Shown one piece after another: positions 1 to 64,000 of a stretch of 64,000 nt of DNA; the stretch's first letter is position 1; every line of letters starts with the position of its first letter. The translations under genes were made by a program, and so were the position numbers. The notes under the pieces were generated by a model that was given only the letters and a program-made list of their open reading frames with translations, made no database searches and was not told where the DNA came from. This DNA comes from Comamonadaceae bacterium (GTDB lineage Bacteria; Pseudomonadota; Gammaproteobacteria; Burkholderiales; Burkholderiaceae_C), in NCBI GenBank assembly GCA_947450675.1, contig CANFWI010000004.1, positions 49,597 to 113,596 on the forward strand. Reading direction: 5' to 3'.

Positions 1-677
1 CCAATCCAGGCAAAAATTTGCGAGGGTGTCAGCGTGAAGGTCAGCGCCAAGCAAATACCAGCGACTGCCGCCAAGGCAGCACAGACACCCGCCAGCATCA
101 GCGACATGCCTTTTTGGTTGATGCCAAAAGCAGCGGCAATCTGCCCGTCTTCAGCCATCGCGCGCAGCGCCTTGCCGAGGTCGGTGTAGCGCATACCCGC
201 CCAAATCAGCAAAGCGATCGAGACAGACAACACCAACGTGACCAGCTCAGGCACCGGAATGTAAAGCGAGCCGACGGTGAATTTCATGTCGTTGTAAGTT
301 GTCTCCAGCCGTCGGTAATCTGCCGTCCAGACGGCCTGAATACCACTTTCAATCACCACCGTGATGCCGAAGGTGACCAGCAGCGAATTGAAGGGTGAAA
401 TTTGAAATCGAGCCAGCACCCACTGCAGGCCAACGCCGATTAAAAAGAACACTGGCGGCAAGATCAGCAGACCCAACAGCGGGTCCACATGCCACACCGT
501 AGCCATGTGGTAGCTCAAGTAAGCGGCCAGAAAAACCAGCCCGAAATGGGACAGATTGATCTGCCGCAGCAGACCCCAGGTCAGGCCCAAGCCAAGCCCG
601 ATCAGCCCGTAGAGACCGCCGATGAAAATCCCCGAGAGGATCGATTGCACCAATAAATTAAAACTCGGGAAACTCAT
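1..677 (-). CDS. Branched-chain amino acid-type ABC transporter permease (LivH family), 3' end cut by window edge
   Basis: The ORF is open at the left window edge and absent from the ORF track. It reads MSFPSFNLLVQSILSGIF from an ATG at 677 and continues for about 225 residues of strongly hydrophobic sequence. The segment IGGLYGLIGLGLGLTWGL followed by INLSHFG is typical of LivH-family inner-membrane permeases, as is the later LGKALRAMAEDGQIAAAFGI, which resembles the cytoplasmic coupling loop. It lies 17 bp downstream of a matching periplasmic binding protein, so the two form one uptake system; LivM and the ATPases presumably lie left of the window. Substrate is unknown; the context suggests an aromatic or organic acid rather than leucine. 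Confidence 0.88.
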   Translation of the reverse strand, partial: MSFPSFNLLVQSILSGIFIGGLYGLIGLGLGLTWGLLRQINLSHFGLVFLAAYLSYHMATVWHVDPLLGLLILPPVFFLIGVGLQWVLARFQISPFNSLLVTFGITVVIESGIQAVWTADYRRLETTYNDMKFTVGSLYIPVPELVTLVLSVSIALLIWAGMRYTDLGKALRAMAEDGQIAAAFGINQKGMSLMLAGVCAALAAVAGICLALTFTLTPSQIFAWI

Positions 678-694
678 CTGCAGCCCTTACCGGA

Positions 695-1897
695 TTACTT
701 GACTTGAAGCTTGACGCCAGGGGGCGCAAACTGCGCTGGGTAAACCACGACCCACTTACCGTTTTGCACCTGTTTGATCTTCATCAGGTCATCGCCATAG
801 TTGCCAGGACCGTCAAAGCGCAAACGCCCATGGATGGATTCAACGCGGTTCTTACGAAGCCACGCAGCGATGGCCTTGTCGTCAAGGCTGTTGGCACCGC
901 GCACGCCCGCTTCCAAAATCTGCCATGCTGAATACGACGCTGCGGCCTGTACCTCAACACTGGTGTCCGGCAAGTTCAGTTTGGCGGCACGTTCATTGAA
1001 AACTTTGACGAACTGAGCGGCCGTCGGGTTGTTGGTGAACGGCGCATGCTCTTCAAAAATCGTCACCGCCAACGCGTTATTGCCGTCAGCCGCTTTACTC
1101 ATCGGGCCTGGTGCCGGGTAGAGGTGAAAGTGCAACGGTGGCGTGTAGTCAATCTTCTTCATCGCATCGAGCAGCATGTTGCCTTCGAGGCCGATGTCAC
1201 CAATCCAGACCAGATCGGGTTTGGCATCTTTCACACGCGCAGCGATAGGGCCAAAATCCCGGTTGCCAAAGTCCCATTCCAAAAACAGCACTTCCGTCAA
1301 ACCACGTTTTTTAGCCACTTCACGACCGCCCAGCGACATGAAGTGAATTGACGGGAACTTGCTGGTGACGATGGCAATTGTCTTTGGGGGTTTTGGAGAT
1401 GCCGCGAGTGCATCAAAAAGTGTGTTGGGCACTGTGGTGCCGGGATCAGCTCCAATCGACCAGGCCGGAAACTGCATGTCGTACTTGGCCAAAGAGGGAA
1501 TGCCGAAGGTGTGGTGGACCAGCACTTTGTTGTAGCGTTGTGCGACACCCATGGCCGACAAAATCGCACCCGTGGCGTAGGGCCCCATCAATAGATCGAC
1601 CTTGTCGGACGTCACCAGCTGCTCGTAAAGCGTGCGCGCCAGTTCAGGTTTGGACTGATCGTCCTTCACCGTCCACTCGACCTTGCGGCCCAGCAAACCA
1701 CCGCGGGCGTTGAGCTGTTCAACATAAATTTCGCCGACCAGCTTGTGCGTCAAGGCGGTTGATGACAAGGGGCCCGTCAGCGCCAGCGTGCTGCCGATGC
1801 GTATCGGGCCAGGCGCCTGCGCCTGCGCCACGCCAGCCCATGCCAGCGCTGCACTCACCGCAGTCACTGCGGACAATTTTCTTCTTGTCATCTTCAT
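695..1897 (-). CDS. Periplasmic ABC transporter substrate-binding protein (LivK-like, peripla_BP_6 fold)
   Basis: 400 residues with a signal peptide (MKMTRRKL, hydrophobic core, cleavage near AQA-Q). The mature start PIRIGSTLALTGPLSS and the segment LNARGGLLGRKVEW are classic for the Leu/Ile/Val-binding (HAAT) family. A GGAGACA Shine-Dalgarno sits just before the ATG. It is followed directly by the LivH-like permease. It captures a small ligand in the periplasm; the ligand cannot be read from sequence. Association with an intradiol dioxygenase and a CoA-transferase upstream in the same strand run suggests an aromatic acid or a ring-cleavage product. Confidence 0.9.
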   Translation of the reverse strand: MKMTRRKLSAVTAVSAALAWAGVAQAQAPGPIRIGSTLALTGPLSSTALTHKLVGEIYVEQLNARGGLLGRKVEWTVKDDQSKPELARTLYEQLVTSDKVDLLMGPYATGAILSAMGVAQRYNKVLVHHTFGIPSLAKYDMQFPAWSIGADPGTTVPNTLFDALAASPKPPKTIAIVTSKFPSIHFMSLGGREVAKKRGLTEVLFLEWDFGNRDFGPIAARVKDAKPDLVWIGDIGLEGNMLLDAMKKIDYTPPLHFHLYPAPGPMSKAADGNNALAVTIFEEHAPFTNNPTAAQFVKVFNERAAKLNLPDTSVEVQAAASYSAWQILEAGVRGANSLDDKAIAAWLRKNRVESIHGRLRFDGPGNYGDDLMKIKQVQNGKWVVVYPAQFAPPGVKLQVK

Positions 1898-1960
1898 GGT
1901 TTGTCTCCTGTTTATTTATAAGTAGAACCGCAAAAAAATCAATCAGCGAGGCAGATGATG

Positions 1961-2950
1961 TCAGTCCACCTGCGCGCCAGAACGCTTGACCAAGTCAGCC
2001 CATTTGGTGATTTCAGATCGACCAAAACTGACCAGTTCGTCGGGTTTCATGTTGCGCAATTCAAGGCCTTGAGCGCCGAGTTTGGCGGCGACCTCCGGGC
2101 TTGCCATGGCCTGCGCCGCGGCCTCTCTGAGGCGCGCCAACACCGGCGCTGGCGTGGCCGCAGGGGCATACATCATGAACCAAGCCACCAGGTCAAAGTC
2201 AGCCACGCCTTGCTCCATCAAGGTCGGCACATCGGGCGCTGCAGCACTGCGTTTGGCACTGGACGCGCCCAGTGCACGCAGCTTGCCCGACTTGATGTGC
2301 GGCAACACAGCTGCCGGGTGATAAAACATGAACTGCACCTGCCCGCCCATCACATCGGTCAAGGCCAAACCGCCTTCTTTGTAGGGCACATGAACCATGT
2401 CACCACCGACGCGTGCTTTCAGCAGTTCACCGGCCAGATGTCCCGACGTGCCGTTGCCCGCCGATGCATAACTCACCTTGCTGCCGGGACGGTTCGCCAG
2501 CGTTGCCAAATCTTTCACCGTCTTCAAAGGCGAATTGGCGGCGACCACCAGCAAGGTCGGCGTGTAACCGGCAAACGCCACAGGCGCAAAGTCTTTCAGC
2601 GGGTCGTAGGGCAGCTTCTTGAACAAGGTGGCGTTGATCGCGTGCGTGCCGACCGTGCCCATCACGATGGTGTAGCCATCCGCCGCTGATTTGGCCACCA
2701 GATCCGAGCCAATGACGCCGCCAGCACCCGCGCGGTTTTCAACCACCACGGGCTGCCCCAGCGCCTTGCTCAAACCCTCTGCGATCACCCTGGAAATAAT
2801 GTCGGTCGTCGAGCCGGGACCAAACGGAACCACCAGCTTGATGGGGCGCAGCGGGTAGTCTTGCGCCAGGGCTGGCAAAGCGCTCAATCCTAGGGCGATC
2901 GAGGTTAAAAGAGTGGCGACCCGTACGCTGCCGTTTGAGCGTGAATTCAT
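1961..2950 (-). CDS. Bug (TctC) family tripartite tricarboxylate transporter receptor protein
   Basis: 329 residues with signal peptide ending near ALAQ and the Bug-family opening YPLRPIKLVVPFGPGSTTD. The later VVENRAGAGGVIGSDLVAKS and YASAGNGTSGHLAGEL are family hallmarks. These periplasmic receptors bind carboxylates or related small polar molecules; most are not linked to TctAB permeases, and none is linked here. The start codon overlaps the stop of the preceding CaiB-like gene by 4 bp (ATGA), indicating translational coupling. One of six Bug paralogues in the window. Confidence 0.92.
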   Translation of the reverse strand: MNSRSNGSVRVATLLTSIALGLSALPALAQDYPLRPIKLVVPFGPGSTTDIISRVIAEGLSKALGQPVVVENRAGAGGVIGSDLVAKSAADGYTIVMGTVGTHAINATLFKKLPYDPLKDFAPVAFAGYTPTLLVVAANSPLKTVKDLATLANRPGSKVSYASAGNGTSGHLAGELLKARVGGDMVHVPYKEGGLALTDVMGGQVQFMFYHPAAVLPHIKSGKLRALGASSAKRSAAAPDVPTLMEQGVADFDLVAWFMMYAPAATPAPVLARLREAAAQAMASPEVAAKLGAQGLELRNMKPDELVSFGRSEITKWADLVKRSGAQVD

Positions 2951-4125
2951 GCTTTGCTTTCATTCGCTGCAGGCGTTTGTTGGTAAGCCGCGCGAGCAGC
3001 CCAGCCGCGCGCGAACTCAGCATTGTGTTGACCCAGTAGCGGTGGTGCGGTGACGTCGAGCGAACGCTCGCCATCAAAGGAAACCGGCGAGCGCACGGTC
3101 TTGAACGTGCCCGCAACAGGGTGCGGTGCCTCAACAAACAATTGCAGGTGCTCCGCCTGCGGGTCTTGCGGCACTTCGGCGGTGGTGTAGACCGGCGCAT
3201 GTGGCACGTCTTCTGCTGCCAAGCGAGCGCACCAGTCAGCCCGCGTTCGCAGCTTGAAGATAGCGGCCAACACATGCATCAGCGCTTCTTGGTTGTCGAT
3301 GCGCGCTTGCCGCGTGGCAAAGCGCGGGTCTTCAAAAATGTCATGCCGCTCCATCACCGTTGCCAGACCTTGCCAGAACTTAGGCGGCGAGGACATGTGC
3401 AGCGCCAGCCACAGACTGTCGCTGCACTGCATCACATACGACTGCGAGACGCTGGGCCGACTGAACGGACCCATGACTTCATCGGCAGAAAACAAATGCG
3501 TGAAGGCGTCCAAATTGAAGTGGGTCATGGCCTCCATCATGGAGACCTCAACCTGGCGACCGATGCCCGTGGCATGCCTTTCGTGCAAAGCGCCAAGGAT
3601 GCCGTATGCAGCATAGAAACCGGTCAATGCATCAGCCAGAGCCGGCCCCACCACACGTGGATTGTCCGGGTTGATCAGCAGCCCCAAAAATCCGCTGATC
3701 GCTTGGGACACTGTGTCATAACTCGGCCGACCCGCATAGGGACCGGTGGGCCCAAAGCCGCTGATGGCGCAGTAAATCAAACGCGGATTGATCTTTTGTA
3801 GACGCTCTTGTCCGGCACCAATTTGCTCGGCAACGCCCGGTCGAAAGTTCTGAATGTAGACATCGGCTTCACGAATCAGATCATCAAAGCGCGCCAGATC
3901 AGCCGCGTCTTTGGTGTTCAGCGTGATGCTGCGTTTGTTGCGGTTGTAGGTCTGAAAATGCGGGCTGTACAGCTCGCCTTTGAAGGCCCGAAAGGGGTCA
4001 CCGGTGACGGGCAGTTCAACCTTGACGACATCAGCGCCCAAGTCAGCCAGCAGCATGGAGGCCGCGGGCCCGGTGATGAAGGTGCCGTGCTCGACCACCT
4101 TGACGTTTGCAAGAACTTTGGCCAT
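2947..4125 (-). CDS. Class III (CaiB/BaiF) acyl-CoA transferase
   Basis: 392 residues from the ATG at 4125 (MAKVLANVKVVEHGTFITGP). The longer ORF in the track adds 26 residues that have no family similarity. Hallmarks are MLLADLGADVVKVE near the N-terminus and GRPSYDTVSQAISGF, where the Asp of the SYD triplet aligns with the catalytic aspartate of formyl-CoA transferase. It moves CoA between carboxylic acids in the cytoplasm. It sits 7 bp after the citrate-synthase-fold lyase and overlaps the Bug receptor by 4 bp, so it probably activates the acid that this operon breaks down. Acid identity is unknown. Confidence 0.9.
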   Translation of the reverse strand: MAKVLANVKVVEHGTFITGPAASMLLADLGADVVKVELPVTGDPFRAFKGELYSPHFQTYNRNKRSITLNTKDAADLARFDDLIREADVYIQNFRPGVAEQIGAGQERLQKINPRLIYCAISGFGPTGPYAGRPSYDTVSQAISGFLGLLINPDNPRVVGPALADALTGFYAAYGILGALHERHATGIGRQVEVSMMEAMTHFNLDAFTHLFSADEVMGPFSRPSVSQSYVMQCSDSLWLALHMSSPPKFWQGLATVMERHDIFEDPRFATRQARIDNQEALMHVLAAIFKLRTRADWCARLAAEDVPHAPVYTTAEVPQDPQAEHLQLFVEAPHPVAGTFKTVRSPVSFDGERSLDVTAPPLLGQHNAEFARGWAARAAYQQTPAANESKA

Positions 4126-4132
4126 GCAGAAC

Positions 4133-4930
4133 TCAGACCGCTTTCGGCATGTCGCCGGTGTACTGCAGGCCTTGGGTGGCTTGGTACGACAGCGCAAAAC
4201 CAATCGGGTCTTCCAGCTCTTCGTTCAGGTGCGCAATCAGACTGGCTGTGCGCGCCAGCATCGGCACGCCTTTGAGCGCATTGACCGGAAAACCCACGCC
4301 CAGCAACACCGCCGGAATCGCACCGGACACATTGAGCTTGAGTTCTTTGCCGACGACCTCAGGAATGACGGCCTCCACTATTTTTGCGATCTCAACATAA
4401 CGCTGGCCCGCGCCAGCCTCGGCCGAAACTTCGAACAAGCGTCCGACGCGCGGATCGCGTTGCTTGTGCTCGGGATGACCGTAACCTGCGATGGGCAACT
4501 TACGCGCACGCAAATCAGCCACCACCACACGCGCCGCCGCATGCAGGTCACCAGCGTGTTTGTCGGCTTCTTTTTCGACCGCCAAATACAAGCGCCCGGC
4601 TGTTTCTGAGGCGCCCAATATGACCGAGCCTGAGCCCAGCAGGCCCGCGGCCACTGCGCCTTGCATCGCGTCCGGCGCAGCAGCCAACGTCATGCGGGCC
4701 GCTTGCACGCTGGGCACCAAACCGTGCTCGGCAATCGCCACCAAGGTGGCATTCAGCACCGCACTGGTCGCTGCATCAGCCCGACGACCTGTGACCAACA
4801 AAAAGAAGTAATCGCCGAAATTAATGTGGCCGATCAGGTCACGGGACAAGTCCGCGCCGCGAACCACGATCGTGTCAGCGTTCGAGGTGCAAATGGCTGA
4901 ACGGGGTTGGGTGGCCTTGCCAATTTTCAA
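4133..4930 (-). CDS. Citrate-synthase-fold protein, citryl-CoA lyase-like
   Basis: 265 residues, much shorter than citrate synthase (about 430) and matching the length of the lyase module at the C-terminus of ATP-citrate lyase. GYGHPEHKQRDPR carries the conserved His of the family. LNVSGAIPAVLL aligns by eye with LNVDG of ATP-citrate lyase, so the usual catalytic Asp appears to be Ser. The ending HLNEELEDPIGF is also family-like. Lies between the intradiol dioxygenase and the CoA-transferase, suggesting C-C cleavage of a CoA ester, with acetyl-CoA as a likely product. The altered Asp makes the exact reaction uncertain. Confidence 0.75.
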   Translation of the reverse strand: MKIGKATQPRSAICTSNADTIVVRGADLSRDLIGHINFGDYFFLLVTGRRADAATSAVLNATLVAIAEHGLVPSVQAARMTLAAAPDAMQGAVAAGLLGSGSVILGASETAGRLYLAVEKEADKHAGDLHAAARVVVADLRARKLPIAGYGHPEHKQRDPRVGRLFEVSAEAGAGQRYVEIAKIVEAVIPEVVGKELKLNVSGAIPAVLLGVGFPVNALKGVPMLARTASLIAHLNEELEDPIGFALSYQATQGLQYTGDMPKAV

Positions 4931-4960
4931 AATGAAGCTCCTGGATGAGATGAAAAATAC

Positions 4961-5857
4961 TCAGGCCGACGGTACGAGTTTGAAGTCATAGTGCGCCGTA
5001 TGGAAAGGCGTGGCCATGACGCGGCCATCCGGCGCCGTGCCAGCGGGATGGGCTTGGAAATCAACGATCAGACTGTTGCGCACGCCAAACACCGCATCGG
5101 AATCCAAGAACGGGCTGTCGGACACAAACAGGTGGGTGATCAAACGCTCATGGCCTGGCGCGCTGAGCATGGTGTGCATGTGGCCTGGCCGGTTCGGGTG
5201 GCGCCCCATGCGGCGCAGCATGCCGCCGACCGGGCCGTCATCAGGCACTGGGTAGTAAGCCGGCTTGATCGACCAAAAGCGGTAGTTGCCGTCCGCATCG
5301 GTATGAAAACGCGCACGCAGGGCCATCGGCGCATCCGGACCTTTTTGCAAGTCATAAAAACCGTCGCCATCGCCCGACCAGACGTCTAGCGTGCAATTAG
5401 CAATCGGTTGGCCGGAGGTGTCGGTGACACGGCCGTGGTAGTAGGCCGGTGTGCCAGAGCTGACGCCGGTGATGTCGGAGCCCAAGGCCAGCTCGGGTGC
5501 ACCCTCCCAGAAAAACGGGCCAAGCACCGTGGCTTCAGTGGCCACCAGTGACGTCGGCTTGGCCTTCAGCGCAGCTTCAGCGCCCTTGGCTTGCTCGATG
5601 CCGACCACCGCCATGGAAAGGCCTAACGTGTCGGACAGCAAGATGAATTCTTGGCGCTTTTCATCGCACATCTGGCCGGCCGCCGTCAGAAATTCGATCG
5701 TCGACATCCATTCGTCGGGCGTCAGTTGCACTTCTTGCGCAAAGGCGTGAACGTGTTTGACCAGCGAGGTCATGACCTGCTTGAACCGAGGATCCTTGCA
5801 TTCAGTCATGCGCTCAATCACCGCTTGCGCCAAGTCTTTGACTTCAAGTTCAGCCAT
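4961..5857 (-). CDS. Intradiol ring-cleavage dioxygenase, hydroxyquinol 1,2-dioxygenase type
   Basis: 298 residues from the ATG at 5857, chosen because GGAGACAAAGC precedes it; the track ORF starts 13 codons earlier. An N-terminal helical dimerisation domain (about 1-110) is followed by the catalytic beta-sandwich. All four ferric-iron ligands are visible: Tyr168 (GFYDLQ), Tyr202 (YYPVPDDGPVG), His226 and His228 (RPGHMH). DGFYDLQ and the C-terminal THLFVSDSPFLDSDAVFGV are typical of hydroxyquinol rather than plain catechol dioxygenases. Expected reaction: hydroxyquinol + O2 to maleylacetate. The matching maleylacetate reductase is at 10961. First gene of a leftward operon, divergent from a LysR gene. 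Confidence 0.88.
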   Translation of the reverse strand: MAELEVKDLAQAVIERMTECKDPRFKQVMTSLVKHVHAFAQEVQLTPDEWMSTIEFLTAAGQMCDEKRQEFILLSDTLGLSMAVVGIEQAKGAEAALKAKPTSLVATEATVLGPFFWEGAPELALGSDITGVSSGTPAYYHGRVTDTSGQPIANCTLDVWSGDGDGFYDLQKGPDAPMALRARFHTDADGNYRFWSIKPAYYPVPDDGPVGGMLRRMGRHPNRPGHMHTMLSAPGHERLITHLFVSDSPFLDSDAVFGVRNSLIVDFQAHPAGTAPDGRVMATPFHTAHYDFKLVPSA

Positions 5858-5911
5858 GCTTTGTCTCCATTTATTAATCGCCTCTTTGAGAGGCATTTCT
5901 ACTGAATATGC

Positions 5912-5928
5912 ACTGCAGTTTAGGCAGT
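5912..5928. promoter_or_regulatory. Candidate LysR-type operator (T-N11-A dyad)
   Basis: ACTGC-N7-GCAGT lies in the 157-bp divergent gap between the dioxygenase operon and the LysR gene. The inner T and A give T-N11-A, the LysR-type consensus spacing. A similar CTGC/GCAG dyad occurs at 9987 in front of the second LysR gene. Regulatory role is inferred from position and symmetry. Confidence 0.5.
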
Positions 5929-6014
5929 CACCTGCACCACTGGAAATGATTAATTTTCACCGTTATGATCGATGGCATCAATGGTTAAATCAACAAAAAA
6001 CCGAGGGTTTTCCC

Positions 6015-6899
6015 ATGGAACTTCGCCATGTTCGTTACTTTGATGCGATCGCCGAAACACTGAATTTCACACGAGCAGCTGAGCGTTTGCATGTCACACA
6101 ATCGACGCTCTCGCACCAGATCCGGCAACTTGAAGAAGAGATTGGCGTTCAGCTGTTTGACCGCAGCTCCAAAAAAGTCCGCATGACGGAAGCTGGCGAA
6201 ATTTTGCGCAGCCACCTGACGCCGGCGCTTGAACACATTGACCGGGGCTTGCAGGCACTGCGCGCCGACACCCAAGCTTCGACCGGCCACATCCGTCTGG
6301 GCACCACGCCCAGCTTCAACGCCCGAATGGCCCCACTGTGCGTGAGCACCTTGTTGCAGCATTACCCCGGGGTGCAGGTCACTGTCGAAGAACTGGGTGC
6401 CAGCATGATTGCCAAGCGCTTGATGTCGGGCCATTTGGACATCGGCGTCTCTTACCGACCTGACAACCGGCCGGAGCTTTGGTTTGAGCCGCTTTACAAC
6501 GAGCAATTGCGACTGGTGGTGGCGGCAAATCATCCTTTGGCCAAACGTAAGCGGGTGCGCATGGTGGAGTTGCATCATCTGCGCATGGTGTTGTTACCAC
6601 GCCAATTTTTCACACGACAGTTGCTGGAAGACTGCTTTGAAGCGGCCGGTAGCAGGCCGCATGTGGTGGCTGAGCTCAACACGATTGCGCCCAGCATTGA
6701 ATTGATTCGTCGAACTGACCTGGCCGGCATCATCACCGAAACCGCCATCACTCCGGCCGACGATTTACGCATCGTGCCGCTGCAAGACCCGACGCCTGTG
6801 CGCACGCCTGGCATGCTCTGGAACAAGGGCGGCAACCGCTCGCCCATGCTGAAACATTTCACCGACATCATCCGGCGGGCCGCAGGCCCGGCCGAATGA
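6015..6899 (+). CDS. LysR-family transcriptional regulator, divergent to dioxygenase operon
   Basis: 294 residues from the ATG at 6015 (MELRHVRYFDAIAETLNFTR), the normal start for the family; the track ORF adds 86 upstream codons that run into the dioxygenase leader. The winged helix-turn-helix AAERLHVTQSTLSHQIRQLE covers about residues 18-37, followed by a type 2 periplasmic-binding-fold effector domain (GHIRLGTTPSFNARMAP onward). It belongs to the CbnR/CatR-like group controlling aromatic catabolism. It probably senses a ring-cleavage intermediate and activates the leftward operon starting at 5857. Confidence 0.9.
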   Translation: MELRHVRYFDAIAETLNFTRAAERLHVTQSTLSHQIRQLEEEIGVQLFDRSSKKVRMTEAGEILRSHLTPALEHIDRGLQALRADTQASTGHIRLGTTPSFNARMAPLCVSTLLQHYPGVQVTVEELGASMIAKRLMSGHLDIGVSYRPDNRPELWFEPLYNEQLRLVVAANHPLAKRKRVRMVELHHLRMVLLPRQFFTRQLLEDCFEAAGSRPHVVAELNTIAPSIELIRRTDLAGIITETAITPADDLRIVPLQDPTPVRTPGMLWNKGGNRSPMLKHFTDIIRRAAGPAE

Positions 6900-6911
6900 C
6901 GCGAGGCGTCA
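6897..6911. repeat. 15-bp dyad containing both stop codons of two convergent genes
   Basis: TGACGC-gag-GCGTCA. The left TGA (6897-6899) ends the LysR gene and the right TCA (6909-6911) is the complement of the nitroreductase stop. There is no T tract, so it is at best a weak bidirectional hairpin. Confidence 0.45.
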
Positions 6912-7493
6912 GAGAACGCTACAGGCTTGTGCAAAGCTCAGACGTGGGTTGCGGTCAAACAACTTGCTGTTGTCGCCGTAACCCAGGTTGATCAAAAAGT
7001 TGGCTTGCAGGCGTCCGTCAGGGAAAAATTCGGCATTGACTTTGGCCAGATCGACACCGCTCATCGGGCCGCAATCCAGGCCCACAGCGCGCGCGGCGAT
7101 CATGAAGTAAGCGCCGCTCAAGGTGCTGTTGCGGATGGCAGTGCCATCGGCCAAGGGCTTGTTGCCTTCAAACATTTCCTGGGCGCCAGGTTTGTGCCAG
7201 ACCACGGGCATGTGCTCGTAAAACCGCGTGTCAGTGGCAACGATGACGGTGACGGGTGCGACCGCGGTTTTCTCGACATTGCCCGGCGACAAAGCAGGGA
7301 TCAAACGCTGACGTGACTCGGCGGAGTTCAGAAAAACGTAGCGCGCGGGCTGCGTGTTCATCGAAGTTGCGCCCATCTTGGCGATGTCATAGACCTGCTG
7401 CAGCAGCTCGGCAGACACCGGCTTGTCTATGAAGCCATTGGCCGTGCGGGCTTTGAAAAAAAGTTGGTCGAGGCAAGTGTCAGAAATTTGCAT
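6909..7493 (-). CDS. Nitroreductase-fold NAD(P)H:FMN oxidoreductase, RutE/malonic semialdehyde reductase-like
   Basis: 194 residues. The N-terminal LDQLFFKARTANGF, ATSMNTQPARYVFL and the middle segment NSTLSGAYFMIAARAVGLDCGPMSG match the RutE/HadB branch of the nitroreductase superfamily. Members use FMN and NAD(P)H to reduce 3-oxopropanoate or other oxo and nitro compounds. Last gene of the leftward block starting at 9874. Substrate in this pathway is unknown; reduction of a quinone, semialdehyde or nitroaromatic are all possible. Confidence 0.82.
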   Translation of the reverse strand: MQISDTCLDQLFFKARTANGFIDKPVSAELLQQVYDIAKMGATSMNTQPARYVFLNSAESRQRLIPALSPGNVEKTAVAPVTVIVATDTRFYEHMPVVWHKPGAQEMFEGNKPLADGTAIRNSTLSGAYFMIAARAVGLDCGPMSGVDLAKVNAEFFPDGRLQANFLINLGYGDNSKLFDRNPRLSFAQACSVL

Positions 7494-7538
7494 GGGATGG
7501 GTTCTTTAAAAAATTGAAGAAGAGTGAAGCTTACAGAT

Positions 7539-8534
7539 TTACTCGGGCTTGATGTCAAGTTCACGCGTCAGCTGGGTCCAGCGGTCGACGTCGCGCTTGA
7601 CCAACGCCCGCGTGTCAGCGGGGCTCAGCGCCAATGGCCTGCCGCCCGCCTTGCGAAAAATATCGATCACATCAGGGGCCGCAATGACCTTGGCCAATTC
7701 AGTGCGCAGGTGTGAGGCCACATCTGCCGGGGTTTTGGCCGGCAGAAAAAAACCAAACCAAGACTCCAACTCCAAGGCGGCAACGCCGGTTTCAGTGATG
7801 GTCGGCACCGCCGGGTGGCCCGCCAAACGAGCACTGCCAGAGACTGCTAACGCCTTCACATTGCCGGCATCAACCTGCACACGGGCAGTCGGTGAGAGGT
7901 CAAAAAACACATCGACGCGGCCGCCCAACAAGTCTTGGTATGCCGCCTGCGCGCCGCGGTAAGGCACATGCACCAGCTCAACGCCGGCGAGATGCCAGAG
8001 AGCGGCTGCCAGCACATGCTGACCAGAGCCGTTGCCCGCTGATGCGTAGGTCAACTTGCCGGGATTGGCCTTGGCATTCGCCACCAAGTCTTTCAGGGAA
8101 TTGAAAGGCAAGTCTTTGCGCGCCATCAAGGTGTAGCTATAGGCCACGGCCAAACCGACGGGCTCGAAGTCACGCAGGCTGTCGTAGGGCAAATTGCGGT
8201 ACAGGCCCGGGTTGATGGCGAGATTGGAGATCGAGCCGACCAGCAAGGTGTAACCATCAGGCGCTGCCTTGGCCGCCACATCGGTCCCAATCAAGGTGCC
8301 CGAGCCGGGGCGGTTCTCAACCACCACCGGTTGCGCCAGTTGCTTGCTTAACCGGTCGGCCAGCAGACGCCCCACAAAATCAAAACCACCACCAGGCGGC
8401 TGCGGCACCACCACCTTCAGCGGCTTATTGGGAAACACTTGCGCGGCCGCAGGGATAGCCGTCCAGGCCAGCACCATCAGCAGCGTCTGAGCCAATGCCA
8501 AGCTGAGTCGGCCCTTCAGGGTATGACGGGTCAT
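7539..8534 (-). CDS. Bug (TctC) family solute receptor
   Basis: 331 residues with a signal peptide ending around PAAAQ. VFPNKPLKVVVPQPPGGGFD, VVENRPGSGTLIGTDVAAKA and YASAGNGSGQHVLAAAL are typical Bug segments. Note PPGGGFD in place of the more common PGGxxD ligand-loop sequence. It lies 45 bp upstream of the nitroreductase gene and downstream of the NTF2-like gene in one strand run, with GGAGACAAAG as Shine-Dalgarno. No TctA/TctB permease is nearby. Confidence 0.92.
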   Translation of the reverse strand: MTRHTLKGRLSLALAQTLLMVLAWTAIPAAAQVFPNKPLKVVVPQPPGGGFDFVGRLLADRLSKQLAQPVVVENRPGSGTLIGTDVAAKAAPDGYTLLVGSISNLAINPGLYRNLPYDSLRDFEPVGLAVAYSYTLMARKDLPFNSLKDLVANAKANPGKLTYASAGNGSGQHVLAAALWHLAGVELVHVPYRGAQAAYQDLLGGRVDVFFDLSPTARVQVDAGNVKALAVSGSARLAGHPAVPTITETGVAALELESWFGFFLPAKTPADVASHLRTELAKVIAAPDVIDIFRKAGGRPLALSPADTRALVKRDVDRWTQLTRELDIKPE

Positions 8535-8581
8535 GTCTTTGTCTCCAGTTTATTTTTATACCGACACGATGCGAAAAAGGC

Positions 8582-9199
8582 TCAGCGCTCGAGCGCACCA
8601 CCGGCCAGCCAGCGTGCGCCGCGCTGATACAGCTCTTGCACCACCGGGCCTTTCAGCATCGGCATGTCGAGCTTGACGGTGTAACCAATCCGCGTCTGGA
8701 TGTAGGCGAGGTGACGGTAACCTTCAGGAAAGCCCGCCAAGGCCTCTTGGTCCAAGGACAAGGTAGCCGAGGAGTCGACCGGATCAATGCGGTCTTTTTC
8801 GTAAATCGGTTGGCGGTGCAACAGCTTCCACTGGCCTTCGTGACGCTGCACAAAGTCATAAAAACGACCGGTGCAGACGACATCGCACAGCACCGGACCA
8901 TGGGCGCCTTCGACCATGCCGCGCTGCGATATCGTCATTTTGGTTTGTGCAATGGCGCGGTCACCCGCCACTTCGACGGCTGACCCGCCCAGAAAATGCA
9001 GAATGCTGACACCCTTGTTCCAGCCCTCTTGCGTGACGCGGATGAACTCCTGAAACGAGCCCTGAAACCAAGTCGCCATCATGACGCCCTCTGGATGCCA
9101 GACGGTCGCGAAACGCGCCCAATCGCCGGCATCACGCCACAGCGCCCAACGCTCCACCATCTGGCGTATTTCCAACTCATTCTTCATGTCGTCAATCAT
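8582..9199 (-). CDS. NTF2-like (SnoaL/ring-hydroxylating beta-subunit fold) protein
   Basis: 205 residues. ELEIRQMVERWALWRDAGDWARFATVWHPEG is the usual opening of SnoaL_4/NTF2-like cone-fold proteins; the rest (FYDFVQRHEGQWKLLHRQPIYEKD) fits the same fold. The start at MIDDMKN is supported by GGAGACTTGA. In catabolic clusters such proteins act as small isomerases, dehydratases or hydrolases. No catalytic residues can be assigned with confidence. Co-directional with Dabb, YciI, Bug and nitroreductase genes. Confidence 0.78.
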   Translation of the reverse strand: MIDDMKNELEIRQMVERWALWRDAGDWARFATVWHPEGVMMATWFQGSFQEFIRVTQEGWNKGVSILHFLGGSAVEVAGDRAIAQTKMTISQRGMVEGAHGPVLCDVVCTGRFYDFVQRHEGQWKLLHRQPIYEKDRIDPVDSSATLSLDQEALAGFPEGYRHLAYIQTRIGYTVKLDMPMLKGPVVQELYQRGARWLAGGALER

Positions 9200-9239
9200 T
9201 CAAGTCTCCGTTTTTAAAATAGTATTTCGCCAAGCGGGC

Positions 9240-9545
9240 TTATGTCGGGACGACGTAATCAACTTGATGCCTGGCGGTGCGCAGGTCCGCCAACTCGCGC
9301 TTGACGCGCTGGTGTTCAGGGTGAACGGCATAGCCGTCCAGCGCCGCTTGGCTTTCAAATTCAGAATAAAGCACCACATCGCAGGCGTAGTCAATACAGC
9401 TTGAATCGACGCCAATTTCGAGGTTCAGCAAACCGGGTATGCGCCCACGCAGGGACTCAAAGCTGCGTTGTAACTGTGCAATACCTTCGCTCTTCTCGGC
9501 TGGCGTCTCACCGCGAATGTTCCACATGACGATGTGTTTGATCAC
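9240..9545 (-). CDS. Dabb (stress-responsive A/B barrel) domain protein
   Basis: 101 residues if translation starts at the GTG at 9545 (VIKHIVMWNIRGE), which has GGAGAATTTT just before it. The track start at 9605 adds 20 residues without family resemblance and runs into the preceding gene. The sequence IKHIVMWNI ... QLQRSFESLRGRIPGLLNLEIG ... EFESQAALDGYAVHPEHQ is a compact match to Dabb ferredoxin-like dimers. Related proteins act as small cyclases or decarboxylases, or bind reactive intermediates in aromatic pathways. Confidence 0.82.
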   Translation of the reverse strand: MIKHIVMWNIRGETPAEKSEGIAQLQRSFESLRGRIPGLLNLEIGVDSSCIDYACDVVLYSEFESQAALDGYAVHPEHQRVKRELADLRTARHQVDYVVPT

Positions 9546-9568
9546 AAAATTCTCCAGGCTCAAGACAC

Positions 9569-9874
9569 TCAAGCGGCGGCTGGAAAGCCAACGCGCTGCG
9601 GCCACAAATTGACAAAGGCTTGGGTCTCGCGACTTGCATACAGGCCCACCAAGTTGAAGGGCTCACTGGCCAACCAGGCGTCTGCCGCCGTGCGTGATTC
9701 AAAGTCGATGGCCAACAAGCTACCGACCATGGTCAGCCCATCGTCGGCCAACATCGGGCCGGCAAAGGCGATGCGATCGGCCACCGCCGCCAGGTAAATT
9801 TTGTGTTCAGGGCGAACGCGCTGCCGCAGCGCGGCTGCGTCAGGTTTATCGAGCAAGTGAAAGATGTAAATCAT
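9569..9874 (-). CDS. YciI-like (YCII-related domain) protein
   Basis: 101 residues. MIYIFHLLDKPDAAALRQRVRPEHKIYL opens like YciI-family proteins, and FAGPMLADDGLTMVGSLLAIDF plus DAWLASEPFNLVGLY match the conserved core. Family members include dehydrochlorinase- and muconolactone-isomerase-like enzymes of aromatic breakdown (ferredoxin-like fold with a His/Asp pair). First gene of the block running to 6909; divergent from the LysR gene at 10044. Confidence 0.82.
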   Translation of the reverse strand: MIYIFHLLDKPDAAALRQRVRPEHKIYLAAVADRIAFAGPMLADDGLTMVGSLLAIDFESRTAADAWLASEPFNLVGLYASRETQAFVNLWPQRVGFPAAA

Positions 9875-9986
9875 GGGAGGTGCTTTTTATGCGTTGGCTG
9901 ATTTTTTATGAATATAGTGGGCCCGCGTCTAATCTAAAAGCAGGCTGGCGCAAATGACTTTTTCATGCGGCGGAAGAAAGCCTCGC

Positions 9987-10008
9987 GGTCTGCGCCACAA
10001 TGCAGACC
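9987..10008. promoter_or_regulatory. Candidate operator between YciI operon and LysR gene
   Basis: GGTCTGC-N8-GCAGACC, a perfect 7-bp inverted repeat in the divergent intergenic gap. It lies 36 bp upstream of the LysR GTG start and shares the CTGC/GCAG core with the dyad at 5912. Role as LysR binding site is inferred. Confidence 0.5.
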
Positions 10009-10043
10009 AAGAACCGAGGGGTCGGTGACACCGGAGACACGGC

Positions 10044-10964
10044 GTGGACCGCTGGACTGAAATAGAACTGTTTGTACAGGTCGCCGAAACCGGCAGCCTG
10101 AGCCGTGCAGCGGAGGCACTGGATTTATCCAATGCAGCAGCCAGCCGGCATTTGTCAGCACTTGAAGAACGGCTGGGTGCGCGGCTGGTCGAGCGCAACA
10201 CGCGCAGGTTGTATTTGACCGACACCGGCCAAGCATTTTTCAGGCGCGCCAAAACTATTTTGACGGAACTCAAAGATGCCGAGTCGGCCGTCAACGCCAC
10301 GGGGCTCGACCCGACCGGCGTGCTGCGCATCACGGCGTCCCTGTCGTTTTCAGTGCACCACGTGGCACCTCTGTTGCGCGAATACACGCAGCGCTACCCT
10401 AACGTGCAGGTGCATGTGGAGTCGGCGAATCGCTACCTCGACATCATCGACAACAACATTGATGTGGCCATCCGCACCCGCGAGTCAGAGCCGGACTCGA
10501 ACATCACCATCCGCCGAGTGGCCGAGACCCGGCGCATCATGGCGGCCTCACCGCGATACCTGTCACAACACGGTTTCCCCAAGACGCTTGACGATTTGCA
10601 ACAGCACAAGATGCTGATGTACACCCACGCCAACAACCCGAACGAGCTGCGCTTCACCCGTGGCAACGAGACCGCCACGGTGACGGTCAAAGGCTTGCTT
10701 GAGTCAAACGATGGCCAAATTTTGCGAGCCGCTGCGCTCGACGGCATGGGGATTTTGGTGCAGCCCACCTACATTCTTTACGAAGACATCGTCGCCGGTC
10801 GACTGGTGCCAGTGCTCGATGACTGGGACCTGCCGCGCCTGAACATCAACTTGGCCTACCCGAGCCGCAAGCACCTGTCAGCCAAGGTTCGCACCTTCAT
10901 CGACTTCATGGTCGAGCACTTTGACAAGATGGACTACGAACGCAAGTGGACTGGCCGCTTTTAG
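10044..10964 (+). CDS. LysR-family transcriptional regulator
   Basis: 306 residues from a GTG start preceded by GGAGACACGGC. Helix-turn-helix SRAAEALDLSNAAASRHLSALEE follows MDRWTEIELFVQVAETGS, then a ligand-binding domain (GVLRITASLSFSVHHVAPLL). The N-terminal pattern (ASRHLSALEERLGARLVERNTRRLYLT) is close to the DmlR/AaeR-like group. The gene ends convergently with maleylacetate reductase, sharing TTAG (10961-10964). It probably controls the leftward block starting at 9874. Confidence 0.9.
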   Translation: MDRWTEIELFVQVAETGSLSRAAEALDLSNAAASRHLSALEERLGARLVERNTRRLYLTDTGQAFFRRAKTILTELKDAESAVNATGLDPTGVLRITASLSFSVHHVAPLLREYTQRYPNVQVHVESANRYLDIIDNNIDVAIRTRESEPDSNITIRRVAETRRIMAASPRYLSQHGFPKTLDDLQQHKMLMYTHANNPNELRFTRGNETATVTVKGLLESNDGQILRAAALDGMGILVQPTYILYEDIVAGRLVPVLDDWDLPRLNINLAYPSRKHLSAKVRTFIDFMVEHFDKMDYERKWTGRF

Positions 10965-12064
10965 TCGGGACGCCGGCCGTCAAAGGCGTTTTGCAGCAAC
11001 TGACGCAGCGCCACCCGCTCGAGCGGCCGCGGATTTTGGTATTGGTTCTGCATCGCTATGTCGCACGCCTTGTCGAGGTCGGCCTCTTGCATACCGAGCG
11101 CACGCAAAGAAACCGCGGCGCCGTTGTCTTGCGCCAGGTCGAACACCCCTGCCGCCGCACTGCGCTCGCCACCTTGAGTCCCACCCGCTGAGCCAGCGCC
11201 ATTCAAAGCCTCCGCAATGATTGCCATGGCCTGCGGCGCACACGGGGCGTTGTAAGCCAGCGCATGCGGCAGCACCACGGTGTGGGTTTCAGCATGCGGC
11301 AAATTGAAAGTTCCGCCTAGCGTGTGGCACAGCTTGTGGTGCAGCGCCATGCCGACGTTGTTCATCACCAAACCGCACAGCCAAGCACCGTACAAGGCAT
11401 CGCTGCGAGCCGTACGGTCGGTCGCCGACTGGCGGATCAAGGGCAGCGCGCGGGCCAGCGCGGCAATGCCTTCACGCGCCATCAAGTCCATCACCGGGTT
11501 GCTGTCGATGCCGTACAAACCTTCAGCAGCGTGCGCAATGGCGTTGATGCCACTGGTCACGCTCAAGCTCACGGGTAACGTCAGCGTGAGTTCCGGGTCG
11601 TAAATAACGGTGCGCGGCAGGACGCGGGGATCGCGGCCGGTTTTCTTCATGCCGTCTTCCGTGATGCCGTAGACCTCGGTCATCTCCGAGCCGGCATAGG
11701 TTGTTGGGATGGCCAAAATCGGCAAGCCAGAGTCGAGCGCGATGGCCTTGCCCAGTCCTGTCGTTGAACCACCCCCAATAGCCACCGCACAATCAGCCCC
11801 CAGCTGACGCGCCAAGACTCTGACGTCGCGCACGGTCTCGATTGGCACATGCATCACGGCGCGGTCAAAAATACCGGCGGCACGCGCGCCGAGTAAGTGG
11901 GCCACTTGTTCTGCCGAAGCGCGTTGCTCAGGCGTGCACAGCACCAAGGCTTTGTGCGCACCCAACGCTTCGATTTCTGCGCCAAGTTGGCTCAACGATC
12001 CGGGCCCAAACACCACCTTGCCGGCTTGGCCACGGTAAACAAAACTTTTCATGGGATCTTTCAT
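10961..12064 (-). CDS. Maleylacetate reductase (iron-type alcohol dehydrogenase superfamily)
   Basis: 367 residues. GKVVFGPGSLSQLGAEIEALG, AVAIGGGSTTGLGKAIA, PTTYAGSEMTEVYGIT and HHKLCHTLGGTFNLPHAETH are diagnostic for maleylacetate reductase (MacA/TfdF/GraC family). It reduces maleylacetate with NADH or NADPH to 3-oxoadipate. Its substrate is the product of the hydroxyquinol dioxygenase at 4961, and its product enters PcaIJ at 22962-24322. The ATG overlaps the stop of the upstream dehydrogenase by 4 bp. Last gene of the leftward block starting at 20605. Confidence 0.94.
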   Translation of the reverse strand: MKDPMKSFVYRGQAGKVVFGPGSLSQLGAEIEALGAHKALVLCTPEQRASAEQVAHLLGARAAGIFDRAVMHVPIETVRDVRVLARQLGADCAVAIGGGSTTGLGKAIALDSGLPILAIPTTYAGSEMTEVYGITEDGMKKTGRDPRVLPRTVIYDPELTLTLPVSLSVTSGINAIAHAAEGLYGIDSNPVMDLMAREGIAALARALPLIRQSATDRTARSDALYGAWLCGLVMNNVGMALHHKLCHTLGGTFNLPHAETHTVVLPHALAYNAPCAPQAMAIIAEALNGAGSAGGTQGGERSAAAGVFDLAQDNGAAVSLRALGMQEADLDKACDIAMQNQYQNPRPLERVALRQLLQNAFDGRRPD

Positions 12065-12957
12065 TCTTGGGGATTCAGGCCAGCACTGCGCTCGACTATT
12101 CGGATGATGGCCGCGTAGTCGAGCAGCCCATCACCTTGCGCCATGGCGGCGTGCATCAGTTGGTGTGTCAGTGAGGTTTGCGGCAAGGGCGCATGCACGG
12201 CAGCACCGGCAGCCAAAATCAAATCGAGGTCTTTGGTCATTTGTTCGACGGTGAAGGTCGGCGTGAAATCACGCGCACCGAGCTGCTCTGACTTGGCCTT
12301 GAGAATCGGTGACGCCACCGCACTGGCAGTCAAAACTTGCCACATGTCTTGCCATTGCAAACCGCCCTTTTGACCCAGCGTCAAACCTTCTGACAGCATG
12401 GCGCTGGTCTGCGCAATCATCAGGTTCACCACCAGCTTCATGAGCCGAGCTTCTTCAGCTTGACCCAGGTAAAAATGATGCGGGCCGAGCTGCTGCAGCA
12501 AGGGCAGCACGTGGTCATAAGCCGCGCGTGGACCTGACGCCATGACGGTGAGCTGCGCCGCTTCGGCCATCTTGTTGTTGCCCGACACCGTCACCCGCAG
12601 GTAAGTGATGCCAGCCGCAACGCACACATTGGCAACCTGCGCCGAGGCCTGCTGCGACACCGTGCTGGTGTCGATGTAAATGCAGCCTTTGCGCGCCTGT
12701 TCCGCCACCTGGGCACTGACGGCCAGCAAAGCGGCATCGTTCGGCAGTGACGAAAAAATCACGTCAGCAGCGCTCAAGGCTTGCGCAGCATCAGCCGCCA
12801 CTTGCAGGCCTTGCGCGTCGGCCAATCGCTGTCGCTCAGCACTCGGATCACTGACCGTCACGGCGTGACCAGCCGCGTGAAGATGCCCGGCCATCGGCAA
12901 GCCCATCTTGCCGACACCCAGAAAATGAAGGGCGATTTTTTGACTCACTGGGGTCAT
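12061..12957 (-). CDS. Beta-hydroxyacid dehydrogenase-like NAD(P)-dependent oxidoreductase
   Basis: 298 residues from the ATG at 12957 (MTPVSQKIALHFLGVGKMGLPM). The track start at 13041 lies inside the preceding gene and is rejected; the chosen ATG overlaps its stop as ATGA. A Rossmann FLGVGKMG motif is followed by the substrate segment TVSGNNKMAEAA, where most family members have VSGG, and VVNLMIAQTSAM where the catalytic Lys follows LMK. Resembles 3-hydroxyisobutyrate or tartronate semialdehyde reductases. A related gene with the same VSGN change lies at 19670. Substrate unknown. Confidence 0.85.
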   Translation of the reverse strand: MTPVSQKIALHFLGVGKMGLPMAGHLHAAGHAVTVSDPSAERQRLADAQGLQVAADAAQALSAADVIFSSLPNDAALLAVSAQVAEQARKGCIYIDTSTVSQQASAQVANVCVAAGITYLRVTVSGNNKMAEAAQLTVMASGPRAAYDHVLPLLQQLGPHHFYLGQAEEARLMKLVVNLMIAQTSAMLSEGLTLGQKGGLQWQDMWQVLTASAVASPILKAKSEQLGARDFTPTFTVEQMTKDLDLILAAGAAVHAPLPQTSLTHQLMHAAMAQGDGLLDYAAIIRIVERSAGLNPQE

Positions 12958-13541
12958 GCGGCGCTCTGTACTTTGGGTGCCAGCCCGCCCAACGTGCCTG
13001 CCATGAACTGGCTGTGCTCCATTCCCAGCAAACGGTTCCAACGTTGTTGGCCCATGGTCAGGCCAATGAAGAAACCCAGCTCGACAATCTCATCCTTGTT
13101 GAAATGGTCGTACAGACCTTGCCACAAATCATCTGTCGGCTCGAGCCCCCAGGTGATGGCTTCGGCCAAGCGCAGCGCCGCTTTTTGACGCGTTGAAAAA
13201 CGCGTCGCCTTGTCAAAATCCAGCAAGTCTTTGACTTGGTCTTCCAACAGTCCTTCAGCCTGCGCCTTGACCGAGCGCTGGTTGCCGCAGTAATTGCAAT
13301 TCACCGCCTGCGACACGTACAAACGGCACAACTCTTTGACCGCGTGCTCACACACACCCTCCACAAACGTGTCGTTCCAGGCGTTGGTGAAAGCCCAAAA
13401 AACTGCGGGCACATTGGCGCGAATGGCGTGACTTTCAGGGCGTGGCGCACCGTCACGGGCCGCACGCTGAAACTCTGCCAGCATGGCCGGGTCGGTGATG
13501 GCGGCCGGATCAATGTAAGGGATGCGCGGTGACGTACTCAT
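12954..13541 (-). CDS. AhpD-like / carboxymuconolactone decarboxylase-family protein
   Basis: 195 residues from the ATG at 13541, which follows AAAGGAGTTTTCG; the track ORF adds 70 residues of another gene's shadow. The CxxC pair in NCNYCGNQRSVKAQ, preceded by EHAVKELCRLYVS, matches the AhpD-like redox motif. LLDFDKATRFSTRQKAALRLAEAIT is the usual following helix. Such proteins are thiol reductases or act on cyclic lactones and peroxides. Here it may protect against quinone or peroxide by-products or process a ring-cleavage intermediate; neither can be decided from sequence. Confidence 0.85.
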   Translation of the reverse strand: MSTSPRIPYIDPAAITDPAMLAEFQRAARDGAPRPESHAIRANVPAVFWAFTNAWNDTFVEGVCEHAVKELCRLYVSQAVNCNYCGNQRSVKAQAEGLLEDQVKDLLDFDKATRFSTRQKAALRLAEAITWGLEPTDDLWQGLYDHFNKDEIVELGFFIGLTMGQQRWNRLLGMEHSQFMAGTLGGLAPKVQSAA

Positions 13542-13566
13542 CGAAAACTCCTTTGGCTTGTTGAAA

Positions 13567-14526
13567 TCAGACCACCGCCAGCTGTATGGCCGCGTCGTAA
13601 TGGGAAAGATCCAGGTAGCGATCGAGCGGCGGCGGCACACCGCCCCACATGCCTTCCATCTCAGCGCGAATCGACAACACCGTCTGAAAACCAGGGCGAC
13701 TGAACGCTGCGTCAGGCGCGAGGCCAGAACCCGGCGCCACCAGCGCCTCATACGTGCCCTCGGCAGCGCTGGCCGACAGCTGAAATTGATCGCGCAGCAA
13801 AGCGATCATGGCGGCCCGATTGGCCGGTTTCAGCACATGCCGCTGGCCTTCAATGTAGGCTGTCAAATAACGCTTGAGCACATCGGAATTCGCCGCTGCC
13901 CAGCCGCGCTGTACAAACGCACCCGTCGCCTGGTAAGGTCCCAGCAGACTGAACTGACTGCCCAGACTTTTCAAACCTTTCTCGCGCACCGTGAACGAAA
14001 ACGGCGGGTTGACCATGCCGGCCGCTAATTGCGGGTCAGCCACCATGGCCGCCGAGCGCGGCCCGGTGCCACCGGCCAGCTTGACGCCGTAATCCCGGTT
14101 TTCGATCAGTCCGTGGTTCTTCAAAATTTTCTTGGCAGCCAAGGCGTAGGCGGTGCCAGGCGCATCCACCGCCAGCAGCTTGCCGCGCAAGTCGGCGATC
14201 GTGTTGATTTCTGCGCGCACCATCAAGTCGTTCATGCCGGCATCACCGCCACACACAATCACCACGTCTTGACCCGCCGACTCGACCATGGCCACGGCGT
14301 TGTCCACCGCCGCATGCGCAATCTCAAATTGACCCGCCGCCAGACCGGCGCGCTGAGCGTCGGAGTTGGGCGTGTTTTGCACCTCGATGGTCAATTGGTA
14401 CCGGGCGAAATAGCCCTCCTTCAGGGCCACCATCAGCGGCAAATTGCTCGAGGTGTTGAAGATGTTGACGCGCAACAGCGTCGGCTCGACGGAAGGCGAT
14501 GGTGATGGCGAAGGTTTGGCCGTCAT
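13567..14526 (-). CDS. NMT1/THI5-like solute-binding protein without a signal peptide
   Basis: 319 residues. LRVNIFNTSSNLPLMVALKEGYFARYQL is the opening of SsuA/NMT1-type proteins, followed by AAGQFEIAHAAVDNAVAM and LRGKLLAVDAPGTAYALAAKKIL. The N-terminus MTAKPSPSPSPSVEPT is polar and has no hydrophobic export signal, unusual for a periplasmic receptor; no ABC permease or ATPase is nearby. It may act in the cytoplasm as a ligand-binding or enzyme-like protein. Located between the molybdenum hydroxylase and the AhpD-like gene. Confidence 0.78.
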   Translation of the reverse strand: MTAKPSPSPSPSVEPTLLRVNIFNTSSNLPLMVALKEGYFARYQLTIEVQNTPNSDAQRAGLAAGQFEIAHAAVDNAVAMVESAGQDVVIVCGGDAGMNDLMVRAEINTIADLRGKLLAVDAPGTAYALAAKKILKNHGLIENRDYGVKLAGGTGPRSAAMVADPQLAAGMVNPPFSFTVREKGLKSLGSQFSLLGPYQATGAFVQRGWAAANSDVLKRYLTAYIEGQRHVLKPANRAAMIALLRDQFQLSASAAEGTYEALVAPGSGLAPDAAFSRPGFQTVLSIRAEMEGMWGGVPPPLDRYLDLSHYDAAIQLAVV

Positions 14527-14577
14527 GCTGAAGGGCTTTCTTGAACACAGACTTTCTGAAAGACGCCGGGCTTGCCG

Positions 14578-16797
14578 TCAGCGAGGATCGGCCAGCGCCG
14601 CTTGCAACAAAGCGTCGGCGCTGAGCGGCATCTGGCGCATGCGCAGCCCCAAGGCATCGGCCACGGCGTTGGCAATTGCAGCGGCCACCGGCCCATGCGT
14701 GGCCTCGCCAGCACCCAGCGATTTGTCACCCGGTCGGCTGACAAGTTGCACATCGACTTTCGGCACCTCAGAAAAACGCAAGATCGGATAATCCTCCCAG
14801 CTGCGGCTGGTGACGCGCGTGCGGTCAAACTGCACCGCTTCTTTCAGAACCCAGCTGACCGTCTGAATAGCGCCGCCTTCGATCTGATTTCGGACACCAT
14901 CGGGATTGACCACCAAACCGACGTCAGCGGCAATCCACAACTGCTCCACCCGCACCTCGGCCTCGGCATGCACCGCAGCCACCACAGCGCAGTAAGCACC
15001 GGTATTTTTGTAGCGGGCAAAGGCGATGCCCATGCCGCTGCCTTCACGGCGCTCACCGGCGTGTCGGTTCGTCCAATCAGCCATCTCAGCAGCCGCATTG
15101 AGCACGGCGCGGCTGCGTTCATCGCTGAGGTGACGCAGGCGAAACGCCAACGGATCAACGCCCAACTGTTCAGCCATTTCGTCCAGAAAAGATTCGACCG
15201 CGAAGACATTGCAATGCGCGCCTAAGGAGCGCAATGAAGAGGTGCGCAGCGGCATGGTCAGCGCGCGGTGACAGTGGGTGCGCCATTGCGCCAAGTCATA
15301 CGACGGCAGTGCGTTTCGCTCAGCACCGCCACCATTGGCCAGCGGCATGTTGATGGCGACTTGCCGTGGGAAAGGTGTTGCCAGCAAAGCCGCCGCATGC
15401 AACACGGGCGTGCTGGAGCGGCCGGGTCGCATGCTGTGACCGTTCGACCACACGTCGTGCTGCCAGTCGCTGATACAGCCATCGGCATCGACCACGGCTT
15501 GCAAATCAACCGACATGGCGGCACCAAAAGGCGCGCAAGTCAATTCGTCTTCACGGGTCCACTGCAGTTGCACCGGACGGCCAGGCACGGCACGCGCTAA
15601 CAACACGGCGTCACAGGCCGCATCGTCGGCACCGTTGTGACCGTAACAGCCGGCACCAGGCACATGCTGAATCGCAATCTGCGCGGCGGGCAAACCCAGC
15701 ACTAAGGCCAAGTCGGGGCGCAAGTTGTAAATCCCCTGACTGTGGGTCCAGACTTCAACGCCTGTGATCTCACCGCTGGCGTTGGCTTCACAACGCGCCA
15801 ACGCACACGAGGGGCCGATCGAAGCATGCGCCAAAAATGGCCGCGCATAGGAGGCCTTGAAAGACTGCGCACCGACAGCCGTTCTTGACGCCTCGGAAGC
15901 CGTCAAACTCGGGCCCGGCGTGACGGATTTTTTCTCGCCTGCTAGCGTGGTGTCCACCGGCTGAGCACGTAAAAAAGCGGGCACATCACGCATATCCGGC
16001 AAGGTCGCGGGCTCATCCCAGCGAGCCGCTGCAGCGAGCTTTTTCAAGGCCTGCACAGCGGCGTAATCGGTCTTGGCAATGACGCCGATGAAGCTGCCAT
16101 CGCGTACAGTGGTGACCACGTCGGGCAAGGCGTTGATGGCCTCAAGCGCCACCTCGAGCAACACGGCTCCGGGCGATGGCGGATGCGCCACGCGACCATA
16201 CAACTGGCCGGGCAACACCATGTCGTGGATGAAATCAGCCTGCCCCAGCACCTTGCCCGGCATGTCCAAGCGCGCTACGGTCTGACCGGTCAAGGTGTGA
16301 TCGGCCACGGACTTGGGCTTGGCGATACCACTGGCTTCAATGTTCAGCAAGGCGTCGTCAGCCAAGGTCCAGTAACTTCCAATGCGCTCATCCGCGCTGT
16401 TGACGAACTCGCCGTCGATCACACGCAATTCAGCCCGCTGGCCCGGTGTCAAACCGCGTTGTAGCGCCGCCAAGTCGAGGTAAATAGCCCGCGCTTCGGC
16501 GCAGGCTTGGCGCAAGGCGCTGCCGGAGTCTTGCACCGACATGCTGCCGGCTGTCATGCCTTCGTTCGGGCCTTGCACGGTGCTGGCGCGCTCCATGCGA
16601 ATGCGCGTCACAGCAAGGTCCAGTTCTTCGGCGGCCATTTGCGCCAGCACGGTGCTGATGCCCTGCCCCAGATCAACCTTGCCGGTGCGCACCGTCACAC
16701 GGCCATCGGGATGAAAAGCCAGCCACTGCGACAAACGGCGATTGGTTTGCAAACTGCCCGGCAACACGACCGGCGTGTTCAAGCTGCTTGCGCTCAT
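14578..16797 (-). CDS. Molybdopterin-binding large subunit of a NicB/IorB-type hydroxylase
   Basis: 739 residues from the ATG at 16797, which overlaps the stop of the ferredoxin subunit as ATGA. The opening LPGSLQTNRRLSQWLAFHPDG and GKVDLGQGISTVLAQMAAEE match isoquinoline 1-oxidoreductase and nicotinate dehydrogenase large subunits. SHSQGIYNLRPDLA-like (THSQGIYNL), GCYGHNGADDAACDA and the terminal LGAGEATHGP with the catalytic Glu are also present. Members hydroxylate a carbon next to a ring nitrogen using water. NicB carries extra C-terminal cytochrome c domains; this protein has none, so its electron acceptor must be separate. Substrate unknown, probably an N-heterocycle. Confidence 0.9.
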   Translation of the reverse strand: MSASSLNTPVVLPGSLQTNRRLSQWLAFHPDGRVTVRTGKVDLGQGISTVLAQMAAEELDLAVTRIRMERASTVQGPNEGMTAGSMSVQDSGSALRQACAEARAIYLDLAALQRGLTPGQRAELRVIDGEFVNSADERIGSYWTLADDALLNIEASGIAKPKSVADHTLTGQTVARLDMPGKVLGQADFIHDMVLPGQLYGRVAHPPSPGAVLLEVALEAINALPDVVTTVRDGSFIGVIAKTDYAAVQALKKLAAAARWDEPATLPDMRDVPAFLRAQPVDTTLAGEKKSVTPGPSLTASEASRTAVGAQSFKASYARPFLAHASIGPSCALARCEANASGEITGVEVWTHSQGIYNLRPDLALVLGLPAAQIAIQHVPGAGCYGHNGADDAACDAVLLARAVPGRPVQLQWTREDELTCAPFGAAMSVDLQAVVDADGCISDWQHDVWSNGHSMRPGRSSTPVLHAAALLATPFPRQVAINMPLANGGGAERNALPSYDLAQWRTHCHRALTMPLRTSSLRSLGAHCNVFAVESFLDEMAEQLGVDPLAFRLRHLSDERSRAVLNAAAEMADWTNRHAGERREGSGMGIAFARYKNTGAYCAVVAAVHAEAEVRVEQLWIAADVGLVVNPDGVRNQIEGGAIQTVSWVLKEAVQFDRTRVTSRSWEDYPILRFSEVPKVDVQLVSRPGDKSLGAGEATHGPVAAAIANAVADALGLRMRQMPLSADALLQAALADPR

Positions 16798-17285
16798 GTC
16801 GCGACTCCGACAGCCGCAGCCTTGAGCACCGCGCGCACCATGCGGTTGTGCGCGCCACAGCGGCACAGATGCGGGTCAAGCGCCTCGCGAACCTGCGCTT
16901 CGCTCGGCAGCGGACACTTGGCCAGCAAGGCCGCAGCGCTGACGAGAATGCCCGACACGCAATAGCCGCACTGCGCGGCTTGCTCGTCAATAAAAGCTTG
17001 CTGCAAAACGTGCATGGCACCGGGCTGCCCCAACCCTTCAACCGTGACCACCGCTTTGTTCTCAGCGGCCCACAGCGGTGTGTCGCAAGCCGGTACGGAC
17101 ACGCCGTCCAGCAGCACATGACACGCGCCGCACTGCGATTGCCCGCAACCCAGCCGCGTCCCTTTGAGTCCCAGTTCTTCGCGCAAGACGTAGACCAAGG
17201 GTGTGTTTTCCTCGGCCTCGACGGACGTTAGACGGCCATTGACTGTCAGGTTCAGTGCGCGCTTCAACACATGGATTTGACTCAC
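16794..17285 (-). CDS. [2Fe-2S] small subunit of molybdenum hydroxylase (NicA/IorA-like)
   Basis: 163 residues. The N-terminal plant-type cluster is CGQSQCGAC with a later Cys (VPACDT), and the C-terminal cluster is CGYC...CRCG. This is the standard two-cluster layout of xanthine-oxidase-family small subunits. It passes electrons from the molybdopterin subunit encoded by the next gene. Its own start overlaps the stop of the Bug receptor by 4 bp. No FAD-binding middle subunit is present, as in IorAB and NicAB systems. Confidence 0.94.
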   Translation of the reverse strand: MSQIHVLKRALNLTVNGRLTSVEAEENTPLVYVLREELGLKGTRLGCGQSQCGACHVLLDGVSVPACDTPLWAAENKAVVTVEGLGQPGAMHVLQQAFIDEQAAQCGYCVSGILVSAAALLAKCPLPSEAQVREALDPHLCRCGAHNRMVRAVLKAAAVGVAT

Positions 17286-18238
17286 TTCGGTGCGGCCTTC
17301 ATCACAGCGCCCAGGGTGACGAATTCTTCTTTGATGTAGGCGTCGAATTGTTCAGGTTTCATGGGCATGGATTCTGCGCCCAACTTGGCCATGCGCTCTT
17401 TGACGGCTGGCTGCTCAAGAATCTTGGCGATTTCGGCATTGAGCTTGTTGACCACAGCGCGCGGCGTCTTGGCCGGTGCCAGCAAGCCGATCCAGAAGTC
17501 GAAGACAAACCCTGGCAAGCCGGCTTCGGCCACAGTCGGCACGTCCGGCATGGCGCTCGAGCGCTTGGCGGTGCTGACGGCCAAGGCGCGCATACGGCCG
17601 TCACGGATGGTGGAAATCGATGCCAACACCGGCGTGAACATGAAATCAACCCGACCCGAGCTGGTTTCAACAATGGTCTCCGGCGTGCCCTTGAACGGAA
17701 TGTGCGTGACCTGAATACCGGCCACGCTGCGGAATTTTTCAGCGTTCACGTGCGTCGCGCTGCCGACGCCGGCCGATGCATAGTTGAGCGAGTCAGGCTT
17801 GGCCTTAGCGGCAGCGATCAGGTCTTTCACTGACTTGAACGGGCTGCCAGACCCCACCACCAGCACGTTCGGCAATGAGGCCAAGGGTGAGACACCGGCA
17901 AAGTCCGCCACCGTGTCGTAGCTCAGGCCTGGGTACAAGATTGGGTTGACCACATGGCCGGTGGACACCACCAACAAGGTGTAGCCATCGGCCTCACTTT
18001 TGGCCACCAGCGCCGACCCCAGCGTGCCGCCGGCGCCGGGCCGGTTGTCAACGATCACGGATTGACCCAGACTGGCGCTCAATCGTTCACCGACGACGCG
18101 CGCCATGATGTCGGTCGCGCTGCCCGCCGTGAACGGCACGACGATTTTGATGGTCTTGTTTGGGTAGTCAACCGCTGTTTGCGCGCTGACAGTGGCGACG
18201 GACAAAACCGCAGCACAGGCGATAAAAAAGCGTTTCAT
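17282..18238 (-). CDS. Bug (TctC) family solute receptor
   Basis: 318 residues with signal peptide (MKRFFIACAAVLSVATVSAQ). VDYPNKTIKIVVPFTAGSATD, VIVDNRPGAGGTLGSALVAKS and NYASAGVGSATHVNAEKF are typical. GGAGACAAATCC precedes the ATG. Its stop overlaps the start of the ferredoxin subunit of the molybdenum hydroxylase, which makes it the likely receptor for the substrate of that enzyme or a signal for it. Confidence 0.92.
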   Translation of the reverse strand: MKRFFIACAAVLSVATVSAQTAVDYPNKTIKIVVPFTAGSATDIMARVVGERLSASLGQSVIVDNRPGAGGTLGSALVAKSEADGYTLLVVSTGHVVNPILYPGLSYDTVADFAGVSPLASLPNVLVVGSGSPFKSVKDLIAAAKAKPDSLNYASAGVGSATHVNAEKFRSVAGIQVTHIPFKGTPETIVETSSGRVDFMFTPVLASISTIRDGRMRALAVSTAKRSSAMPDVPTVAEAGLPGFVFDFWIGLLAPAKTPRAVVNKLNAEIAKILEQPAVKERMAKLGAESMPMKPEQFDAYIKEEFVTLGAVMKAAPK

Positions 18239-18301
18239 GGATTTGTCTCCTGAATATTGAAAAGCCTGCGGTCTGCGCCGCTTGAATACACCGAACAGGA
18301 C

Positions 18302-19666
18302 TCAATGCGCCAAGCCCAGTGCCAAAGCGATCTTCTCGCCGGACTGCTGCAAGGCGCGCAAATGGGGTTGCAAGTCAACGCCCAACAACTGCCCCGCGCG
18401 TTTTTTCCACTGGCCAGCCACCATGACGCTGTCGATATTGGCCAACGAGGTTTGCATGACCACTGAATTCACAACGTCATGCACCGGCTGCATGTTCAGG
18501 TCAGTGGCGCGGATCATCACCAGATCCGCCTGTTTGCCGCTGGCCAGCGAACCGATCCGGTCTGCCTGCTTGAGCATGCGAGCACCTTCAATGGTGACCC
18601 ACGACAGGGCTTCGCGCGTGGTCACCGTGGACGTGTTTGGAATACTGCCGTGCTGCTCGCGGTGGGCGGCGTTGTCGAGTGAGCGCTGCATGCCAAGGGC
18701 CACGCGGGCCTGCACCAACATCTCGCCACTGATGGCGCTTTCAAGGTCAACCCCCAGCGATGGCGCACGGCCAAAAGCGCGCAACCTGCCGGTGATCGGG
18801 TAGCCATGACCTTGCGTCATTTCACTTTCCGGCGCGGCCGAAAAACTCATGCCAAGGTCGCAAAATCGCTTCAGCTGGTCGTCGCTCAAGGCATGGCCAT
18901 GCACGATGTTGATGTGGTCGCCGAGCAGTCCGGCGGCTTCTAACTTTTCCCAGCCGTCTGGCGTACGGGCGGGCCCGCCGCCTTGGTGCAGCGATGCGAT
19001 CAGCCCAAGTTCTTTGGCCATGGCGAAGTCGTGCATGGCGACATCCAGCGTCGAATAATGCGGACCCAACACCGCCACCTGAACACTCAGCAGCGAACGG
19101 CCCTGATGCGCCTTGAGCAAGCGCTCGATCTCAGCACGTGGATGCGGCACTTCCCAAAAAGGCGTCTGCCCCGGCAAGGGATCGGGCTTGGGCGTGCCAT
19201 GAAAAAATGCGGCCCGAATCCCCGAAGCTAACAAGCCGGCAATGGCCGCATCATTCGACTGCGGTGTCGGGTTGTTGTGACACCAGTCAGCCAGTGTGGT
19301 GGTGCCGCAGTTAAGCTGGTTCAAGGCCCCGACCAGCGTGGCAATGTACAAATCTTGCGGCTCGAAAACCGTCGCCAGACCGGCGTGCATCTTGCGGAAA
19401 TATTCGAGCAGCGTCCAGTTGGAAGCCAGCCCGCGCAGCGCTGTCTGCCACGTGTGCATGTGCGCATTCACCAGCCCCGGAATGACGATGTAGCCGCTGC
19501 CGTCAATCACCTCTGCGTCATCGACATGGATGCGCGGCGCAATCTCAGTGAGCGTGTCGCCGGTGATGAGAATGTCGCCCTGCGGCAGATCGCCCTGCGC
19601 ATCCATCGTGATGATGGACGCACCGCGGATCAGACTTCTTTTCAGTTGTGTTGGCTGCGCGGCCAT
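18302..19666 (-). CDS. Amidohydrolase-superfamily deaminase/hydrolase (TrzA/AtzB/8-oxoguanine deaminase-like)
   Basis: 454 residues. GLVNAHMHTWQTALRG holds the HxH metal pair and GTTTLADW follows as in subtype III amidohydrolases. Further candidate metal ligands are His in SLHQGGGP, His in VHGHALSDD and Asp in SLGVDLESAIS. The C-terminus (IGSLASGKQADLVMI) is the usual composite beta-sandwich signature. These enzymes deaminate or dechlorinate N-heterocycles or cleave amides. Immediately downstream of the dehydrogenase at 19670 (3-bp gap). In this operon it may remove an amino group from a heteroaromatic substrate. Confidence 0.87.
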   Translation of the reverse strand: MAAQPTQLKRSLIRGASIITMDAQGDLPQGDILITGDTLTEIAPRIHVDDAEVIDGSGYIVIPGLVNAHMHTWQTALRGLASNWTLLEYFRKMHAGLATVFEPQDLYIATLVGALNQLNCGTTTLADWCHNNPTPQSNDAAIAGLLASGIRAAFFHGTPKPDPLPGQTPFWEVPHPRAEIERLLKAHQGRSLLSVQVAVLGPHYSTLDVAMHDFAMAKELGLIASLHQGGGPARTPDGWEKLEAAGLLGDHINIVHGHALSDDQLKRFCDLGMSFSAAPESEMTQGHGYPITGRLRAFGRAPSLGVDLESAISGEMLVQARVALGMQRSLDNAAHREQHGSIPNTSTVTTREALSWVTIEGARMLKQADRIGSLASGKQADLVMIRATDLNMQPVHDVVNSVVMQTSLANIDSVMVAGQWKKRAGQLLGVDLQPHLRALQQSGEKIALALGLAH

Positions 19667-19669
19667 GGC

Positions 19670-20605
19670 TCAGGACTCCAGGCCATCGCTCATCTTGACG
19701 TTTTCCGACGTCAGCACCAGGCCAGCATCGGCGGCAGTTTCTTGCAACAGCACCGCAAAATCAATGTCCTCATGACCGCGACCGACCATGCGCGAGACCG
19801 ACTCGCGCGTGGCCGCTGCGGCGGGCATGGCAACGCCGTAAGTGCGTGCGGCAGCCAAGCCCAAGTCCATGTCTTTCAGCAAGAGTTTCGGCGTGAAAGT
19901 GACTTGGTCAAAGGTCAGATTCGTCAGCATCGGCGTTTTGTACTTGGTGTACATCGAGCCGAGCACGGAGTCGTTGATGCTCTCCAGGAATATATGGCGC
20001 GGAATACCGGCTTTTTCAGCCAGCACGGTGATCTCGCACAGGTTCTGAATGACGACGCCGAACATGGTGTTGTGGGCGATTTTCCAGATGCGCGCCAGCT
20101 CGCCCTCGCCGACCCACATGACCTTGCGCGCCATCGCCTGCAAGCAAGGCTCGATCTCGGTGTATAGCGCTTTAGGGCCTGAGGCGACTTGCAGCAATTT
20201 ACCGGCCTTGGCGACCTTGGCATTGCCCGACACCGGGCTGCACAAATAGCCCACGCCCATGGCTTCGAGGCGCTGGCGAATCTCTGCCGATCCTTCCTGC
20301 GAAATGGAAGAGCTGTCGATCACCACCTTCGGCTTGGCAGAGCCGGCCACCAGACCACCTTCACCAAACAACACTTCTTTCAGGTCGTTGGTGGTCGAGA
20401 CCATGGTGAAGACGAAATCGCAAGTGGCCAAGTCTTGTTTGGCAGCGACGATGGTGGCGCCGTACTCCACCAGCGGCGCCGCTTTAGAAGCCGTGCGGTT
20501 CCAGACACTGACCGGGTGACCGGCTTTGAGCAGCCGCTTCGCCATGGCCTCGCCCATGCGCCCCAAGCCGATCCATCCAATTCGCTTCCCCGTTGTCGTT
20601 GTCAT
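19670..20605 (-). CDS. Beta-hydroxyacid dehydrogenase-like NAD(P)-dependent oxidoreductase
   Basis: 311 residues. IGWIGLGRMGEAMAKRLLKAGHPVSVWNRT is the Rossmann fold with GxGxxG, and WKIAHNTMFG supplies the catalytic Lys and Asn. The substrate motif reads SPVSGNAKVAKAG, with Asn where VSGG is usual, as in the paralogue at 12061. First gene of the block 20605-10961, with a 22-bp dyad 80 bp upstream. It may oxidise or reduce a short hydroxyacid or semialdehyde arising from the heterocycle; substrate not known. Confidence 0.86.
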   Translation of the reverse strand: MTTTTGKRIGWIGLGRMGEAMAKRLLKAGHPVSVWNRTASKAAPLVEYGATIVAAKQDLATCDFVFTMVSTTNDLKEVLFGEGGLVAGSAKPKVVIDSSSISQEGSAEIRQRLEAMGVGYLCSPVSGNAKVAKAGKLLQVASGPKALYTEIEPCLQAMARKVMWVGEGELARIWKIAHNTMFGVVIQNLCEITVLAEKAGIPRHIFLESINDSVLGSMYTKYKTPMLTNLTFDQVTFTPKLLLKDMDLGLAAARTYGVAMPAAAATRESVSRMVGRGHEDIDFAVLLQETAADAGLVLTSENVKMSDGLES

Positions 20606-20685
20606 GGTGTTTCCTTGTTGTCTCTTTTAACTCTGCGTAGTGTGTCGCAGAGCCACAGCCGTCACAAGAAAACCAGCGGAAATCA

Positions 20686-20707
20686 GTTTTTCCATGAGTG
20701 GAAAAAC
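20686..20707. promoter_or_regulatory. 22-bp perfect dyad upstream of the dehydrogenase-amidohydrolase-hydroxylase block
   Basis: GTTTTTCCA-TGAG-TGGAAAAAC, 9-bp arms with a 4-base loop, in the 118-bp gap between the Bug gene (20724) and the dehydrogenase (20605). It could be an operator, or an attenuator/terminator after the pca block; the T run is within the stem, not after it. No regulator can be assigned. Confidence 0.5.
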
Positions 20708-20723
20708 CGAACAACGCCCCAAA

Positions 20724-21716
20724 TCAATCGAGCGTGGCCCCCGAGATCCGGACAATCTCGGCCCATTGAGCACTCTCTTTTTTAATCCGTGCGGCGTACT
20801 CTGTCGGCCCGCCTAGCAGCGGCACAGCGCCCTCCACGCCCAAGCGGGACTGGAATTCGGCAGTCGCAGCAATTTTCAAAATCTGCGCGGCCAACTCTTT
20901 GACGACTGCGTCGGGTGTGCCTCGGGGCGCCAGCAAACCATAGGTCAACGTGCTTTCAAAATCAGCCAGTGCGCTGATGCCAGACTCGGAGATGGTCGGC
21001 ACATCAGGCATCGCCGGATTGCGTTTGGCACTGGTCACGGCGATGGCGCGTAAACGCCCGCTGGCGACCAAGGCCAAGGCAGGCGGAATCACGCTGAACA
21101 TCATTTGCACCTGGCCGCCGACAAGATCAGTGAGCGCCGGTCCGGTGCCTTTGTACGGAATGTGGCTGAGTTTGACGCCGGTTTTGTGCTCAAACAACTC
21201 ACCGCACAAGTGACCGCCCGTGCCGCCGCCGCTGGACGCGTAGTTGACACGGCCCGGCTCTAACTTGGCCAGCGCCAACAGATCGGCCACCGACTTGACT
21301 TTGGAAGAAGCCGGCACCACCAAGACCAGCGCCGAAGAGGCAAACATGGCGACCGGTGCCAGGTCTTTTTGGGTGTCGTATTTGAGTTGTTTGTAGAGCG
21401 CCGGGTTGATCGACACCGTGCCCGAATGACCGAGCAGCAGCGTGTTGCCGTCGGCCGGGCTGCGCACCACTTGCTCGGTGCCGATGTTGCCGCCAGCCCC
21501 CGGTTTATTTTCCACCACCACGCTCTGGTTGCGCAACTCGCCCAAGCTCTTAGCCATCTGACGGCCAAACACATCGTTGCCGCCGCCAGGCGCAAAAGGC
21601 ACGACGATCTTGATCGGTTTGCCTTGAGCCAACGCCGCCAAGCTGATGGTCGACAAAGCGAGAGCCCCCAGTGTGGCGACCAGGGCTTGGCGACGGTTGG
21701 AAGCGTGCGGCGTCAC
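20724..21716 (-). CDS. Bug (TctC) family solute receptor
   Basis: 330 residues with signal peptide (cleavage near ALAQG). KIVVPFAPGGGNDVFGRQMAKS, VVENKPGAGGNIGTEQVV and NYASSGGGTGGHLCGEL are typical. It begins 3 bp after the stop of the thiolase gene and is probably translated with the pca genes. Likely ligand is a carboxylate feeding the beta-ketoadipate route, but this is inferred from position only. Confidence 0.92.
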   Translation of the reverse strand: MTPHASNRRQALVATLGALALSTISLAALAQGKPIKIVVPFAPGGGNDVFGRQMAKSLGELRNQSVVVENKPGAGGNIGTEQVVRSPADGNTLLLGHSGTVSINPALYKQLKYDTQKDLAPVAMFASSALVLVVPASSKVKSVADLLALAKLEPGRVNYASSGGGTGGHLCGELFEHKTGVKLSHIPYKGTGPALTDLVGGQVQMMFSVIPPALALVASGRLRAIAVTSAKRNPAMPDVPTISESGISALADFESTLTYGLLAPRGTPDAVVKELAAQILKIAATAEFQSRLGVEGAVPLLGGPTEYAARIKKESAQWAEIVRISGATLD

Positions 21717-21719
21717 AAT

Positions 21720-22925
21720 TTAAACCCGCTCAAGAATCAGCGCAATGCCCTGGCCGACGCCGATGCACATGGTGCACAGCGCGTAGCGACCACCGGTGGC
21801 GTGCAAGCGGTTGACGGCCGTGGTGGCCAGTCGGGCACCCGAAGCGCCCAATGGGTGACCCAAAGCAATCGCGCCGCCCCAAGCATTCACGCGGGCGTCG
21901 TCGTCACGCAAGCCGAGTTGGCGCAACACGGCCAGTCCCTGCGCGGCAAAGGCTTCATTGAGCTCAATCACGTCCAGCTGCTCCAACGTGAGGCCCGTCA
22001 GCGCCAGCACTTTTTGGGTCGCTGGCGCAGGGCCAATGCCCATGATGCGTGGCGGCACGCCAGCGGTCGCCATGCCCACAATGCGGGCGCGCGGTGTCAA
22101 GCCGTTCTTGGCGGCGCTGGCTTCGTCGGCCAACAACAAGGCACAGGCACCATCGTTCACGCCGCTGGCGTTGCCCGCCGTCACGGTGCCGTCTGGACGC
22201 ACCACGCCTTTGAGTTTGGCCAGCGTTTCCATCGTGGTCGCACGTGGGTGTTCGTCTGTGTCGACGATGATGGCGTCGCCCTTTTTCTGGGCGATCGTGA
22301 CGGCGGTGATTTCGCGTGCGAAATGGCCGGCCTTTTGTGCGGCCACCGCGTTCAATTGGCTGGCCAGCGCCATGCGGTCTTGCGCTTCGCGCTCGATATG
22401 AAAGTCAGTCGCCACGTTTTCAGCCGTCTCAGGCATGGAGTCGACGCCGTAGGCTTGCTTCATCAGCTTGTTGACAAAGCGCCAGCCGATGGTCGTGTCG
22501 TAGACCGCGTTGGCGCGGCTGAAAGCGCTCTCAGCCTTGGGCATGACGAATGGTGCGCGGCTCATGCTTTCCACGCCGCCAGCGATCATCAGGCCGGCTT
22601 CACCCGAACGGATCGCACGGGCTGCCGTGCCGACTGCATCAAGGCCAGAGCCGCACAAACGGTTGATGGTGGCGCCCGGCACTTCAAACGGCAAACCGGC
22701 CAACAGACTCGACATGTGGGCGACGTTGCGGTTGTCTTCGCCGGCCTGATTGGCGCAGCCATAGATCACGTCGGTGATGGCTTGCCAATCCACATTCGGG
22801 TTGCGTGCCATCAAGGCGCGCAGCGGAATAGCGCCGAGGTCGTCGGTGCGCACGCTTGACAGCGCGCCGCCATAACGGCCGAAAGGTGTGCGGATAGCGT
22901 CGCAAATAAAAGCTTGTGAACTCAT
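21720..22925 (-). CDS. pcaF: 3-oxoadipyl-CoA thiolase
   Basis: 401 residues, the usual length for PcaF/PaaJ thiolases. The nucleophilic Cys is in INRLCGSGLDAVGTAARAI; GGVESMSRAPFVMPK, NEAFAAQGLAVLR, GGAIALGHPLGASGAR and the proton-abstracting Cys in CIGVGQGIAL are all present. It cleaves 3-oxoadipyl-CoA with CoA to succinyl-CoA and acetyl-CoA. The neighbouring PcaIJ transferase supports this over a general acetoacetyl-CoA thiolase. Co-transcribed in the order pcaI-pcaJ-pcaF. Confidence 0.92.
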   Translation of the reverse strand: MSSQAFICDAIRTPFGRYGGALSSVRTDDLGAIPLRALMARNPNVDWQAITDVIYGCANQAGEDNRNVAHMSSLLAGLPFEVPGATINRLCGSGLDAVGTAARAIRSGEAGLMIAGGVESMSRAPFVMPKAESAFSRANAVYDTTIGWRFVNKLMKQAYGVDSMPETAENVATDFHIEREAQDRMALASQLNAVAAQKAGHFAREITAVTIAQKKGDAIIVDTDEHPRATTMETLAKLKGVVRPDGTVTAGNASGVNDGACALLLADEASAAKNGLTPRARIVGMATAGVPPRIMGIGPAPATQKVLALTGLTLEQLDVIELNEAFAAQGLAVLRQLGLRDDDARVNAWGGAIALGHPLGASGARLATTAVNRLHATGGRYALCTMCIGVGQGIALILERV

Positions 22926-22961
22926 GGTGTGTCTTCTTTCAATGTGAGTGGTTTGTATTTT

Positions 22962-23624
22962 TCAGGCCGCCACGGCGACAGGCAAGCCGAGCATTTTTTC
23001 AAGTTCAGCGTGCGTCAGCCCGTCGACCATGTCGATCAGCAACAAGCCTTTGGGCGTGCATTCAAGCGTCGCCAGTTCAGAATAAATCCGCTTCACGCAG
23101 CCAATGCCGGTGATCGGATAACTGCACTCGTTGACGACTTTGCTCTCGCCTTTTTTGGTCAGCAAATCCATCATCACCCAGGTTTGCTTAGCGCCAATGG
23201 CCAAGTCCATGGCACCGCCAACCGCAGGAATCGCGTCTTTCTCGCCGGTGCTCCAGTTCGCCAAGTCACCGGTCGCGCTGACCTGAAACGCACCCAGCAC
23301 GCAAATGTCCAAGTGCCCGCCGCGCATCATGCTGAAACTGTCAGCGTGGTGGAAATACGCGCCGCCAGGCAGCAGCGTCACCGGCTGTTTGCCAGCGTTG
23401 ATCAGGTCGTAGTCTTCATCACCCGCAGCAGGTGCCGGGCCCATGCCCAGAATGCCGTTTTCGCTTTGCAAAATCACTTCAATGCCGGCCGGCAAATGGT
23501 TAGCCACCAGCGTCGGCATGCCAATCCCGAGGTTGACGTAAGCGCCGTCATGAATGTCTTGGGCCACGCGCTGAGCCAACTGTTCTTTGCTGCGTTTTTG
23601 ATAGCTGATGTCACTCATGCTCAT
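22962..23624 (-). CDS. pcaJ: 3-oxoadipate CoA-transferase beta subunit
   Basis: 220 residues. VNLGIGMPTLVANHLP and the catalytic Glu motif LQSENGILGMGPAP are diagnostic for class I CoA-transferase beta subunits. TEKGESKVV-like (TKKGESKVVNEC) and PITGIGCVKRIYSEL fit PcaJ/ScoB. With PcaI it moves CoA from succinyl-CoA to 3-oxoadipate. Start overlaps the pcaI stop by 4 bp. ScoB (acetoacetate:succinyl-CoA transferase) is the alternative, made less likely by the pcaF neighbour. Confidence 0.9.
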   Translation of the reverse strand: MSMSDISYQKRSKEQLAQRVAQDIHDGAYVNLGIGMPTLVANHLPAGIEVILQSENGILGMGPAPAAGDEDYDLINAGKQPVTLLPGGAYFHHADSFSMMRGGHLDICVLGAFQVSATGDLANWSTGEKDAIPAVGGAMDLAIGAKQTWVMMDLLTKKGESKVVNECSYPITGIGCVKRIYSELATLECTPKGLLLIDMVDGLTHAELEKMLGLPVAVAA

Positions 23625-24322
23625 GCCGCCTTTTTAAAACCGCCGGCCTGTGTGGCGACGCGGTCAATCTTCACAATCTTGCTGACGAAAATGCCGGGGG
23701 TGACGATGTTTTCCGGGTCGAGTGCGCCCAGCTCAACGATCTCGTGCACCGTGGCCACGGTCATCTTGGCGGCAGTCGCCATCACTGGCCCAAAGTTGCG
23801 TGCGGCCTTGCGGTACAGCAGGTTGCCCCAGCGGTCGCCGGTCTCGGCTTTGATCAACGCCACATCGGCGTAAATCGGCATTTCGAGCACGTAGAACTTG
23901 CCATTGATCTCGCGGCTTTCTTTGCCCTTGGCCAGCTCAGTGCCGTAGCCGGTGGGCGAGAAAAAGGCCCCGATGCCAGCGCCTGCTGCGCGGATGCGTT
24001 CGGCCAAATTGCCCTGCGGCACCAGTTCCAACTCGAGTTTCCCGCTGCGGTAAAGCGCGTCAAAAATCTGGCTGTCGGCTTGCCGCGGAAAACTGCAAAT
24101 GATTTTGCGCACTTGGCCAGCCTTGAGCAAAGCCGCCAGACCGCTTTCACCGTTGCCGGCGTTGTTGTTGACGATGACGAGGTCTTTTGCGCCTTGCGCA
24201 ATCAAGCCGTCAATCAGTTCATTGGGGATGCCAGCGGTGCCGAAACCGCCAATCATCACGGTGGAACCGTCTTTCACTTCGGCCAGCGCCGCAGTGATGG
24301 ACGGGGCAATTTTGTTGATCAT
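23621..24322 (-). CDS. pcaI: 3-oxoadipate CoA-transferase alpha subunit
   Basis: 233 residues. DGSTVMIGGFGTAGIPNELIDGL and VIVNNNAGNGESGLAALL are conserved in PcaI/ScoA alpha subunits, and FFSPTGYGTELAKGKE follows as usual. First gene of the leftward pca block; its upstream region is shared with a divergent IclR regulator and contains a clear dyad operator. Confidence 0.9.
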   Translation of the reverse strand: MINKIAPSITAALAEVKDGSTVMIGGFGTAGIPNELIDGLIAQGAKDLVIVNNNAGNGESGLAALLKAGQVRKIICSFPRQADSQIFDALYRSGKLELELVPQGNLAERIRAAGAGIGAFFSPTGYGTELAKGKESREINGKFYVLEMPIYADVALIKAETGDRWGNLLYRKAARNFGPVMATAAKMTVATVHEIVELGALDPENIVTPGIFVSKIVKIDRVATQAGGFKKAA

Positions 24323-24357
24323 GCAAACAGCTCCAAGGTTGTTTATGTTCTGATTTT

Positions 24358-24391
24358 ATTTGTTCGCAATAAGAACAAATGTTCGTATAAT
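24358..24391 (+). promoter_or_regulatory. IclR-type operator (dyad plus third half-site) overlapping a TATAAT promoter element
   Basis: ATTTGTTC-N7-GAACAAAT is a perfect 8-bp inverted repeat at 24358-24380, directly followed by a third GTTCG half-site (24381-24385) in the orientation of the first. TATAAT at 24386-24391 is a probable -10 of the IclR gene. Operators of the IclR members PcaU and PobR are known to have three such repeats, two palindromic and one direct. Lies between pcaI and the regulator gene. Confidence 0.7.
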
Positions 24392-24415
24392 GAATTTTAG
24401 GAGATTCTGCGCGCC

Positions 24416-25231
24416 ATGGCAACCAGCACGTCAAGCCCACCATTCAGCCCGGTCAAAACACCCGCCCCCGGCGACAGCTACGTGCAGTCTTTTGCGCGTG
24501 GCCTGCAAGTCATTCGCTCCTTCAGTGCCGACGCCCCTCGCCAAACGCTTACCGAAGTAGCGGGCCGCAGTGAGCTCACGCGGGCTGGCGCCAGACGCAT
24601 TTTGCTGACCCTGCAAAGCCTCGGCTACGTTGAAAGTGACGGCAAGTTGTTCAGCCTGACGCCGCGTATTTTGGATCTGGGCTTCGCGTACTTGTCGTCC
24701 ATGCCGATCTGGAACCTCGCCGAACCCATCATGGAGGCCTTGGTCGACGAGGTCAAGGAATCATGTTCCGCCGCGGTGCTGGAAGGCACAGACATTATTT
24801 ATGTGCTGCGGGTACCGACCCACAAGATCATGAGCATCAGTCTGGGCGTCGGTTCGCGCTTGCCGGCCTACTGCACATCGTTGGGCCGCGTGCTGCTGGC
24901 AGGTCTGCCAGACGATGAGGTCTTGAAACGCTTGCAAGCCAGCGAACGCCAAGCCCTGACGCGCCACACGCTGACCGATCCGCACGAACTGCTGGCCAAA
25001 ATACAAACCACCCGCAAGCAAGGTTGGTCGCTGGTCAACCAGGAGCTGGAAGAAGGTCTGGTGTCATTGGCCGCACCGGTGACCAATCGCGAAGGCCGCA
25101 CCGTGGCGGCGCTCAACATCAGCGGCCAAGCCAACCGCACCAGCGCCAAGATCATGCAAGACAGCATGCTGCCTGCATTGCTGGCAGCGGCCAAGACCAT
25201 TTCAAGGCTGCTGGCCGTCAAGCGGGCCTGA
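24416..25231 (+). CDS. IclR-family regulator of the beta-ketoadipate pathway (PcaR/PcaU/PobR-like)
   Basis: 271 residues. After a disordered Pro/Ser-rich N-terminus, YVQSFARGLQVIRSFSADAP and LTEVAGRSELTRAGARRILLTLQSLGYV form the winged helix-turn-helix. LRVPTHKIMSISLGVGSRLPAYCTSLGRVLLAGL is the effector-domain signature of PcaR/PobR-type proteins. An AGGAG site precedes the ATG. Divergent from pcaIJF, which it probably activates in response to 3-oxoadipate or protocatechuate-like effectors. Confidence 0.92.
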   Translation: MATSTSSPPFSPVKTPAPGDSYVQSFARGLQVIRSFSADAPRQTLTEVAGRSELTRAGARRILLTLQSLGYVESDGKLFSLTPRILDLGFAYLSSMPIWNLAEPIMEALVDEVKESCSAAVLEGTDIIYVLRVPTHKIMSISLGVGSRLPAYCTSLGRVLLAGLPDDEVLKRLQASERQALTRHTLTDPHELLAKIQTTRKQGWSLVNQELEEGLVSLAAPVTNREGRTVAALNISGQANRTSAKIMQDSMLPALLAAAKTISRLLAVKRA

Positions 25232-25270
25232 GCGGTGCGCTGACCCAGCCGTGCGTGCTACGCTTTGGAC

Positions 25271-25705
25271 ATGTTCACGCCCTCTCAATCAGACGTCCGT
25301 ACGTTCTTCTGTGCGGTCTACGCCAAATCTCTCGCCGGCTCGCCACTCGACGCGATGGAAACCATCGTCAGCCAGTGGATCGACGAGCACCCGGAATACC
25401 ATGCGGATTTCGCCGATGCCGAGGCCGCCGTGGCCAAAATGTACGACGTCGACAGCGGTAAGACCAATCCCTTCTTGCATTTGTCGATGCACCTGACGAT
25501 CAGCGAACAATGCTCGATCGACCAGCCCCGCGGTATTCGCCAAGCGGTTGAATTGCTCACCGCCCGCCGCAACTCCCTGCACGCAGCGCACCACGAAACC
25601 ATGGACTGCCTGGGCCAGATGGTCTGGGAAAGCCAGCGCGCCGGTCGCACGCCTGATGGCGCCGCCTACATCGACTGCGTGCAGCGGCACGCCACACGCG
25701 ACTGA
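25271..25705 (+). CDS. DUF1841 family protein
   Basis: 144 residues from the ATG at 25271; the track uses a TTG two codons earlier, but family members begin MFxPS. The core NPFLHLSMHLTISEQCSIDQPRGIR and the later MDCLGQMVWESQRAGRTPDGAAYIDC are close to DUF1841 proteins of beta- and gamma-proteobacteria. Function is unknown. The His-rich HLSMHL segment and conserved acidic residues could bind metal, but this is speculation. Stands alone downstream of the IclR gene. Confidence 0.85.
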   Translation: MFTPSQSDVRTFFCAVYAKSLAGSPLDAMETIVSQWIDEHPEYHADFADAEAAVAKMYDVDSGKTNPFLHLSMHLTISEQCSIDQPRGIRQAVELLTARRNSLHAAHHETMDCLGQMVWESQRAGRTPDGAAYIDCVQRHATRD

Positions 25706-25725
25706 GCTCGCGCAGCGAATGCCGC

Positions 25726-26019
25726 TTAATCCTTGAAGTTCACTCCAAGTACATTCAGTTTTTCGGCATAAGAATCTCGGCGTTTAGCGGCCTTGGCAGC
25801 GGTTTCAATGGCCGCCTGAATGGCCTTGGGGCCCTTTTTTTGAACCGCTTTGATCAAGCCGAACTTGTGAGCCGCATCTGCCTCCGCCCTCCTGAAAGTG
25901 GCGATGAGTTCGGCATGAGCGAGGAATTGATTCACAAGGTCCTTAGGGTCTAAAGCGCTATTTTCTGCGCTTTTCGCGCAGACAGCCCGTGACGGCGAGG
26001 TGAGATCAAAGACTTGCAC
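25726..26019 (-). CDS. Hypothetical small protein
   Basis: 97 residues from a GTG start without a good Shine-Dalgarno. No family recognised. The middle and C-terminus are Ala/Lys-rich and helical in character (QKKGPKAIQAAIETAAKAAKRR). It may be a real small basic protein or a spurious ORF; it lies convergent to the DUF1841 gene with 20 bp between stops. Confidence 0.35.
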   Translation of the reverse strand: MQVFDLTSPSRAVCAKSAENSALDPKDLVNQFLAHAELIATFRRAEADAAHKFGLIKAVQKKGPKAIQAAIETAAKAAKRRDSYAEKLNVLGVNFKD

Positions 26020-26188
26020 CTGAGTTGGTCAGTGGGGAGCGGTTGTTCAATGCCCTATCAAATCGCCCTGAATTTGGGCTGATAATCTTTTTCACTCTGC
26101 GGATTTCGAGCGCCACATTGAAGCCGTTAAATTCAAAAAAACGCCGTCACGCTTGAACACGCAGCATCAAATTGAAGGAGTCAACAGC

Positions 26189-27202
26189 ATGCGGAAGATG
26201 GTTCAAAAAACAAGCGTTTGCTTGGTCTTGGGTGCAGCGTCATGGTTGCTGCCTTTGTGCGCGGGTGCACAAACCATTGTGGACGTGGCCTATGTGCAGG
26301 CTGCAATCCTGCGAGGCGTCCAAGTGTGGGACGTGCGCGATGCACGAGACTACGCCAAAGGCCACGTGCCCGGTGCGCTGAGTCTGGGCGATGCAGCCAC
26401 TCTTTTGCGCGACCCCAATTCAGAAGATTTCATCGCCACCGCGCGGGTGGAAGCCTTGCTCGGTGCAGCCGGCATAGACCCAGCCCGTGAGGCGGTGGTC
26501 TACGGTGCGCGTGGCACTTGGAACGCTTATTTCGGCCGCTACACCCTGCGCTATTTTGGTGGCAACAAGGTCAGCGTGCTTCACGATGGCCTGGAAGGCT
26601 GGCAGGCGGCTGGATTGCCGGTATCGACCCAGGCTGCGACCACGGCATCCGTCAAGCTCAAACTCACGCCGCAGCCTGAAGTGGCCGTCACGACAGCAGA
26701 CATGATTAGGCGATTGAACAGCCCGGCCGTGCAGATCATTGACGTGCGTACCCCCAAAGAATTTTCTGGTGAAGATATACGCGCGCTGCGTGGCGGTCAC
26801 ATTCCCGGCGCGATCAATATCCCCTTTGAGCAAAACTGGGTCGATCCAGAAACGCAGCTCAAGTTGGCTAAAAAACAGGTGCGCGATTCAAGTGGCATGG
26901 CACTCAAATCCAGCACAGACCTCAAAGCACTTTACGCCCAGCTTGATCCGGAAAAAGAGACTGTGGTGTATTGCCAGTCTGGCGTGCGCGCCTCTGAGAC
27001 GGCGGGTGTGCTGGAGCAACTGGGCTTCAAAAAAGTGCGTGTGTACGACTCCTCTTGGCTCGGCTACGGCAACCAGCTAGATGCGCCGGCCGACAACACC
27101 ACCGTATTCAATGTCGGCGCACTCAACAACCGTATGACTGCCATGCTGGCGCGAATCGATGTGCTGGAAAAAGAGCTGGCATCGGCAAAACGCGCTGAAT
27201 GA
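26189..27202 (+). CDS. Periplasmic two-domain rhodanese (sulfurtransferase)
   Basis: 337 residues from the ATG at 26189, which follows GAAGGAG; the track start 12 codons earlier lacks a site. A signal peptide (to about CAGAQ) is followed by an N-terminal rhodanese domain (about 30-145) whose active-site loop reads VVYGARGTW, with no Cys, and a C-terminal domain (about 165-295) with VVYCQSGVRASE, Cys262 catalytic. This inactive/active pair is the SseA/thiosulfate sulfurtransferase layout. A short C-terminal coiled coil ends the protein. Expected to move sulfane sulfur in the periplasm; first gene of the sulfur island. Confidence 0.9.
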   Translation: MRKMVQKTSVCLVLGAASWLLPLCAGAQTIVDVAYVQAAILRGVQVWDVRDARDYAKGHVPGALSLGDAATLLRDPNSEDFIATARVEALLGAAGIDPAREAVVYGARGTWNAYFGRYTLRYFGGNKVSVLHDGLEGWQAAGLPVSTQAATTASVKLKLTPQPEVAVTTADMIRRLNSPAVQIIDVRTPKEFSGEDIRALRGGHIPGAINIPFEQNWVDPETQLKLAKKQVRDSSGMALKSSTDLKALYAQLDPEKETVVYCQSGVRASETAGVLEQLGFKKVRVYDSSWLGYGNQLDAPADNTTVFNVGALNNRMTAMLARIDVLEKELASAKRAE

Positions 27203-27233
27203 ACAAGCCAAGGGGCGACCAAGGATCTCCTGT

Positions 27234-28556
27234 ATGAAACCCCACAGCGACCAACCTATTGACGGCAGCGCCACGCAGCAACTGCGCATCCGCTTTGAAG
27301 CCATCGTTGTTTCGCTGATGCTTGGGGTCGTTGTCGGCCTTGTCGCTGTAGGATTTTTAACGACCGTGGCTTGGGTCACGGCGCACTGGGCCACGCCGTT
27401 GCCGCTGACCTTCGCCGACATTCACTGGCAGTACAGCCCTTGGATCGGCTTGGCTTTGCTGATCTCCGCGCTGGCCACGGGGCAAGTTCTCAAGCTGCTC
27501 GACAACGGTCGTCCGCATGGGCCTGCGGACCTGATCAACGCCACACAAAATGATCAAGCGCTGGACCTCAAACATGGCTACCTCTCATCTTTGATCGCGT
27601 TGATCAATTTGTCGGGCGGGGCCTCGGTCGGCATCTTCGGGCCGCTGGTGCATTTGGGCGGTTGCATCAGTGCGTCAATGCAAAAAATGCTCAAACGGAT
27701 ACCGCGTGACGTGGTGCTCGGCTCCGGTGCTGGCGCGGCGATTGCAGCGGTGTTTGCCGCCCCGTTAGGCGCCGCTATTTTTGCACTCGAGGCGATCATT
27801 CGTCGCTTTGGCGTTTTTGGCTCAGGGCCGGTGCTCGCTTGCACTTTTTCGGCCTATTGGGCCTCTGAATATTTTTTGGGTGACCACCGCTTCTTCTCTA
27901 TTGGATCTGCCCCGAATCTGGAGTGGACGGTGCTGCTGGGCGCAGTCGGCATAGGCGTGGTCAGCGGTATTGTTTCATCGCTCTACATCTACGCCGTCAC
28001 CGCAGCGCCCAAACTCGCGCAAGCCTCGGGCGTTGCGCTGCCATGGCGACCCTTGGTGCCCGCACTGGTGTTGTTTTTAATCTCGCCCGTTCTGCCCCAT
28101 TTGCTGGGAACTGGCATCGGCAGCATTCAACTGGCAATGGCTGGCAAGCTGGCACTTTCAGTCTTACTGGCACTGGTTTTTGCCAAAATTTTGATGACCA
28201 GCCTGTGCATCGGTTTTGGCTACTTCGGTGGCGTGTTTGGTCCTGCGCTGTATTTCGGCGCCTTGTTGGGTGGGGTTGTTGACTTGCTGGTGATTGACGC
28301 TGGCGGCGCTGTGTCGTCTTACGCACTGCTGGCCGCGGCCAGCTGCGTGGCGGCAGTAATTGGCGCCCCTGTCGCCGCAACAGTCATCATTTTTGAGATG
28401 ACGGGCAGCTACGACTGGGCCGTTTTATCCATGATCAGTGTGGTGGTGTCCTGCCAAATTTCACGCTCATTTGTTGGACGCTCTATTTTTGATCGCCAAT
28501 TGGCGCTGCGTGGCATTGCGGTCAATGATGACCGACAACACCATGCCAATGGATGA
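27234..28556 (+). CDS. CLC-family chloride channel/transporter lacking the gating glutamate
   Basis: 440 residues from the ATG at 27234 (AAGGA upstream); the track start lies in the preceding gene. About ten or more hydrophobic segments. The motif normally GREGP reads GIFGP (residues 133-137, within GGASVGIFGPLVHLGG), so the position of the external gating Glu is Phe135. The later GGVFGPALYFGALLGG and GAPVAATVIIFEMTGSYD are well conserved CLC motifs. Loss of the gate Glu uncouples proton exchange in studied CLC antiporters, which suggests a passive anion pathway. 31 bp after the rhodanese gene, so probably co-transcribed. Confidence 0.87.
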   Translation: MKPHSDQPIDGSATQQLRIRFEAIVVSLMLGVVVGLVAVGFLTTVAWVTAHWATPLPLTFADIHWQYSPWIGLALLISALATGQVLKLLDNGRPHGPADLINATQNDQALDLKHGYLSSLIALINLSGGASVGIFGPLVHLGGCISASMQKMLKRIPRDVVLGSGAGAAIAAVFAAPLGAAIFALEAIIRRFGVFGSGPVLACTFSAYWASEYFLGDHRFFSIGSAPNLEWTVLLGAVGIGVVSGIVSSLYIYAVTAAPKLAQASGVALPWRPLVPALVLFLISPVLPHLLGTGIGSIQLAMAGKLALSVLLALVFAKILMTSLCIGFGYFGGVFGPALYFGALLGGVVDLLVIDAGGAVSSYALLAAASCVAAVIGAPVAATVIIFEMTGSYDWAVLSMISVVVSCQISRSFVGRSIFDRQLALRGIAVNDDRQHHANG

Positions 28557-28644
28557 AATTTCAGCGGAGGAACAAGACCTTTGGATTCGGCCGACACCAT
28601 CCTTGTTGTCTAAAGCGAGCGGGCGCACCGCGCGGGCCTCAAGG

Positions 28645-29937
28645 CTATTTTTTGTCGACCAAGCGCACGATGCCCAAAGCTTTCAGCACGTACTTTTCGT
28701 AGACAGGCTCCGAGGTGCCTTTGCGAATTTTGCGCATGAAGTATTTCTCAAAGGCAATCTTGGCCAAGTGCACCCATTTGCCTTTTTTGAACCAGTTGAC
28801 GTTGCGCGGCGGAATTTGCGGTAAGGCCACGAAGGCGGCGCCGGTGTCGCCCATGTCGGCCAGACAAATCGCATTCCAGGTGCCCTTGGCCTCGGCCGGT
28901 TTGCCAGCCAACTCATCCGCAATATTGTGGGCAATGGCGCCCACCATGCTCTCAATCATGTAGCCGGTTTTAGGCGTTCCGGTGGGCACAGGTGTCACTT
29001 CCACCGGTGGGATGGCCACGCACACGCCGGCCGAAAAAATGTTGCGGTAGGCCTTGCTGCGCTGAAACTCGTCAATCAGCACAAAGCCGCGCGGGTTGCA
29101 CAGATTTGGTACGGCTGCAACGGCGTCCACGCCCTTGAAGGCGGGCAACATCATGGACAGTTTGAAGCTCAGTTCGTGCTCTTTGTAGACATTGCCAAGG
29201 TCGTCCAGTTGGGTGACGAACATCTTGCCCTCTTCAACCTTGGTGGTCTTGGCGTTGGTGATCCACTTCATGTCGCGGTTACGCATTTCGGACTCCAGCA
29301 TCGACTTGCTGTCGCCCACCCCGCCCAAGCCCAGATGTCCGATGTAGGGCTCGCTGGTGACGTAGGTCATCGGCACCTTGTGGCGCAGTTTGCGTTTGCG
29401 CAAGTCGGTGTCCAGGATGAAGGCAAACTCATAAGCCGGCCCGAAGCAACTGGCGCCGGGCATCGCGCCAATCACCAGGGGACCAGGGTTCTTGAGAAAG
29501 TTTTCGTAATCAGCCCAAAAGGCTTGCGCGTGGTCGACCGTGCAAATGGAGTGCGTGAAGCCACCGCCGCCATGGGATGTGGGGCCGGCGCCCGGCACTT
29601 CGGAGAACGACAATTTGGGGCCGGTGGTGATCACCAGATAGTCATAGGCCAAGCTCTGACCATCACCCAGCGTCAAGGTGTTGGCTTCCGCGTCGATGGT
29701 GTTGACCGGCTGCGCAATGAACTCAATTCCCTTGCGCTCCAAGTAGGGCTTGATCTGCAACGTGATGTCCTCGCGCTGTCGCCAGCCGACGGCCAACCAA
29801 GGGTTGCTGGGCACAAACTGAAAATAGTCGACCGAATTGACGACGGTGATTTTGTGTTCATTCGGCAGCAAATCCCGCAGTTCATAAGCGGCGGGAATTC
29901 CGCCAATGCCTGCGCCAACGACGATGATGTGGGCCAT
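28645..29937 (-). CDS. sqr: Sulfide:quinone oxidoreductase
   Basis: 430 residues. IIVVGAGIGGIPAAYELRD is the FAD-binding motif. Three cysteines fall at 132 (HSICTVDHA), 164 (GASCFGPAYEF) and 358 (NAICLADMG), close to the catalytic Cys128/160/356 set described for the Acidithiobacillus enzyme. The hydrophobic/basic C-terminus would anchor it to the inner membrane. It oxidises sulfide to polysulfide or persulfide and reduces quinone. A perfect FNR-type box lies about 60 bp upstream of the start. Convergent with the CLC gene. Confidence 0.9.
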   Translation of the reverse strand: MAHIIVVGAGIGGIPAAYELRDLLPNEHKITVVNSVDYFQFVPSNPWLAVGWRQREDITLQIKPYLERKGIEFIAQPVNTIDAEANTLTLGDGQSLAYDYLVITTGPKLSFSEVPGAGPTSHGGGGFTHSICTVDHAQAFWADYENFLKNPGPLVIGAMPGASCFGPAYEFAFILDTDLRKRKLRHKVPMTYVTSEPYIGHLGLGGVGDSKSMLESEMRNRDMKWITNAKTTKVEEGKMFVTQLDDLGNVYKEHELSFKLSMMLPAFKGVDAVAAVPNLCNPRGFVLIDEFQRSKAYRNIFSAGVCVAIPPVEVTPVPTGTPKTGYMIESMVGAIAHNIADELAGKPAEAKGTWNAICLADMGDTGAAFVALPQIPPRNVNWFKKGKWVHLAKIAFEKYFMRKIRKGTSEPVYEKYVLKALGIVRLVDKK

Positions 29938-29994
29938 GGTGTTGTCTCCTGTGTACCTGCTTAGGTATTCTCAAGATTCGGGCCACCTGCGGCA

Positions 29995-30008
29995 TTGATA
30001 AAAATCAA
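29995..30008. promoter_or_regulatory. FNR/ANR-type box upstream of sqr
   Basis: TTGAT-AAAA-ATCAA, an exact match to the FNR consensus TTGAT-N4-ATCAA. Its centre is about 64 bp upstream of the sqr start. An AGAATA sequence at 29966-29971 on the sqr strand is roughly where a -10 element would fall for activation from -41.5. CRP-like proteins with related sites cannot be excluded. Confidence 0.6.
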
Positions 30009-30186
30009 TAAAAATCAAAGGCTTACCGTTGTGCTGCAGCTGCCACCTATGACGTCATTGATGACAATTTTTTCGGCATTGGTTCGGCGATTGAATCACC
30101 CGCCCGAACTGGACATACCGATCCCCGGTCCCGACAAGGGCACATCCGCCATGATGACATCAAGTTTTCATCCCTAACCGCAGTCC

Positions 30187-30531
30187 TCAGGAAATCATGA
30201 GCAAGGCTTTCATCTTGGCCCTCACGTGCAGCATCACGTTCGCCGGTACGACGGCCTTTTTCTTCGCCTTGCGCACTTTCCAATCCAAGGATTTGATTTG
30301 GTCTGACAACACGGCGCAGTCAACACCGTCGACTTGGGTTACCACCTCGAACGGGTGTCCTTTGATTTTGGTGCTCATGGGACAGCAAACCATCAGGCCC
30401 GTTTTACCGTTGTAACTGGCCGGACTGATCACCAATGCAGGGCGATGGCCTGCTTGCTCATGCCCGGCTTGGGGATCAAACTCCAGCCAGACCACGTCAC
30501 TGGCATCGGGAACATAGCCGCGCGTGGCCAT
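30187..30531 (-). CDS. MazF/PemK-family endoribonuclease toxin
   Basis: 114 residues from the ATG at 30531, which shares one base with the antitoxin stop (TGATG). ASDVVWLEFDPQAGHEQAGHRPALVISPASYN is the MazF opening, with CCPMSTKIKGHPFEV and LSDQIKSLDWKVRK as the other conserved segments (S/T and DQ of the catalytic site). It would cut mRNA and is neutralised by the product of the upstream gene. Lies inside the sulfur island without a functional link. Confidence 0.93.
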   Translation of the reverse strand: MATRGYVPDASDVVWLEFDPQAGHEQAGHRPALVISPASYNGKTGLMVCCPMSTKIKGHPFEVVTQVDGVDCAVLSDQIKSLDWKVRKAKKKAVVPANVMLHVRAKMKALLMIS

Positions 30532-30773
30532 CAAAATGCTTCTTTGCCAACCGACTCGCCAAAGCTGAATTCGCCGTGCGCGTTATCCGCGGTGATGCCC
30601 GCCAGCAGGTTGTCCAAGCTGTAAGTCACATTTTCTGAGGGCTGGATCACAATGCGCCCGCGTGAAACGACCAACTCGACTTTCTGCTCGAGAACGTAAC
30701 CCGCTTCTTTCAATGCCGCGCTGGGCAGACGCAATGCCGGACTATTGCCCCATTTACGGATGACTGCTTCCAT
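30531..30773 (-). CDS. MazE/AbrB-type antitoxin
   Basis: 80 residues. MEAVIRKWGNSPALRLPSAALKEAG is the swapped-hairpin AbrB/MazE DNA-binding domain, and the acidic tail binds the toxin. VELVVSRGRIVIQPSE completes the fold. It represses its own promoter; a perfect 19-bp palindrome lies just upstream at 30790. Confidence 0.93.
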   Translation of the reverse strand: MEAVIRKWGNSPALRLPSAALKEAGYVLEQKVELVVSRGRIVIQPSENVTYSLDNLLAGITADNAHGEFSFGESVGKEAF

Positions 30774-30789
30774 AAGAACCCCCTTAAGC

Positions 30790-30808
30790 GTGTCTACATT
30801 GTAGACAC
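30790..30808. promoter_or_regulatory. Toxin-antitoxin operator palindrome
   Basis: GTGTCTAC-ATT-GTAGACAC, a perfect 8-bp inverted repeat, 16 bp upstream of the antitoxin start on its coding strand. Position fits autoregulation by the MazE-like protein. Confidence 0.7.
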
Positions 30809-30863
30809 AGACTTCCTATAGATCAACACAAACAGTGGACTGCCTTGCCCAACACCCGATGAC

Positions 30864-31481
30864 TCAGCGTTTCTGGGCGACAAATCCGACCAAAGCGGAC
30901 ATCCCTTTGTGGCCGGCCCCCTCATCAACTTCGGCGGTGTAGGTTTTGATGTCCAGCACGCTGTAGTCTGAAAAGGCCGACAGCAGCAACTCATCGTCAT
31001 ACAGATGATCGAGTTCTCCGGGGCCCCCTGTTTTGTACTGAAGCTGGTCTTTGCCATAGCCCTGAATCAGCAAAATGCCACCGGGCTTCAAGGCTTGGTC
31101 CATCTTGGCAAACAGAGCCGACCTTGACGCCGGATCTACAAATTGGAAAAAGACGCCAACGACGTTGTCGTACCGATCCGGTGCCCAGTCAAACGACTCC
31201 CAGTCACTGCAGTGGTAGTCCACCTTGACGGCGTGTTTGTCGGCCAACTGCCGTGCCTTCTGAATTGCCACGGGTGAAAAATCGAAGGCGTCTACATCGA
31301 GGCCTTGCTTGGCCAGCCAGACGCTGTTGCGGCCTTCGCCGTCTGCCAGCGACAGAGTCTTACCCGCTTTCAGACTCGGCGTCATCTCAGCCAAATACGC
31401 GTTAGGCGACTCCCCGAACAGATAGCCCTCAGCAGAAAAGCGTGAGTTCCAGCGGGCCAACGGGTTGATGAATGTCGTCAT
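30864..31481 (-). CDS. Class I SAM-dependent methyltransferase (TehB-like)
   Basis: 205 residues. KTLSLADGEGRNSVWLAKQGLDVDAFDFSPVAI is motif I-II of TehB/UbiE-like class I methyltransferases (DGEGRNS is typical of the TehB-like branch). Starts 6 bp after the persulfide dioxygenase stop and is therefore in its operon. TehB-like enzymes methylate tellurite or other chalcogen species. Methylation of sulfide or a persulfide is conceivable but inferred only from context. Confidence 0.85.
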   Translation of the reverse strand: MTTFINPLARWNSRFSAEGYLFGESPNAYLAEMTPSLKAGKTLSLADGEGRNSVWLAKQGLDVDAFDFSPVAIQKARQLADKHAVKVDYHCSDWESFDWAPDRYDNVVGVFFQFVDPASRSALFAKMDQALKPGGILLIQGYGKDQLQYKTGGPGELDHLYDDELLLSAFSDYSVLDIKTYTAEVDEGAGHKGMSALVGFVAQKR

Positions 31482-31487
31482 GATTTT

Positions 31488-32363
31488 TCAAAGTGCATTC
31501 AGCGGAATTTTGGCGTAAGCGATGCCATTGGCTTCCTTCGGTGGAAGTTCTCCAGCACGGATATTGATCTGCACGGCGGGCAAAATCAGCACCGGCATTT
31601 CCAGTGTGGCATCGCGCTTTGTTCGCATCGCTACGAACTCTTGCTCGGTGATACCGTCATGGACATGAATGTTATTAGCTCGTTGCTCCGCGACGGTGGT
31701 CTCAAACGTGACCGCTCGGTTGTTCGGCGGATAGTCATGGCACATGAAAAGCCGAGTCTCTGGTGCCAAGCTGAGAATTTTTCGGGTCGATGCGTACAGT
31801 GTTTTAGCATCGCCGCCCGGGAAATCGCAACGTGCAGTCCCCACATCGGGCATGAACAAGGTGTCGCCCACCAAAATGGCGTCACCAAATTGGTAAGCCA
31901 CGCAAGCAGGGGTATGCCCTGGAACGTAAAGAATTTTGCCGACCATAGAGCCAACCCGAATTTCTTCATCTTCCTTGAACAGGTGGTCGAATTGGGAGCC
32001 ATCCAGCTTGAACTCGGGCTCTAAGTTGAAGATGCTTTTAAATACTTTTTGCACGGCTGTGATGTGGTCACCAACAGCAGTTTTTCCACCCAACTGGGCC
32101 TTCAGGTAGGGCGCTGCACTGAGGTGGTCTGCATGCGCATGGGTTTCTAGAATCCACTCGACTTGCAGGTCATTGGCACGCACATAGTCGATGACTTTGT
32201 CGGCTGATGTGTGACGCGTTCGGCCAGATTTTGGATCGTAATCGAGCACCGAATCAACGATGGCGCAAGCCGTACCGCGCCCCTGATGCACGACGTAAGT
32301 CACGGTCCAAGTAGCGGGGTCAAAAATGCCATGAACGTCTGGCTTGTATGCAAGGGTCGTCAT
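31488..32363 (-). CDS. Persulfide dioxygenase-like metallo-beta-lactamase-fold hydrolase (ETHE1/Blh type)
   Basis: 291 residues. The metal motif THAHADHLSAAPYL (HxHxDH), GHTPACVAYQF and DTLFMPDVGTARCDFPGG are diagnostic for ETHE1/Blh persulfide dioxygenases. It oxidises glutathione persulfide to sulfite. Blh proteins described in Xylella and Agrobacterium carry a fused DUF442 domain; this one does not, and the DUF442 domain is found instead on the protein at 33704. AAGGA precedes the ATG. Divergent from bigR across a large dyad. Confidence 0.93.
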   Translation of the reverse strand: MTTLAYKPDVHGIFDPATWTVTYVVHQGRGTACAIVDSVLDYDPKSGRTRHTSADKVIDYVRANDLQVEWILETHAHADHLSAAPYLKAQLGGKTAVGDHITAVQKVFKSIFNLEPEFKLDGSQFDHLFKEDEEIRVGSMVGKILYVPGHTPACVAYQFGDAILVGDTLFMPDVGTARCDFPGGDAKTLYASTRKILSLAPETRLFMCHDYPPNNRAVTFETTVAEQRANNIHVHDGITEQEFVAMRTKRDATLEMPVLILPAVQINIRAGELPPKEANGIAYAKIPLNAL

Positions 32364-32386
32364 ATAAATCCTTAATTAAGTTTTTC

Positions 32387-32425
32387 ATAGTCTATTGACT
32401 AATATATTCATAGTCAATAGACTAT
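32387..32425. promoter_or_regulatory. BigR operator: 39-bp perfect dyad
   Basis: Arms ATAGTCTATTGACTA and TAGTCAATAGACTAT are exact reverse complements of 15 bp separated by a 9-bp AT-rich spacer. It fills the gap between the persulfide dioxygenase and the bigR gene. AT-rich dyads are the known BigR/SqrR targets, so it should repress both directions. Confidence 0.8.
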
Positions 32426-32442
32426 CAACAAATTAATTATCA

Positions 32443-32778
32443 ATGACTAATATAACTACCCCCACTCTTTCGCTTTCTGAAATGCAAAGCGCAGCCGGAT
32501 CGGCCTGCCGGCTGATGAAAACCCTCTCCAATCCGGATCGATTGATGATCCTGTGTCAACTGATTCAGGGTGAAAGGCGCGTCGGTGAATTGGAAGAACT
32601 TTTAGGGATTGTTCAGCCAACCCTGTCGCAGCAATTGACCGTCCTGCGAGATGAAGAGTTGGTGAGCGCTCGAAGAGACGGAAAAAACATGTACTACCAG
32701 CTGACCAGTCCAAAAGCGCTGGCCATCATGGAAGTTTTGTACAGCCAGTTTTGCCACCGCGAAAAGGAGTCAGCATGA
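32443..32778 (+). CDS. bigR: BigR/SqrR-type ArsR-family persulfide-sensing repressor
   Basis: 111 residues. ACRLMKTLSNPDRLMILCQLIQGERRVGELE and VQPTLSQQLTVLRDEELVSARRDGKNMYY form the winged helix. Cys38 (ILCQL) and Cys104 (SQFC) match the reactive pair that forms a disulfide or tetrasulfide in BigR/SqrR; there is an extra Cys22. The metal-binding residues of classical ArsR are absent. Stop overlaps the next start (ATGA). It should derepress the operons on both sides when persulfides accumulate. Confidence 0.93.
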   Translation: MTNITTPTLSLSEMQSAAGSACRLMKTLSNPDRLMILCQLIQGERRVGELEELLGIVQPTLSQQLTVLRDEELVSARRDGKNMYYQLTSPKALAIMEVLYSQFCHREKESA

Positions 32779-33212
32779 CGATTGATTGGGCCCACTTCAC
32801 CCCTTGGGCATCGCTGGCCGGGGGCTTGTTGCTCGGCTTGGCATCGGCGCTCTTCATTTTGATCAACGGTCGCATCTTGGGCATCAGCGGCATCCTGGGC
32901 GGATTATTGGTACCTCGAATGGGCGATATTGGCTGGCGGCTTGCTTTCTTGGCTGGTATGTTCGCAGCGCCCTTAGTAGTGCTGGCTATCGCGCCTTCTG
33001 GCTTGATTCAAACACCGCACATAGACGCCGGTTATGCCTTCATTGCTTTCGCGGGTTTGCTCGTGGGCTTTGGCACACGCTTGGGCTCGGGTTGTACCAG
33101 CGGGCATGGTGTGTGCGGTCTTTCGCGCATGTCACCTCGGTCCATGGTAGCCACCGCAACCTTCATGGCCGCTGGTTTTTTGACGGTTTACGTGGTTCGC
33201 CACGCTTTGTAA
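32775..33212 (+). CDS. YeeE/YedE-family membrane protein (thiosulfate/sulfur transport domain), half 1
   Basis: 145 residues from the ATG at 32775 (AAGGAG upstream), overlapping the bigR stop. Four hydrophobic segments. The signature [17 protein letters not shown] contains the conserved cysteines of the YeeE/YedE sulfur-transport repeat. Full-length TsuA contains two such repeats; here they are split over this gene and the next. It probably moves thiosulfate or another reduced sulfur species. Confidence 0.9.
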
Positions 33213-33223
33213 GGAGTCCTCAC

Positions 33224-33658
33224 ATGCAACACCGTATCAGTGAATTTTTTGTGGGCCTCTTGTTTGGCGTGGGTCTTTTGCTCTCGGGCATGACCGATCC
33301 CAGCAAGGTCCTTGGCTTTTTGGATCTATTTGGCGCGTGGGACCCTTCTTTGGCGTTGGTCATGGGCGGGGCCATCATGGTCGGCTTCTTCGCTTTCGGC
33401 GTGGCCAAAAACCGAACAGTCAATTTTTTTGGTGGCGCGATGAGTTTGCCGACCTCCACCCAAATCGACAAGCGGCTGGTGATCGGCGCGTTGCTGTTTG
33501 GCGCCGGTTGGGGACTGGCTGGCTTTTGCCCGGGACCCGCCCTCGTTTCACTCGCAACAGGACAAGCTAAAGCCGCTTTCTTCGTCGCTTTCATGATCGC
33601 GGGAATGGTCCTCTGTGACATGGTCGATCGCCGATCTAACCGAGCTCGCTCGGTGTAA
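33224..33658 (+). CDS. YeeE/YedE-family membrane protein, half 2
   Basis: 144 residues from the ATG at 33224, preceded by AAGGAGTCC. The track ORF starts far upstream in the frame behind half 1. LLFGVGLLLSGMTDPSKVLGFLD and GAGWGLAGFCPGPALVSLATG are the conserved second-half segments. Four hydrophobic stretches. Expected to pair with the preceding protein as one transporter. Confidence 0.9.
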   Translation: MQHRISEFFVGLLFGVGLLLSGMTDPSKVLGFLDLFGAWDPSLALVMGGAIMVGFFAFGVAKNRTVNFFGGAMSLPTSTQIDKRLVIGALLFGAGWGLAGFCPGPALVSLATGQAKAAFFVAFMIAGMVLCDMVDRRSNRARSV

Positions 33659-33703
33659 GCCCACCACACGTACTTCAGTCAATAAAACAAAGGAGACACT
33701 TTC

Positions 33704-35371
33704 ATGGACATCAAAACACTGTCAACCGTGCTTTCAGTTTCGGCTCAAATTTACGCCGATGACTTGCAGGCCGTGGCAAAGGCGGGTTTTAAATCTGTCA
33801 TTTGTAATCGCCCCGACGACGAGGGCGTCGATCAGCCTGGTTTCAACGAAATTCAAGCAGCGGCAAGTCGTGAAGGTCTTGAAATTCGTTACCTCCCTGC
33901 CGTCTCAGGCAAAGTGACGGACGAACAAGGTGTGGCCTTTGGAAAGTTGATGGACGAGTTGCCAAAACCTGTTTTAGCCTACTGCCGTACAGGCATGCGG
34001 TCGACAACACTATGGGCTCTGGCTAGCGCCGGGAAAATCGCTCTGCCACTCATTATTGAAGCCTCAGCGAAAGCCGGGTTCGACATGAAAGCCTTGGTGC
34101 GCCGGGTTATCAACGGCGGCAAGACACCTGTCGAAGTGGCGGACGCCAAGCATGAAGTGGTGATCGTGGGTGGCGGTGCGGCGGGCATTGCGACGGCTGC
34201 GAGCTTGCTCGCACGCAACCCGAACTTGGATATTGCGATCGTCGACCCGGCAGATATCCATTACTACCAGCCCGGCTGGACCATGGTTGGCGCGGGCGTT
34301 TTTGATGCCGCTTTCACGGCTCGCACGATGGGCTCTGTATTGCCTCACGGCGTGCATTGGATCAAAGCAGCAGTCGCTGCATTTGAGCCCGATCGCAACG
34401 CGATCATTCTTGAAGGTTGCCGTGTTGTCAGTTACAAACAATTGGTGGTGTGTCCTGGCCTGAAGCTTGATTGGCATGGAATTGAGGGCTTGCCTGAATC
34501 GCTGGGGCGTCATGGGGTCACATCCAACTACCGTTACGACTTGGCACCCTACACCTGGCAATTGGTCCAAAAATTGCGCGGCGGCAAAGCCGTTTTTACC
34601 CAACCACCAATGCCCATCAAGTGCGCAGGTGCGCCGCAAAAAGCGATGTATTTGTCGGCCGATCACTGGCGCCGCGAAGGTGTCTTGAACAACGTGGACA
34701 TCCAGTTTTGCAACGCCGGCGCCGTTTTGTTTGGTGTCGCTGATTACGTGCCGGCGTTGATGGAATACATCAAAGCCTACGGTATAGGCTTGAACTTCGG
34801 ACGCACGTTGGTGGGCGTCGATGGACCCGCCCAAAAAGCAACCTTCAGCCAAGCCAAGCCTGACGGCAGCAAAGAACTCATAACGCAAGACTTCGACATG
34901 CTGCATGTGGTGCCGCCCCAAAAGGCGCCCGACTTCATCCGCTGCAGTCCGCTCGCTGATGCGGCGGGCTGGATCGACATCGACCCCGGCACGCTTCGCC
35001 ACAAAACCTACGCCAATGTGTTCGCCTTAGGCGATGCGGGTAACACCAGCAATGCCAAAACCGCAGCGGCGGCGCGCAAGCAAGCGCCTGTGGTGGCGCA
35101 CAACCTGTTGGCATCTAGAGGCGAAGCCAAAGGTGAGGCCCAATACGACGGCTACGGTTCATGCCCGCTGACGGTGGAGCGCGGGAAAATAGTGTTGGCC
35201 GAGTTCACCTATGGAGGCAAGCTGGCACCGAGTTTCCCTAAGTGGCTGATCGACGGCACCCAGCCTTCAGCGCTGGCTTGGTACCTGAAAGAGCGTATTT
35301 TGCCGCCTCTTTATTGGGACGCGATGCTCAAGGGCCGTGAGTGGTTGGCACAACCTGAGATGGTTGGCTGA
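33704..35371 (+). CDS. Fusion of DUF442 (TIGR01244) sulfurtransferase-like domain with SQR-like flavoprotein
   Basis: 555 residues. Residues 1-110 are a DUF442/Blh phosphatase-like domain with the nucleophile loop AYCRTGMRST (Cys94). From about 150 (VVIVGGGAAGIATAASLLAR) there is a pyridine-nucleotide-disulfide-fold SQR of the type II kind. PIKCAGAPQKAMYL supplies Cys307, equivalent to a catalytic Cys of human SQOR; the second position reads GDAGNTSNAKT, with Ala445 where human SQOR has Cys. GGAG precedes the ATG. It would couple sulfide oxidation and persulfide transfer in one chain. Confidence 0.9.
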   Translation: MDIKTLSTVLSVSAQIYADDLQAVAKAGFKSVICNRPDDEGVDQPGFNEIQAAASREGLEIRYLPAVSGKVTDEQGVAFGKLMDELPKPVLAYCRTGMRSTTLWALASAGKIALPLIIEASAKAGFDMKALVRRVINGGKTPVEVADAKHEVVIVGGGAAGIATAASLLARNPNLDIAIVDPADIHYYQPGWTMVGAGVFDAAFTARTMGSVLPHGVHWIKAAVAAFEPDRNAIILEGCRVVSYKQLVVCPGLKLDWHGIEGLPESLGRHGVTSNYRYDLAPYTWQLVQKLRGGKAVFTQPPMPIKCAGAPQKAMYLSADHWRREGVLNNVDIQFCNAGAVLFGVADYVPALMEYIKAYGIGLNFGRTLVGVDGPAQKATFSQAKPDGSKELITQDFDMLHVVPPQKAPDFIRCSPLADAAGWIDIDPGTLRHKTYANVFALGDAGNTSNAKTAAAARKQAPVVAHNLLASRGEAKGEAQYDGYGSCPLTVERGKIVLAEFTYGGKLAPSFPKWLIDGTQPSALAWYLKERILPPLYWDAMLKGREWLAQPEMVG

Positions 35372-35382
35372 GGGATATACCG

Positions 35383-37116
35383 GTGAATGTCATGAAATTT
35401 TTACCTTCCCTGCCCATCATGGACTGGGGCAAAAGCTATGACCGAAGTAACTTGGTGAACGACTTGGTGGCCGCCGTCATCGTCACCATCATGTTGATTC
35501 CGCAGAGTCTGGCTTATGCCCTGCTGGCCGGTCTGCCGCCCGAGGTTGGCTTGTACGCCAGCGTCGCCCCCCTGTTTTTGTATGCCATCTTCGGCACCAG
35601 CCGGGTGTTGGCGGTTGGGCCGGTGGCGGTGGTGTCGCTGATGACAGCGGCCGCGATTGGCGAGCAGGCCGTTGCGGGTTCAGCTGCTTATTGGGCTTTT
35701 GCCATCACCTTGGCTTTTATGTCCGGGGCGATGTTGTTGCTGATGGGTGTTTTGCGCTTGGGGTTTTTGGCTAATTTTTTGAGTCATCCGGTCATCTCAG
35801 GCTTTATCTCGGCCTCCGGCCTGTTGATTGCCGCCAGCCAGCTCAAGACCCTCATGGGGGTCAAGGCGGAGGGCCATAACTTCATTGACCTGGTGTCGTC
35901 CCTGATTCATCAAATCCCCGATACCAACCTTCTGACTTTGTCTGTGGGTGTCGTGGCGACTGCTTTTTTGTTTTGGGTGCGCAAGGGCTTGAAGCCGCTG
36001 CTCATGCGCTTGGGCATGAACGCCAGAGCGGCGGATATTGTGGCCAAGACGGGCCCCGTGGCGGCCATTGCGGTGACGACGCTGTTGACCTGGGCTTTTG
36101 AATGGCAGTCTCAAGGCCTGAAAATTGTCGGAACCGTGCCGCAAGGCTTGCCGCCCTTGACGATGCCCCAGTGGGATCTGGCCCTCTGGAAGGAGTTGGC
36201 TGTGCCTGCGCTGCTCATCAGTGTGGTGGGGTTTGTGGAGTCGGTGTCGGTCGGTCAGACACTGGCGGCCAAAAGACGCCAGCGTATCGAGCCGGATCAG
36301 GAGTTGGTGGCCTTGGGGGCCAGCAATATGTCGGCGGCTTTCACCGGCGGTTTTCCGGTGACAGGGGGCTTTGCCCGTTCGGTGGTCAACTTTGATGCCG
36401 GTGCCCGGACACCCGCTGCAGGCGTGTTCACGGCCGTTGGCATCACACTGGCTTCTTTATTTTTGACGCCGGCTTTGTTTTATCTGCCCCAAGCCACACT
36501 GGCCGCGACGATTGTGGTTGCGGTGTTGTCTTTGGTTGACTTCGACATTCTCAAAAAAACCTGGGCTTATTCCAAAGCCGATTTTTCGGCGGTCTTGGCG
36601 ACGCTGCTGACAACCCTGACAATGGGTGTTGAGCTGGGTTTGGTCGTGGGTGTGGGCGTTTCCCTGGTGCTGTACCTTTACAGAACCAGCCGTCCGCATA
36701 TCGCAGAGGTCGGCTTGGTGCCCGGCACTGAACATTTTCGAAATGTCTTGCGACATACCGTTCACACCAGTCCGGCGTTGCTCAGTTTACGGGTCGACGA
36801 AAGTCTTTATTTCGCCAACTCCAGAGCGTTGGAAGATCAGGTGAATGATGCCGTGGCCAGCCACCCCCAGTTGCGCCATGTGGTGCTTCAGTGCTCAGCC
36901 ATCAATGATATTGACGCCAGCGCCCTTGAAAGTCTAGAGGCCATCGACAAAAGGCTCAGGGACTCTGCAATCAAGCTGCACCTGTCAGAAGTCAAGGGGC
37001 CCGTCATGGACCGTTTGAAAAAGACACATTTTTTAAGTGATCTCAGCGGCCAGGTTTACCTGTCGCATTTCCAGGCGATTCAGGAACTGACGCCAGAGAT
37101 CCTGCTTACCAAGTAG
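35383..37116 (+). CDS. SulP-family anion permease with C-terminal STAS domain
   Basis: 577 residues; GTG start with GAGGGAT upstream, or the ATG three codons later. IMLIPQSLAYALLAGLPPEVGLYA is the SulP signature, followed by multiple transmembrane segments and a STAS domain from about 445 (LLSLRVDESLYFANSRALED, NDIDASALESL). Starts 11 bp after the SQR fusion, so it belongs to the bigR operon. Likely moves sulfate, sulfite or thiosulfate across the inner membrane; in this setting export of the oxidation product is plausible. Confidence 0.92.
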   Translation: MNVMKFLPSLPIMDWGKSYDRSNLVNDLVAAVIVTIMLIPQSLAYALLAGLPPEVGLYASVAPLFLYAIFGTSRVLAVGPVAVVSLMTAAAIGEQAVAGSAAYWAFAITLAFMSGAMLLLMGVLRLGFLANFLSHPVISGFISASGLLIAASQLKTLMGVKAEGHNFIDLVSSLIHQIPDTNLLTLSVGVVATAFLFWVRKGLKPLLMRLGMNARAADIVAKTGPVAAIAVTTLLTWAFEWQSQGLKIVGTVPQGLPPLTMPQWDLALWKELAVPALLISVVGFVESVSVGQTLAAKRRQRIEPDQELVALGASNMSAAFTGGFPVTGGFARSVVNFDAGARTPAAGVFTAVGITLASLFLTPALFYLPQATLAATIVVAVLSLVDFDILKKTWAYSKADFSAVLATLLTTLTMGVELGLVVGVGVSLVLYLYRTSRPHIAEVGLVPGTEHFRNVLRHTVHTSPALLSLRVDESLYFANSRALEDQVNDAVASHPQLRHVVLQCSAINDIDASALESLEAIDKRLRDSAIKLHLSEVKGPVMDRLKKTHFLSDLSGQVYLSHFQAIQELTPEILLTK

Positions 37117-37142
37117 TTCACACAACAGCGAGAACCTGACGC

Positions 37143-37493
37143 ATGGCCTATACCGAGAAATTTCAACAACTGGCAAATGCCGCTCTCACAAGAGTTCAAC
37201 AGGTTGCGCCGAACGACGTCGACACTTTGATCGCGGCCGGAGCCATCGCCCTGGATATTCGCGACAAGGAAGAACATGACATTGATCACATCAACGGGTC
37301 ACTGCACATCAGTCGCGGAAAGTTGGAAATGAATGTTGAGGGCCTGATCCCTGATCTTGAAACCCGCGTTCTTTGTTATTGCAATGCGTATAACCGTGGC
37401 GCGCTGTCAGCTGACACACTTCGTTCCATGGGCTATCGAAATGCAATGGTTATTGCAGGTGGACTAAAAGCCTACAGGGCTATTGGATCTTAG
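37143..37493 (+). CDS. Single-domain rhodanese-like sulfurtransferase
   Basis: 116 residues, no signal peptide, hence cytoplasmic. ALDIRDKEEHDIDHINGSLHISRGKLE and the active loop VLCYCNAYNRGALSADTL (Cys80 most likely catalytic) match single-domain rhodaneses. Last gene of the rightward sulfur operon. It probably takes sulfane sulfur from the SQR products to a thiol acceptor. Confidence 0.9.
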   Translation: MAYTEKFQQLANAALTRVQQVAPNDVDTLIAAGAIALDIRDKEEHDIDHINGSLHISRGKLEMNVEGLIPDLETRVLCYCNAYNRGALSADTLRSMGYRNAMVIAGGLKAYRAIGS

Positions 37494-37500
37494 CTTTCAG

Positions 37501-37830
37501 CTACATCGTCACCAGCGAAACGACACTTTCAATCTTCACAGGCCACTGATCTTTTTCAGCTCCGGCCATCAGGTTCAATCGGCAACTGCCGCAGGCCACC
37601 GCAACACCAGTTGGTCTCAGCGGTCGGTGTGGTGTCGGTGAAGTCCACGCCCAAAGCTTTGAGTGCGGCACGTGGTTCTTGCACGACGCCGCCATGGCGG
37701 GCCAGCTTGCAGGCGTCGTACACCAGTGGCGGCCATTCTCGGAGGCCGGCTACGGTGATGTCGGGTGTGAACAGGCGCTTGATCGGCGCGAAGGCGGAGG
37801 TCTTCCATGAAAAACATCCATATTGATCAT
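37501..37830 (-). pseudogene. Remnant of a CCG-domain iron-sulfur protein (HdrB/DsrK/HmeD-like), internally deleted and frameshifted
   Basis: The ATG at 37830 still overlaps the stop of the NarI-like remnant (ATGA), but that frame soon stops. A second frame reads TPDITVAGLREWPPLVYDAC...ETNWCCGG, the first CCG cysteine cluster. The last frame gives VACGSCRLNLMAG and the C-terminal end. Intact relatives have about 400 or more residues with N-terminal 4Fe-4S motifs, which are missing here. The gene has lost most of its length and its reading frame. Confidence 0.75.
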
Positions 37831-38338
37831 GAGCGAACTCCCCGGCGGCCAAAAAAGGTGGCCAGTTGCATGCGCGCCGGCAAGACCCAAAAAGCGTGCA
37901 TCAGCTTGCGAAACGGAAACCACATCAGTAGCAACTCCAACGAAAAAAGATGCAGCGCCAGCGGCCCGCGGTACAGCAAGTGGTCGAGCAGCAACGTCAC
38001 AGCGGATGATTCATTCAGCACCGCCATGCCGGTGATGACCGGCAGAAAAGTGACAGTCCAAGTGATGAAGTCGTCCGCTTTTGAAAGGCGCTTGAGCACC
38101 GAGTCGGTCAGCCGATGCACAAAGGCGATGTGCGGTGCATAGCCAAAAAACACGACAGCCAGACCCAGATGAAAAACATAAGGGTTGACCGTGACCAAGG
38201 TCGCGCTGGGGTGAAAACTGCCTTTGGGCACTGTGCTCTGCAGGGCCGAGCGCAAGGCAGCAGCCCGGCCAAAAGCCTGCCGAGCGGGTGCTGTTGCTGC
38301 GGCCCACGCACCAGATCAAGAAAATCCATGTTAGACAC
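37827..38338 (-). pseudogene. Remnant of a NarI/DsrM-like membrane cytochrome subunit, frameshifted near its N-terminus
   Basis: The beginning MSNMDFLDLVRGPQ lies in one frame; the body (FHPSATLVTVNPYVFHLGLAVVFFGYAPHIAFVHRL to LELLLMWFPFRKLMHAFWVLP) is in another. The join removes the first transmembrane helix expected in the family. The C-terminal half keeps the hydrophobic segments and heme-ligand-like His residues. Together with the downstream remnant this was probably an electron-transfer pair like DsrMK or HmeCD; it is now most likely non-functional. Confidence 0.7.
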
Positions 38339-38486
38339 CTGACTTTTTTCTGTCAGATGCGCCCGACAGATGCCAGAGCGTAGGTCTTTGGCGTCAAGTG
38401 GTTATTCATCTACCGCAAGCATTTAGCAACCTTCCGGGCCGTGACCTCATTGGATGATCGAGACTCCTTGGGGCTACGACGCACAC

Positions 38487-38515
38487 AAAAAAGCCGCACT
38501 GGTGCGGCTTTTTTT
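38487..38515. terminator. Bidirectional rho-independent terminator
   Basis: A tract, stem GCCGCA, loop CTGG, stem TGCGGC, then seven Ts. It lies 38 bp beyond the stop of the cytochrome c gene (minus strand). The rest of the 38339-38552 gap shows no gene. Confidence 0.85.
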
Positions 38516-38552
38516 CCAGGGTGACGGGCCGTCAAGCCCGCCAGCGTCAACT

Positions 38553-39215
38553 TCAGCGAAAGCGGCTTTGCGGCACGACTTTCACATCGCCCTGAACAGA
38601 CGAAATGTAATTGGCCAGCAACTTCAGTTCAGCGTTGCTGTACTGCTTGGCCATGCTGGCCATGATCGGATTCGCACGGCCAACTTTGGCGTTGTCGGTG
38701 GTTTTATAGGCCTTCAAGGCGACGAACAAATAGTCAGCGTACTGGCCGCCAATTTTCGGATACGACGGATCAATCGGCATGCTGAAATTGGCACCGTGGC
38801 AAGACGCGCAATTGGCTTTGCCTAAAAGAGCCGCCACTTCAGCGCTAGGCGCTTTGGCTTCTTTGGGTGCCAACTGTCCCTCAACCAAACCATGCTGGCT
38901 GTAGTAAGCCGCCAGATCGGCGATGTTTTGGTCGGTCAGGCTCTCCGTGATGCTGCGCATCGTCGGATGCTTGCGATCGCCTTTTTTGTAGGCGTGCAAG
39001 GCCGACTCAATGTATTTGGCGTTTTGACCTGAGATCATCGGCACTTTGTAGACTTCAGGAAAGCTCGCCTGATAGCCTTTGATGCCGTGGCAGCCAATGC
39101 ACATGGCATTGATTTTTCCACCGACTTGGGCGTTGCCAGTGACGTCCTGGGCTTGGGCGGTCAAGCTCACGAAGGAGACAGCCAGAGCGAAAATAGTAGG
39201 GAGCAGCTTAATCAT
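38553..39215 (-). CDS. Periplasmic diheme cytochrome c (c4-like)
   Basis: 220 residues from the ATG at 39215; a GTG four codons earlier (39227) is an alternative and neither has a strong Shine-Dalgarno. Signal peptide to about AQAQD. Two heme motifs, CIGCH and CASCH, each followed by a distal Met candidate (HPTMRS and NPIMASMAKQ). The symmetrical two-domain layout is that of cytochrome c4 or a c553-like donor. It would carry electrons to a terminal oxidase. Ends at a strong terminator. Confidence 0.9.
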   Translation of the reverse strand: MIKLLPTIFALAVSFVSLTAQAQDVTGNAQVGGKINAMCIGCHGIKGYQASFPEVYKVPMISGQNAKYIESALHAYKKGDRKHPTMRSITESLTDQNIADLAAYYSQHGLVEGQLAPKEAKAPSAEVAALLGKANCASCHGANFSMPIDPSYPKIGGQYADYLFVALKAYKTTDNAKVGRANPIMASMAKQYSNAELKLLANYISSVQGDVKVVPQSRFR

Positions 39216-39349
39216 TTTTGCGCGCACAATCAGGTGAGATTCATCGTAAAACTACATCAGATTATATCTGCGAGAGATCGGCGCCCTGACCTGTTCGGCA
39301 GGCGCCCCTCGACTCCAGCCCCCAACCACCACTTTCATCCTATCGCCAC

Positions 39350-40192
39350 ATGAAATTTCAAGGTTCTCAAAACTACGTCGCCACCGAAGATCTGATGCTG
39401 GCCGTGAACGCCTCCGCCACGCTCAAAAAACCGCTGCTGGTCAAGGGCGAGCCTGGCACCGGTAAAACCATGCTGGCCGAGGAGGTGGCCGAGGCCCTGC
39501 AGCTGCCCTTGCTGCAATGGCACATCAAGTCGACCACCAAGGCACAGCAAGGCCTGTACGAATACGACGCTGTTTCGCGGCTACGCGACTCGCAGCTGGG
39601 CGACGAAAAAGTCAAAGACATTCACAACTACATCCTCAAGGGCGTGTTGTGGCAAGCCTTCACCGCTGACCAGCCCGTGGCGCTGCTGATCGACGAGATC
39701 GACAAGGCCGACATTGAATTCCCGAACGACTTGTTGCGGGAGATCGACCGTATGGAGTTCTACTGCTACGAAACCCGCGAGCTCATCAAAGCCAAACACC
39801 GGCCGCTGGTGTTCATCACCTCGAACAATGAAAAAGAACTGCCAGACGCTTTCCTGCGCCGCTGCTTTTTCCACTACATCAAGTTTCCAGAAGCGGAAAC
39901 CATGAAGAAAATTGTCGAAGTGCATTTCCCGGGCCTGAAGCAGGAATTGCTGGCAGCGGCCATGAAAACTTTTTATGACGTGCGCAACCTGCCCGGCCTG
40001 AAGAAAAAACCATCCACCAGCGAGTTGCTGGACTGGCTCAAGCTGCTGGTCGCCGAAGACATCTCGCTTGATGTTCTGCAAAGCCAGGACCACAAAGTGT
40101 CGGTACCGCCGCTGATCGGTGCGCTGCTCAAGAACGAGCAAGATGTGACGCTGTTTGAAAAACTGGTGTTCATGCAACGCCAAAACCGCTGA
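39350..40192 (+). CDS. MoxR-family AAA+ ATPase
   Basis: 280 residues. Walker A GEPGTGKTMLAEEVAEAL, Walker B ALLIDEIDKADIEFPNDLL, sensor 1 VFITSNNEKELPDAFLRRC. MoxR proteins act as chaperones with a VWA-domain partner to insert cofactors or assemble complexes; the partner is encoded at 41050. This subtype (MKFQGSQNYVATEDLMLAVN) is common in Burkholderiales next to a CoxE-like VWA protein. The track ORF start is supported. Confidence 0.93.
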   Translation: MKFQGSQNYVATEDLMLAVNASATLKKPLLVKGEPGTGKTMLAEEVAEALQLPLLQWHIKSTTKAQQGLYEYDAVSRLRDSQLGDEKVKDIHNYILKGVLWQAFTADQPVALLIDEIDKADIEFPNDLLREIDRMEFYCYETRELIKAKHRPLVFITSNNEKELPDAFLRRCFFHYIKFPEAETMKKIVEVHFPGLKQELLAAAMKTFYDVRNLPGLKKKPSTSELLDWLKLLVAEDISLDVLQSQDHKVSVPPLIGALLKNEQDVTLFEKLVFMQRQNR

Positions 40193-40198
40193 GCCAAC

Positions 40199-40444
40199 AT
40201 GAGCAACAACACCTTATGGTTTGAAGGCCTGAGCGATGCAGTCGGCTTCGTCGGCGGCGCGTTACTGGGTTTCTGGCTGGGTCGCCTGTTGGGACTCGAC
40301 ATCTTTGCCGATGGCTATAGCCATAACGCCATTGGCGGCATCGTGCTGGTGGGACTGGGCGGTGGTTTGGGGCTGCAAGGCGTCAGACGCTGGCGTCTTG
40401 CACAAGCCGCCAATGCGGCGAAAAACGCAAGCCAAGACCACTGA
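40199..40444 (+). CDS. Small membrane protein, two predicted transmembrane helices
   Basis: 81 residues. Hydrophobic stretches at about 12-33 (GFVGGALLGFWLGRLLGL) and 42-60 (NAIGGIVLVGLGGGLGLQG) with a short polar link; basic C-terminus VRRWRLAQA. Begins 6 bp after the MoxR stop. No family recognised. Its place in the MoxR-VWA row suggests a role with that complex, but this is only positional. Confidence 0.7.
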   Translation: MSNNTLWFEGLSDAVGFVGGALLGFWLGRLLGLDIFADGYSHNAIGGIVLVGLGGGLGLQGVRRWRLAQAANAAKNASQDH

Positions 40445-40451
40445 AGCGCAC

Positions 40452-41060
40452 ATGAGCTGGGTCCAAGCTGTCACGCTGTCGGGTCGGGGAATTGAACTCA
40501 GGCCTTTGACGTTGGCGCACGAAACCGGCTTGACCGCCGCCGCAGCCGACGGCGAGTTGTGGCGCTTGCGCGTCACATCGGTACCAGAACCCGAGAACAC
40601 CCGCCGCTACATTGAGGCCGCGCTTCAAGGACAAGCTGAAGGCCATCGGCTGCCGTTTGTCGTGGTCGACGCCACCAACGGCAAAGTGCTTGGTTGCACC
40701 AGCTACCACGACATCGTGCCCGCCATCCAACGCTTAGAAATCGGCTGGACTTGGTACGCCGCCAGCGCTCAACGCACGCACGTCAACACCAGTTGCAAGC
40801 TGCTGTTGCTCACGCATGCGTTTGAAACCTTGGCTTGCAAGGTGGTGGGTTGGCGCACGGACAATTTCAACTTTGCCTCACAACGCGCCATTGAACGACT
40901 CGGTGCCCGCAAAGATGGCGTGCTGCGCGGCCATGCACTGCGCCGCGACGGCACCATCCGCGACACCGTGATGTACAGCTTGACGGCTGGCGAATGGCCC
41001 GAAGTCAAAGCCCATTTGTTGTATCTTTTAGAGCGCCCGGGAACCCGCCATGCTGATTGA
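40452..41060 (+). CDS. GNAT-family N-acetyltransferase (RimJ/RimL-like)
   Basis: 202 residues from the ATG at 40452; the longer track ORF begins within the preceding gene. IELRPLTLAHETGLTAAAADGELW and VLGCTSYHDIVPAIQRLEIGWTWY match RimJ/RimL-type GNAT proteins, and CKVVGWRTDNFNFASQRAIERLGARKDGVLRGH is the C-terminal acetyl-CoA fold. The stop overlaps the next start by 11 bp. Substrate unknown; protein N-termini or a small amine are options. Confidence 0.88.
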   Translation: MSWVQAVTLSGRGIELRPLTLAHETGLTAAAADGELWRLRVTSVPEPENTRRYIEAALQGQAEGHRLPFVVVDATNGKVLGCTSYHDIVPAIQRLEIGWTWYAASAQRTHVNTSCKLLLLTHAFETLACKVVGWRTDNFNFASQRAIERLGARKDGVLRGHALRRDGTIRDTVMYSLTAGEWPEVKAHLLYLLERPGTRHAD

Positions 41061-42261
41061 TTTTTTCTACACCTTGCGCTCGGCCAAGCTACCGGTGTCG
41101 GTCAAGGAATACCTGACGCTGCTCGAAGCGCTGAAGGCCGGCGTGGTCGGGCCCAACAGCGGCGAGGCCGATCCGTCAGGCGAAGGCGCCTACAAGATTG
41201 ACGATTTTTATTACCTGAGCCGCACGGTGCTGGTGAAGGACGAGAAGCATTACGACAAGTTTGACCGCGCCTTTGCGGCCTACTTTAAAGGCGTTGAGAT
41301 GGTGGCCGACTTCACCAAGGACATCCCGCTCGAATGGCTGCGCAAAAACCTCGAATTAGAGCTCAGCGCTGAAGACAAAGCGAAGATTGAGAAGATGGGT
41401 TGGGACGAGCTCATGGAAACGCTGAAAAAGCGTTTTGAAGAGCAGAAAGAACGCCACGAAGGCGGCAGCAAATGGATCGGCACGGGTGGTACATCGCCGT
41501 TTGGCGCGAATGGCTTCAACCCACGCGGCATCCGCATTGGCCAGGAAAAAAGCCGCAACAAAAGTGCCGTGAAGGTCTGGGACCAACGCGCCTACAAAGA
41601 CTACGACGACTCGCAAGAACTCGGCACCCGCAACATCAAGGTCGCCCTGCGCCGGCTGCGCAAATTCGCCCGACAAGGCAGCGCTGATGAGCTGGACCTC
41701 GACGACACCATCCGCTCTACCGCGGCGAATGCCGGTTGGCTGGACATCAAGATGGTGCCCGAGCGCCATAACAACGTGAAGGTGCTGCTGTTGATGGATG
41801 TCGGCGGCACCATGGACGAACACATCGCCCGCGTTGAAGAGCTGTTCTCGGCCAGCAAGTCGGAGTTCAAACACCTGGAGTTTTATTACTTTCACAACTG
41901 CGTTTATGACTTCATGTGGAAGAACAACCGCCGCCGCTTCAGCGAAAAGTTCGCCACATTGGACATCATCCGCAAGTACAACAAAGACTACAAGCTCATC
42001 TTTATCGGTGACGCCACCATGAGCCCGTATGAGATTCTTCAACCCGGTGGCAGTGTGGAATACAACAACGCTGAAAGCGGCGCCGAATGGATCCAGCGCT
42101 TGACCAGCGCCTTCCCCAAATTCGCCTGGATCAACCCCGAACCGCAAGGCGTCTGGCAGTACCGGCAGAGCATTGCCGTGATGCAACAGCTCGTCGGCAA
42201 CCGCATGTACCCCTTGACCCTCAAAGGACTTGAAGAAGCCATGCGCCTGCTGACCAAGTGA
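41050..42261 (+). CDS. VWA-domain protein (CoxE-like), partner of MoxR ATPase
   Basis: 403 residues. MLIDFFYTLRSAKLPVSVKEYLTLLEAL is the CoxE/YehP-type opening. The VWA domain from about 255 has VLLLMDVGGTMDEHI, where the MIDAS would normally read DxSxS, so the second and third ligand positions are Gly/Thr. The central region 130-200 is charged. Works with the MoxR protein (39350) in complex assembly. No target enzyme is evident nearby. Confidence 0.9.
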   Translation: MLIDFFYTLRSAKLPVSVKEYLTLLEALKAGVVGPNSGEADPSGEGAYKIDDFYYLSRTVLVKDEKHYDKFDRAFAAYFKGVEMVADFTKDIPLEWLRKNLELELSAEDKAKIEKMGWDELMETLKKRFEEQKERHEGGSKWIGTGGTSPFGANGFNPRGIRIGQEKSRNKSAVKVWDQRAYKDYDDSQELGTRNIKVALRRLRKFARQGSADELDLDDTIRSTAANAGWLDIKMVPERHNNVKVLLLMDVGGTMDEHIARVEELFSASKSEFKHLEFYYFHNCVYDFMWKNNRRRFSEKFATLDIIRKYNKDYKLIFIGDATMSPYEILQPGGSVEYNNAESGAEWIQRLTSAFPKFAWINPEPQGVWQYRQSIAVMQQLVGNRMYPLTLKGLEEAMRLLTK

Positions 42262-42277
42262 CCGTAAACTTGCCGGC

Positions 42278-44143
42278 GTGACTTTCGCCTTACGCCACCG
42301 TATTTTTTTCTTCATTTTTGTCGGGGTCATGGCCGCGTGGACCGCGCTTCCGGGCCTAGCCTTCGCGCAGGACGAACTGTCCTCGGCGCCTGCTGAAAAC
42401 CCGCAGCCGAGCACCAACTCTTTTGACGTTCGCGTGGAAGCACCCGAAGACATCAAAGACTTGCTTGAGCGCCATTTGCAACTGCAACGCTACCGCGCCG
42501 TGACCGATTTGGAAGACACGGAACTGGTGCGCCTGATGGTGTTGGCAGAGACTGATGCGCGTCAATTGGTCGGCACCTTGGGTTACTTCAGCCCTGAGAT
42601 TCAAGTCAGCCGCAGTCCGGTCAGCGTCCCACCAACCACACCCACTATTCTGGTCAAGGTCGAAGCCGGACTGGCCACCCGCACAGCGCAAACGACGATG
42701 CGTTTCAACGGCGACATTGCAAGTTCCCCGGATGCTGACGCCGCGAAGATGCGTGACAGCATCAACCAAAACTGGCGCTTGCCGGCGGGGCAGCCTTTCA
42801 CTCAAGACAACTGGGACGCGGCCAAGACCCAAGCGCTGCGGCAACTGGTGGCGCGGCGTTACCCGGCGGGCAAAATTTCATACAGCTTGGCCGATATCGA
42901 TCCCCTTGCGCACGCCGCCACACTGACACTGGAGATGGACTCTGGCCCGCTCTACCGCTTGGGCGAGCTCAAGGTCAGCGGCATTGAGCGTTACGACCCG
43001 GTGTTGGTGTCGCGCTTGGCCCGCCTGATGCCCGGCGATATTTACGACCAACGCAAACTCATTGAGGCCCAGCAACGGCTGGCCGGCAGCGGTTATTTTG
43101 ATTCAGCCTATGTGCTGGTCGATCCGGCCAGCGACCCGGACGCGGCACCCGTCACGGTGCAGGTGCGCGAAGCCAAGCTGCAAAAGGTGGTGCTCGGCAT
43201 TGGCCTGACGACCGATGCGGGGCCGCGGGCCTCCATCGAACACACGTACAACCGCGTGCCCGGCCTTGACTGGCGGGCCGTGACCAAGCTGCAAATGGAC
43301 AGCAAAACCCCGCTGGCACAAACCGAGTGGACATCCCTGCCCGACGCCGACAACTGGCGCTGGGTCGCGCTCGCGCGCGCCACACGACTCGACGACAACG
43401 AGCTGGTCACCGATGCGCAGACCCTGCGCTTCGGGCAAGTGCAAATCGGTGAACGTATCGACCGCTCGACTTACATGCAATACGACCGGGCGACCGTGAC
43501 CGCCAGCGGCACAGCCAGCACATTGAACGACGCACGCCTCGGCGACGGCTCAGCCCTGAGCCTGAACTACGGCTGGACCGGCCGCTACTTTGACAGCCTG
43601 CCCTTTCCCTCGCGCGGCTACGGACTCGGATTTGATGTCGGCGGCGGCACCACGATGGGGGCAAACCGCCAACCATTCACCCGTGCGATTGGCCGCTGGA
43701 TCGGCATCGCGCCGCTGGACAAAGGCCGAATCGCCATGCGCGCCGAAGGCGGTGCCGTGGTGGCAGCCAACGATGCAACGATGCCCGCGACCCTGCTGTT
43801 TCGCACCGGCGGCGACACCACCGTGCGAGGCTACGGGCTGCGCGACATCGGCGTCACCTTGCCCGACGGCAGCACCGGCCCCGGCCACTACCTGGCCGTC
43901 GCCAGCGCCGAATGGCAGCGACCGATTTTGAGCGCCGGCTTGCCGACCGAATGGGAAAGTACGGTCTTCATGGACGCCGGCAATGTGGCGGACAGCGCAA
44001 CGGCTCTACAGCGCCATATCGCCGTCGGCGTGGGTGCCGGTGCGCGCTGGAAAAGCCCGATTGGCCCCCTGCAAATAGATCTGGCCTACGGCGTTAAAAC
44101 CCAGCAAGTTCGACTTCACGTCAGCGTCGGGTTTGTGTTTTAA
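42278..44143 (+). CDS. tamA: Outer-membrane assembly protein TamA (Omp85 family)
   Basis: 621 residues from a GTG start. A signal peptide (to about AFAQ) precedes three POTRA-like domains (SFDVRVEAPEDIKDLLERHL is POTRA1; GPLYRLGELKVSGIERYDPVLVSRLA is POTRA3) and a beta-barrel with GGDTTVRGYGLRDIGV, the Omp85 RGF/RGY motif. The protein ends in aromatic VSVGFVF as barrels do. With TamB, encoded next, it helps insert autotransporters and other outer-membrane proteins. Confidence 0.92.
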   Translation: MTFALRHRIFFFIFVGVMAAWTALPGLAFAQDELSSAPAENPQPSTNSFDVRVEAPEDIKDLLERHLQLQRYRAVTDLEDTELVRLMVLAETDARQLVGTLGYFSPEIQVSRSPVSVPPTTPTILVKVEAGLATRTAQTTMRFNGDIASSPDADAAKMRDSINQNWRLPAGQPFTQDNWDAAKTQALRQLVARRYPAGKISYSLADIDPLAHAATLTLEMDSGPLYRLGELKVSGIERYDPVLVSRLARLMPGDIYDQRKLIEAQQRLAGSGYFDSAYVLVDPASDPDAAPVTVQVREAKLQKVVLGIGLTTDAGPRASIEHTYNRVPGLDWRAVTKLQMDSKTPLAQTEWTSLPDADNWRWVALARATRLDDNELVTDAQTLRFGQVQIGERIDRSTYMQYDRATVTASGTASTLNDARLGDGSALSLNYGWTGRYFDSLPFPSRGYGLGFDVGGGTTMGANRQPFTRAIGRWIGIAPLDKGRIAMRAEGGAVVAANDATMPATLLFRTGGDTTVRGYGLRDIGVTLPDGSTGPGHYLAVASAEWQRPILSAGLPTEWESTVFMDAGNVADSATALQRHIAVGVGAGARWKSPIGPLQIDLAYGVKTQQVRLHVSVGFVF

Positions 44144-47100
44144 ATGCGGCAAACACTTCGCTTTTTTATCCGGTTTTTGGTGACCACGGTCTTGCCGCTG
44201 GGCCTGCTTGCCAGCGGCGTTTGGTGGTGGAGCGGCAGCGACGGCTCGCTGGCCACCGCCTTGCGCTGGGTCAGCCAGTCCACGCTGTTGCCAGCCCAAA
44301 GCAGCGTGCGCGCCGACAACGTGACCGGGTCCATCCGGCAAGGAGGCCGAATCGGGCGCCTGGTCTGGCAAGACAAGCGTCTGCGCGTCACGGCCGAGCA
44401 GCTGGATGTGCGCTGGCAAGTGCAAGCCCTTTTGTCAGGCCGACTGCAGATCGACCGGCTGCATCTGGCGAGTCTGCAAATAGACCCCAGCGACGCCGAT
44501 GAAACACCGCCAGCCACCTCGCCGCCAGCGCTTTCACTGCCCGTGGACGTCACACTGAGAGACCTCGCAGTGGGTCACCTCGCCTGGGGCGGCCAGCCGG
44601 CCATTCAGGCCTCGGAGCTGCTGGCCAACTACCGCTATGCCAATGCACAACACGCTATCGCTTTAGACCATGTGCAAGTCGCCAGCGGCAGTTACCAGGG
44701 CCGCGCCAGCTTGGCGGCAGACGGCAGCATGACGCTAGACGCCAGCCTGTCGGGCGTGCTGCAGGCAGCGCTGGCCAATGGCTTGCAAGCGCTGCCGTTG
44801 ACCCTGAATGCCACAGCCCAAGGCGCATTGACTGACTTCACCTTGAAGGCCGCGCTGAACCTCGAGGGCACCGCCCTTCGAAGCGGCTTGCAGCCGCAAG
44901 CCCATGTCAATGCGCGCGTCTTGCCGTGGGCAGCGCAGCCATTGCCCGAAGCCGAGGCCCGATTCCGCGACCTCGACTTGGCCATGCTGTGGCCAGATGC
45001 GCCACAAACCCAACTCACCGGAACCGCGCAGGTGCAACCGCTTGGCGCCGCCGGCTGGACACTCACAACAGCGCTGAAAAACTACCGCGCGGGGCCTTGG
45101 GATCAGCAGCGTTTGCCCATCGACCAACTCCAAGCCAGCGGTGAATGGCGTGGCGGCAAAGCCTTGTTGCGCTCGCTGGACGCACAGTTGGGCGCAGGCA
45201 GACTCCAAGCCAGCGGCGCATGGACTGACAAAACGAATTCAACCAGCGCCAGCAACGACTGGCGAGTCAATGTTCAGCTGCAGAAAATCAAGCCTGCCGC
45301 CCTGCATTCAAAGCTGACCCGCCAACTGATGAACGGCAACGCCGCGCTGAAGTCGACCGGCGACACGCTCGAACTCAGCGCGTTGCAGTTGCGCACGCCC
45401 GACGCCGACATCAAAGCCAGTGCTCAGTTTCAGCCGAAGACACTCGGTGGCGAAGGCCAGTTGTCGCTGTCAGCCCCTGGCATCCAACTTGAAACCAAAG
45501 GCGAGTTGCGGCCAACCACTGGAGCCGGCCAATTTGCATTGAAAGCGTCCGACATGCAGCAGGCCTTGCGCTGGTTGCGCGGCCTGCCGGGTCTGTCTGC
45601 CGCACTGGAGGCCGCCACAGCGACAGGTCGCGGTCAACTGGCTGTGGATTGGCAAGGCGGCTGGCGCGACCCGCAACTCAGCGCAGCGCTGAGCGTTCCG
45701 GCGCTCGACTGGGAACCGGCGTCAACCAATTTACGGCTGCGCGATGTGCAAGCCAGCCTGAATGGCCGACTCAGCCAAATGCAAGTGACAGCGAAGGGCC
45801 GGGCCGATGTCGGTACGCGGCGCATCTCACTTGAACTGGGCGCAGAAGGTGGCAGCAACGCCAAGCCGCTGTCGCTGACCTCGGCGCTGTCATCGTGGCA
45901 GGCGAGTGTCAAGCAACTCCAACTCTCGGCCGAAGACCCGACCTTGGGCGCGGGCGTCTGGCGACTGGAAACGCAACACACCTTTGACGTGAAAGGCGCC
46001 ACCAACTTGATTGAGATCGGTGCCGGACAAGCCAGTTTGGCCGCCCCAACAGCCAAGATCGGCGAACGCAGCGCAACGCCCAGTCCAGCGTTGCTGGCTT
46101 GGCAACCAACGCGCTGGCAAGCGGGTGAGCTCGTCACGGCTGGCTCACTCAAGGGCTTGCCACTGGCGTGGGCAGAACTGCTGTTGGGCCCACAAATCAC
46201 CAACGCCGGCTTGGTCGGCAATCTGGTCTTTGACGGTGATTGGGATGCCGCGATTGGCGCCAACCTGAAGCTCAAGGCGCAACTCGCGCGCAGCAGCGGC
46301 GACTTCAGTTTGCAAGCGGAAAGCGCCGACGGTGCGCAAGCCCGTGTCGCCGCCGGCATGCGTGATGCTCGCCTGAGCCTCGCCATCAACAACAGTGATC
46401 TCACGGTCCAACTTCGCTGGGACAGCGCACGCGCGGGCACGGCCGAGGGGCAGTTGCGCACACAGCTCAAGCGCACCTCCGGGACTAAGGCGAGTGATGC
46501 CAGCGCACAAGACGGACCAACGATGGCCGGTTGGAGCTGGCCTGCAGACGCGGCACTCAGTGGTCAGTTGACAGCGCAACTGCCGCGGCTGGGCGCTTGG
46601 TCGGTGCTGGCGCCACCGGGCTGGCGGATGCGCGGCTCGTTGGCCACCCACATGGCCATCAGCGGGACCCGATCTGCCCCGCTGTTGACCGGTGATTTGC
46701 AGGCTGATGACATGGCGCTGCGCTCCGTGGTCGACGGCTTTGAGTTCGGCAAAGGCCGACTGCGTGCCCACGTCGATGGCACGCGCATGCGCATCAGCGA
46801 GTTCACCTTGCACGGTGCTGGGGCGAAAGATACCGGCGGCGTGCTCAGCGCCCAAGGTGAGGCCAGCTGGGTCAATGGCGCGCCACAAGTCACGCTGACA
46901 GCGCAGCTCGACCGCTTGCGCGCCAGCATCCGCAGCGACCGTCAGGTCACGCTGTCGGGCAAGCTGCAAGCGTCGATGGCCGGCACGCAGGCCAACATCA
47001 GCGGTGCGCTCAACGTCGATCAGGCGCGCATCGTGTTGCCCGATGAAAGTCGACCGCAACTCGGAGACGACGTGCTGGTGCGCACAGCGCAAGCCAGCCT

Positions 47101-47854
47101 GCCGGCAACGAGCACTGCGCAGCCTGATCACCGTGCCACAAAAATTGATGTGCGGATCGACCTTGGCAACGACTTTCGCATCGAGGGGAAAGGCATCAAA
47201 ACGCGCATGCGCGGCTCACTGAATTTGCTGGGTGATGCCGTGTCCGCGCCACGGCTGCTGGGGACCATCACGACCGTCGGCGGCGAATACAGCGCTTACG
47301 GCCAGCGGCTGGACATCGACACCGGGGTGCTGAGATTCACCGGCCCGATCGACAATCCGACCCTGACTATTTTGGCGATTCGCCCCAACCTGACGCAACG
47401 CGTCGGCGTCGAAATCACCGGCACCGCCTTGCTGCCCACTGTGCGCCTTTACGCCCAACCCGACTTGCCCGATGCTGAAAAATTAGCTTGGCTGGTGCTG
47501 GGTCGATCATCTGCCGCAGGCGGTGCTGAAGCGGCCCTGTTGCAACAAGCCGCCATCGCCTTACTGGGCAGCAAAAGCGGCGCTATGTCCGGCGGACTCG
47601 CCGCGTCGCTGGGGCTGGACGAGCTGTCTTTTCGCGCGCCATCCAGCAGCACTGACGCGGGCACTGCCGCCGGGGGCGCCATCACACTGGGCAAACGCTT
47701 TTCTCGTAATTTTTATGCCGCATACGAACGCTCGCTGTCGGGAACCTTCGGAACACTTTTCATGTTTTACGAGCTCTCGCGGCGATTCACCGTGCGCGCG
47801 CAGGCCGGCGAACAAACGGCAGTCGACCTGATTTTCACCGTGACTTACGAGTGA
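44144..47854 (+). CDS. tamB: Translocation and assembly module protein TamB
   Basis: 1236 residues; the ATG follows the tamA stop directly. One N-terminal signal anchor (FIRFLVTTVLPLGLLASGVWWW) and a very long repetitive beta-rich body typical of AsmA/TamB-like bridge proteins. The C-terminal DUF490 domain has the family ending (LTILAIRPNLTQRVGVEITGTALLPTVRLYAQP and ELSRRFTVRAQAGEQTAVDLIFT). It spans the periplasm from inner membrane to TamA and may also carry phospholipids. Confidence 0.93.
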   Translation: MRQTLRFFIRFLVTTVLPLGLLASGVWWWSGSDGSLATALRWVSQSTLLPAQSSVRADNVTGSIRQGGRIGRLVWQDKRLRVTAEQLDVRWQVQALLSGRLQIDRLHLASLQIDPSDADETPPATSPPALSLPVDVTLRDLAVGHLAWGGQPAIQASELLANYRYANAQHAIALDHVQVASGSYQGRASLAADGSMTLDASLSGVLQAALANGLQALPLTLNATAQGALTDFTLKAALNLEGTALRSGLQPQAHVNARVLPWAAQPLPEAEARFRDLDLAMLWPDAPQTQLTGTAQVQPLGAAGWTLTTALKNYRAGPWDQQRLPIDQLQASGEWRGGKALLRSLDAQLGAGRLQASGAWTDKTNSTSASNDWRVNVQLQKIKPAALHSKLTRQLMNGNAALKSTGDTLELSALQLRTPDADIKASAQFQPKTLGGEGQLSLSAPGIQLETKGELRPTTGAGQFALKASDMQQALRWLRGLPGLSAALEAATATGRGQLAVDWQGGWRDPQLSAALSVPALDWEPASTNLRLRDVQASLNGRLSQMQVTAKGRADVGTRRISLELGAEGGSNAKPLSLTSALSSWQASVKQLQLSAEDPTLGAGVWRLETQHTFDVKGATNLIEIGAGQASLAAPTAKIGERSATPSPALLAWQPTRWQAGELVTAGSLKGLPLAWAELLLGPQITNAGLVGNLVFDGDWDAAIGANLKLKAQLARSSGDFSLQAESADGAQARVAAGMRDARLSLAINNSDLTVQLRWDSARAGTAEGQLRTQLKRTSGTKASDASAQDGPTMAGWSWPADAALSGQLTAQLPRLGAWSVLAPPGWRMRGSLATHMAISGTRSAPLLTGDLQADDMALRSVVDGFEFGKGRLRAHVDGTRMRISEFTLHGAGAKDTGGVLSAQGEASWVNGAPQVTLTAQLDRLRASIRSDRQVTLSGKLQASMAGTQANISGALNVDQARIVLPDESRPQLGDDVLVRTAQASLPATSTAQPDHRATKIDVRIDLGNDFRIEGKGIKTRMRGSLNLLGDAVSAPRLLGTITTVGGEYSAYGQRLDIDTGVLRFTGPIDNPTLTILAIRPNLTQRVGVEITGTALLPTVRLYAQPDLPDAEKLAWLVLGRSSAAGGAEAALLQQAAIALLGSKSGAMSGGLAASLGLDELSFRAPSSSTDAGTAAGGAITLGKRFSRNFYAAYERSLSGTFGTLFMFYELSRRFTVRAQAGEQTAVDLIFTVTYE

Positions 47855-47906
47855 ACGGTGAGAAGGCTCGAAACACCACCGAATACAATGACCGGCCAGG
47901 CAAAAT

Positions 47907-47981
47907 GCCGCCATAGTTCAACGGATAGAACGAGTGCCTCCTAAGCGCTAGATACAGGTTCGATTCCTGTTGGTGGCACCA
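47907..47981 (+). tRNA. tRNA-Arg (CCT anticodon)
   Basis: Acceptor stem GCCGCCA/TGGTGGC (one G-T pair), D arm GTTC...GAAC, anticodon stem AGTGC/GCGCT with loop CTCCTAA (anticodon CCT), T arm ACAGG-TTCGATT-CCTGT, discriminator A and encoded CCA. All four helices pair. tRNA-Arg(CCT) is a frequent integration site for mobile elements, but no integrase lies next to it here. Confidence 0.95.
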
Positions 47982-47995
47982 CCATGACAGGTTTC

Positions 47996-49108
47996 TCAAA
48001 AAGCCTTGCCCACCCTCACCCGAAGAAACGATCCGGAAATCGCATTGGCTGCGGTGATCGTCTTCATGTAGGAGACATGGATGCTGACACCCAGCGGCTT
48101 GATCAAGGCCGTGAACAAAGCGCCGGCGCTGGTGTCATTGAACTTGCCGTATTTGTCGATCGAGTCCGGCTGGTATTGCTGCACATAAAGCAGGTGCGGG
48201 CCCACCGAGCCAAAGGAGGTCCGGTACAGCGCTGCCAAGTCAACGCCACCGAAGTTACCGCTGCGCACATCGGTGTCCTTGTTGCGGGTGTTGAACCCGA
48301 GGGACACTTTGGCGCCCAGACGCCAATCTGGCGTCGCGTTGTACGACAGGGTCAGGCCCGTGCGCAAGGTGTAGAAATTTCCGAATCCGATGTTGGGCGT
48401 GCTCAACGACTGGCTGTACTTGCCGGTGGGCAAGGCCAGCGTGAGCCCAGTGACCAGCAGCGTGTCAGCCGCCCGATAGACCCAAGATCCGGCTATTTCT
48501 GCATCACCCCAGCCCTGCACCACGCCCCCGGCGTCGCTCGCTCTGGCGGCCAATGTGGCTTCGTAACTGCTGTTCAAGTTGTTCTGGACCAGCCCATTGA
48601 CATAGGGACTTGGTCCGCTGGCGACGGGCACCGGACCGGTCAAGCGAACGTCTCTTTCTTGCCTGATCATGTAGGGCAGCGTGAAGGTGGCGATCAACCT
48701 GCCGCCGGCATAGTCAGGCTCTGTCAAGTAGCCCATGACCAGACTGGCTTGGGTCTGGGTCTGCTTGAGATCCGTCGTGACTTGAGACGTGTAATTGACG
48801 GCCACCGGCAGTGGCGCTCCTGTCGAGGGGTTGGTCGTGATGGTTTTGGACTCTGAAACAAGCAGTGGCTTGCCGTCACTGCCCGTCACTTTGTCGATCC
48901 TGGCGGCGGTGATCGCGGTGCTCCCGTACCAACCAGATTCACTCAGTGCCGCGCCGATTTCGCCGCCCAAATTGCCAGCCATCGGGAAGCGAAGCTTGTA
49001 ATCTTCCGCTGCAAAAGTGCTCCCGGTGCCGACCAGGGAACACAGGACGAAGAGGATTTCAGCGGCTTGGGCGCGTATGACGGTTGAAATAATCACGGGA
49101 GTGATCAT
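47996..49108 (-). CDS. Outer-membrane MetA-pathway-like protein (SphA/Phenol_MetA_deg family)
   Basis: 370 residues with an export signal (cleavage near TFAAED). The middle and end (TLALPTGKYSQ, PNIGFGNFYTLRTGLTLSYN, TPDWRLGAKVSLGFNTRNK, C-terminal LRVRVGKAF) resemble proteins annotated as phenol MetA degradation or SphA family, thought to be outer-membrane barrels for uptake of hydrophobic compounds. It is convergent with the tRNA gene. Its role in the catabolism encoded elsewhere in the window is possible but not shown. Confidence 0.75.
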   Translation of the reverse strand: MITPVIISTVIRAQAAEILFVLCSLVGTGSTFAAEDYKLRFPMAGNLGGEIGAALSESGWYGSTAITAARIDKVTGSDGKPLLVSESKTITTNPSTGAPLPVAVNYTSQVTTDLKQTQTQASLVMGYLTEPDYAGGRLIATFTLPYMIRQERDVRLTGPVPVASGPSPYVNGLVQNNLNSSYEATLAARASDAGGVVQGWGDAEIAGSWVYRAADTLLVTGLTLALPTGKYSQSLSTPNIGFGNFYTLRTGLTLSYNATPDWRLGAKVSLGFNTRNKDTDVRSGNFGGVDLAALYRTSFGSVGPHLLYVQQYQPDSIDKYGKFNDTSAGALFTALIKPLGVSIHVSYMKTITAANAISGSFLRVRVGKAF

Positions 49109-49225
49109 CGCCTACTACGGACCCGCTCACTGCCAAAGCAAGCTTGAAACGCAAAAAAACTGTCAAAACCAAGGATATGACGTTGAAAATTCGATCGACG
49201 AAACACCCGGATCTGGGTCGGACAG

Positions 49226-49657
49226 TCAGTTCAAGCTGGAACCGTAGGGGGAAGTTGGCTCACCCATCTGCGCATCCAATTTCCCGTAAAACTGTCGCAT
49301 TTCCTCCATCGTCTGGGGCTTGGCAGGTGCGCCGGAGGAGGGATTTCTAGAAATATCGAACTTCACATCGGCCCGAATTTGGCTCTCTTTGGCACCATGG
49401 TCAAAGCCACCGTTGGCACTGTTAGCCCCACTGACCACACCACTTTGCTGTGCCGCTTTGAACAGGTGTTCTTTGTTCAGCCGGTATTGACGCATCAATC
49501 CGGCGATCTCCTTCAGCCCTCTGGCCACTTCCGCTTCGCGCGCCTTGGCCTTTTGCAACACCATCTCACGCTGCTTGGCCGCCGCGGCCAAGGTTTCTTC
49601 AGCGAGCTTTTGTTGCAAGTCAGCCATCTGCTGCTGCAGCGCTTCTATGGCGGTCAT
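49226..49657 (-). CDS. Coiled-coil protein of unknown function
   Basis: 143 residues from the ATG at 49657, preceded by CGGAGAACG; the track ORF adds 36 residues upstream. Residues 1-70 form an Ala/Lys/Glu-rich coiled coil (ALQQQMADLQQKLAEETLAAAAKQRE). The rest is polar, with a conserved-looking KPQTMEEMRQFYGKLDAQMG end. The N-terminus is reminiscent of H-NS-like oligomerisation regions, but the DNA-binding motif of H-NS is absent. Function unknown. Confidence 0.65.
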   Translation of the reverse strand: MTAIEALQQQMADLQQKLAEETLAAAAKQREMVLQKAKAREAEVARGLKEIAGLMRQYRLNKEHLFKAAQQSGVVSGANSANGGFDHGAKESQIRADVKFDISRNPSSGAPAKPQTMEEMRQFYGKLDAQMGEPTSPYGSSLN

Positions 49658-49859
49658 AGCGTTCTCCGGGGCAAAGTTGAAGGACCCATAGTCAGCTGAA
49701 TGCTTGACTTGAGTGGTTGGAATCGTAGCGATCCAACCCATGCCAAACACCACAAATCCCTTCAAAGACTCTCAATTACTCTCTTTTTTCACCGCTTCAG
49801 GTGATAAATTCCTGAGCACTGGCTTCAAGAGCGCAAGTTGCGTGGGCCGGGTTGAATTT

Positions 49860-51746
49860 ATGTTGCGTCTGGTTTTTTTCTTAGTCATCTCATTGTTGCA
49901 AATGCCAGGGTATGCGGCAGAGCTGGGCTATTCAGTCGCGCAGGCATATCACCGTGAAGCCGCGGCAGAGGTGTCGGTGGACACCGTGGCCGCACACCAC
50001 TTCACCCCCTACACAGGCCTGTTACGCCTCGGGTTTGAGCCTGACGCCGTCTGGGTCAAGTTGACCATGACGCCCTTGGAGGCCGAGACGACCGATTTTG
50101 TCGATGCGAGAAATCCGCTGGTGCTTCGTGTGGGCCCCTATTCGCTGGACCGGATTGAGGTGTATGAGTCCGTCGCCGGTCAATGGACAAGGCAGGTGGG
50201 CGGCGACCAGCAGGCAAAAAAATCCACTGTTTGTCCTGACGATTACCACTGCTTTGTCTTGAGCCAAGCGAGGTCGTCCACCAGCCCCATTTATCTGCGG
50301 GTGACCACTCAACAAGTGATGCTCATCGAAGCCGACATCTTGCGCGCAGACGCATTGACGACGGTGGTGGCCAAGCGTGTCAGCCAACTCACTTTTTCCA
50401 TGACGATGGCGGTTTTCTTACTCGCCCTCAGTTTAGTTTTGCTCGCCCTCGAACGTTCAATCCTGTTGCTCACGTACAGCGGCTTTCAATTGACGGTCGT
50501 CTTTTTTGTGATGACCAACATAGGCCAACTGGCACACTTTTTTCCGGGTTTTCAGCCAGCCAGCGTAGACAAAATAGGGTTCAGCATTTTTGTCATCAGG
50601 GTGGGCATGACCGCCCTGCTGGGGTGGGCACTGTTGGCTTCGCACCAGCCCTCGCGCGCTTACAAAAACATGGTCCTGGCGATGCTTGCACTTTGCATCA
50701 TCAACCTTGGCTTGATTTTTTCGGGGCATGCTCGAATTGCCTCCAAGCTCAATTTTTGCTTCTTCGTTATCAACCCGCTGGTCCAGATTTACGGCATCTT
50801 TTCGACCTCGAGCCTGTCCATCATGCGGCGCAAAATTTACGTTTTTTGCTATTGCGTCAACCTTGCTCTGATCGCTATGGGTTCTTTGTTCGTTTTTTCA
50901 AATATGTCGATCGTCGGCCCCGTTGGCTTCTTCAATAGCCTGACCGATTGGCGACTCAATGGTTTGGTCTACGGGTTGGTCTTGTTTTTGGTTGTTCTGA
51001 GCGAGCAGCACTTGAACAATACAGCCCGATTGGCTGAACTGGAAAAACTGCGTTCAAGAGCCGAACAGGCGCGGGCCAATGAAGACAAACTCAGCGAACG
51101 GCGTGCGCTGATCGATATGTTGACGCACGAGTTGAAAAATCCGTTGGGCACGATCCGCTTTGCGCTGGCGTCGATCAAGCGCCAGATCACGGGCGACAAC
51201 GACGCCCTGCAACGCATTCAGCGCATTGATGCGTCGGTGAACCGCATGGACGAGTTGATTGAACACGTCGCGCGCTCCAACAAGATTGAGCGCACGGACG
51301 TCGTGCCGCAACCCATGTCCATTCCTGCGAATGAATTTATTCAAGAATTGATTCAAGAATACCCAGACATCGATCGATTCAAGATCTCCATCCAAGAAGG
51401 CTCGGTCTTTAAAGCCGACCGGCAAATGCTGACCGTGATCTTAGAAAACCTCTTCAGCAACGCGCACAAATACGCCGCAGTTGACGAAAAAATAACCGCG
51501 ACAGTCACCACCGATACCGCGGCTGGCATGACTTGCTTTGAGATCAGCAATGCAGTTGCGCAAGACCAGGAACCCGATGAGTCGCGTTTGTTCGAGCGGT
51601 ATTACCGCCACCCCAGCGTACAGAGCCAACCGGGCATGGGAATTGGTTTGAGTTTGGTGCAGTCCGCCGCGCAAAAAATAGGAGCCAACGTGCTTTACCG
51701 AAAAGAAAATTCACGCGTTATTTTTACAGTCAGGATACCGAATTGA
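49860..51746 (+). CDS. Sensor histidine kinase with 7TMR-DISM sensory module
   Basis: 628 residues from the ATG at 49860; the track start 49 codons earlier is not signal-like. A signal peptide (to about GYA-AEL) is followed by a periplasmic DISMED2-type carbohydrate-binding-like domain (about 25-175), seven transmembrane helices (about 185-390), a coiled coil, the H-box DMLTHELKNPLGTIRFAL, N-box ILENLFSNAHKYA and G-box GMGIGLSLVQSAA. It probably senses an extracellular small molecule. Paired with the response regulator that follows. Confidence 0.92.
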   Translation: MLRLVFFLVISLLQMPGYAAELGYSVAQAYHREAAAEVSVDTVAAHHFTPYTGLLRLGFEPDAVWVKLTMTPLEAETTDFVDARNPLVLRVGPYSLDRIEVYESVAGQWTRQVGGDQQAKKSTVCPDDYHCFVLSQARSSTSPIYLRVTTQQVMLIEADILRADALTTVVAKRVSQLTFSMTMAVFLLALSLVLLALERSILLLTYSGFQLTVVFFVMTNIGQLAHFFPGFQPASVDKIGFSIFVIRVGMTALLGWALLASHQPSRAYKNMVLAMLALCIINLGLIFSGHARIASKLNFCFFVINPLVQIYGIFSTSSLSIMRRKIYVFCYCVNLALIAMGSLFVFSNMSIVGPVGFFNSLTDWRLNGLVYGLVLFLVVLSEQHLNNTARLAELEKLRSRAEQARANEDKLSERRALIDMLTHELKNPLGTIRFALASIKRQITGDNDALQRIQRIDASVNRMDELIEHVARSNKIERTDVVPQPMSIPANEFIQELIQEYPDIDRFKISIQEGSVFKADRQMLTVILENLFSNAHKYAAVDEKITATVTTDTAAGMTCFEISNAVAQDQEPDESRLFERYYRHPSVQSQPGMGIGLSLVQSAAQKIGANVLYRKENSRVIFTVRIPN

Positions 51747-51748
51747 TC

Positions 51749-52483
51749 ATGTCCCAACTGCTCCATGCCAAAGACGCGTCACAGACTTTGGTCGTCGCTT
51801 TGGTCGAAGACGATCGCTTGCTGCGCGAAGAGATCGTCATTCACTTGTCGGCCACGGGCTTCATCGTGCATGCCGTCAACAGCGCGTCGGCCTTGGATGA
51901 CCTGCTGGCACGCGAAGCAGTTGACCTTTTCATCATCGACCTGAACTTGCCCGGCGAAAGCGGCTTGAGCCTGTGCCGGCGGCTCAGGCAGACCCTCCCC
52001 TCTGCTGGCATTGTGATCATGACGGCGCGGGTCGCGCTGCAAGACCGCATCTCCGGCTATCAGAACGGTGGGGCTGACATTTATCTGACCAAGCCAATCG
52101 CGCCCGATGAACTGGTGCTGGTGCTGTTGAGCCTAGGACGCCGGGTTAAAAAAATCATGCCCCAGAATGAATGGGCGCTGAACTTGCAGGATCGCACCTT
52201 GTCGGGGCCACAGCCCGGGCAAAAACTCAGGCTGACACACCGCGAGAAATCACTCTTGCTCGCTCTGATTCAGGCCAAAGACAATACCTTGTCGTCGGGC
52301 GTTTTGTGCGACCTGTATGGCAACGACGAGACCGATGATTTGATGAGCAAACACGCGCTCGAAGAATTGGTCGCCCGCTTGCGCAAAAAATTCAAAGCGG
52401 TGCAACTTGAAGGCGATGAAGCGGCGATCAAATCAGTCTGGGGGGTTGGCTACGAATTGTGTCTGCCCATCCATCTGATGTAG
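51749..52483 (+). CDS. Response regulator with winged-helix output domain
   Basis: 244 residues from the ATG at 51749; a TTG at 51743 overlaps the kinase stop and is better spaced from AGGA, so it may be the true start. Receiver domain with acidic pocket (LVEDDRLLREE), phospho-acceptor Asp in DLFIIDLNLPGESG, and Lys in YLTKPIAPDEL. The C-terminal winged helix (LTHREKSLLLALIQ, ALEELVARLRKKF) is OmpR/PhoB-like. Target genes unknown. Confidence 0.9.
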   Translation: MSQLLHAKDASQTLVVALVEDDRLLREEIVIHLSATGFIVHAVNSASALDDLLAREAVDLFIIDLNLPGESGLSLCRRLRQTLPSAGIVIMTARVALQDRISGYQNGGADIYLTKPIAPDELVLVLLSLGRRVKKIMPQNEWALNLQDRTLSGPQPGQKLRLTHREKSLLLALIQAKDNTLSSGVLCDLYGNDETDDLMSKHALEELVARLRKKFKAVQLEGDEAAIKSVWGVGYELCLPIHLM

Positions 52484-52573
52484 CGACTTTGTCAGGTGTA
52501 GCCCTGATGTAGAAGACGCCCGTTTGGCTCATAATATTTTGCTATGACTAAGCCACAACTTCCGGAGATTTCC

Positions 52574-53545
52574 ATGCAACGCCGACACCTCCTGCAATCT
52601 GCCGCTGCGCTGGCTGTCCCTTTGTTAGGCGTGCACGCCAGTGTTCATGCGCAAAGTTTCCCGACGCGGGCTATCAAACTCGTCATCGCCTTTCCGGCTG
52701 GCGGACCAACCGACATCACGATGCGGGTACTGGCCGACAACGCCTCCAAAATTCTGGGCCAGCCGGTGATTGTTGAGAACAAACCCGGTGCCGGCGGCAC
52801 GCTTCCCGCCTTGCAGCTGCAATCAGCCGCTGCCGATGGCTACACCGTGGGGCAGATTCCTTTGGGCGTGTTTCGCCTGCCCTACACTACCAAAATCAAC
52901 TGGGACCCGGTCAAAGACATCAGCTACGTGCTCAACGTGACCGGCTATGCCTTCGGCGTGGTCGTGCCGACGGACTCGCCCCTCAAGACCTGGGCCGATT
53001 TTGTGGCTTGGGCCAAGGCCAATCCTGGCAAGCTGAGCTACGGCTCAACCGGCACCATGACCAGCCCGCACCTGACCATGGAATTGATTGCACAAAAACT
53101 GGGGCTAGACCTGCTGCATGTTCCCTACAAGGGCAGCGCCGACCTGATGCAGTCGATCATGGGCAACAACATCATGGCCGCAGCCGACTCCACCGGCTTT
53201 GCGCCACAGGTGCAAGCCGGCAAGCTGCGCGTCCTCAACACCTGGGGTGCGGAACGCTTGGCCAAGTTTCCCGATGCGCCAACGCTCAAGGAACTTGGCA
53301 TCGACATCGTGCAGAACTCGCCGTTTGGCATTGGCGCGCCCAAGGGCACGTCGCCCGAAGTGGTCAAGCGGCTGCACGACGCCTTCAAGCAGGCGATGGA
53401 GCAAGACAACTACAAAACCGCGCTGGCCCGCTATGACATGGTGCCGATCTACATGAACAGCGCTGCCTACACGCGGTTCGCCCAAGAGACCTTCATGCGC
53501 GAAAAAGCGTTGGTCGAAAAACTCGGCTTGGCCAAGCCGGTTTGA
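52574..53545 (+). CDS. Bug (TctC) family solute receptor
   Basis: 323 residues from the ATG at 52574, chosen for the CCGGAGATTTCC before it; the track start is 10 codons earlier. Signal peptide MQRRHLLQSAAALAVPLLG to about HAQS. FPTRAIKLVIAFPAGGPTD, VIVENKPGAGGTLPALQLQ and YGSTGTMTSPHLTMELIA are Bug segments. Stands alone between the two-component genes and the convergent CaiB-type gene. It reads opposite to the neighbouring transferase/Bug genes. Confidence 0.92.
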   Translation: MQRRHLLQSAAALAVPLLGVHASVHAQSFPTRAIKLVIAFPAGGPTDITMRVLADNASKILGQPVIVENKPGAGGTLPALQLQSAAADGYTVGQIPLGVFRLPYTTKINWDPVKDISYVLNVTGYAFGVVVPTDSPLKTWADFVAWAKANPGKLSYGSTGTMTSPHLTMELIAQKLGLDLLHVPYKGSADLMQSIMGNNIMAAADSTGFAPQVQAGKLRVLNTWGAERLAKFPDAPTLKELGIDIVQNSPFGIGAPKGTSPEVVKRLHDAFKQAMEQDNYKTALARYDMVPIYMNSAAYTRFAQETFMREKALVEKLGLAKPV

Positions 53546-53572
53546 ACCGGCACGCGGCTCGCTAGCGAGTCA

Positions 53573-54781
53573 TCAAAGCACGCCAAGTGCTTTGAGTTCA
53601 GCCAAGCGTTCGTCGTCCAGCCCCAGCATGCCCGTCAAAATTTCGCGCGTGCCTTCGCCCAGTTCGGGCGGTGCATGGCGCACCGGCAGGCGCTCACCGT
53701 CCAGCCGGTAAGGCGGCGCCATCACATGGGTGCTGCCAGCCACCGAATGGGGTTGCTGCGTCACCAGACCACCGCGCACCGCGCGCTCAGAGGTCAGGGC
53801 TTCATGCAGGCCCAGCACTTCGCCACACGGAATACCAGCGGCCTTGAGACGTTGCAACAGCAGATGGCGAGGGCGGCAGCTCAGTTCGCGCTGGATCTCG
53901 ACCATCAGCGCATCGCGATGGGTGCCGCGCCCGAGGTTGTTCTTGAAGCGATCGTCATCGGCGAGGTCGGGCCGATCAATCACGGACCGACAAAAACGTT
54001 CAAACTGGGCGTTGTTGCCCACGGTGATGACCAGCGGGCCGTCCTCGGCGTCGAACACGCCGTAAGGCACGATGGACGGATGCGCATTACCGTAGCGCGG
54101 CGGGTCTTTTTGCATCAGCATGGCTTCCAGCCCGTAGTAGGCTGAAATCATGAGGCCGCAGTCGAACAGCGCCATTTCAATGTGGCGGCCGCGTCCGGTT
54201 TTTTGGCGCTCAAACAAAGCCGCCAAAACAGCTTGAGCCGCATACATGCCGGTGAACATGTCCACCGCGGCCACGCCGAATTTGAGCGGCGGCTGATCGG
54301 CCTTGCCATTGATCGCCATCAGGCCGGCTTCGCCCTGCACCACCAAGTCGTAGCCGGGACGGGTGGCCTCGGGCCCGCTGCTGTCGTAGCCCGTGACCGA
54401 GCAATAAATGATGTCGGGCCGAACGGCCTTGATCTGCGCGTACCCGAGTCCCATTTTTTCGGCCCCGCCGAACTTGAAGTTCTGGATCACCACGTCGCAC
54501 TGACGCGCCAAGTCCAGCACGATCTGCACCGCCTCGGGCTTTTGCAGGTCCAGCGTGATGGAGCGCTTGTTGCGGTTCATGCTGTTGAAGTAGGCGGTTT
54601 CGGTTTTGCCCACCCGCAAACCCCAGTCACGGGTGTCGTCGCCGCGCTCGGGGTGTTCGACCTTGATGACCTCGGCGCCAAAGTCGCCCAGCACCATGCC
54701 GCACAAAGGCCCGGCCAGCACGCGGGACAGGTCAAGCACGCGAATACCGGCCAGCGGCAGTGAAGCATTAAGTTGTGTCAT
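53573..54781 (-). CDS. Class III (CaiB/BaiF) acyl-CoA transferase
   Basis: 402 residues from the ATG at 54781 (MTQLNASLPLAGIRVLDLSR). Family marks are RVLAGPLCGMVLGDFGAEVIKVE and RPGYDLVVQGEAGLMA, with the catalytic Asp in GYD. Longer than the paralogue at 2947 and clearly distinct in sequence. It follows a Bug receptor by 13 bp in the same strand run. It activates an unknown carboxylic acid taken up by the cell. Confidence 0.92.
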   Translation of the reverse strand: MTQLNASLPLAGIRVLDLSRVLAGPLCGMVLGDFGAEVIKVEHPERGDDTRDWGLRVGKTETAYFNSMNRNKRSITLDLQKPEAVQIVLDLARQCDVVIQNFKFGGAEKMGLGYAQIKAVRPDIIYCSVTGYDSSGPEATRPGYDLVVQGEAGLMAINGKADQPPLKFGVAAVDMFTGMYAAQAVLAALFERQKTGRGRHIEMALFDCGLMISAYYGLEAMLMQKDPPRYGNAHPSIVPYGVFDAEDGPLVITVGNNAQFERFCRSVIDRPDLADDDRFKNNLGRGTHRDALMVEIQRELSCRPRHLLLQRLKAAGIPCGEVLGLHEALTSERAVRGGLVTQQPHSVAGSTHVMAPPYRLDGERLPVRHAPPELGEGTREILTGMLGLDDERLAELKALGVL

Positions 54782-54794
54782 GCAGCTTTTTTCT

Positions 54795-55793
54795 TCAGTC
54801 CAGCGTGATGCCAGCCTTGGTGATGATGGCACCCCACTTGCGGGATTCACTGTCAATGAAAGCCTTGAATTTTGCCGACGAACCGCCGCCGATGATCAGC
54901 CCCTGCTTGGCCATGGTCTGACGAAAGGCCGGGTCAGCCATGGCGGCATTGACGTCGGCGTTGATGCGGTTGACGATGGCAGCGCTGGTGCCTGCCGGTG
55001 CAAACAGGCCGTTCCATGCGAGTGCATCAAAACCGGGAAATCCGGCCTCAGCCACGGTCGGCAGCTCAGGCCGTGCAGCCAGCCGCTGCGGGCTGGTGAC
55101 AGCCAACAACTTCAGACGTCCCCCCTGCACCAGCGCCAGCAAGGCGGGCTCCACCGTCAGCAGGGCTTGGGTTTCCCCTTGCGCTACCGACAATGCCGCA
55201 GGTGGCGAACCATTGAAGGGCACATGCGTGGCCTCAAAACCGGCCGTGCTTTTCAACAACTCCATCGACAAGTGCGACGAACTGCCCAAGCCCACCGAGG
55301 CGTAGCTGACCTTGTCACCCTGCGACTTGGCCCAGGTCAAAAACTCGCGCAGGTTGTTGGCCGGGTGATTGGCCGGCACCGCCAGCACGTTGGGCTGAGA
55401 GGTGGTCAAGATGATGGGCTGCAAATCCCTGGCTGGGTCGTAGGCCATCTTCTTAAACATAAACGGGCCGAAGGCGATCGGGCCATTGAAACCGATGCCC
55501 AGCGTGTAGCCGTCTGGCGCAGCCTTGGCCACGGCGTCCATGCCGATGGTGCCGCCAGCGCCCGGCTTGTTTTCCACAATCAGCGGCTGACCCCAGCGGG
55601 CCTTCAGCGACTCGCCCATGCTGCGAACGATGACGTCCAACGAACTACCGGCAGGTGCCGGCACGATCATCCGAACAGGCTTGTCGGGCCAGCTTTGCGC
55701 GGCGGCTGGCAAGGCCATCGCGCCCAATGCGAAAAAGCTCAGCGTCGCAGCAGCGACTTTAGACAGTTGTCGTCTTGAAATCAGAATTTTCAT
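54795..55793 (-). CDS. Bug (TctC) family solute receptor
   Basis: 332 residues with signal peptide (to about PAAAQ). SWPDKPVRMIVPAPAGSSLDVIVR, LIVENKPGAGGTIGMDAVAKA and YASVGLGSSSHLSMELL match the family; the ligand-loop PAGSSLD differs from the usual PGGxxD. Upstream of the CaiB-type transferase and probably its uptake partner. Confidence 0.92.
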   Translation of the reverse strand: MKILISRRQLSKVAAATLSFFALGAMALPAAAQSWPDKPVRMIVPAPAGSSLDVIVRSMGESLKARWGQPLIVENKPGAGGTIGMDAVAKAAPDGYTLGIGFNGPIAFGPFMFKKMAYDPARDLQPIILTTSQPNVLAVPANHPANNLREFLTWAKSQGDKVSYASVGLGSSSHLSMELLKSTAGFEATHVPFNGSPPAALSVAQGETQALLTVEPALLALVQGGRLKLLAVTSPQRLAARPELPTVAEAGFPGFDALAWNGLFAPAGTSAAIVNRINADVNAAMADPAFRQTMAKQGLIIGGGSSAKFKAFIDSESRKWGAIITKAGITLD

Positions 55794-55845
55794 GCGGGGT
55801 CTCCAACGTTATCAATATTATTTCCGTAGCTTCGGCAGCCTCGCA

Positions 55846-57102
55846 TCATAGGATGGCGTTCTGACTGATCAAGATGCGCCGAACCGCAGCGGTGTCTGGG
55901 GCTTGTCCATTGACGTGCAGTGCCGCAGAAATACCGGCGGCGTGACCCGTTGCAAAAGCCGTTCCCATCACACGGACCGACCCATAAGCTGTCGCATCGC
56001 AGCCGATGACGCGACCAGCCAGCCGCAAATTAGCCAGCCCTTGAGCCTCCAGCGCCGAATGCGGAATGTCAAAAAAGCCGTCGCCGCCGATGGCCATGTA
56101 ACGAACCCGGCCCGGGGCATCGTGGACCTCCATCGGCCAACTGGCGCGGGCAATACCGTCACTGCGGCGACGACCCTGCAAGCCATCGTCCATCGTGACG
56201 TCGCCACAAGAGAATGGGCGGCGGGTTTCTCGAATCCCGATTTGCGGTCCGGTGGACATCAAGTAGGCGCGCTCAAAGCCAGGGAGCTTTTTCAGCACCG
56301 CCAAATAGCAATGCGCACGTTCCCTGGCCATCATTTCAACTCTAGACAGGTCGGGCCCGGACAGGCCGTCAGTGAGCAAATCAATCACCATCCACCAAAC
56401 GTCATGGGTATGAGGCAGACGCATTAAGAAGCCACCATCTGGCCGCGGAATCTTCAGCGTCGCGTGCAGGTTGTGCGCTTCAATCAGTTCGCACAGGCGC
56501 TCACGGTCAAAACGAACGTCAGACGGCACACCACCCACGCGCAAGGGCATCGACGCCGGTTGAAGTTGCGCACCCGGCCCACCCGCTTGGCTCAAAGGCA
56601 CTTGCGCGTGAGTGGACAGCGTCGCTTCGCCACTGGCGTCTACAAAACAAGCGGCTTCAATGTCCCGCATACCGCGATGGTCGGCCACCGTCAACGCCTG
56701 CAAATGCTCGCCGCTGCGATGTGCGCCAACCAAAAAACTGTGCAAACTCAACTCTACTTTGGCGGCTAACACGAGTCGGTCAAAAGCCAACTTCACGGCT
56801 TCCGGCTCAAGCGCCACGATCCAGCCGTTTTTTGACTTCTGGGCTGCGGTGTCGAAACCCAGCGTGTTGAGCTCGGCCAAGAGGTCCATACCGACCCCGG
56901 CAACACTGCGCACAGGCGTGTCGGTGCTGACAAAAAATCCGCAATAGGCCAGCACTTGGGCGTTGGTGGCTGCGCCCCCCAGAAAGCCGTAGCGCTCTAC
57001 GAGCAATGTTCGGGCACCCAAGCGAGCGGCGCCTACAGCGGCGGCAGATCCTGCCGCGCCGCCGCCCACCACCACGACGTCATAACGTTCAGGGCCCGTC
57101 AT
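55846..57102 (-). CDS. FAD-dependent oxidoreductase (FAD_oxidored family)
   Basis: 418 residues. YDVVVVGGGAAGSAAAVGAARLGARTLLVERYGFLGG is the dinucleotide-binding region with the GGAAT stretch typical of PF12831-type proteins. GPQIGIRETRRPFSCGDVT and LRLAGRVIGCDATAYGSVRVMGTAFATGHAAG are further conserved parts. Members oxidise organic hydroxyl or C-C bonds in catabolic operons; the substrate is unknown. Divergent from the LysR gene at 57278 and upstream of the Bug/CaiB pair. Confidence 0.87.
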   Translation of the reverse strand: MTGPERYDVVVVGGGAAGSAAAVGAARLGARTLLVERYGFLGGAATNAQVLAYCGFFVSTDTPVRSVAGVGMDLLAELNTLGFDTAAQKSKNGWIVALEPEAVKLAFDRLVLAAKVELSLHSFLVGAHRSGEHLQALTVADHRGMRDIEAACFVDASGEATLSTHAQVPLSQAGGPGAQLQPASMPLRVGGVPSDVRFDRERLCELIEAHNLHATLKIPRPDGGFLMRLPHTHDVWWMVIDLLTDGLSGPDLSRVEMMARERAHCYLAVLKKLPGFERAYLMSTGPQIGIRETRRPFSCGDVTMDDGLQGRRRSDGIARASWPMEVHDAPGRVRYMAIGGDGFFDIPHSALEAQGLANLRLAGRVIGCDATAYGSVRVMGTAFATGHAAGISAALHVNGQAPDTAAVRRILISQNAIL

Positions 57103-57263
57103 CAGCTTAGAGCCTTAGGCATCACAGCCATGAAGTCACGGAGGAGTTCGAGTTGGGTATTACGAATGAGCATATTAAAGACTGTCATTTGAAGTTCTAG
57201 GGCTGCGCCACAGGAGTGTAGGCAGGGGATAAACGCATTGCAAATACCCTCTGCGGTGCTACC

Positions 57264-57269
57264 TATAAT
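57264..57269 (+). promoter_or_regulatory. Probable -10 element of the LysR gene, implying a nearly leaderless mRNA
   Basis: TATAAT ends 8 bp before the ATG at 57278, so transcription would begin at or within a base or two of the start codon. No Shine-Dalgarno is seen. A TTGCAA at 57238 would give a 20-bp spacer, longer than optimal. Confidence 0.45.
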
Positions 57270-57277
57270 TTCAAGTT

Positions 57278-58189
57278 ATGCCCACATCAAATATCACAGA
57301 ACGACAAATTCAGGTGTTTCGTGCGGTCATGATCACCGGTTCACTGAGTGCTGCAGCACGCCAGTTGTACGTTTCGCAGCCCGGTCTGAGCGTGACCCTC
57401 AAACGCTTTGAAGTCCTGCTTGGAACACCGATGTTTGAACGCATCAGCGGTCGGCTTGCGCCGACGGAAGAAGCCCGCCAGATATTTGAGAAGATTGAAC
57501 GTGTCTATGGGCAGTTTGATCAGTTGGTCGACGCCATCAAGGGGATCGTCCGTGGTGAAGGTGCAACCTTTCGTTTTGGCACGACCCCCAGTGTTGGCGT
57601 TCGCCTGGTACCCAAGGCACTGAAAATATTGCGCGCAAACAACGCTGACCGCATCGATTACTGCGATTTTTTATCCCAAAAAGACATCCGCGACTACCTC
57701 TGGTTTGAACGTGGTGCGTGCGTCGCAACTATCGCCAAGATTGAAGACCCAACCCTCGGCTTTAGCGTGGTGGCGACTGGCCGCTTGGTGTGCTTGTTGC
57801 CGCGCAGGCACCGATTGGCCAATCAGGACGAAGTCTCACCGCATGACCTGGCTCGCGAAACATTGATTTCCTTTGAGCCCGGCATGACACATGGCCGCCT
57901 GATCGAATCAACCTACAAACGCGCCGGAGCTGACCGCAAGGTCCACATATTTGTACGTTCGGTTGAATCGGCGATCTCCTTTGTGGTCGAAGGCCTCGGT
58001 GTGGCCATCGTCGACGAATTCGCGGCCATCGACTGCAATAAGCTCGGACTCGTCGCTGTGCCCATGGCCCATAGCGTCGAGGTTCCTGTCTATGTTTATT
58101 GGTCCAAACTGCACCCACGGCCTCGCAGCGTAGTCGAGTTCATTGATGCGTTGAGCGTTTGCAGCCAAGCCAAGACGATGGCGCCTTGA
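57278..58189 (+). CDS. LysR-family transcriptional regulator
   Basis: 303 residues. [44 protein letters not shown] is the winged helix-turn-helix; the ligand domain begins near [20 protein letters not shown]. The sequence is of the GbpR/NocR-like group ([13 protein letters not shown]). No Shine-Dalgarno precedes the ATG. Divergent from the FAD oxidoreductase, which it probably regulates together with the Bug and CaiB genes. Its 3' end abuts a ribB-derived scar. Confidence 0.9.
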
Positions 58190-58324
58190 CAGCCTGCAAG
58201 GGAAAAATATGGCCGGGCTGAATCAGGTCGTCGGGCTTGGCGTTGGGCGCCACCGCAGCCTGCACCGTGCGGGACCGGTCGGCACCAGATCACCCTCGTT
58301 TTCCCGGTCTCCAACAGATGACAT
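58190..58324 (-). pseudogene. Scar of a ribB-type (3,4-dihydroxy-2-butanone 4-phosphate synthase) gene
   Basis: Reading the minus strand from an ATG that overlaps the transketolase stop (TGATG), one frame gives [11 protein letters not shown], the RibB active-site sequence DRENEGDL. Shortly after, in another frame, [19 protein letters not shown] and then IQPGHIFPL match the later RibB core. About 110-130 residues normally between these are missing. This is a deleted, frameshifted remnant lying between the LysR and transketolase genes; the retained overlap suggests it was once the last gene of the ketose operon. Confidence 0.7.
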
Positions 58325-59322
58325 CACAGCCATGACTTGACAGACGCCACCACCGCATCGGTTGAGATGCCGTAGCGGTCATGCAGGGTCGGCAAGGCAC
58401 CCGCATCCAAAAACTCATCCGGCAAGCCGATCTGGCGAAACGCCGGATGCACACCAGCGCGCATCAGCTCACCGGCCACGGCTTCACCAAGGCCGCCAAT
58501 CACACTGTGATTTTCAGCCACCACCACCAGCCGTCCTGGCAGCGCGGCTTCACGCAAGATAGTCGCTGCGTCAAGGGGTTTGAGGGTCGGGACATGCAGC
58601 ACGGCAGCGTCAATCTGGTCACGTTGCAATGCTTGTGCCGCTTCAAGCGCACGCATGGTCATGAGCCCGGTCGAGATGAACAGTACGTCGCGGCCATCAC
58701 GGATCATTTTGGCTTTGCCGATTTCAAACTGGTAGCCGTATTCGTCGAGCACCAGTGGCACTTGACCGCGTAGCAAGCGCATGTAGACCGGCCCTTGGTG
58801 CGCCGCGATGGCCGGCACAGCCTGCTCGATTTCATGCGCGTCACACGGGTCAATCACCATCATGCCGGGCATGGCGCGCATCAGGGCGAGATCCTCTGCG
58901 GCTTGATGGCTGGGGCCGTAGCCAGTGGTCAAGCCTGGCAAGGCACAGACAATTTTCACGTTCAGGTTTTCTTCGGCGATCACCTGGTGCATGAAGTCGT
59001 AAGCCCGGCGGGTGGCAAAGACCGCGTAGGTGGTGGCAAAAGGCACCAAGCCTTCCTTGGCCATTCCACCGGCCGCACCCATCAACAACTGCTCGGCCAT
59101 GCCCATCTGGAAAAAACGTTCCGGGTAGGCCTGGGCAAACAAATGCAGGTCGGTGTATTTGGCCAAGTCAGCCGTCATGCCGACGATCTCGGGGCGCTGT
59201 GCGCCAAGCTCGACCAGCGCTTTGCCAAACGGTGCGGCGCGTGTGCGCTGGCCTTCGCTGGCAATCGACGCGATCATGGCGGAAGTGGTCAGTCGGGGCT
59301 TCTTGTTCGTCATGGTGTTCAT
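58324..59322 (-). CDS. Transketolase, C-terminal subunit (pyrimidine-binding and C-terminal domains)
   Basis: 332 residues. GKALVELGAQRPEIVGMTADLAKYTDL and FFQMGMAEQLLMGAAGGMAKEGLVPFATTYAVFA (Glu of the TPP aminopyrimidine site in MAEQ) are conserved. LTTGYGPSHQAAEDLALMRAMPGM and the C-terminal domain follow. Split transketolases are common in Actinobacteria and in sugar-specific operons of Proteobacteria. The ATG overlaps the stop of the N-terminal subunit. Works with it to transfer two-carbon units from a ketose phosphate. Confidence 0.92.
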   Translation of the reverse strand: MNTMTNKKPRLTTSAMIASIASEGQRTRAAPFGKALVELGAQRPEIVGMTADLAKYTDLHLFAQAYPERFFQMGMAEQLLMGAAGGMAKEGLVPFATTYAVFATRRAYDFMHQVIAEENLNVKIVCALPGLTTGYGPSHQAAEDLALMRAMPGMMVIDPCDAHEIEQAVPAIAAHQGPVYMRLLRGQVPLVLDEYGYQFEIGKAKMIRDGRDVLFISTGLMTMRALEAAQALQRDQIDAAVLHVPTLKPLDAATILREAALPGRLVVVAENHSVIGGLGEAVAGELMRAGVHPAFRQIGLPDEFLDAGALPTLHDRYGISTDAVVASVKSWL

Positions 59323-60158
59323 TGCGCAGTGCCCGCGTGTGCGGCGTCAAGATAAGCGATGGCTTGCTGCCATTCGGGTGGGTCAACACGGATAAAGTGG
59401 TTCTTCTCGCGCTGCTCCAGAAACGGCACGCCCTTGCCCATTAAGGTGTCAAACAAAATCACACGCGGCTTGGCCTCTGTGCATTCGCGGGCAGCGTCAA
59501 AGGCGGCCAACACCGCAGGCAGGTTGTTGCCATCGACACGCTGCACATGCCAGCCGAATGCGGCCCATTTGTCGACCACCGGTTCAAAGCGCATGACCTC
59601 GCTGGTGTTGCCGTCGGCTTGCTGCTTGTTCAAATCGACCAGGCAAATCAGATTTGACAAGCCATGGTGCGCAGCCGAAGCAGCGGCTTCCCAGGTCGAG
59701 CCTTCGTCAAGCTCGCCGTCAGACATCGAGTTGTAAACAAAGGCTGGGTTATTTTTGAGACGCAACCCGAGTGCCATGCCGACGCCAATGATCAAACCTT
59801 GACCCAAGGAACCGCCCGATATTTCCATTCCCGGCGTGTAGGTGGCCATGCCGGACATAGGCAGACGGCTGTCGTCGCTGCCGTAGCTGTCCAGTTCGTC
59901 TTCAGGCAGCACACCGGCTTCAATCAGGGCGGCGTAATGGGCGATAGCGTAGTGGCCGTGTGACAGCAAAAATCGGTCACGTCCCTCCCACAGCGGTTCT
60001 GCGGCACGCAGCTTGAGCGCGTGCCCGTAAGCCACCGCCAGCACATCGGCCCAACCCAGCGCCTGGCCGATATAACCCTGGCCCTGGACCTCACCCATGC
60101 GCAGTGCAAAGCGCCGCACCCGGTAAGCACAGTCGTTCAGTTCAGTCAGATGGCTCAT
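59319..60158 (-). CDS. Transketolase, N-terminal subunit (TPP diphosphate-binding domain)
   Basis: 279 residues. FLLSHGHYAIAHYAALIEAG and GSLGQGLIIGVGMALGLRLK are conserved. The TPP diphosphate motif reads SDGELDEGSTWEAAASAAHH then LVDLNKQQADG (Ser in place of the first Gly of GDGE). Overlaps rpiB upstream and the C-terminal subunit downstream by 4 bp each. Such split enzymes in dedicated operons can use unusual acceptors such as apulose phosphate. Confidence 0.92.
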   Translation of the reverse strand: MSHLTELNDCAYRVRRFALRMGEVQGQGYIGQALGWADVLAVAYGHALKLRAAEPLWEGRDRFLLSHGHYAIAHYAALIEAGVLPEDELDSYGSDDSRLPMSGMATYTPGMEISGGSLGQGLIIGVGMALGLRLKNNPAFVYNSMSDGELDEGSTWEAAASAAHHGLSNLICLVDLNKQQADGNTSEVMRFEPVVDKWAAFGWHVQRVDGNNLPAVLAAFDAARECTEAKPRVILFDTLMGKGVPFLEQREKNHFIRVDPPEWQQAIAYLDAAHAGTAQ

Positions 60159-60604
60159 ACGCTGTGGCCGGTTTCGTAGTCGTGAATCAGGTCAACTTTG
60201 GGTTGCGAGCGACCACCATCAAAATCACTGCGCAGCCAGGCATCAACAATGGCTTTGGCCAGTTCCGGCCCCACCACCCGAGCACCGATGGTGATGATCT
60301 GCGCATCATTGCTGCGGCTGGCGCGTTCAGCTGAATAGGTGTCATGGCACTGCGCGGCCCGAATGCCGCGCACCTTGTTGGCAGAAATCGCCATGCCAAT
60401 GCCCGTACCGCAAAGCAGCAGGGCCCGCTCAAAACCACCACTGGCGACCTGCTCGGCGACGGCGAAGGCGACATCCGGATAGAGCACGGGTTGCGCGTCA
60501 TGCGTCCCAAAATCCGTCACCTCATGGCCCGCGTCGGTCATGTGTTTTTTCAAAATTTGTTTGAGTTCGTACGCGGCTTCGTCGCAGCCAATGGCTAATT
60601 TCAT
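60155..60604 (-). CDS. rpiB: Ribose-5-phosphate isomerase B / LacAB-RpiB-family sugar-phosphate isomerase
   Basis: 149 residues. AIGCDEAAYELKQIL, LLLCGTGIGMAISANKVRGIRAA with the catalytic Cys, and CHDTYSAERASRSNDAQIITIGARVVG are the family core. RpiB interconverts ribose 5- and ribulose 5-phosphate; EryI-type members act on D-erythrulose 4-phosphate/erythrose 4-phosphate. The neighbouring kinase and transketolase make the second activity equally likely. Translation coupled to the transketolase subunits. Confidence 0.9.
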   Translation of the reverse strand: MKLAIGCDEAAYELKQILKKHMTDAGHEVTDFGTHDAQPVLYPDVAFAVAEQVASGGFERALLLCGTGIGMAISANKVRGIRAAQCHDTYSAERASRSNDAQIITIGARVVGPELAKAIVDAWLRSDFDGGRSQPKVDLIHDYETGHSV

Positions 60605-60623
60605 GGGGTTCTTTCGTGAAGGG

Positions 60624-62399
60624 TCAAACAGACGCGGTCTGCAGCAATCGCTGCAAAGACCCCGCCATGGATTGCAAAATCAAACAGCAAGAGGTAGCGC
60701 CGGCATCCAGCACACCGATGGAGCGCGGGCCGAGCCGGGCGGAACGCCCAATGCGCGCCTGCAACGCTTGGGTCGAGTCGCGGCCACGGGCGGCGGCATC
60801 AGACATGGCCTGCAAGGCATAGGAGAAATCAGCCGCAGAAGCCTGCGCTGCGCGGTAGGCGTCTAGCGCCGGCAACAAGGTGTCCATCAAGGTTTTGTCA
60901 CCAACCTTGGCGTTGCCCATGGCCTGCACGTTGGCGACCGCCGCAGCCAATGCATCCCCAAACAAAGCAGCATCAAGCTGGCTGTGTGGTGCCAGTGTGT
61001 CGGCCAAGCCTCTGAAAAATTCGCCGTACAAAGGGCCCATGGAACCACCGATATCGTCCATCAGCGCCTTCGAGAGTTGCGTCAGCGCGGCGGGTAACAC
61101 CAACGCTTTGTCACCCAAGGCGTCAAGCCGCGCGGCGCATCCGCTAAAGCCCTTGGCCATGTTGATGCCGTGGTCGCCGTCACCGATCAAGCCGTCAATC
61201 TCGCTCAGGTATTGGCGATTGGCGACGATGCTGGTGATCAGCTCTCGCACCAATCCACCGCTGCGCGCCAGTGGGATGGCTGGGCCTATAACAAGACGCG
61301 GCGCGCTAGCCGTAGATGAAACGGCCGCAACAGTCTGCCCTGTCAGCGCCGCATTACCGCCCAACCGTCCGCTGTAACGACGCTCTGCGGCTAGGCTGCC
61401 GTTGACCGTCAGACCGACTGATTGGCAAGGCTCGGTCAAGCAAGATGCCAGTTCATCGTCGAGTTTCATGAGCGTCAAGGTGACGCCCATCATCTCCAGC
61501 GACGAGAACAGATTGCCAACTTGTTTGAAGGCAATGCTGATGCCGTGCGCCTCAAGGCGCTGCGCCAGCTCGCCGTACAAAATGTATTGCTCCATGAGCG
61601 GTGTCGCACCCAAGCCGGACACCAGCAACGCCACGCGGTCGCCCGCCGCAAACGGCAAGTCGGGCAGCACCGCGGCCAGCATCAACTCGGCCATCTCAGC
61701 TGCGGTCGCCGTGGGCCGCACATCAATGCCAGGCTCGCCATGGTGGCCAATACCCACTTCCATGTTGCCGTGCTCAATCGTGAAGTTGGCCTTGCCAACC
61801 GCCGGAATCACACAGGCCGACAAGCCGATGCCAATGCTGCGGGTGTTGTCGATGGCCTTCTGCGCAGCCGCAATCACTTGCGCCAACGAGCCGCCACGCG
61901 CCGCCACTGCAGCGCCGACCTTCCACATGAAAATCTCACCCGCCACGCCGCGACGTTTCCCCTCGTCGCCCTTGGCGGCCGAAGCCACGTCGTCGTTGGC
62001 GACCACTGTCTGAACCACGATGCCCTGGGCCGATGCCATTTGCATGGCCATCTTCACATTCATGTTGTCGCCAGCGTAGTTGCCGTACAAACAGGCGACG
62101 CCGGCACCGCCGTCAGCAGCCTGCATGGCATCCAAAAAACTGCAGGCGGTAGGCGATGAAAAAATTTCGCCGACGGCCACAGCATCCAGCAAGCCGTCGC
62201 CGACATAACCCAAAAACGCCGGCTCATGGCCCGAACCGCCGCCGCTGATGACACCGACCTTGCCGCGCTCCGGCACTTGCACCCGCTGCACCACGCGGGC
62301 ATTGGTAGCTGAAACACAAAGGGTGCCGGCATGCGCTTGGAGCCAGCCTTTGAGCATGTCCTCGACCACTTGGTCGGGGTTGTTGATGACGCGGTTCAT
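60624..62399 (-). CDS. Fused DhaK-DhaL ketose kinase (dihydroxyacetone or tetrulose kinase)
   Basis: 591 residues. DhaK domain (about 1-335) with GVISGGGSGHEPAFLGYVG and the substrate-binding His in GIGHHGEPGIDVRPTATAAE; DhaL domain (about 385-585) with the ATP/Mg motif LIGDGDHGINMAKGFSG. Fused ATP-dependent kinases of this kind phosphorylate dihydroxyacetone, and relatives act on D- or L-erythrulose. A 19-bp gap precedes rpiB. Likely provides the phosphate for the isomerase and transketolase of the operon. Confidence 0.93.
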   Translation of the reverse strand: MNRVINNPDQVVEDMLKGWLQAHAGTLCVSATNARVVQRVQVPERGKVGVISGGGSGHEPAFLGYVGDGLLDAVAVGEIFSSPTACSFLDAMQAADGGAGVACLYGNYAGDNMNVKMAMQMASAQGIVVQTVVANDDVASAAKGDEGKRRGVAGEIFMWKVGAAVAARGGSLAQVIAAAQKAIDNTRSIGIGLSACVIPAVGKANFTIEHGNMEVGIGHHGEPGIDVRPTATAAEMAELMLAAVLPDLPFAAGDRVALLVSGLGATPLMEQYILYGELAQRLEAHGISIAFKQVGNLFSSLEMMGVTLTLMKLDDELASCLTEPCQSVGLTVNGSLAAERRYSGRLGGNAALTGQTVAAVSSTASAPRLVIGPAIPLARSGGLVRELITSIVANRQYLSEIDGLIGDGDHGINMAKGFSGCAARLDALGDKALVLPAALTQLSKALMDDIGGSMGPLYGEFFRGLADTLAPHSQLDAALFGDALAAAVANVQAMGNAKVGDKTLMDTLLPALDAYRAAQASAADFSYALQAMSDAAARGRDSTQALQARIGRSARLGPRSIGVLDAGATSCCLILQSMAGSLQRLLQTASV

Positions 62400-62415
62400 G
62401 GCGGGCCTTCCACTT

Positions 62416-63303
62416 TCAATGAGCCGTCGTCAGCGGGTTCAGGTGTTGCTGTACAAAGGCTAACGCCGGTTTCAGCACCGCCTCTATGTCGGCCAGTGGC
62501 ACGCGATATGGCGAGCGACTGGGTTGCGCACTGGGCAAGCGGTGTAGGCGCAGCGGGACCTCGATCGACAAGTTCAGCGCCGTCTCGGCAACAGCCTGCA
62601 GAATGCGTGCGCAGTCAATGCTGCCCTGCCCTAGCGGCGTGAAAAAGTAGCCACTGGCGTCACGCCGAACATCTTTGATGTGGGTGTGCAAACACAAAGG
62701 CATGGCGGCCAACGCATCGGCCACCGGCGAGACGCCTGGGCGGTGCGAGATGGTGTTCCCAGCGTCGTAATTCAAACCCACCATGGGATGGCCGATCTCT
62801 GCCAACAGCGCGGGGCCATCGCTGGCCGTGTTAAGCAGATTGTCAGAGCCATCGCCCGGATTTTCTAACCCGATCTTCAGACCGATGGATTCCGCATGAC
62901 GAGCCAGCACCTCGATGTTGGCGGTGAAAATTTTTTTCAGTCGGCGCGCAGCAGCGTTGGTGTTGATGACTTCGGCACCAAGCGCACGCGCAAAATCCAT
63001 GCGCCCACGAAAAACCTCGACCGCGTCATCACGCCCGAGGTCGATGTGCGATGAAAAGGCATGGCAGATGATTCCGCTGTCAGCCAACCAGCGCTTCCAC
63101 TGCTGGGCCTGCGCGGGCGTGAAAGCAGACTCGTCAAACGGCTCTGTGTAGCCGACGATGAAGGCTGGCTCAACGTGCGTGGCGCCGATGGATGCCAAAC
63201 TTTCGAGCATGCGCGGTGGCTCATAGCCGTCGTAAGGTGCTCCAGAAATAGAGACAATATGTTGGGCTGACGCGCTAGCGCTGGTTGAAATTGAAGGACT
63301 CAT
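62416..63303 (-). CDS. Xylose-isomerase-like TIM-barrel sugar (phosphate) isomerase/epimerase
   Basis: 295 residues. An opening rich in Ser/Ala precedes HIVSISGAPYDGYEPPRMLESLASIGATHVEPAF. CHAFSSHIDLGRDDAVEVFRGRMDFARALGAEVINTNAAA, IGLENPGDGSDN and VGLNYDAGNTISHR carry the metal-binding acidic and His residues of AP endonuclease 2-type barrels. It probably isomerises or epimerises the sugar imported by the TRAP system, before or after phosphorylation. Placed between the permease and the kinase. Confidence 0.88.
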   Translation of the reverse strand: MSPSISTSASASAQHIVSISGAPYDGYEPPRMLESLASIGATHVEPAFIVGYTEPFDESAFTPAQAQQWKRWLADSGIICHAFSSHIDLGRDDAVEVFRGRMDFARALGAEVINTNAAARRLKKIFTANIEVLARHAESIGLKIGLENPGDGSDNLLNTASDGPALLAEIGHPMVGLNYDAGNTISHRPGVSPVADALAAMPLCLHTHIKDVRRDASGYFFTPLGQGSIDCARILQAVAETALNLSIEVPLRLHRLPSAQPSRSPYRVPLADIEAVLKPALAFVQQHLNPLTTAH

Positions 63304-63313
63304 GCTGTCGTTT

Positions 63314-64000
63314 TCAGTGGAGGGTCAACCAAGGCAGGTAGGCAAAACCCAGCAACAGTCCGATGGCGACGACGTAGAACGGAATCAGTTCCTTCACCAC
63401 GTCGCCGATGCGTACGCGGGCGATGGTGCTGGTAATGAACAGCGTGGTCCCGATCGGCGGGTGGTACAGCCCGATCGACAGATTGACGATCATCATGATG
63501 CCCAGCTGGATCGTGTCCATGCCCACAGCCGCAGCCAAAGGCACAAACATAGGAGTCAGCAGGAGTACCGCAGCAGGCAAGTCAATGAACATGCCCGTGG
63601 CCAACATGATCAGGTTCATCGCCAGAATGATCAGCCAGGGTGACTGCAAGGTTTCCTTGGCGTAGCGCGTGAACTCCGCCGGCAACTGCTCGTAGGTGAC
63701 GATCCAACCCACGATGCTGGAAGCCATGATGATGAGCAACACCACACCGGTTGAAATACCCGCTTCAATCGCCGCGGCGCGAACCTTCGCCACCGTCAGG
63801 TCGCGGTAGATCACTCCCGCTACCACCAAGGCGTAGAGCGTGGACATCACGCTCACCTCGGTCGGGGTGGCAATACCAAAGCGCAGGAAGATGATGATGA
63901 GAACTGGCATGGCCAGCGCCGGTCCGGTCTGCACGAGTTGCACCCAGAATGCCGGCCATTCGAATGGCGTGGTGTCGCGCGGGAAGTTGCGTCGACGGCC
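63314..64000 (-). CDS. TRAP transporter large permease (DctM family), 5' end cut by window edge
   Basis: The frame is open to the window end (229 residues visible, including WPAFWVQLVQTGPALAMPVL before the track start). VLLIIMASSIVGWIVTYEQLP, LIMLATGMFIDLPAAVLLLTPMFVPLAAAVGMD and NLSIGLYHPPIGTTLFITSTIA are diagnostic for DctM permeases. It uses the sodium or proton gradient with DctQ and DctP partners, presumably beyond the right edge. Substrate is inferred to be a sugar or polyol from the downstream kinase/isomerase genes. Confidence 0.95.
   Translation of the reverse strand, partial: GRRRNFPRDTTPFEWPAFWVQLVQTGPALAMPVLIIIFLRFGIATPTEVSVMSTLYALVVAGVIYRDLTVAKVRAAAIEAGISTGVVLLIIMASSIVGWIVTYEQLPAEFTRYAKETLQSPWLIILAMNLIMLATGMFIDLPAAVLLLTPMFVPLAAAVGMDTIQLGIMMIVNLSIGLYHPPIGTTLFITSTIARVRIGDVVKELIPFYVVAIGLLLGFAYLPWLTLH

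Follow-up and report, generated by a model that had tools for sequence, protein, structure and literature searches.

The textbook lower pathways of aerobic aromatic catabolism comprise the beta-ketoadipate, meta-cleavage and gentisate/homogentisate pathways, the hydroxyquinol pathway with maleylacetate reductase (MAR), and the CoA-epoxide routes. Outside these, the itaconate and citramalate pathways employ a CoA-transferase followed by citramalyl-CoA lyase, an enzyme of the CitE barrel type, sometimes together with a hydratase. The locus described here resembles the latter pathways in that a CoA-transferase and a C-C lyase would act in sequence on a short diacid, in some cases alongside a hydratase, and departs from them in that the lyase has the citrate-synthase fold, unrelated to the CitE barrel, and is linked to ring-cleavage dioxygenases. 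The pairing of CoA-transferase and CoA-lyase is already known for itaconate and citramalate; an Asp-less retro-Claisen hydrolase would go further.

Two other described systems share individual components with this locus. Citryl-CoA lyase of Hydrogenobacter (PDB 6hxp) and the corresponding module of ATP-citrate lyase share with the lyase described here the fold, the length and the positions of the active-site His and Arg residues; they differ from it in the Asp of their LNVDG motif, which is Ser here and Asn, Thr or Ala in its kin. Also unlike citryl-CoA lyase, its partners are a CoA-transferase and dioxygenases, and no citryl-CoA synthetase is seen beside it at the locus. The dioxygenase, referred to as HQD1, belongs to the family of the hydroxyquinol 1,2-dioxygenases (1tmx and PnpC) of the MAR pathway, and MAR and pcaIJF are both present in the window, by which we mean the whole 64 kb stretch of DNA analysed. 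It departs from that pathway in an altered sequence segment (RPGHMHTML), in having a CoA-transferase and a lyase as direct partners, and in that many carriers of the genes lack MAR. The host is described as a soil or freshwater bacterium. The features of the window that bear on the argument are the following:

695..1897, minus strand: branched-chain-amino-acid-type ABC substrate-binding protein, last gene of the run
1961..2950, minus strand: TctC/Bug periplasmic receptor (tripartite tricarboxylate transporter)
2947..4125, minus strand: CaiB/BaiF family III CoA-transferase, 392 aa (Pfam CoA_transf_3)
4133..4930, minus strand: citryl-CoA-lyase-like protein, 265 aa, citrate-synthase fold (Pfam, NCBIfam, AlphaFold model)
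4961..5857, minus strand: HQD1, hydroxyquinol-1,2-dioxygenase-type intradiol dioxygenase, 298 aa (Pfam, PDB matches)
6015..6899, plus strand: LysR-type regulator, divergent from the dioxygenase operon
6909..7493, minus strand: nitroreductase-family protein, neighbouring operon (NCBIfam malonic semialdehyde reductase, 275 bits against a cut-off of 152)
7539..8534, minus strand: second TctC receptor, neighbouring operon
8582..9199, minus strand: SnoaL-like protein, neighbouring operon
9240..9605, minus strand: Dabb-domain protein, neighbouring operon
9569..9874, minus strand: YCII-domain protein, neighbouring operon
10044..10964, plus strand: second LysR regulator, divergent from the YCII-Dabb-SnoaL operon
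10961..12064, minus strand: MAR (500 bits to PDB 3jzd)
12061..12960, minus strand: hydroxyisobutyrate-dehydrogenase-like reductase adjoining MAR
18302..19666, minus strand: PRK08204-type amidohydrolase
21720..24322, minus strand: pcaF, pcaJ and pcaI, the classical beta-ketoadipate terminal enzymes
from 24416, plus strand: IclR regulator beside pcaIJF (family assigned by reading)

The genes for HQD1, the 265-residue lyase-like protein and CaiB all lie on the minus strand, with a LysR gene transcribed divergently from them and gaps of 30 bp between dioxygenase and lyase and 7 bp between lyase and CaiB, confirming the tight run reported in a preliminary description of this DNA. The interval given there (4133-5857) takes in the dioxygenase and the lyase, and leaves CaiB just outside. 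By their coordinates, CaiB and TctC overlap by 4 bp and a 63 bp gap separates TctC from the gene for the ABC substrate-binding protein, such that the run from the dioxygenase through the lyase, CaiB and TctC to the ABC receptor looks like one operon. The ABC receptor gene has an equivalent position in relatives, the nitroreductase-family gene is syntenic there, and 17 beta- and alphaproteobacterial loci have a homologue of the PRK08204-type amidohydrolase close to the lyase. A scan for promoters and terminators returned terminators at close to the shuffled expectation and four promoters against 1.9 expected, to which we gave no weight.

The lyase gene starts with TTG, preceded by AGGAG. Its product matches Pfam Citrate_synt with 78 bits and, over its full length, the NCBIfam model NF004868 'citryl-CoA lyase' with 323 bits (cut-off 193). 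In an AlphaFold model (pLDDT 83) the closest structure is citryl-CoA lyase 6hxp (E 1.7e-12, TM 0.75), which at 29% identity is also the closest PDB relative by sequence. Alignment agrees with the preliminary description that the protein has the conserved His in GYGHP (His152) and LNVSG (Ser202) in the position of the LNVDG found in ATP-citrate lyase and in the citryl-CoA lyase of Hydrogenobacter. The Ser is not special to this lyase: among 146 aligned homologues the position is occupied by Ser (107), Asn (24), Thr (13) or Ala (2) and in none by Asp, excluding Ser202 as a peculiarity or error of this particular gene. H69, R79, H152, R161 and H234 are invariant in all 146 homologues, and R227 is kept in 145, the remaining row being ambiguous. 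The citrate-synthase His retained in 6hxp (AHGGA) is replaced by Leu105 in the window's lyase, and this second citrate-synthase-type His is Leu in most of the homologues.

The D1026A form of human ATP-citrate lyase is described as inactive, and the authors favour an allosteric role of the residue rather than one as base or catalytic group (PMC10115795). Since the role of D1026 is thus argued to be allosteric, loss of the Asp alone is no proof of a new reaction. With both the Asp and the second citrate-synthase His gone, the protein as judged from its residues may not form an acetyl-CoA enolate at all, a point against the cleavage reaction proposed below. NF004868 (PRK06224.1-5) is a subfamily model, the name of which is no proof of activity, and all of its members that we examined lack the Asp; the 'citryl-CoA lyase' label on the window's protein is probably wrong. 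PDB sequence searches and the open-access literature searched yielded no characterised homologue with the equivalent Ser; close same-Ser homologues proven to be ordinary citryl-CoA lyases would, according to the preliminary description, have counted against a new pathway.

HQD1 comprises the Pfam domains Dioxygenase_N and Dioxygenase_C, and its top PDB matches are hydroxyquinol 1,2-dioxygenases (1tmx, 268 bits; PnpC 3n9t, 257 bits), whereas catechol 1,2-dioxygenases reach at most 122 bits in the same PDB search. The iron-ligand positions (Tyr, Tyr, His, His) are retained in HQD1 and across 61 aligned dioxygenases. The segment RPGHMHTML of HQD1 stands against RPAHLHFMI or RASHLHFMV in characterised hydroxyquinol dioxygenases, and the RPAHLHF-type segment of the characterised enzymes is not present in it. 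RPGH, mostly as RPGH(M/I)H, is found in 54 of 59 lyase-linked dioxygenases, and RPAH, as in PnpC, in 19 of 20 dioxygenases farther from the lyase. About 15 Burkholderiales relatives have two enzymes: the modified one belongs to the lyase operon, and the other, HQD2 (44-48% identity), is of the ordinary kind, has the RPAHLHF-type segment and sits before the neighbouring operon, directly ahead of the YCII-domain gene. HQD2 was not found in the window, which holds a single intradiol gene within its 64 kb. On this sequence evidence the lyase-linked dioxygenase is a hydroxyquinol dioxygenase paralogue with an altered iron-site segment, and the alteration would suggest a different preferred substrate.

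CaiB matches CoA_transf_3 with 347 bits over the whole domain, and the Asp of its PxxDxxxQ segment, which we take to be catalytic from what is known of formyl-CoA transferase, is invariant in 120 aligned homologues. At three loci (L108, L134, L191) a CoA ligase stands beside the lyase in place of CaiB. Since a CoA ligase can substitute for CaiB, the lyase is not merely a CaiB subunit.

A search for the lyase over 84,980 species genomes gave 80 loci, picked by similarity to the lyase and not by their neighbours; several of the genome lists used for whole-genome searches were hand-chosen rather than random samples. Among 86 betaproteobacterial-type Ser lyase loci, a few of them from the whole-genome searches, 52 have an HQD-type gene and 78 have CaiB within 300 bp of the lyase, and by these counts the adjacency of dioxygenase, lyase and CaiB is not chance. 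Conservation of the gene trio had been set beforehand as a test capable of refuting the proposed pathway; the trio recurs across genomes. Polaromonas, Ramlibacter and Hydrogenophaga as a rule show the order LysR / HQD-lyase-CaiB-TctC, and HQD-lyase-CaiB is found likewise in Rubrivivax; within the conserved LysR / HQD1-lyase-CaiB-TctC run the identity of the lyases extends down to ~65%. Most Bordetella/Achromobacter loci, and those of Cupriavidus and Paraburkholderia, lack the dioxygenase and retain LysR, lyase and CaiB, in most cases together with TctC; MAR is added to the lyase loci of Bordetella sp. 02P26C-1 and Advenella. The pair of lyase and CaiB on Cupriavidus pBB2 has a CaiB-HMG-CoA-lyase-LeuC run as its neighbour.

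The most complete unit is that of a Burkholderia glumae plasmid, where a single run between insertion sequences has the order LysR / intradiol dioxygenase-lyase-MhpA-type hydroxylase-CaiB-LeuC-LeuD-TIM-barrel protein. Its dioxygenase is 54% and its lyase 66% identical to those of the window, the NVS motif is present, and MAR is not in the run. Its gene content suggests a hydroxylation followed by ring cleavage, CoA transfer, C-C cleavage and hydration, with no MAR encoded in the run.

Beyond the betaproteobacteria, the lyase-CaiB pair is found in Alpha- and Gammaproteobacteria as well, on plasmids and chromosomes. In alphaproteobacteria it is accompanied by class III extradiol genes of the LigB and LigA type (L133, L188, L190, L193-L195, L198, L201). 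Sinorhizobium, Aminobacter MSH1 and Martelella have annotated plasmids with this combination, where lyase-CaiB and LigB-LigA are mostly joined by a quinone-reductase-type gene or an amidohydrolase. Three loci (L126, L189, L192; the latter two alphaproteobacterial) have the pair with HQD-type enzymes 35-37% identical to that of the window. LigAB- and HQD-type enzymes normally yield different products from one substrate, a point against a common pathway. The neighbours of the pair in sphingomonad-type genomes and in two gammaproteobacteria are IclR, TonB receptor, WrbA, MetE-like and VOC genes, joined in both gammaproteobacterial genomes by LeuCD. LeuC or LeuCD lies beside the pair at L051, L113, L130, L186 and L227, and the module repeatedly includes genes of the quinone-reductase type (WrbA, FMN reductases).

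A ring-cleavage-type gene (intradiol, LigB or VOC) was found within 6.5 kb of the lyase at 96 of 130 Ser/Asn lyase loci, a count of which the VOC proteins, identified by fold match only, are the weakest part, and at none of 15 Thr/Ala sister loci. For the same reason we did not accept the VOC proteins as proven ring-cleavage enzymes. Presence of a ring-cleavage gene changes at least 14 times on the lyase tree, and the association has therefore been repeatedly gained or repeatedly lost. A Sulfitobacter subclade has a member of the lyase family with HMG-CoA lyase, biotin carboxylase and acyl-CoA dehydrogenases, and L109 has one with biotin-carboxylase subunits; these neighbours show that the wider lyase family is active in other acyl-CoA pathways, which for subclades such as that of Sulfitobacter speaks against the ring-fission pathway.

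The preliminary description had contrasted the trio with hydroxyquinol operons in which the dioxygenase is paired with MAR, a contrast that finds no support here: both MAR (10961-12064) and pcaIJF (21720-24322) had been overlooked, MAR lies ~5 kb from the trio in a separate transcription unit, and MAR is present in 33 of the 34 genomes of one search, most of them carriers of dioxygenase, lyase and CaiB. The same count rules out mutual exclusion of the pair and MAR. With MAR and pcaIJF present, the window has the genes for converting hydroxyquinol into succinyl-CoA and acetyl-CoA by the classical route, and lyase and CaiB are therefore not needed there to finish maleylacetate. MAR was not found in 35 of 42 alpha- and gammaproteobacterial carriers of the module, nor in Aquabacterium terrae, Methyloversatilis EHg5 and Bordetella genomosp. 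4, which have HQD and lyase (CaiB being seen within the stretch fetched in two of the three); Methyloversatilis EHg5 gave no pcaF match either at the threshold used. Thus, the module coexists with MAR where it is available and occurs without MAR too.

The dioxygenase is likewise dispensable to the pair. In a set of 25 genomes chosen mainly for lacking a dioxygenase linked to the lyase, 12 with the pair gave no intradiol dioxygenase genome-wide at E<=1e-10, among them Bordetella, Advenella, an Alcaligenaceae strain and an Oxalobacteraceae MAG; in four of the 12 (Bordetella sp. 02P26C-1, the Alcaligenaceae strain and two Advenella) the sole MAR found is in the lyase operon. These 12 genomes rule out a dependence of the pair on an intradiol dioxygenase and count against the pathway as a general one; in them the pair must therefore also take an acid that is imported or otherwise made. 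Of the alternative lower pathway that had been put forward for this locus, the conservation of the trio and the recurrence of unrelated dioxygenases bear out a part, and a dedicated role in ring cleavage everywhere has to be given up.

From the gene identities, their order, conservation and residues we infer that the three enzymes act in series, and from these also their substrate and the bond that is split. With moderate probability, ring-fission acids are degraded through a conserved CoA-dependent lower pathway, of which the trio is the betaproteobacterial version. HQD1 would open a (substituted) trihydroxybenzene to a maleylacetate-type beta-keto diacid, CaiB would transfer CoA to this diacid, and the Asp-less lyase would split the C-C bond adjoining the thioester to give acetyl-CoA and a C4-type diacid. 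The chemistry that we favour is a hydrolytic retro-Claisen cleavage of a 3-oxoacyl-CoA, by which maleylacetyl-CoA would give maleate and acetyl-CoA, with the lyase, equipped with two His and the Arg set and no Asp, adding water at the keto carbon and releasing acetyl-CoA. LeuCD, if present, would hydrate maleate to malate, and MAR, if present, would saturate the chain first, with succinate as product. This specific chemistry is the most economical and brings the recurrent partners HQD, MAR and LeuCD under one scheme, and even so it is doubtful. Homocitryl-CoA, CHA-CoA and 4-hydroxy-2-oxoadipyl-CoA were set aside as substrates of the lyase, with nothing supporting them. We advance more tentatively than the pathway itself, as possible rather than probable, that the route is a widespread CoA-dependent lower pathway of aerobic aromatic catabolism, in which acids from several kinds of dioxygenase would be activated by CaiB or a CoA ligase and cleaved by an Asp-less retro-Claisen hydrolase of the citrate-synthase fold, LeuCD and MAR being alternative helpers.

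The main rival is a cassette for imported acids, in which CaiB would activate an imported 2-hydroxy diacid of the malate or citramalate type, sometimes made by LeuCD, and the lyase would split a malyl-, citramalyl- or citryl-type CoA ester, the dioxygenase being one supplier or a passenger. The TctC, TRAP or ABC receptors that accompany the pair, the recurrence of LeuC or LeuCD beside it, the neighbouring run on pBB2, the retention of both carboxylate-binding Arg positions in the lyase and the 12 selected genomes with no intradiol dioxygenase are all consistent with such a cassette; it leaves unexplained, however, the repeated association of the pair with unrelated dioxygenases, with quinone reductases and with a flavin hydroxylase, when the Thr/Ala sister proteins lack such dioxygenase partners, and the Asp expected for making or protonating an acetyl-CoA enolate is never present. 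We consider this rival rather unlikely. Further down the scale, and improbable in our estimate, is that the citrate-synthase-fold protein has lost the Claisen machinery and serves as a thioester hydrolase, an isomerase or a regulatory partner of CaiB. The replacement of the Asp in all 146 homologues and of the second citrate-synthase-type His in most would fit such a protein, as would the inactivity of the D1026A mutant of human ATP-citrate lyase, with its domain argued to act allosterically and not catalytically (PMC10115795); the invariance of the two His and the active-site Arg set suits a working enzyme instead, and the loci with a CoA ligase in place of CaiB argue against a mere CaiB subunit.

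That the locus serves ordinary hydroxyquinol catabolism through MAR and pcaIJF, with lyase and CaiB there by chance, would agree with the presence of these genes in the window and of MAR in nearly all genomes of the search above. It is very improbable given that the adjacency is kept in 52 of the 86 loci and repeated with other dioxygenases, and that the ordinary hydroxyquinol dioxygenase of relatives, HQD2, is a separate gene outside the lyase operon.

Full-text searches of the open-access literature returned no paper linking these genes, and none on 'maleylacetyl-CoA', on hydroxyquinol together with CaiB and maleylacetate, or on citryl-CoA lyase together with hydroxyquinol or CaiB. If the CoA-dependent pathway for ring-fission acids is correct, it would explain, as a further lower pathway, how strains without MAR finish ring-fission acids, would correct the 'citryl-CoA lyase' label for proteins without the catalytic Asp, and would offer a means of testing what the citrate-synthase fold can do without that acid-base residue. 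It would then constitute an unrecorded way of digesting aromatic compounds, in three proteobacterial classes.

Inspection of the related loci (L-numbers, loci carrying lyase homologues in other genomes or contigs) revealed that HQD2, the ordinary hydroxyquinol dioxygenase separate from the lyase-linked HQD1, lies between the second LysR gene and the YCII gene in relatives (L002:2218, L004:3199 and L008:2277, with position after the colon). The corresponding interval of the window (9874-10044) is without HQD2, unlike these relatives, indicating that the gene was either lost or never present. Beside the module of lyase and CaiB CoA-transferase, and conserved there in Comamonadaceae, is a nitroreductase-family gene (window 6909-7493), whose product matches the malonic semialdehyde reductase model.

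A PRK08204-type amidohydrolase (window 18302-19666) is a recurrent companion of the module in beta- and alphaproteobacteria (L188, L189, L198, L221, L231), and its L189 representative begins with a twin-arginine-like N-terminal signal. The module locus L201 has genes for LigBA and an intradiol dioxygenase, and downstream of both it encodes a putative beta-keto acid cleavage enzyme (DUF849; L201:12331-13206), the family being assigned by reading.

The assembly that includes the window contains a second lyase-CaiB-TctC-ABC receptor fragment, 93-97% identical (G000 contig C91 1-5513, locus L114), reflecting either a strain mixture in the metagenome-assembled genome (MAG) or a recent duplication. 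Locus L009 carries the contig title Akkermansia muciniphila, yet its cluster is close to that of Polaromonas, with a lyase 87% identical, and its source is probably a mislabelled or contaminated MAG.

A sulfide-oxidation cluster may lie elsewhere in the window (26153-37116), where the translations, the sole basis for this reading, resemble rhodanese, sulfide:quinone oxidoreductase, ETHE1 and a SulP-type permease.

On a plasmid of Sulfitobacter alexandrii (L230), the gene for a lyase homologue of the Asp-less family belongs to a run that also encodes HMG-CoA lyase, biotin carboxylase, acyl-CoA dehydrogenases and MaoC, and, from the hit list, many roseobacter plasmids encode similar proteins. 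Sister proteins from the same NCBIfam family as the lyase, in which Thr or Ala replaces the catalytic Asp (L084-L096, L135, L136), are encoded near acyl-CoA dehydrogenase, MmgE/PrpD-like, CitE-like or TctC genes, and these loci constitute a putative separate pathway.
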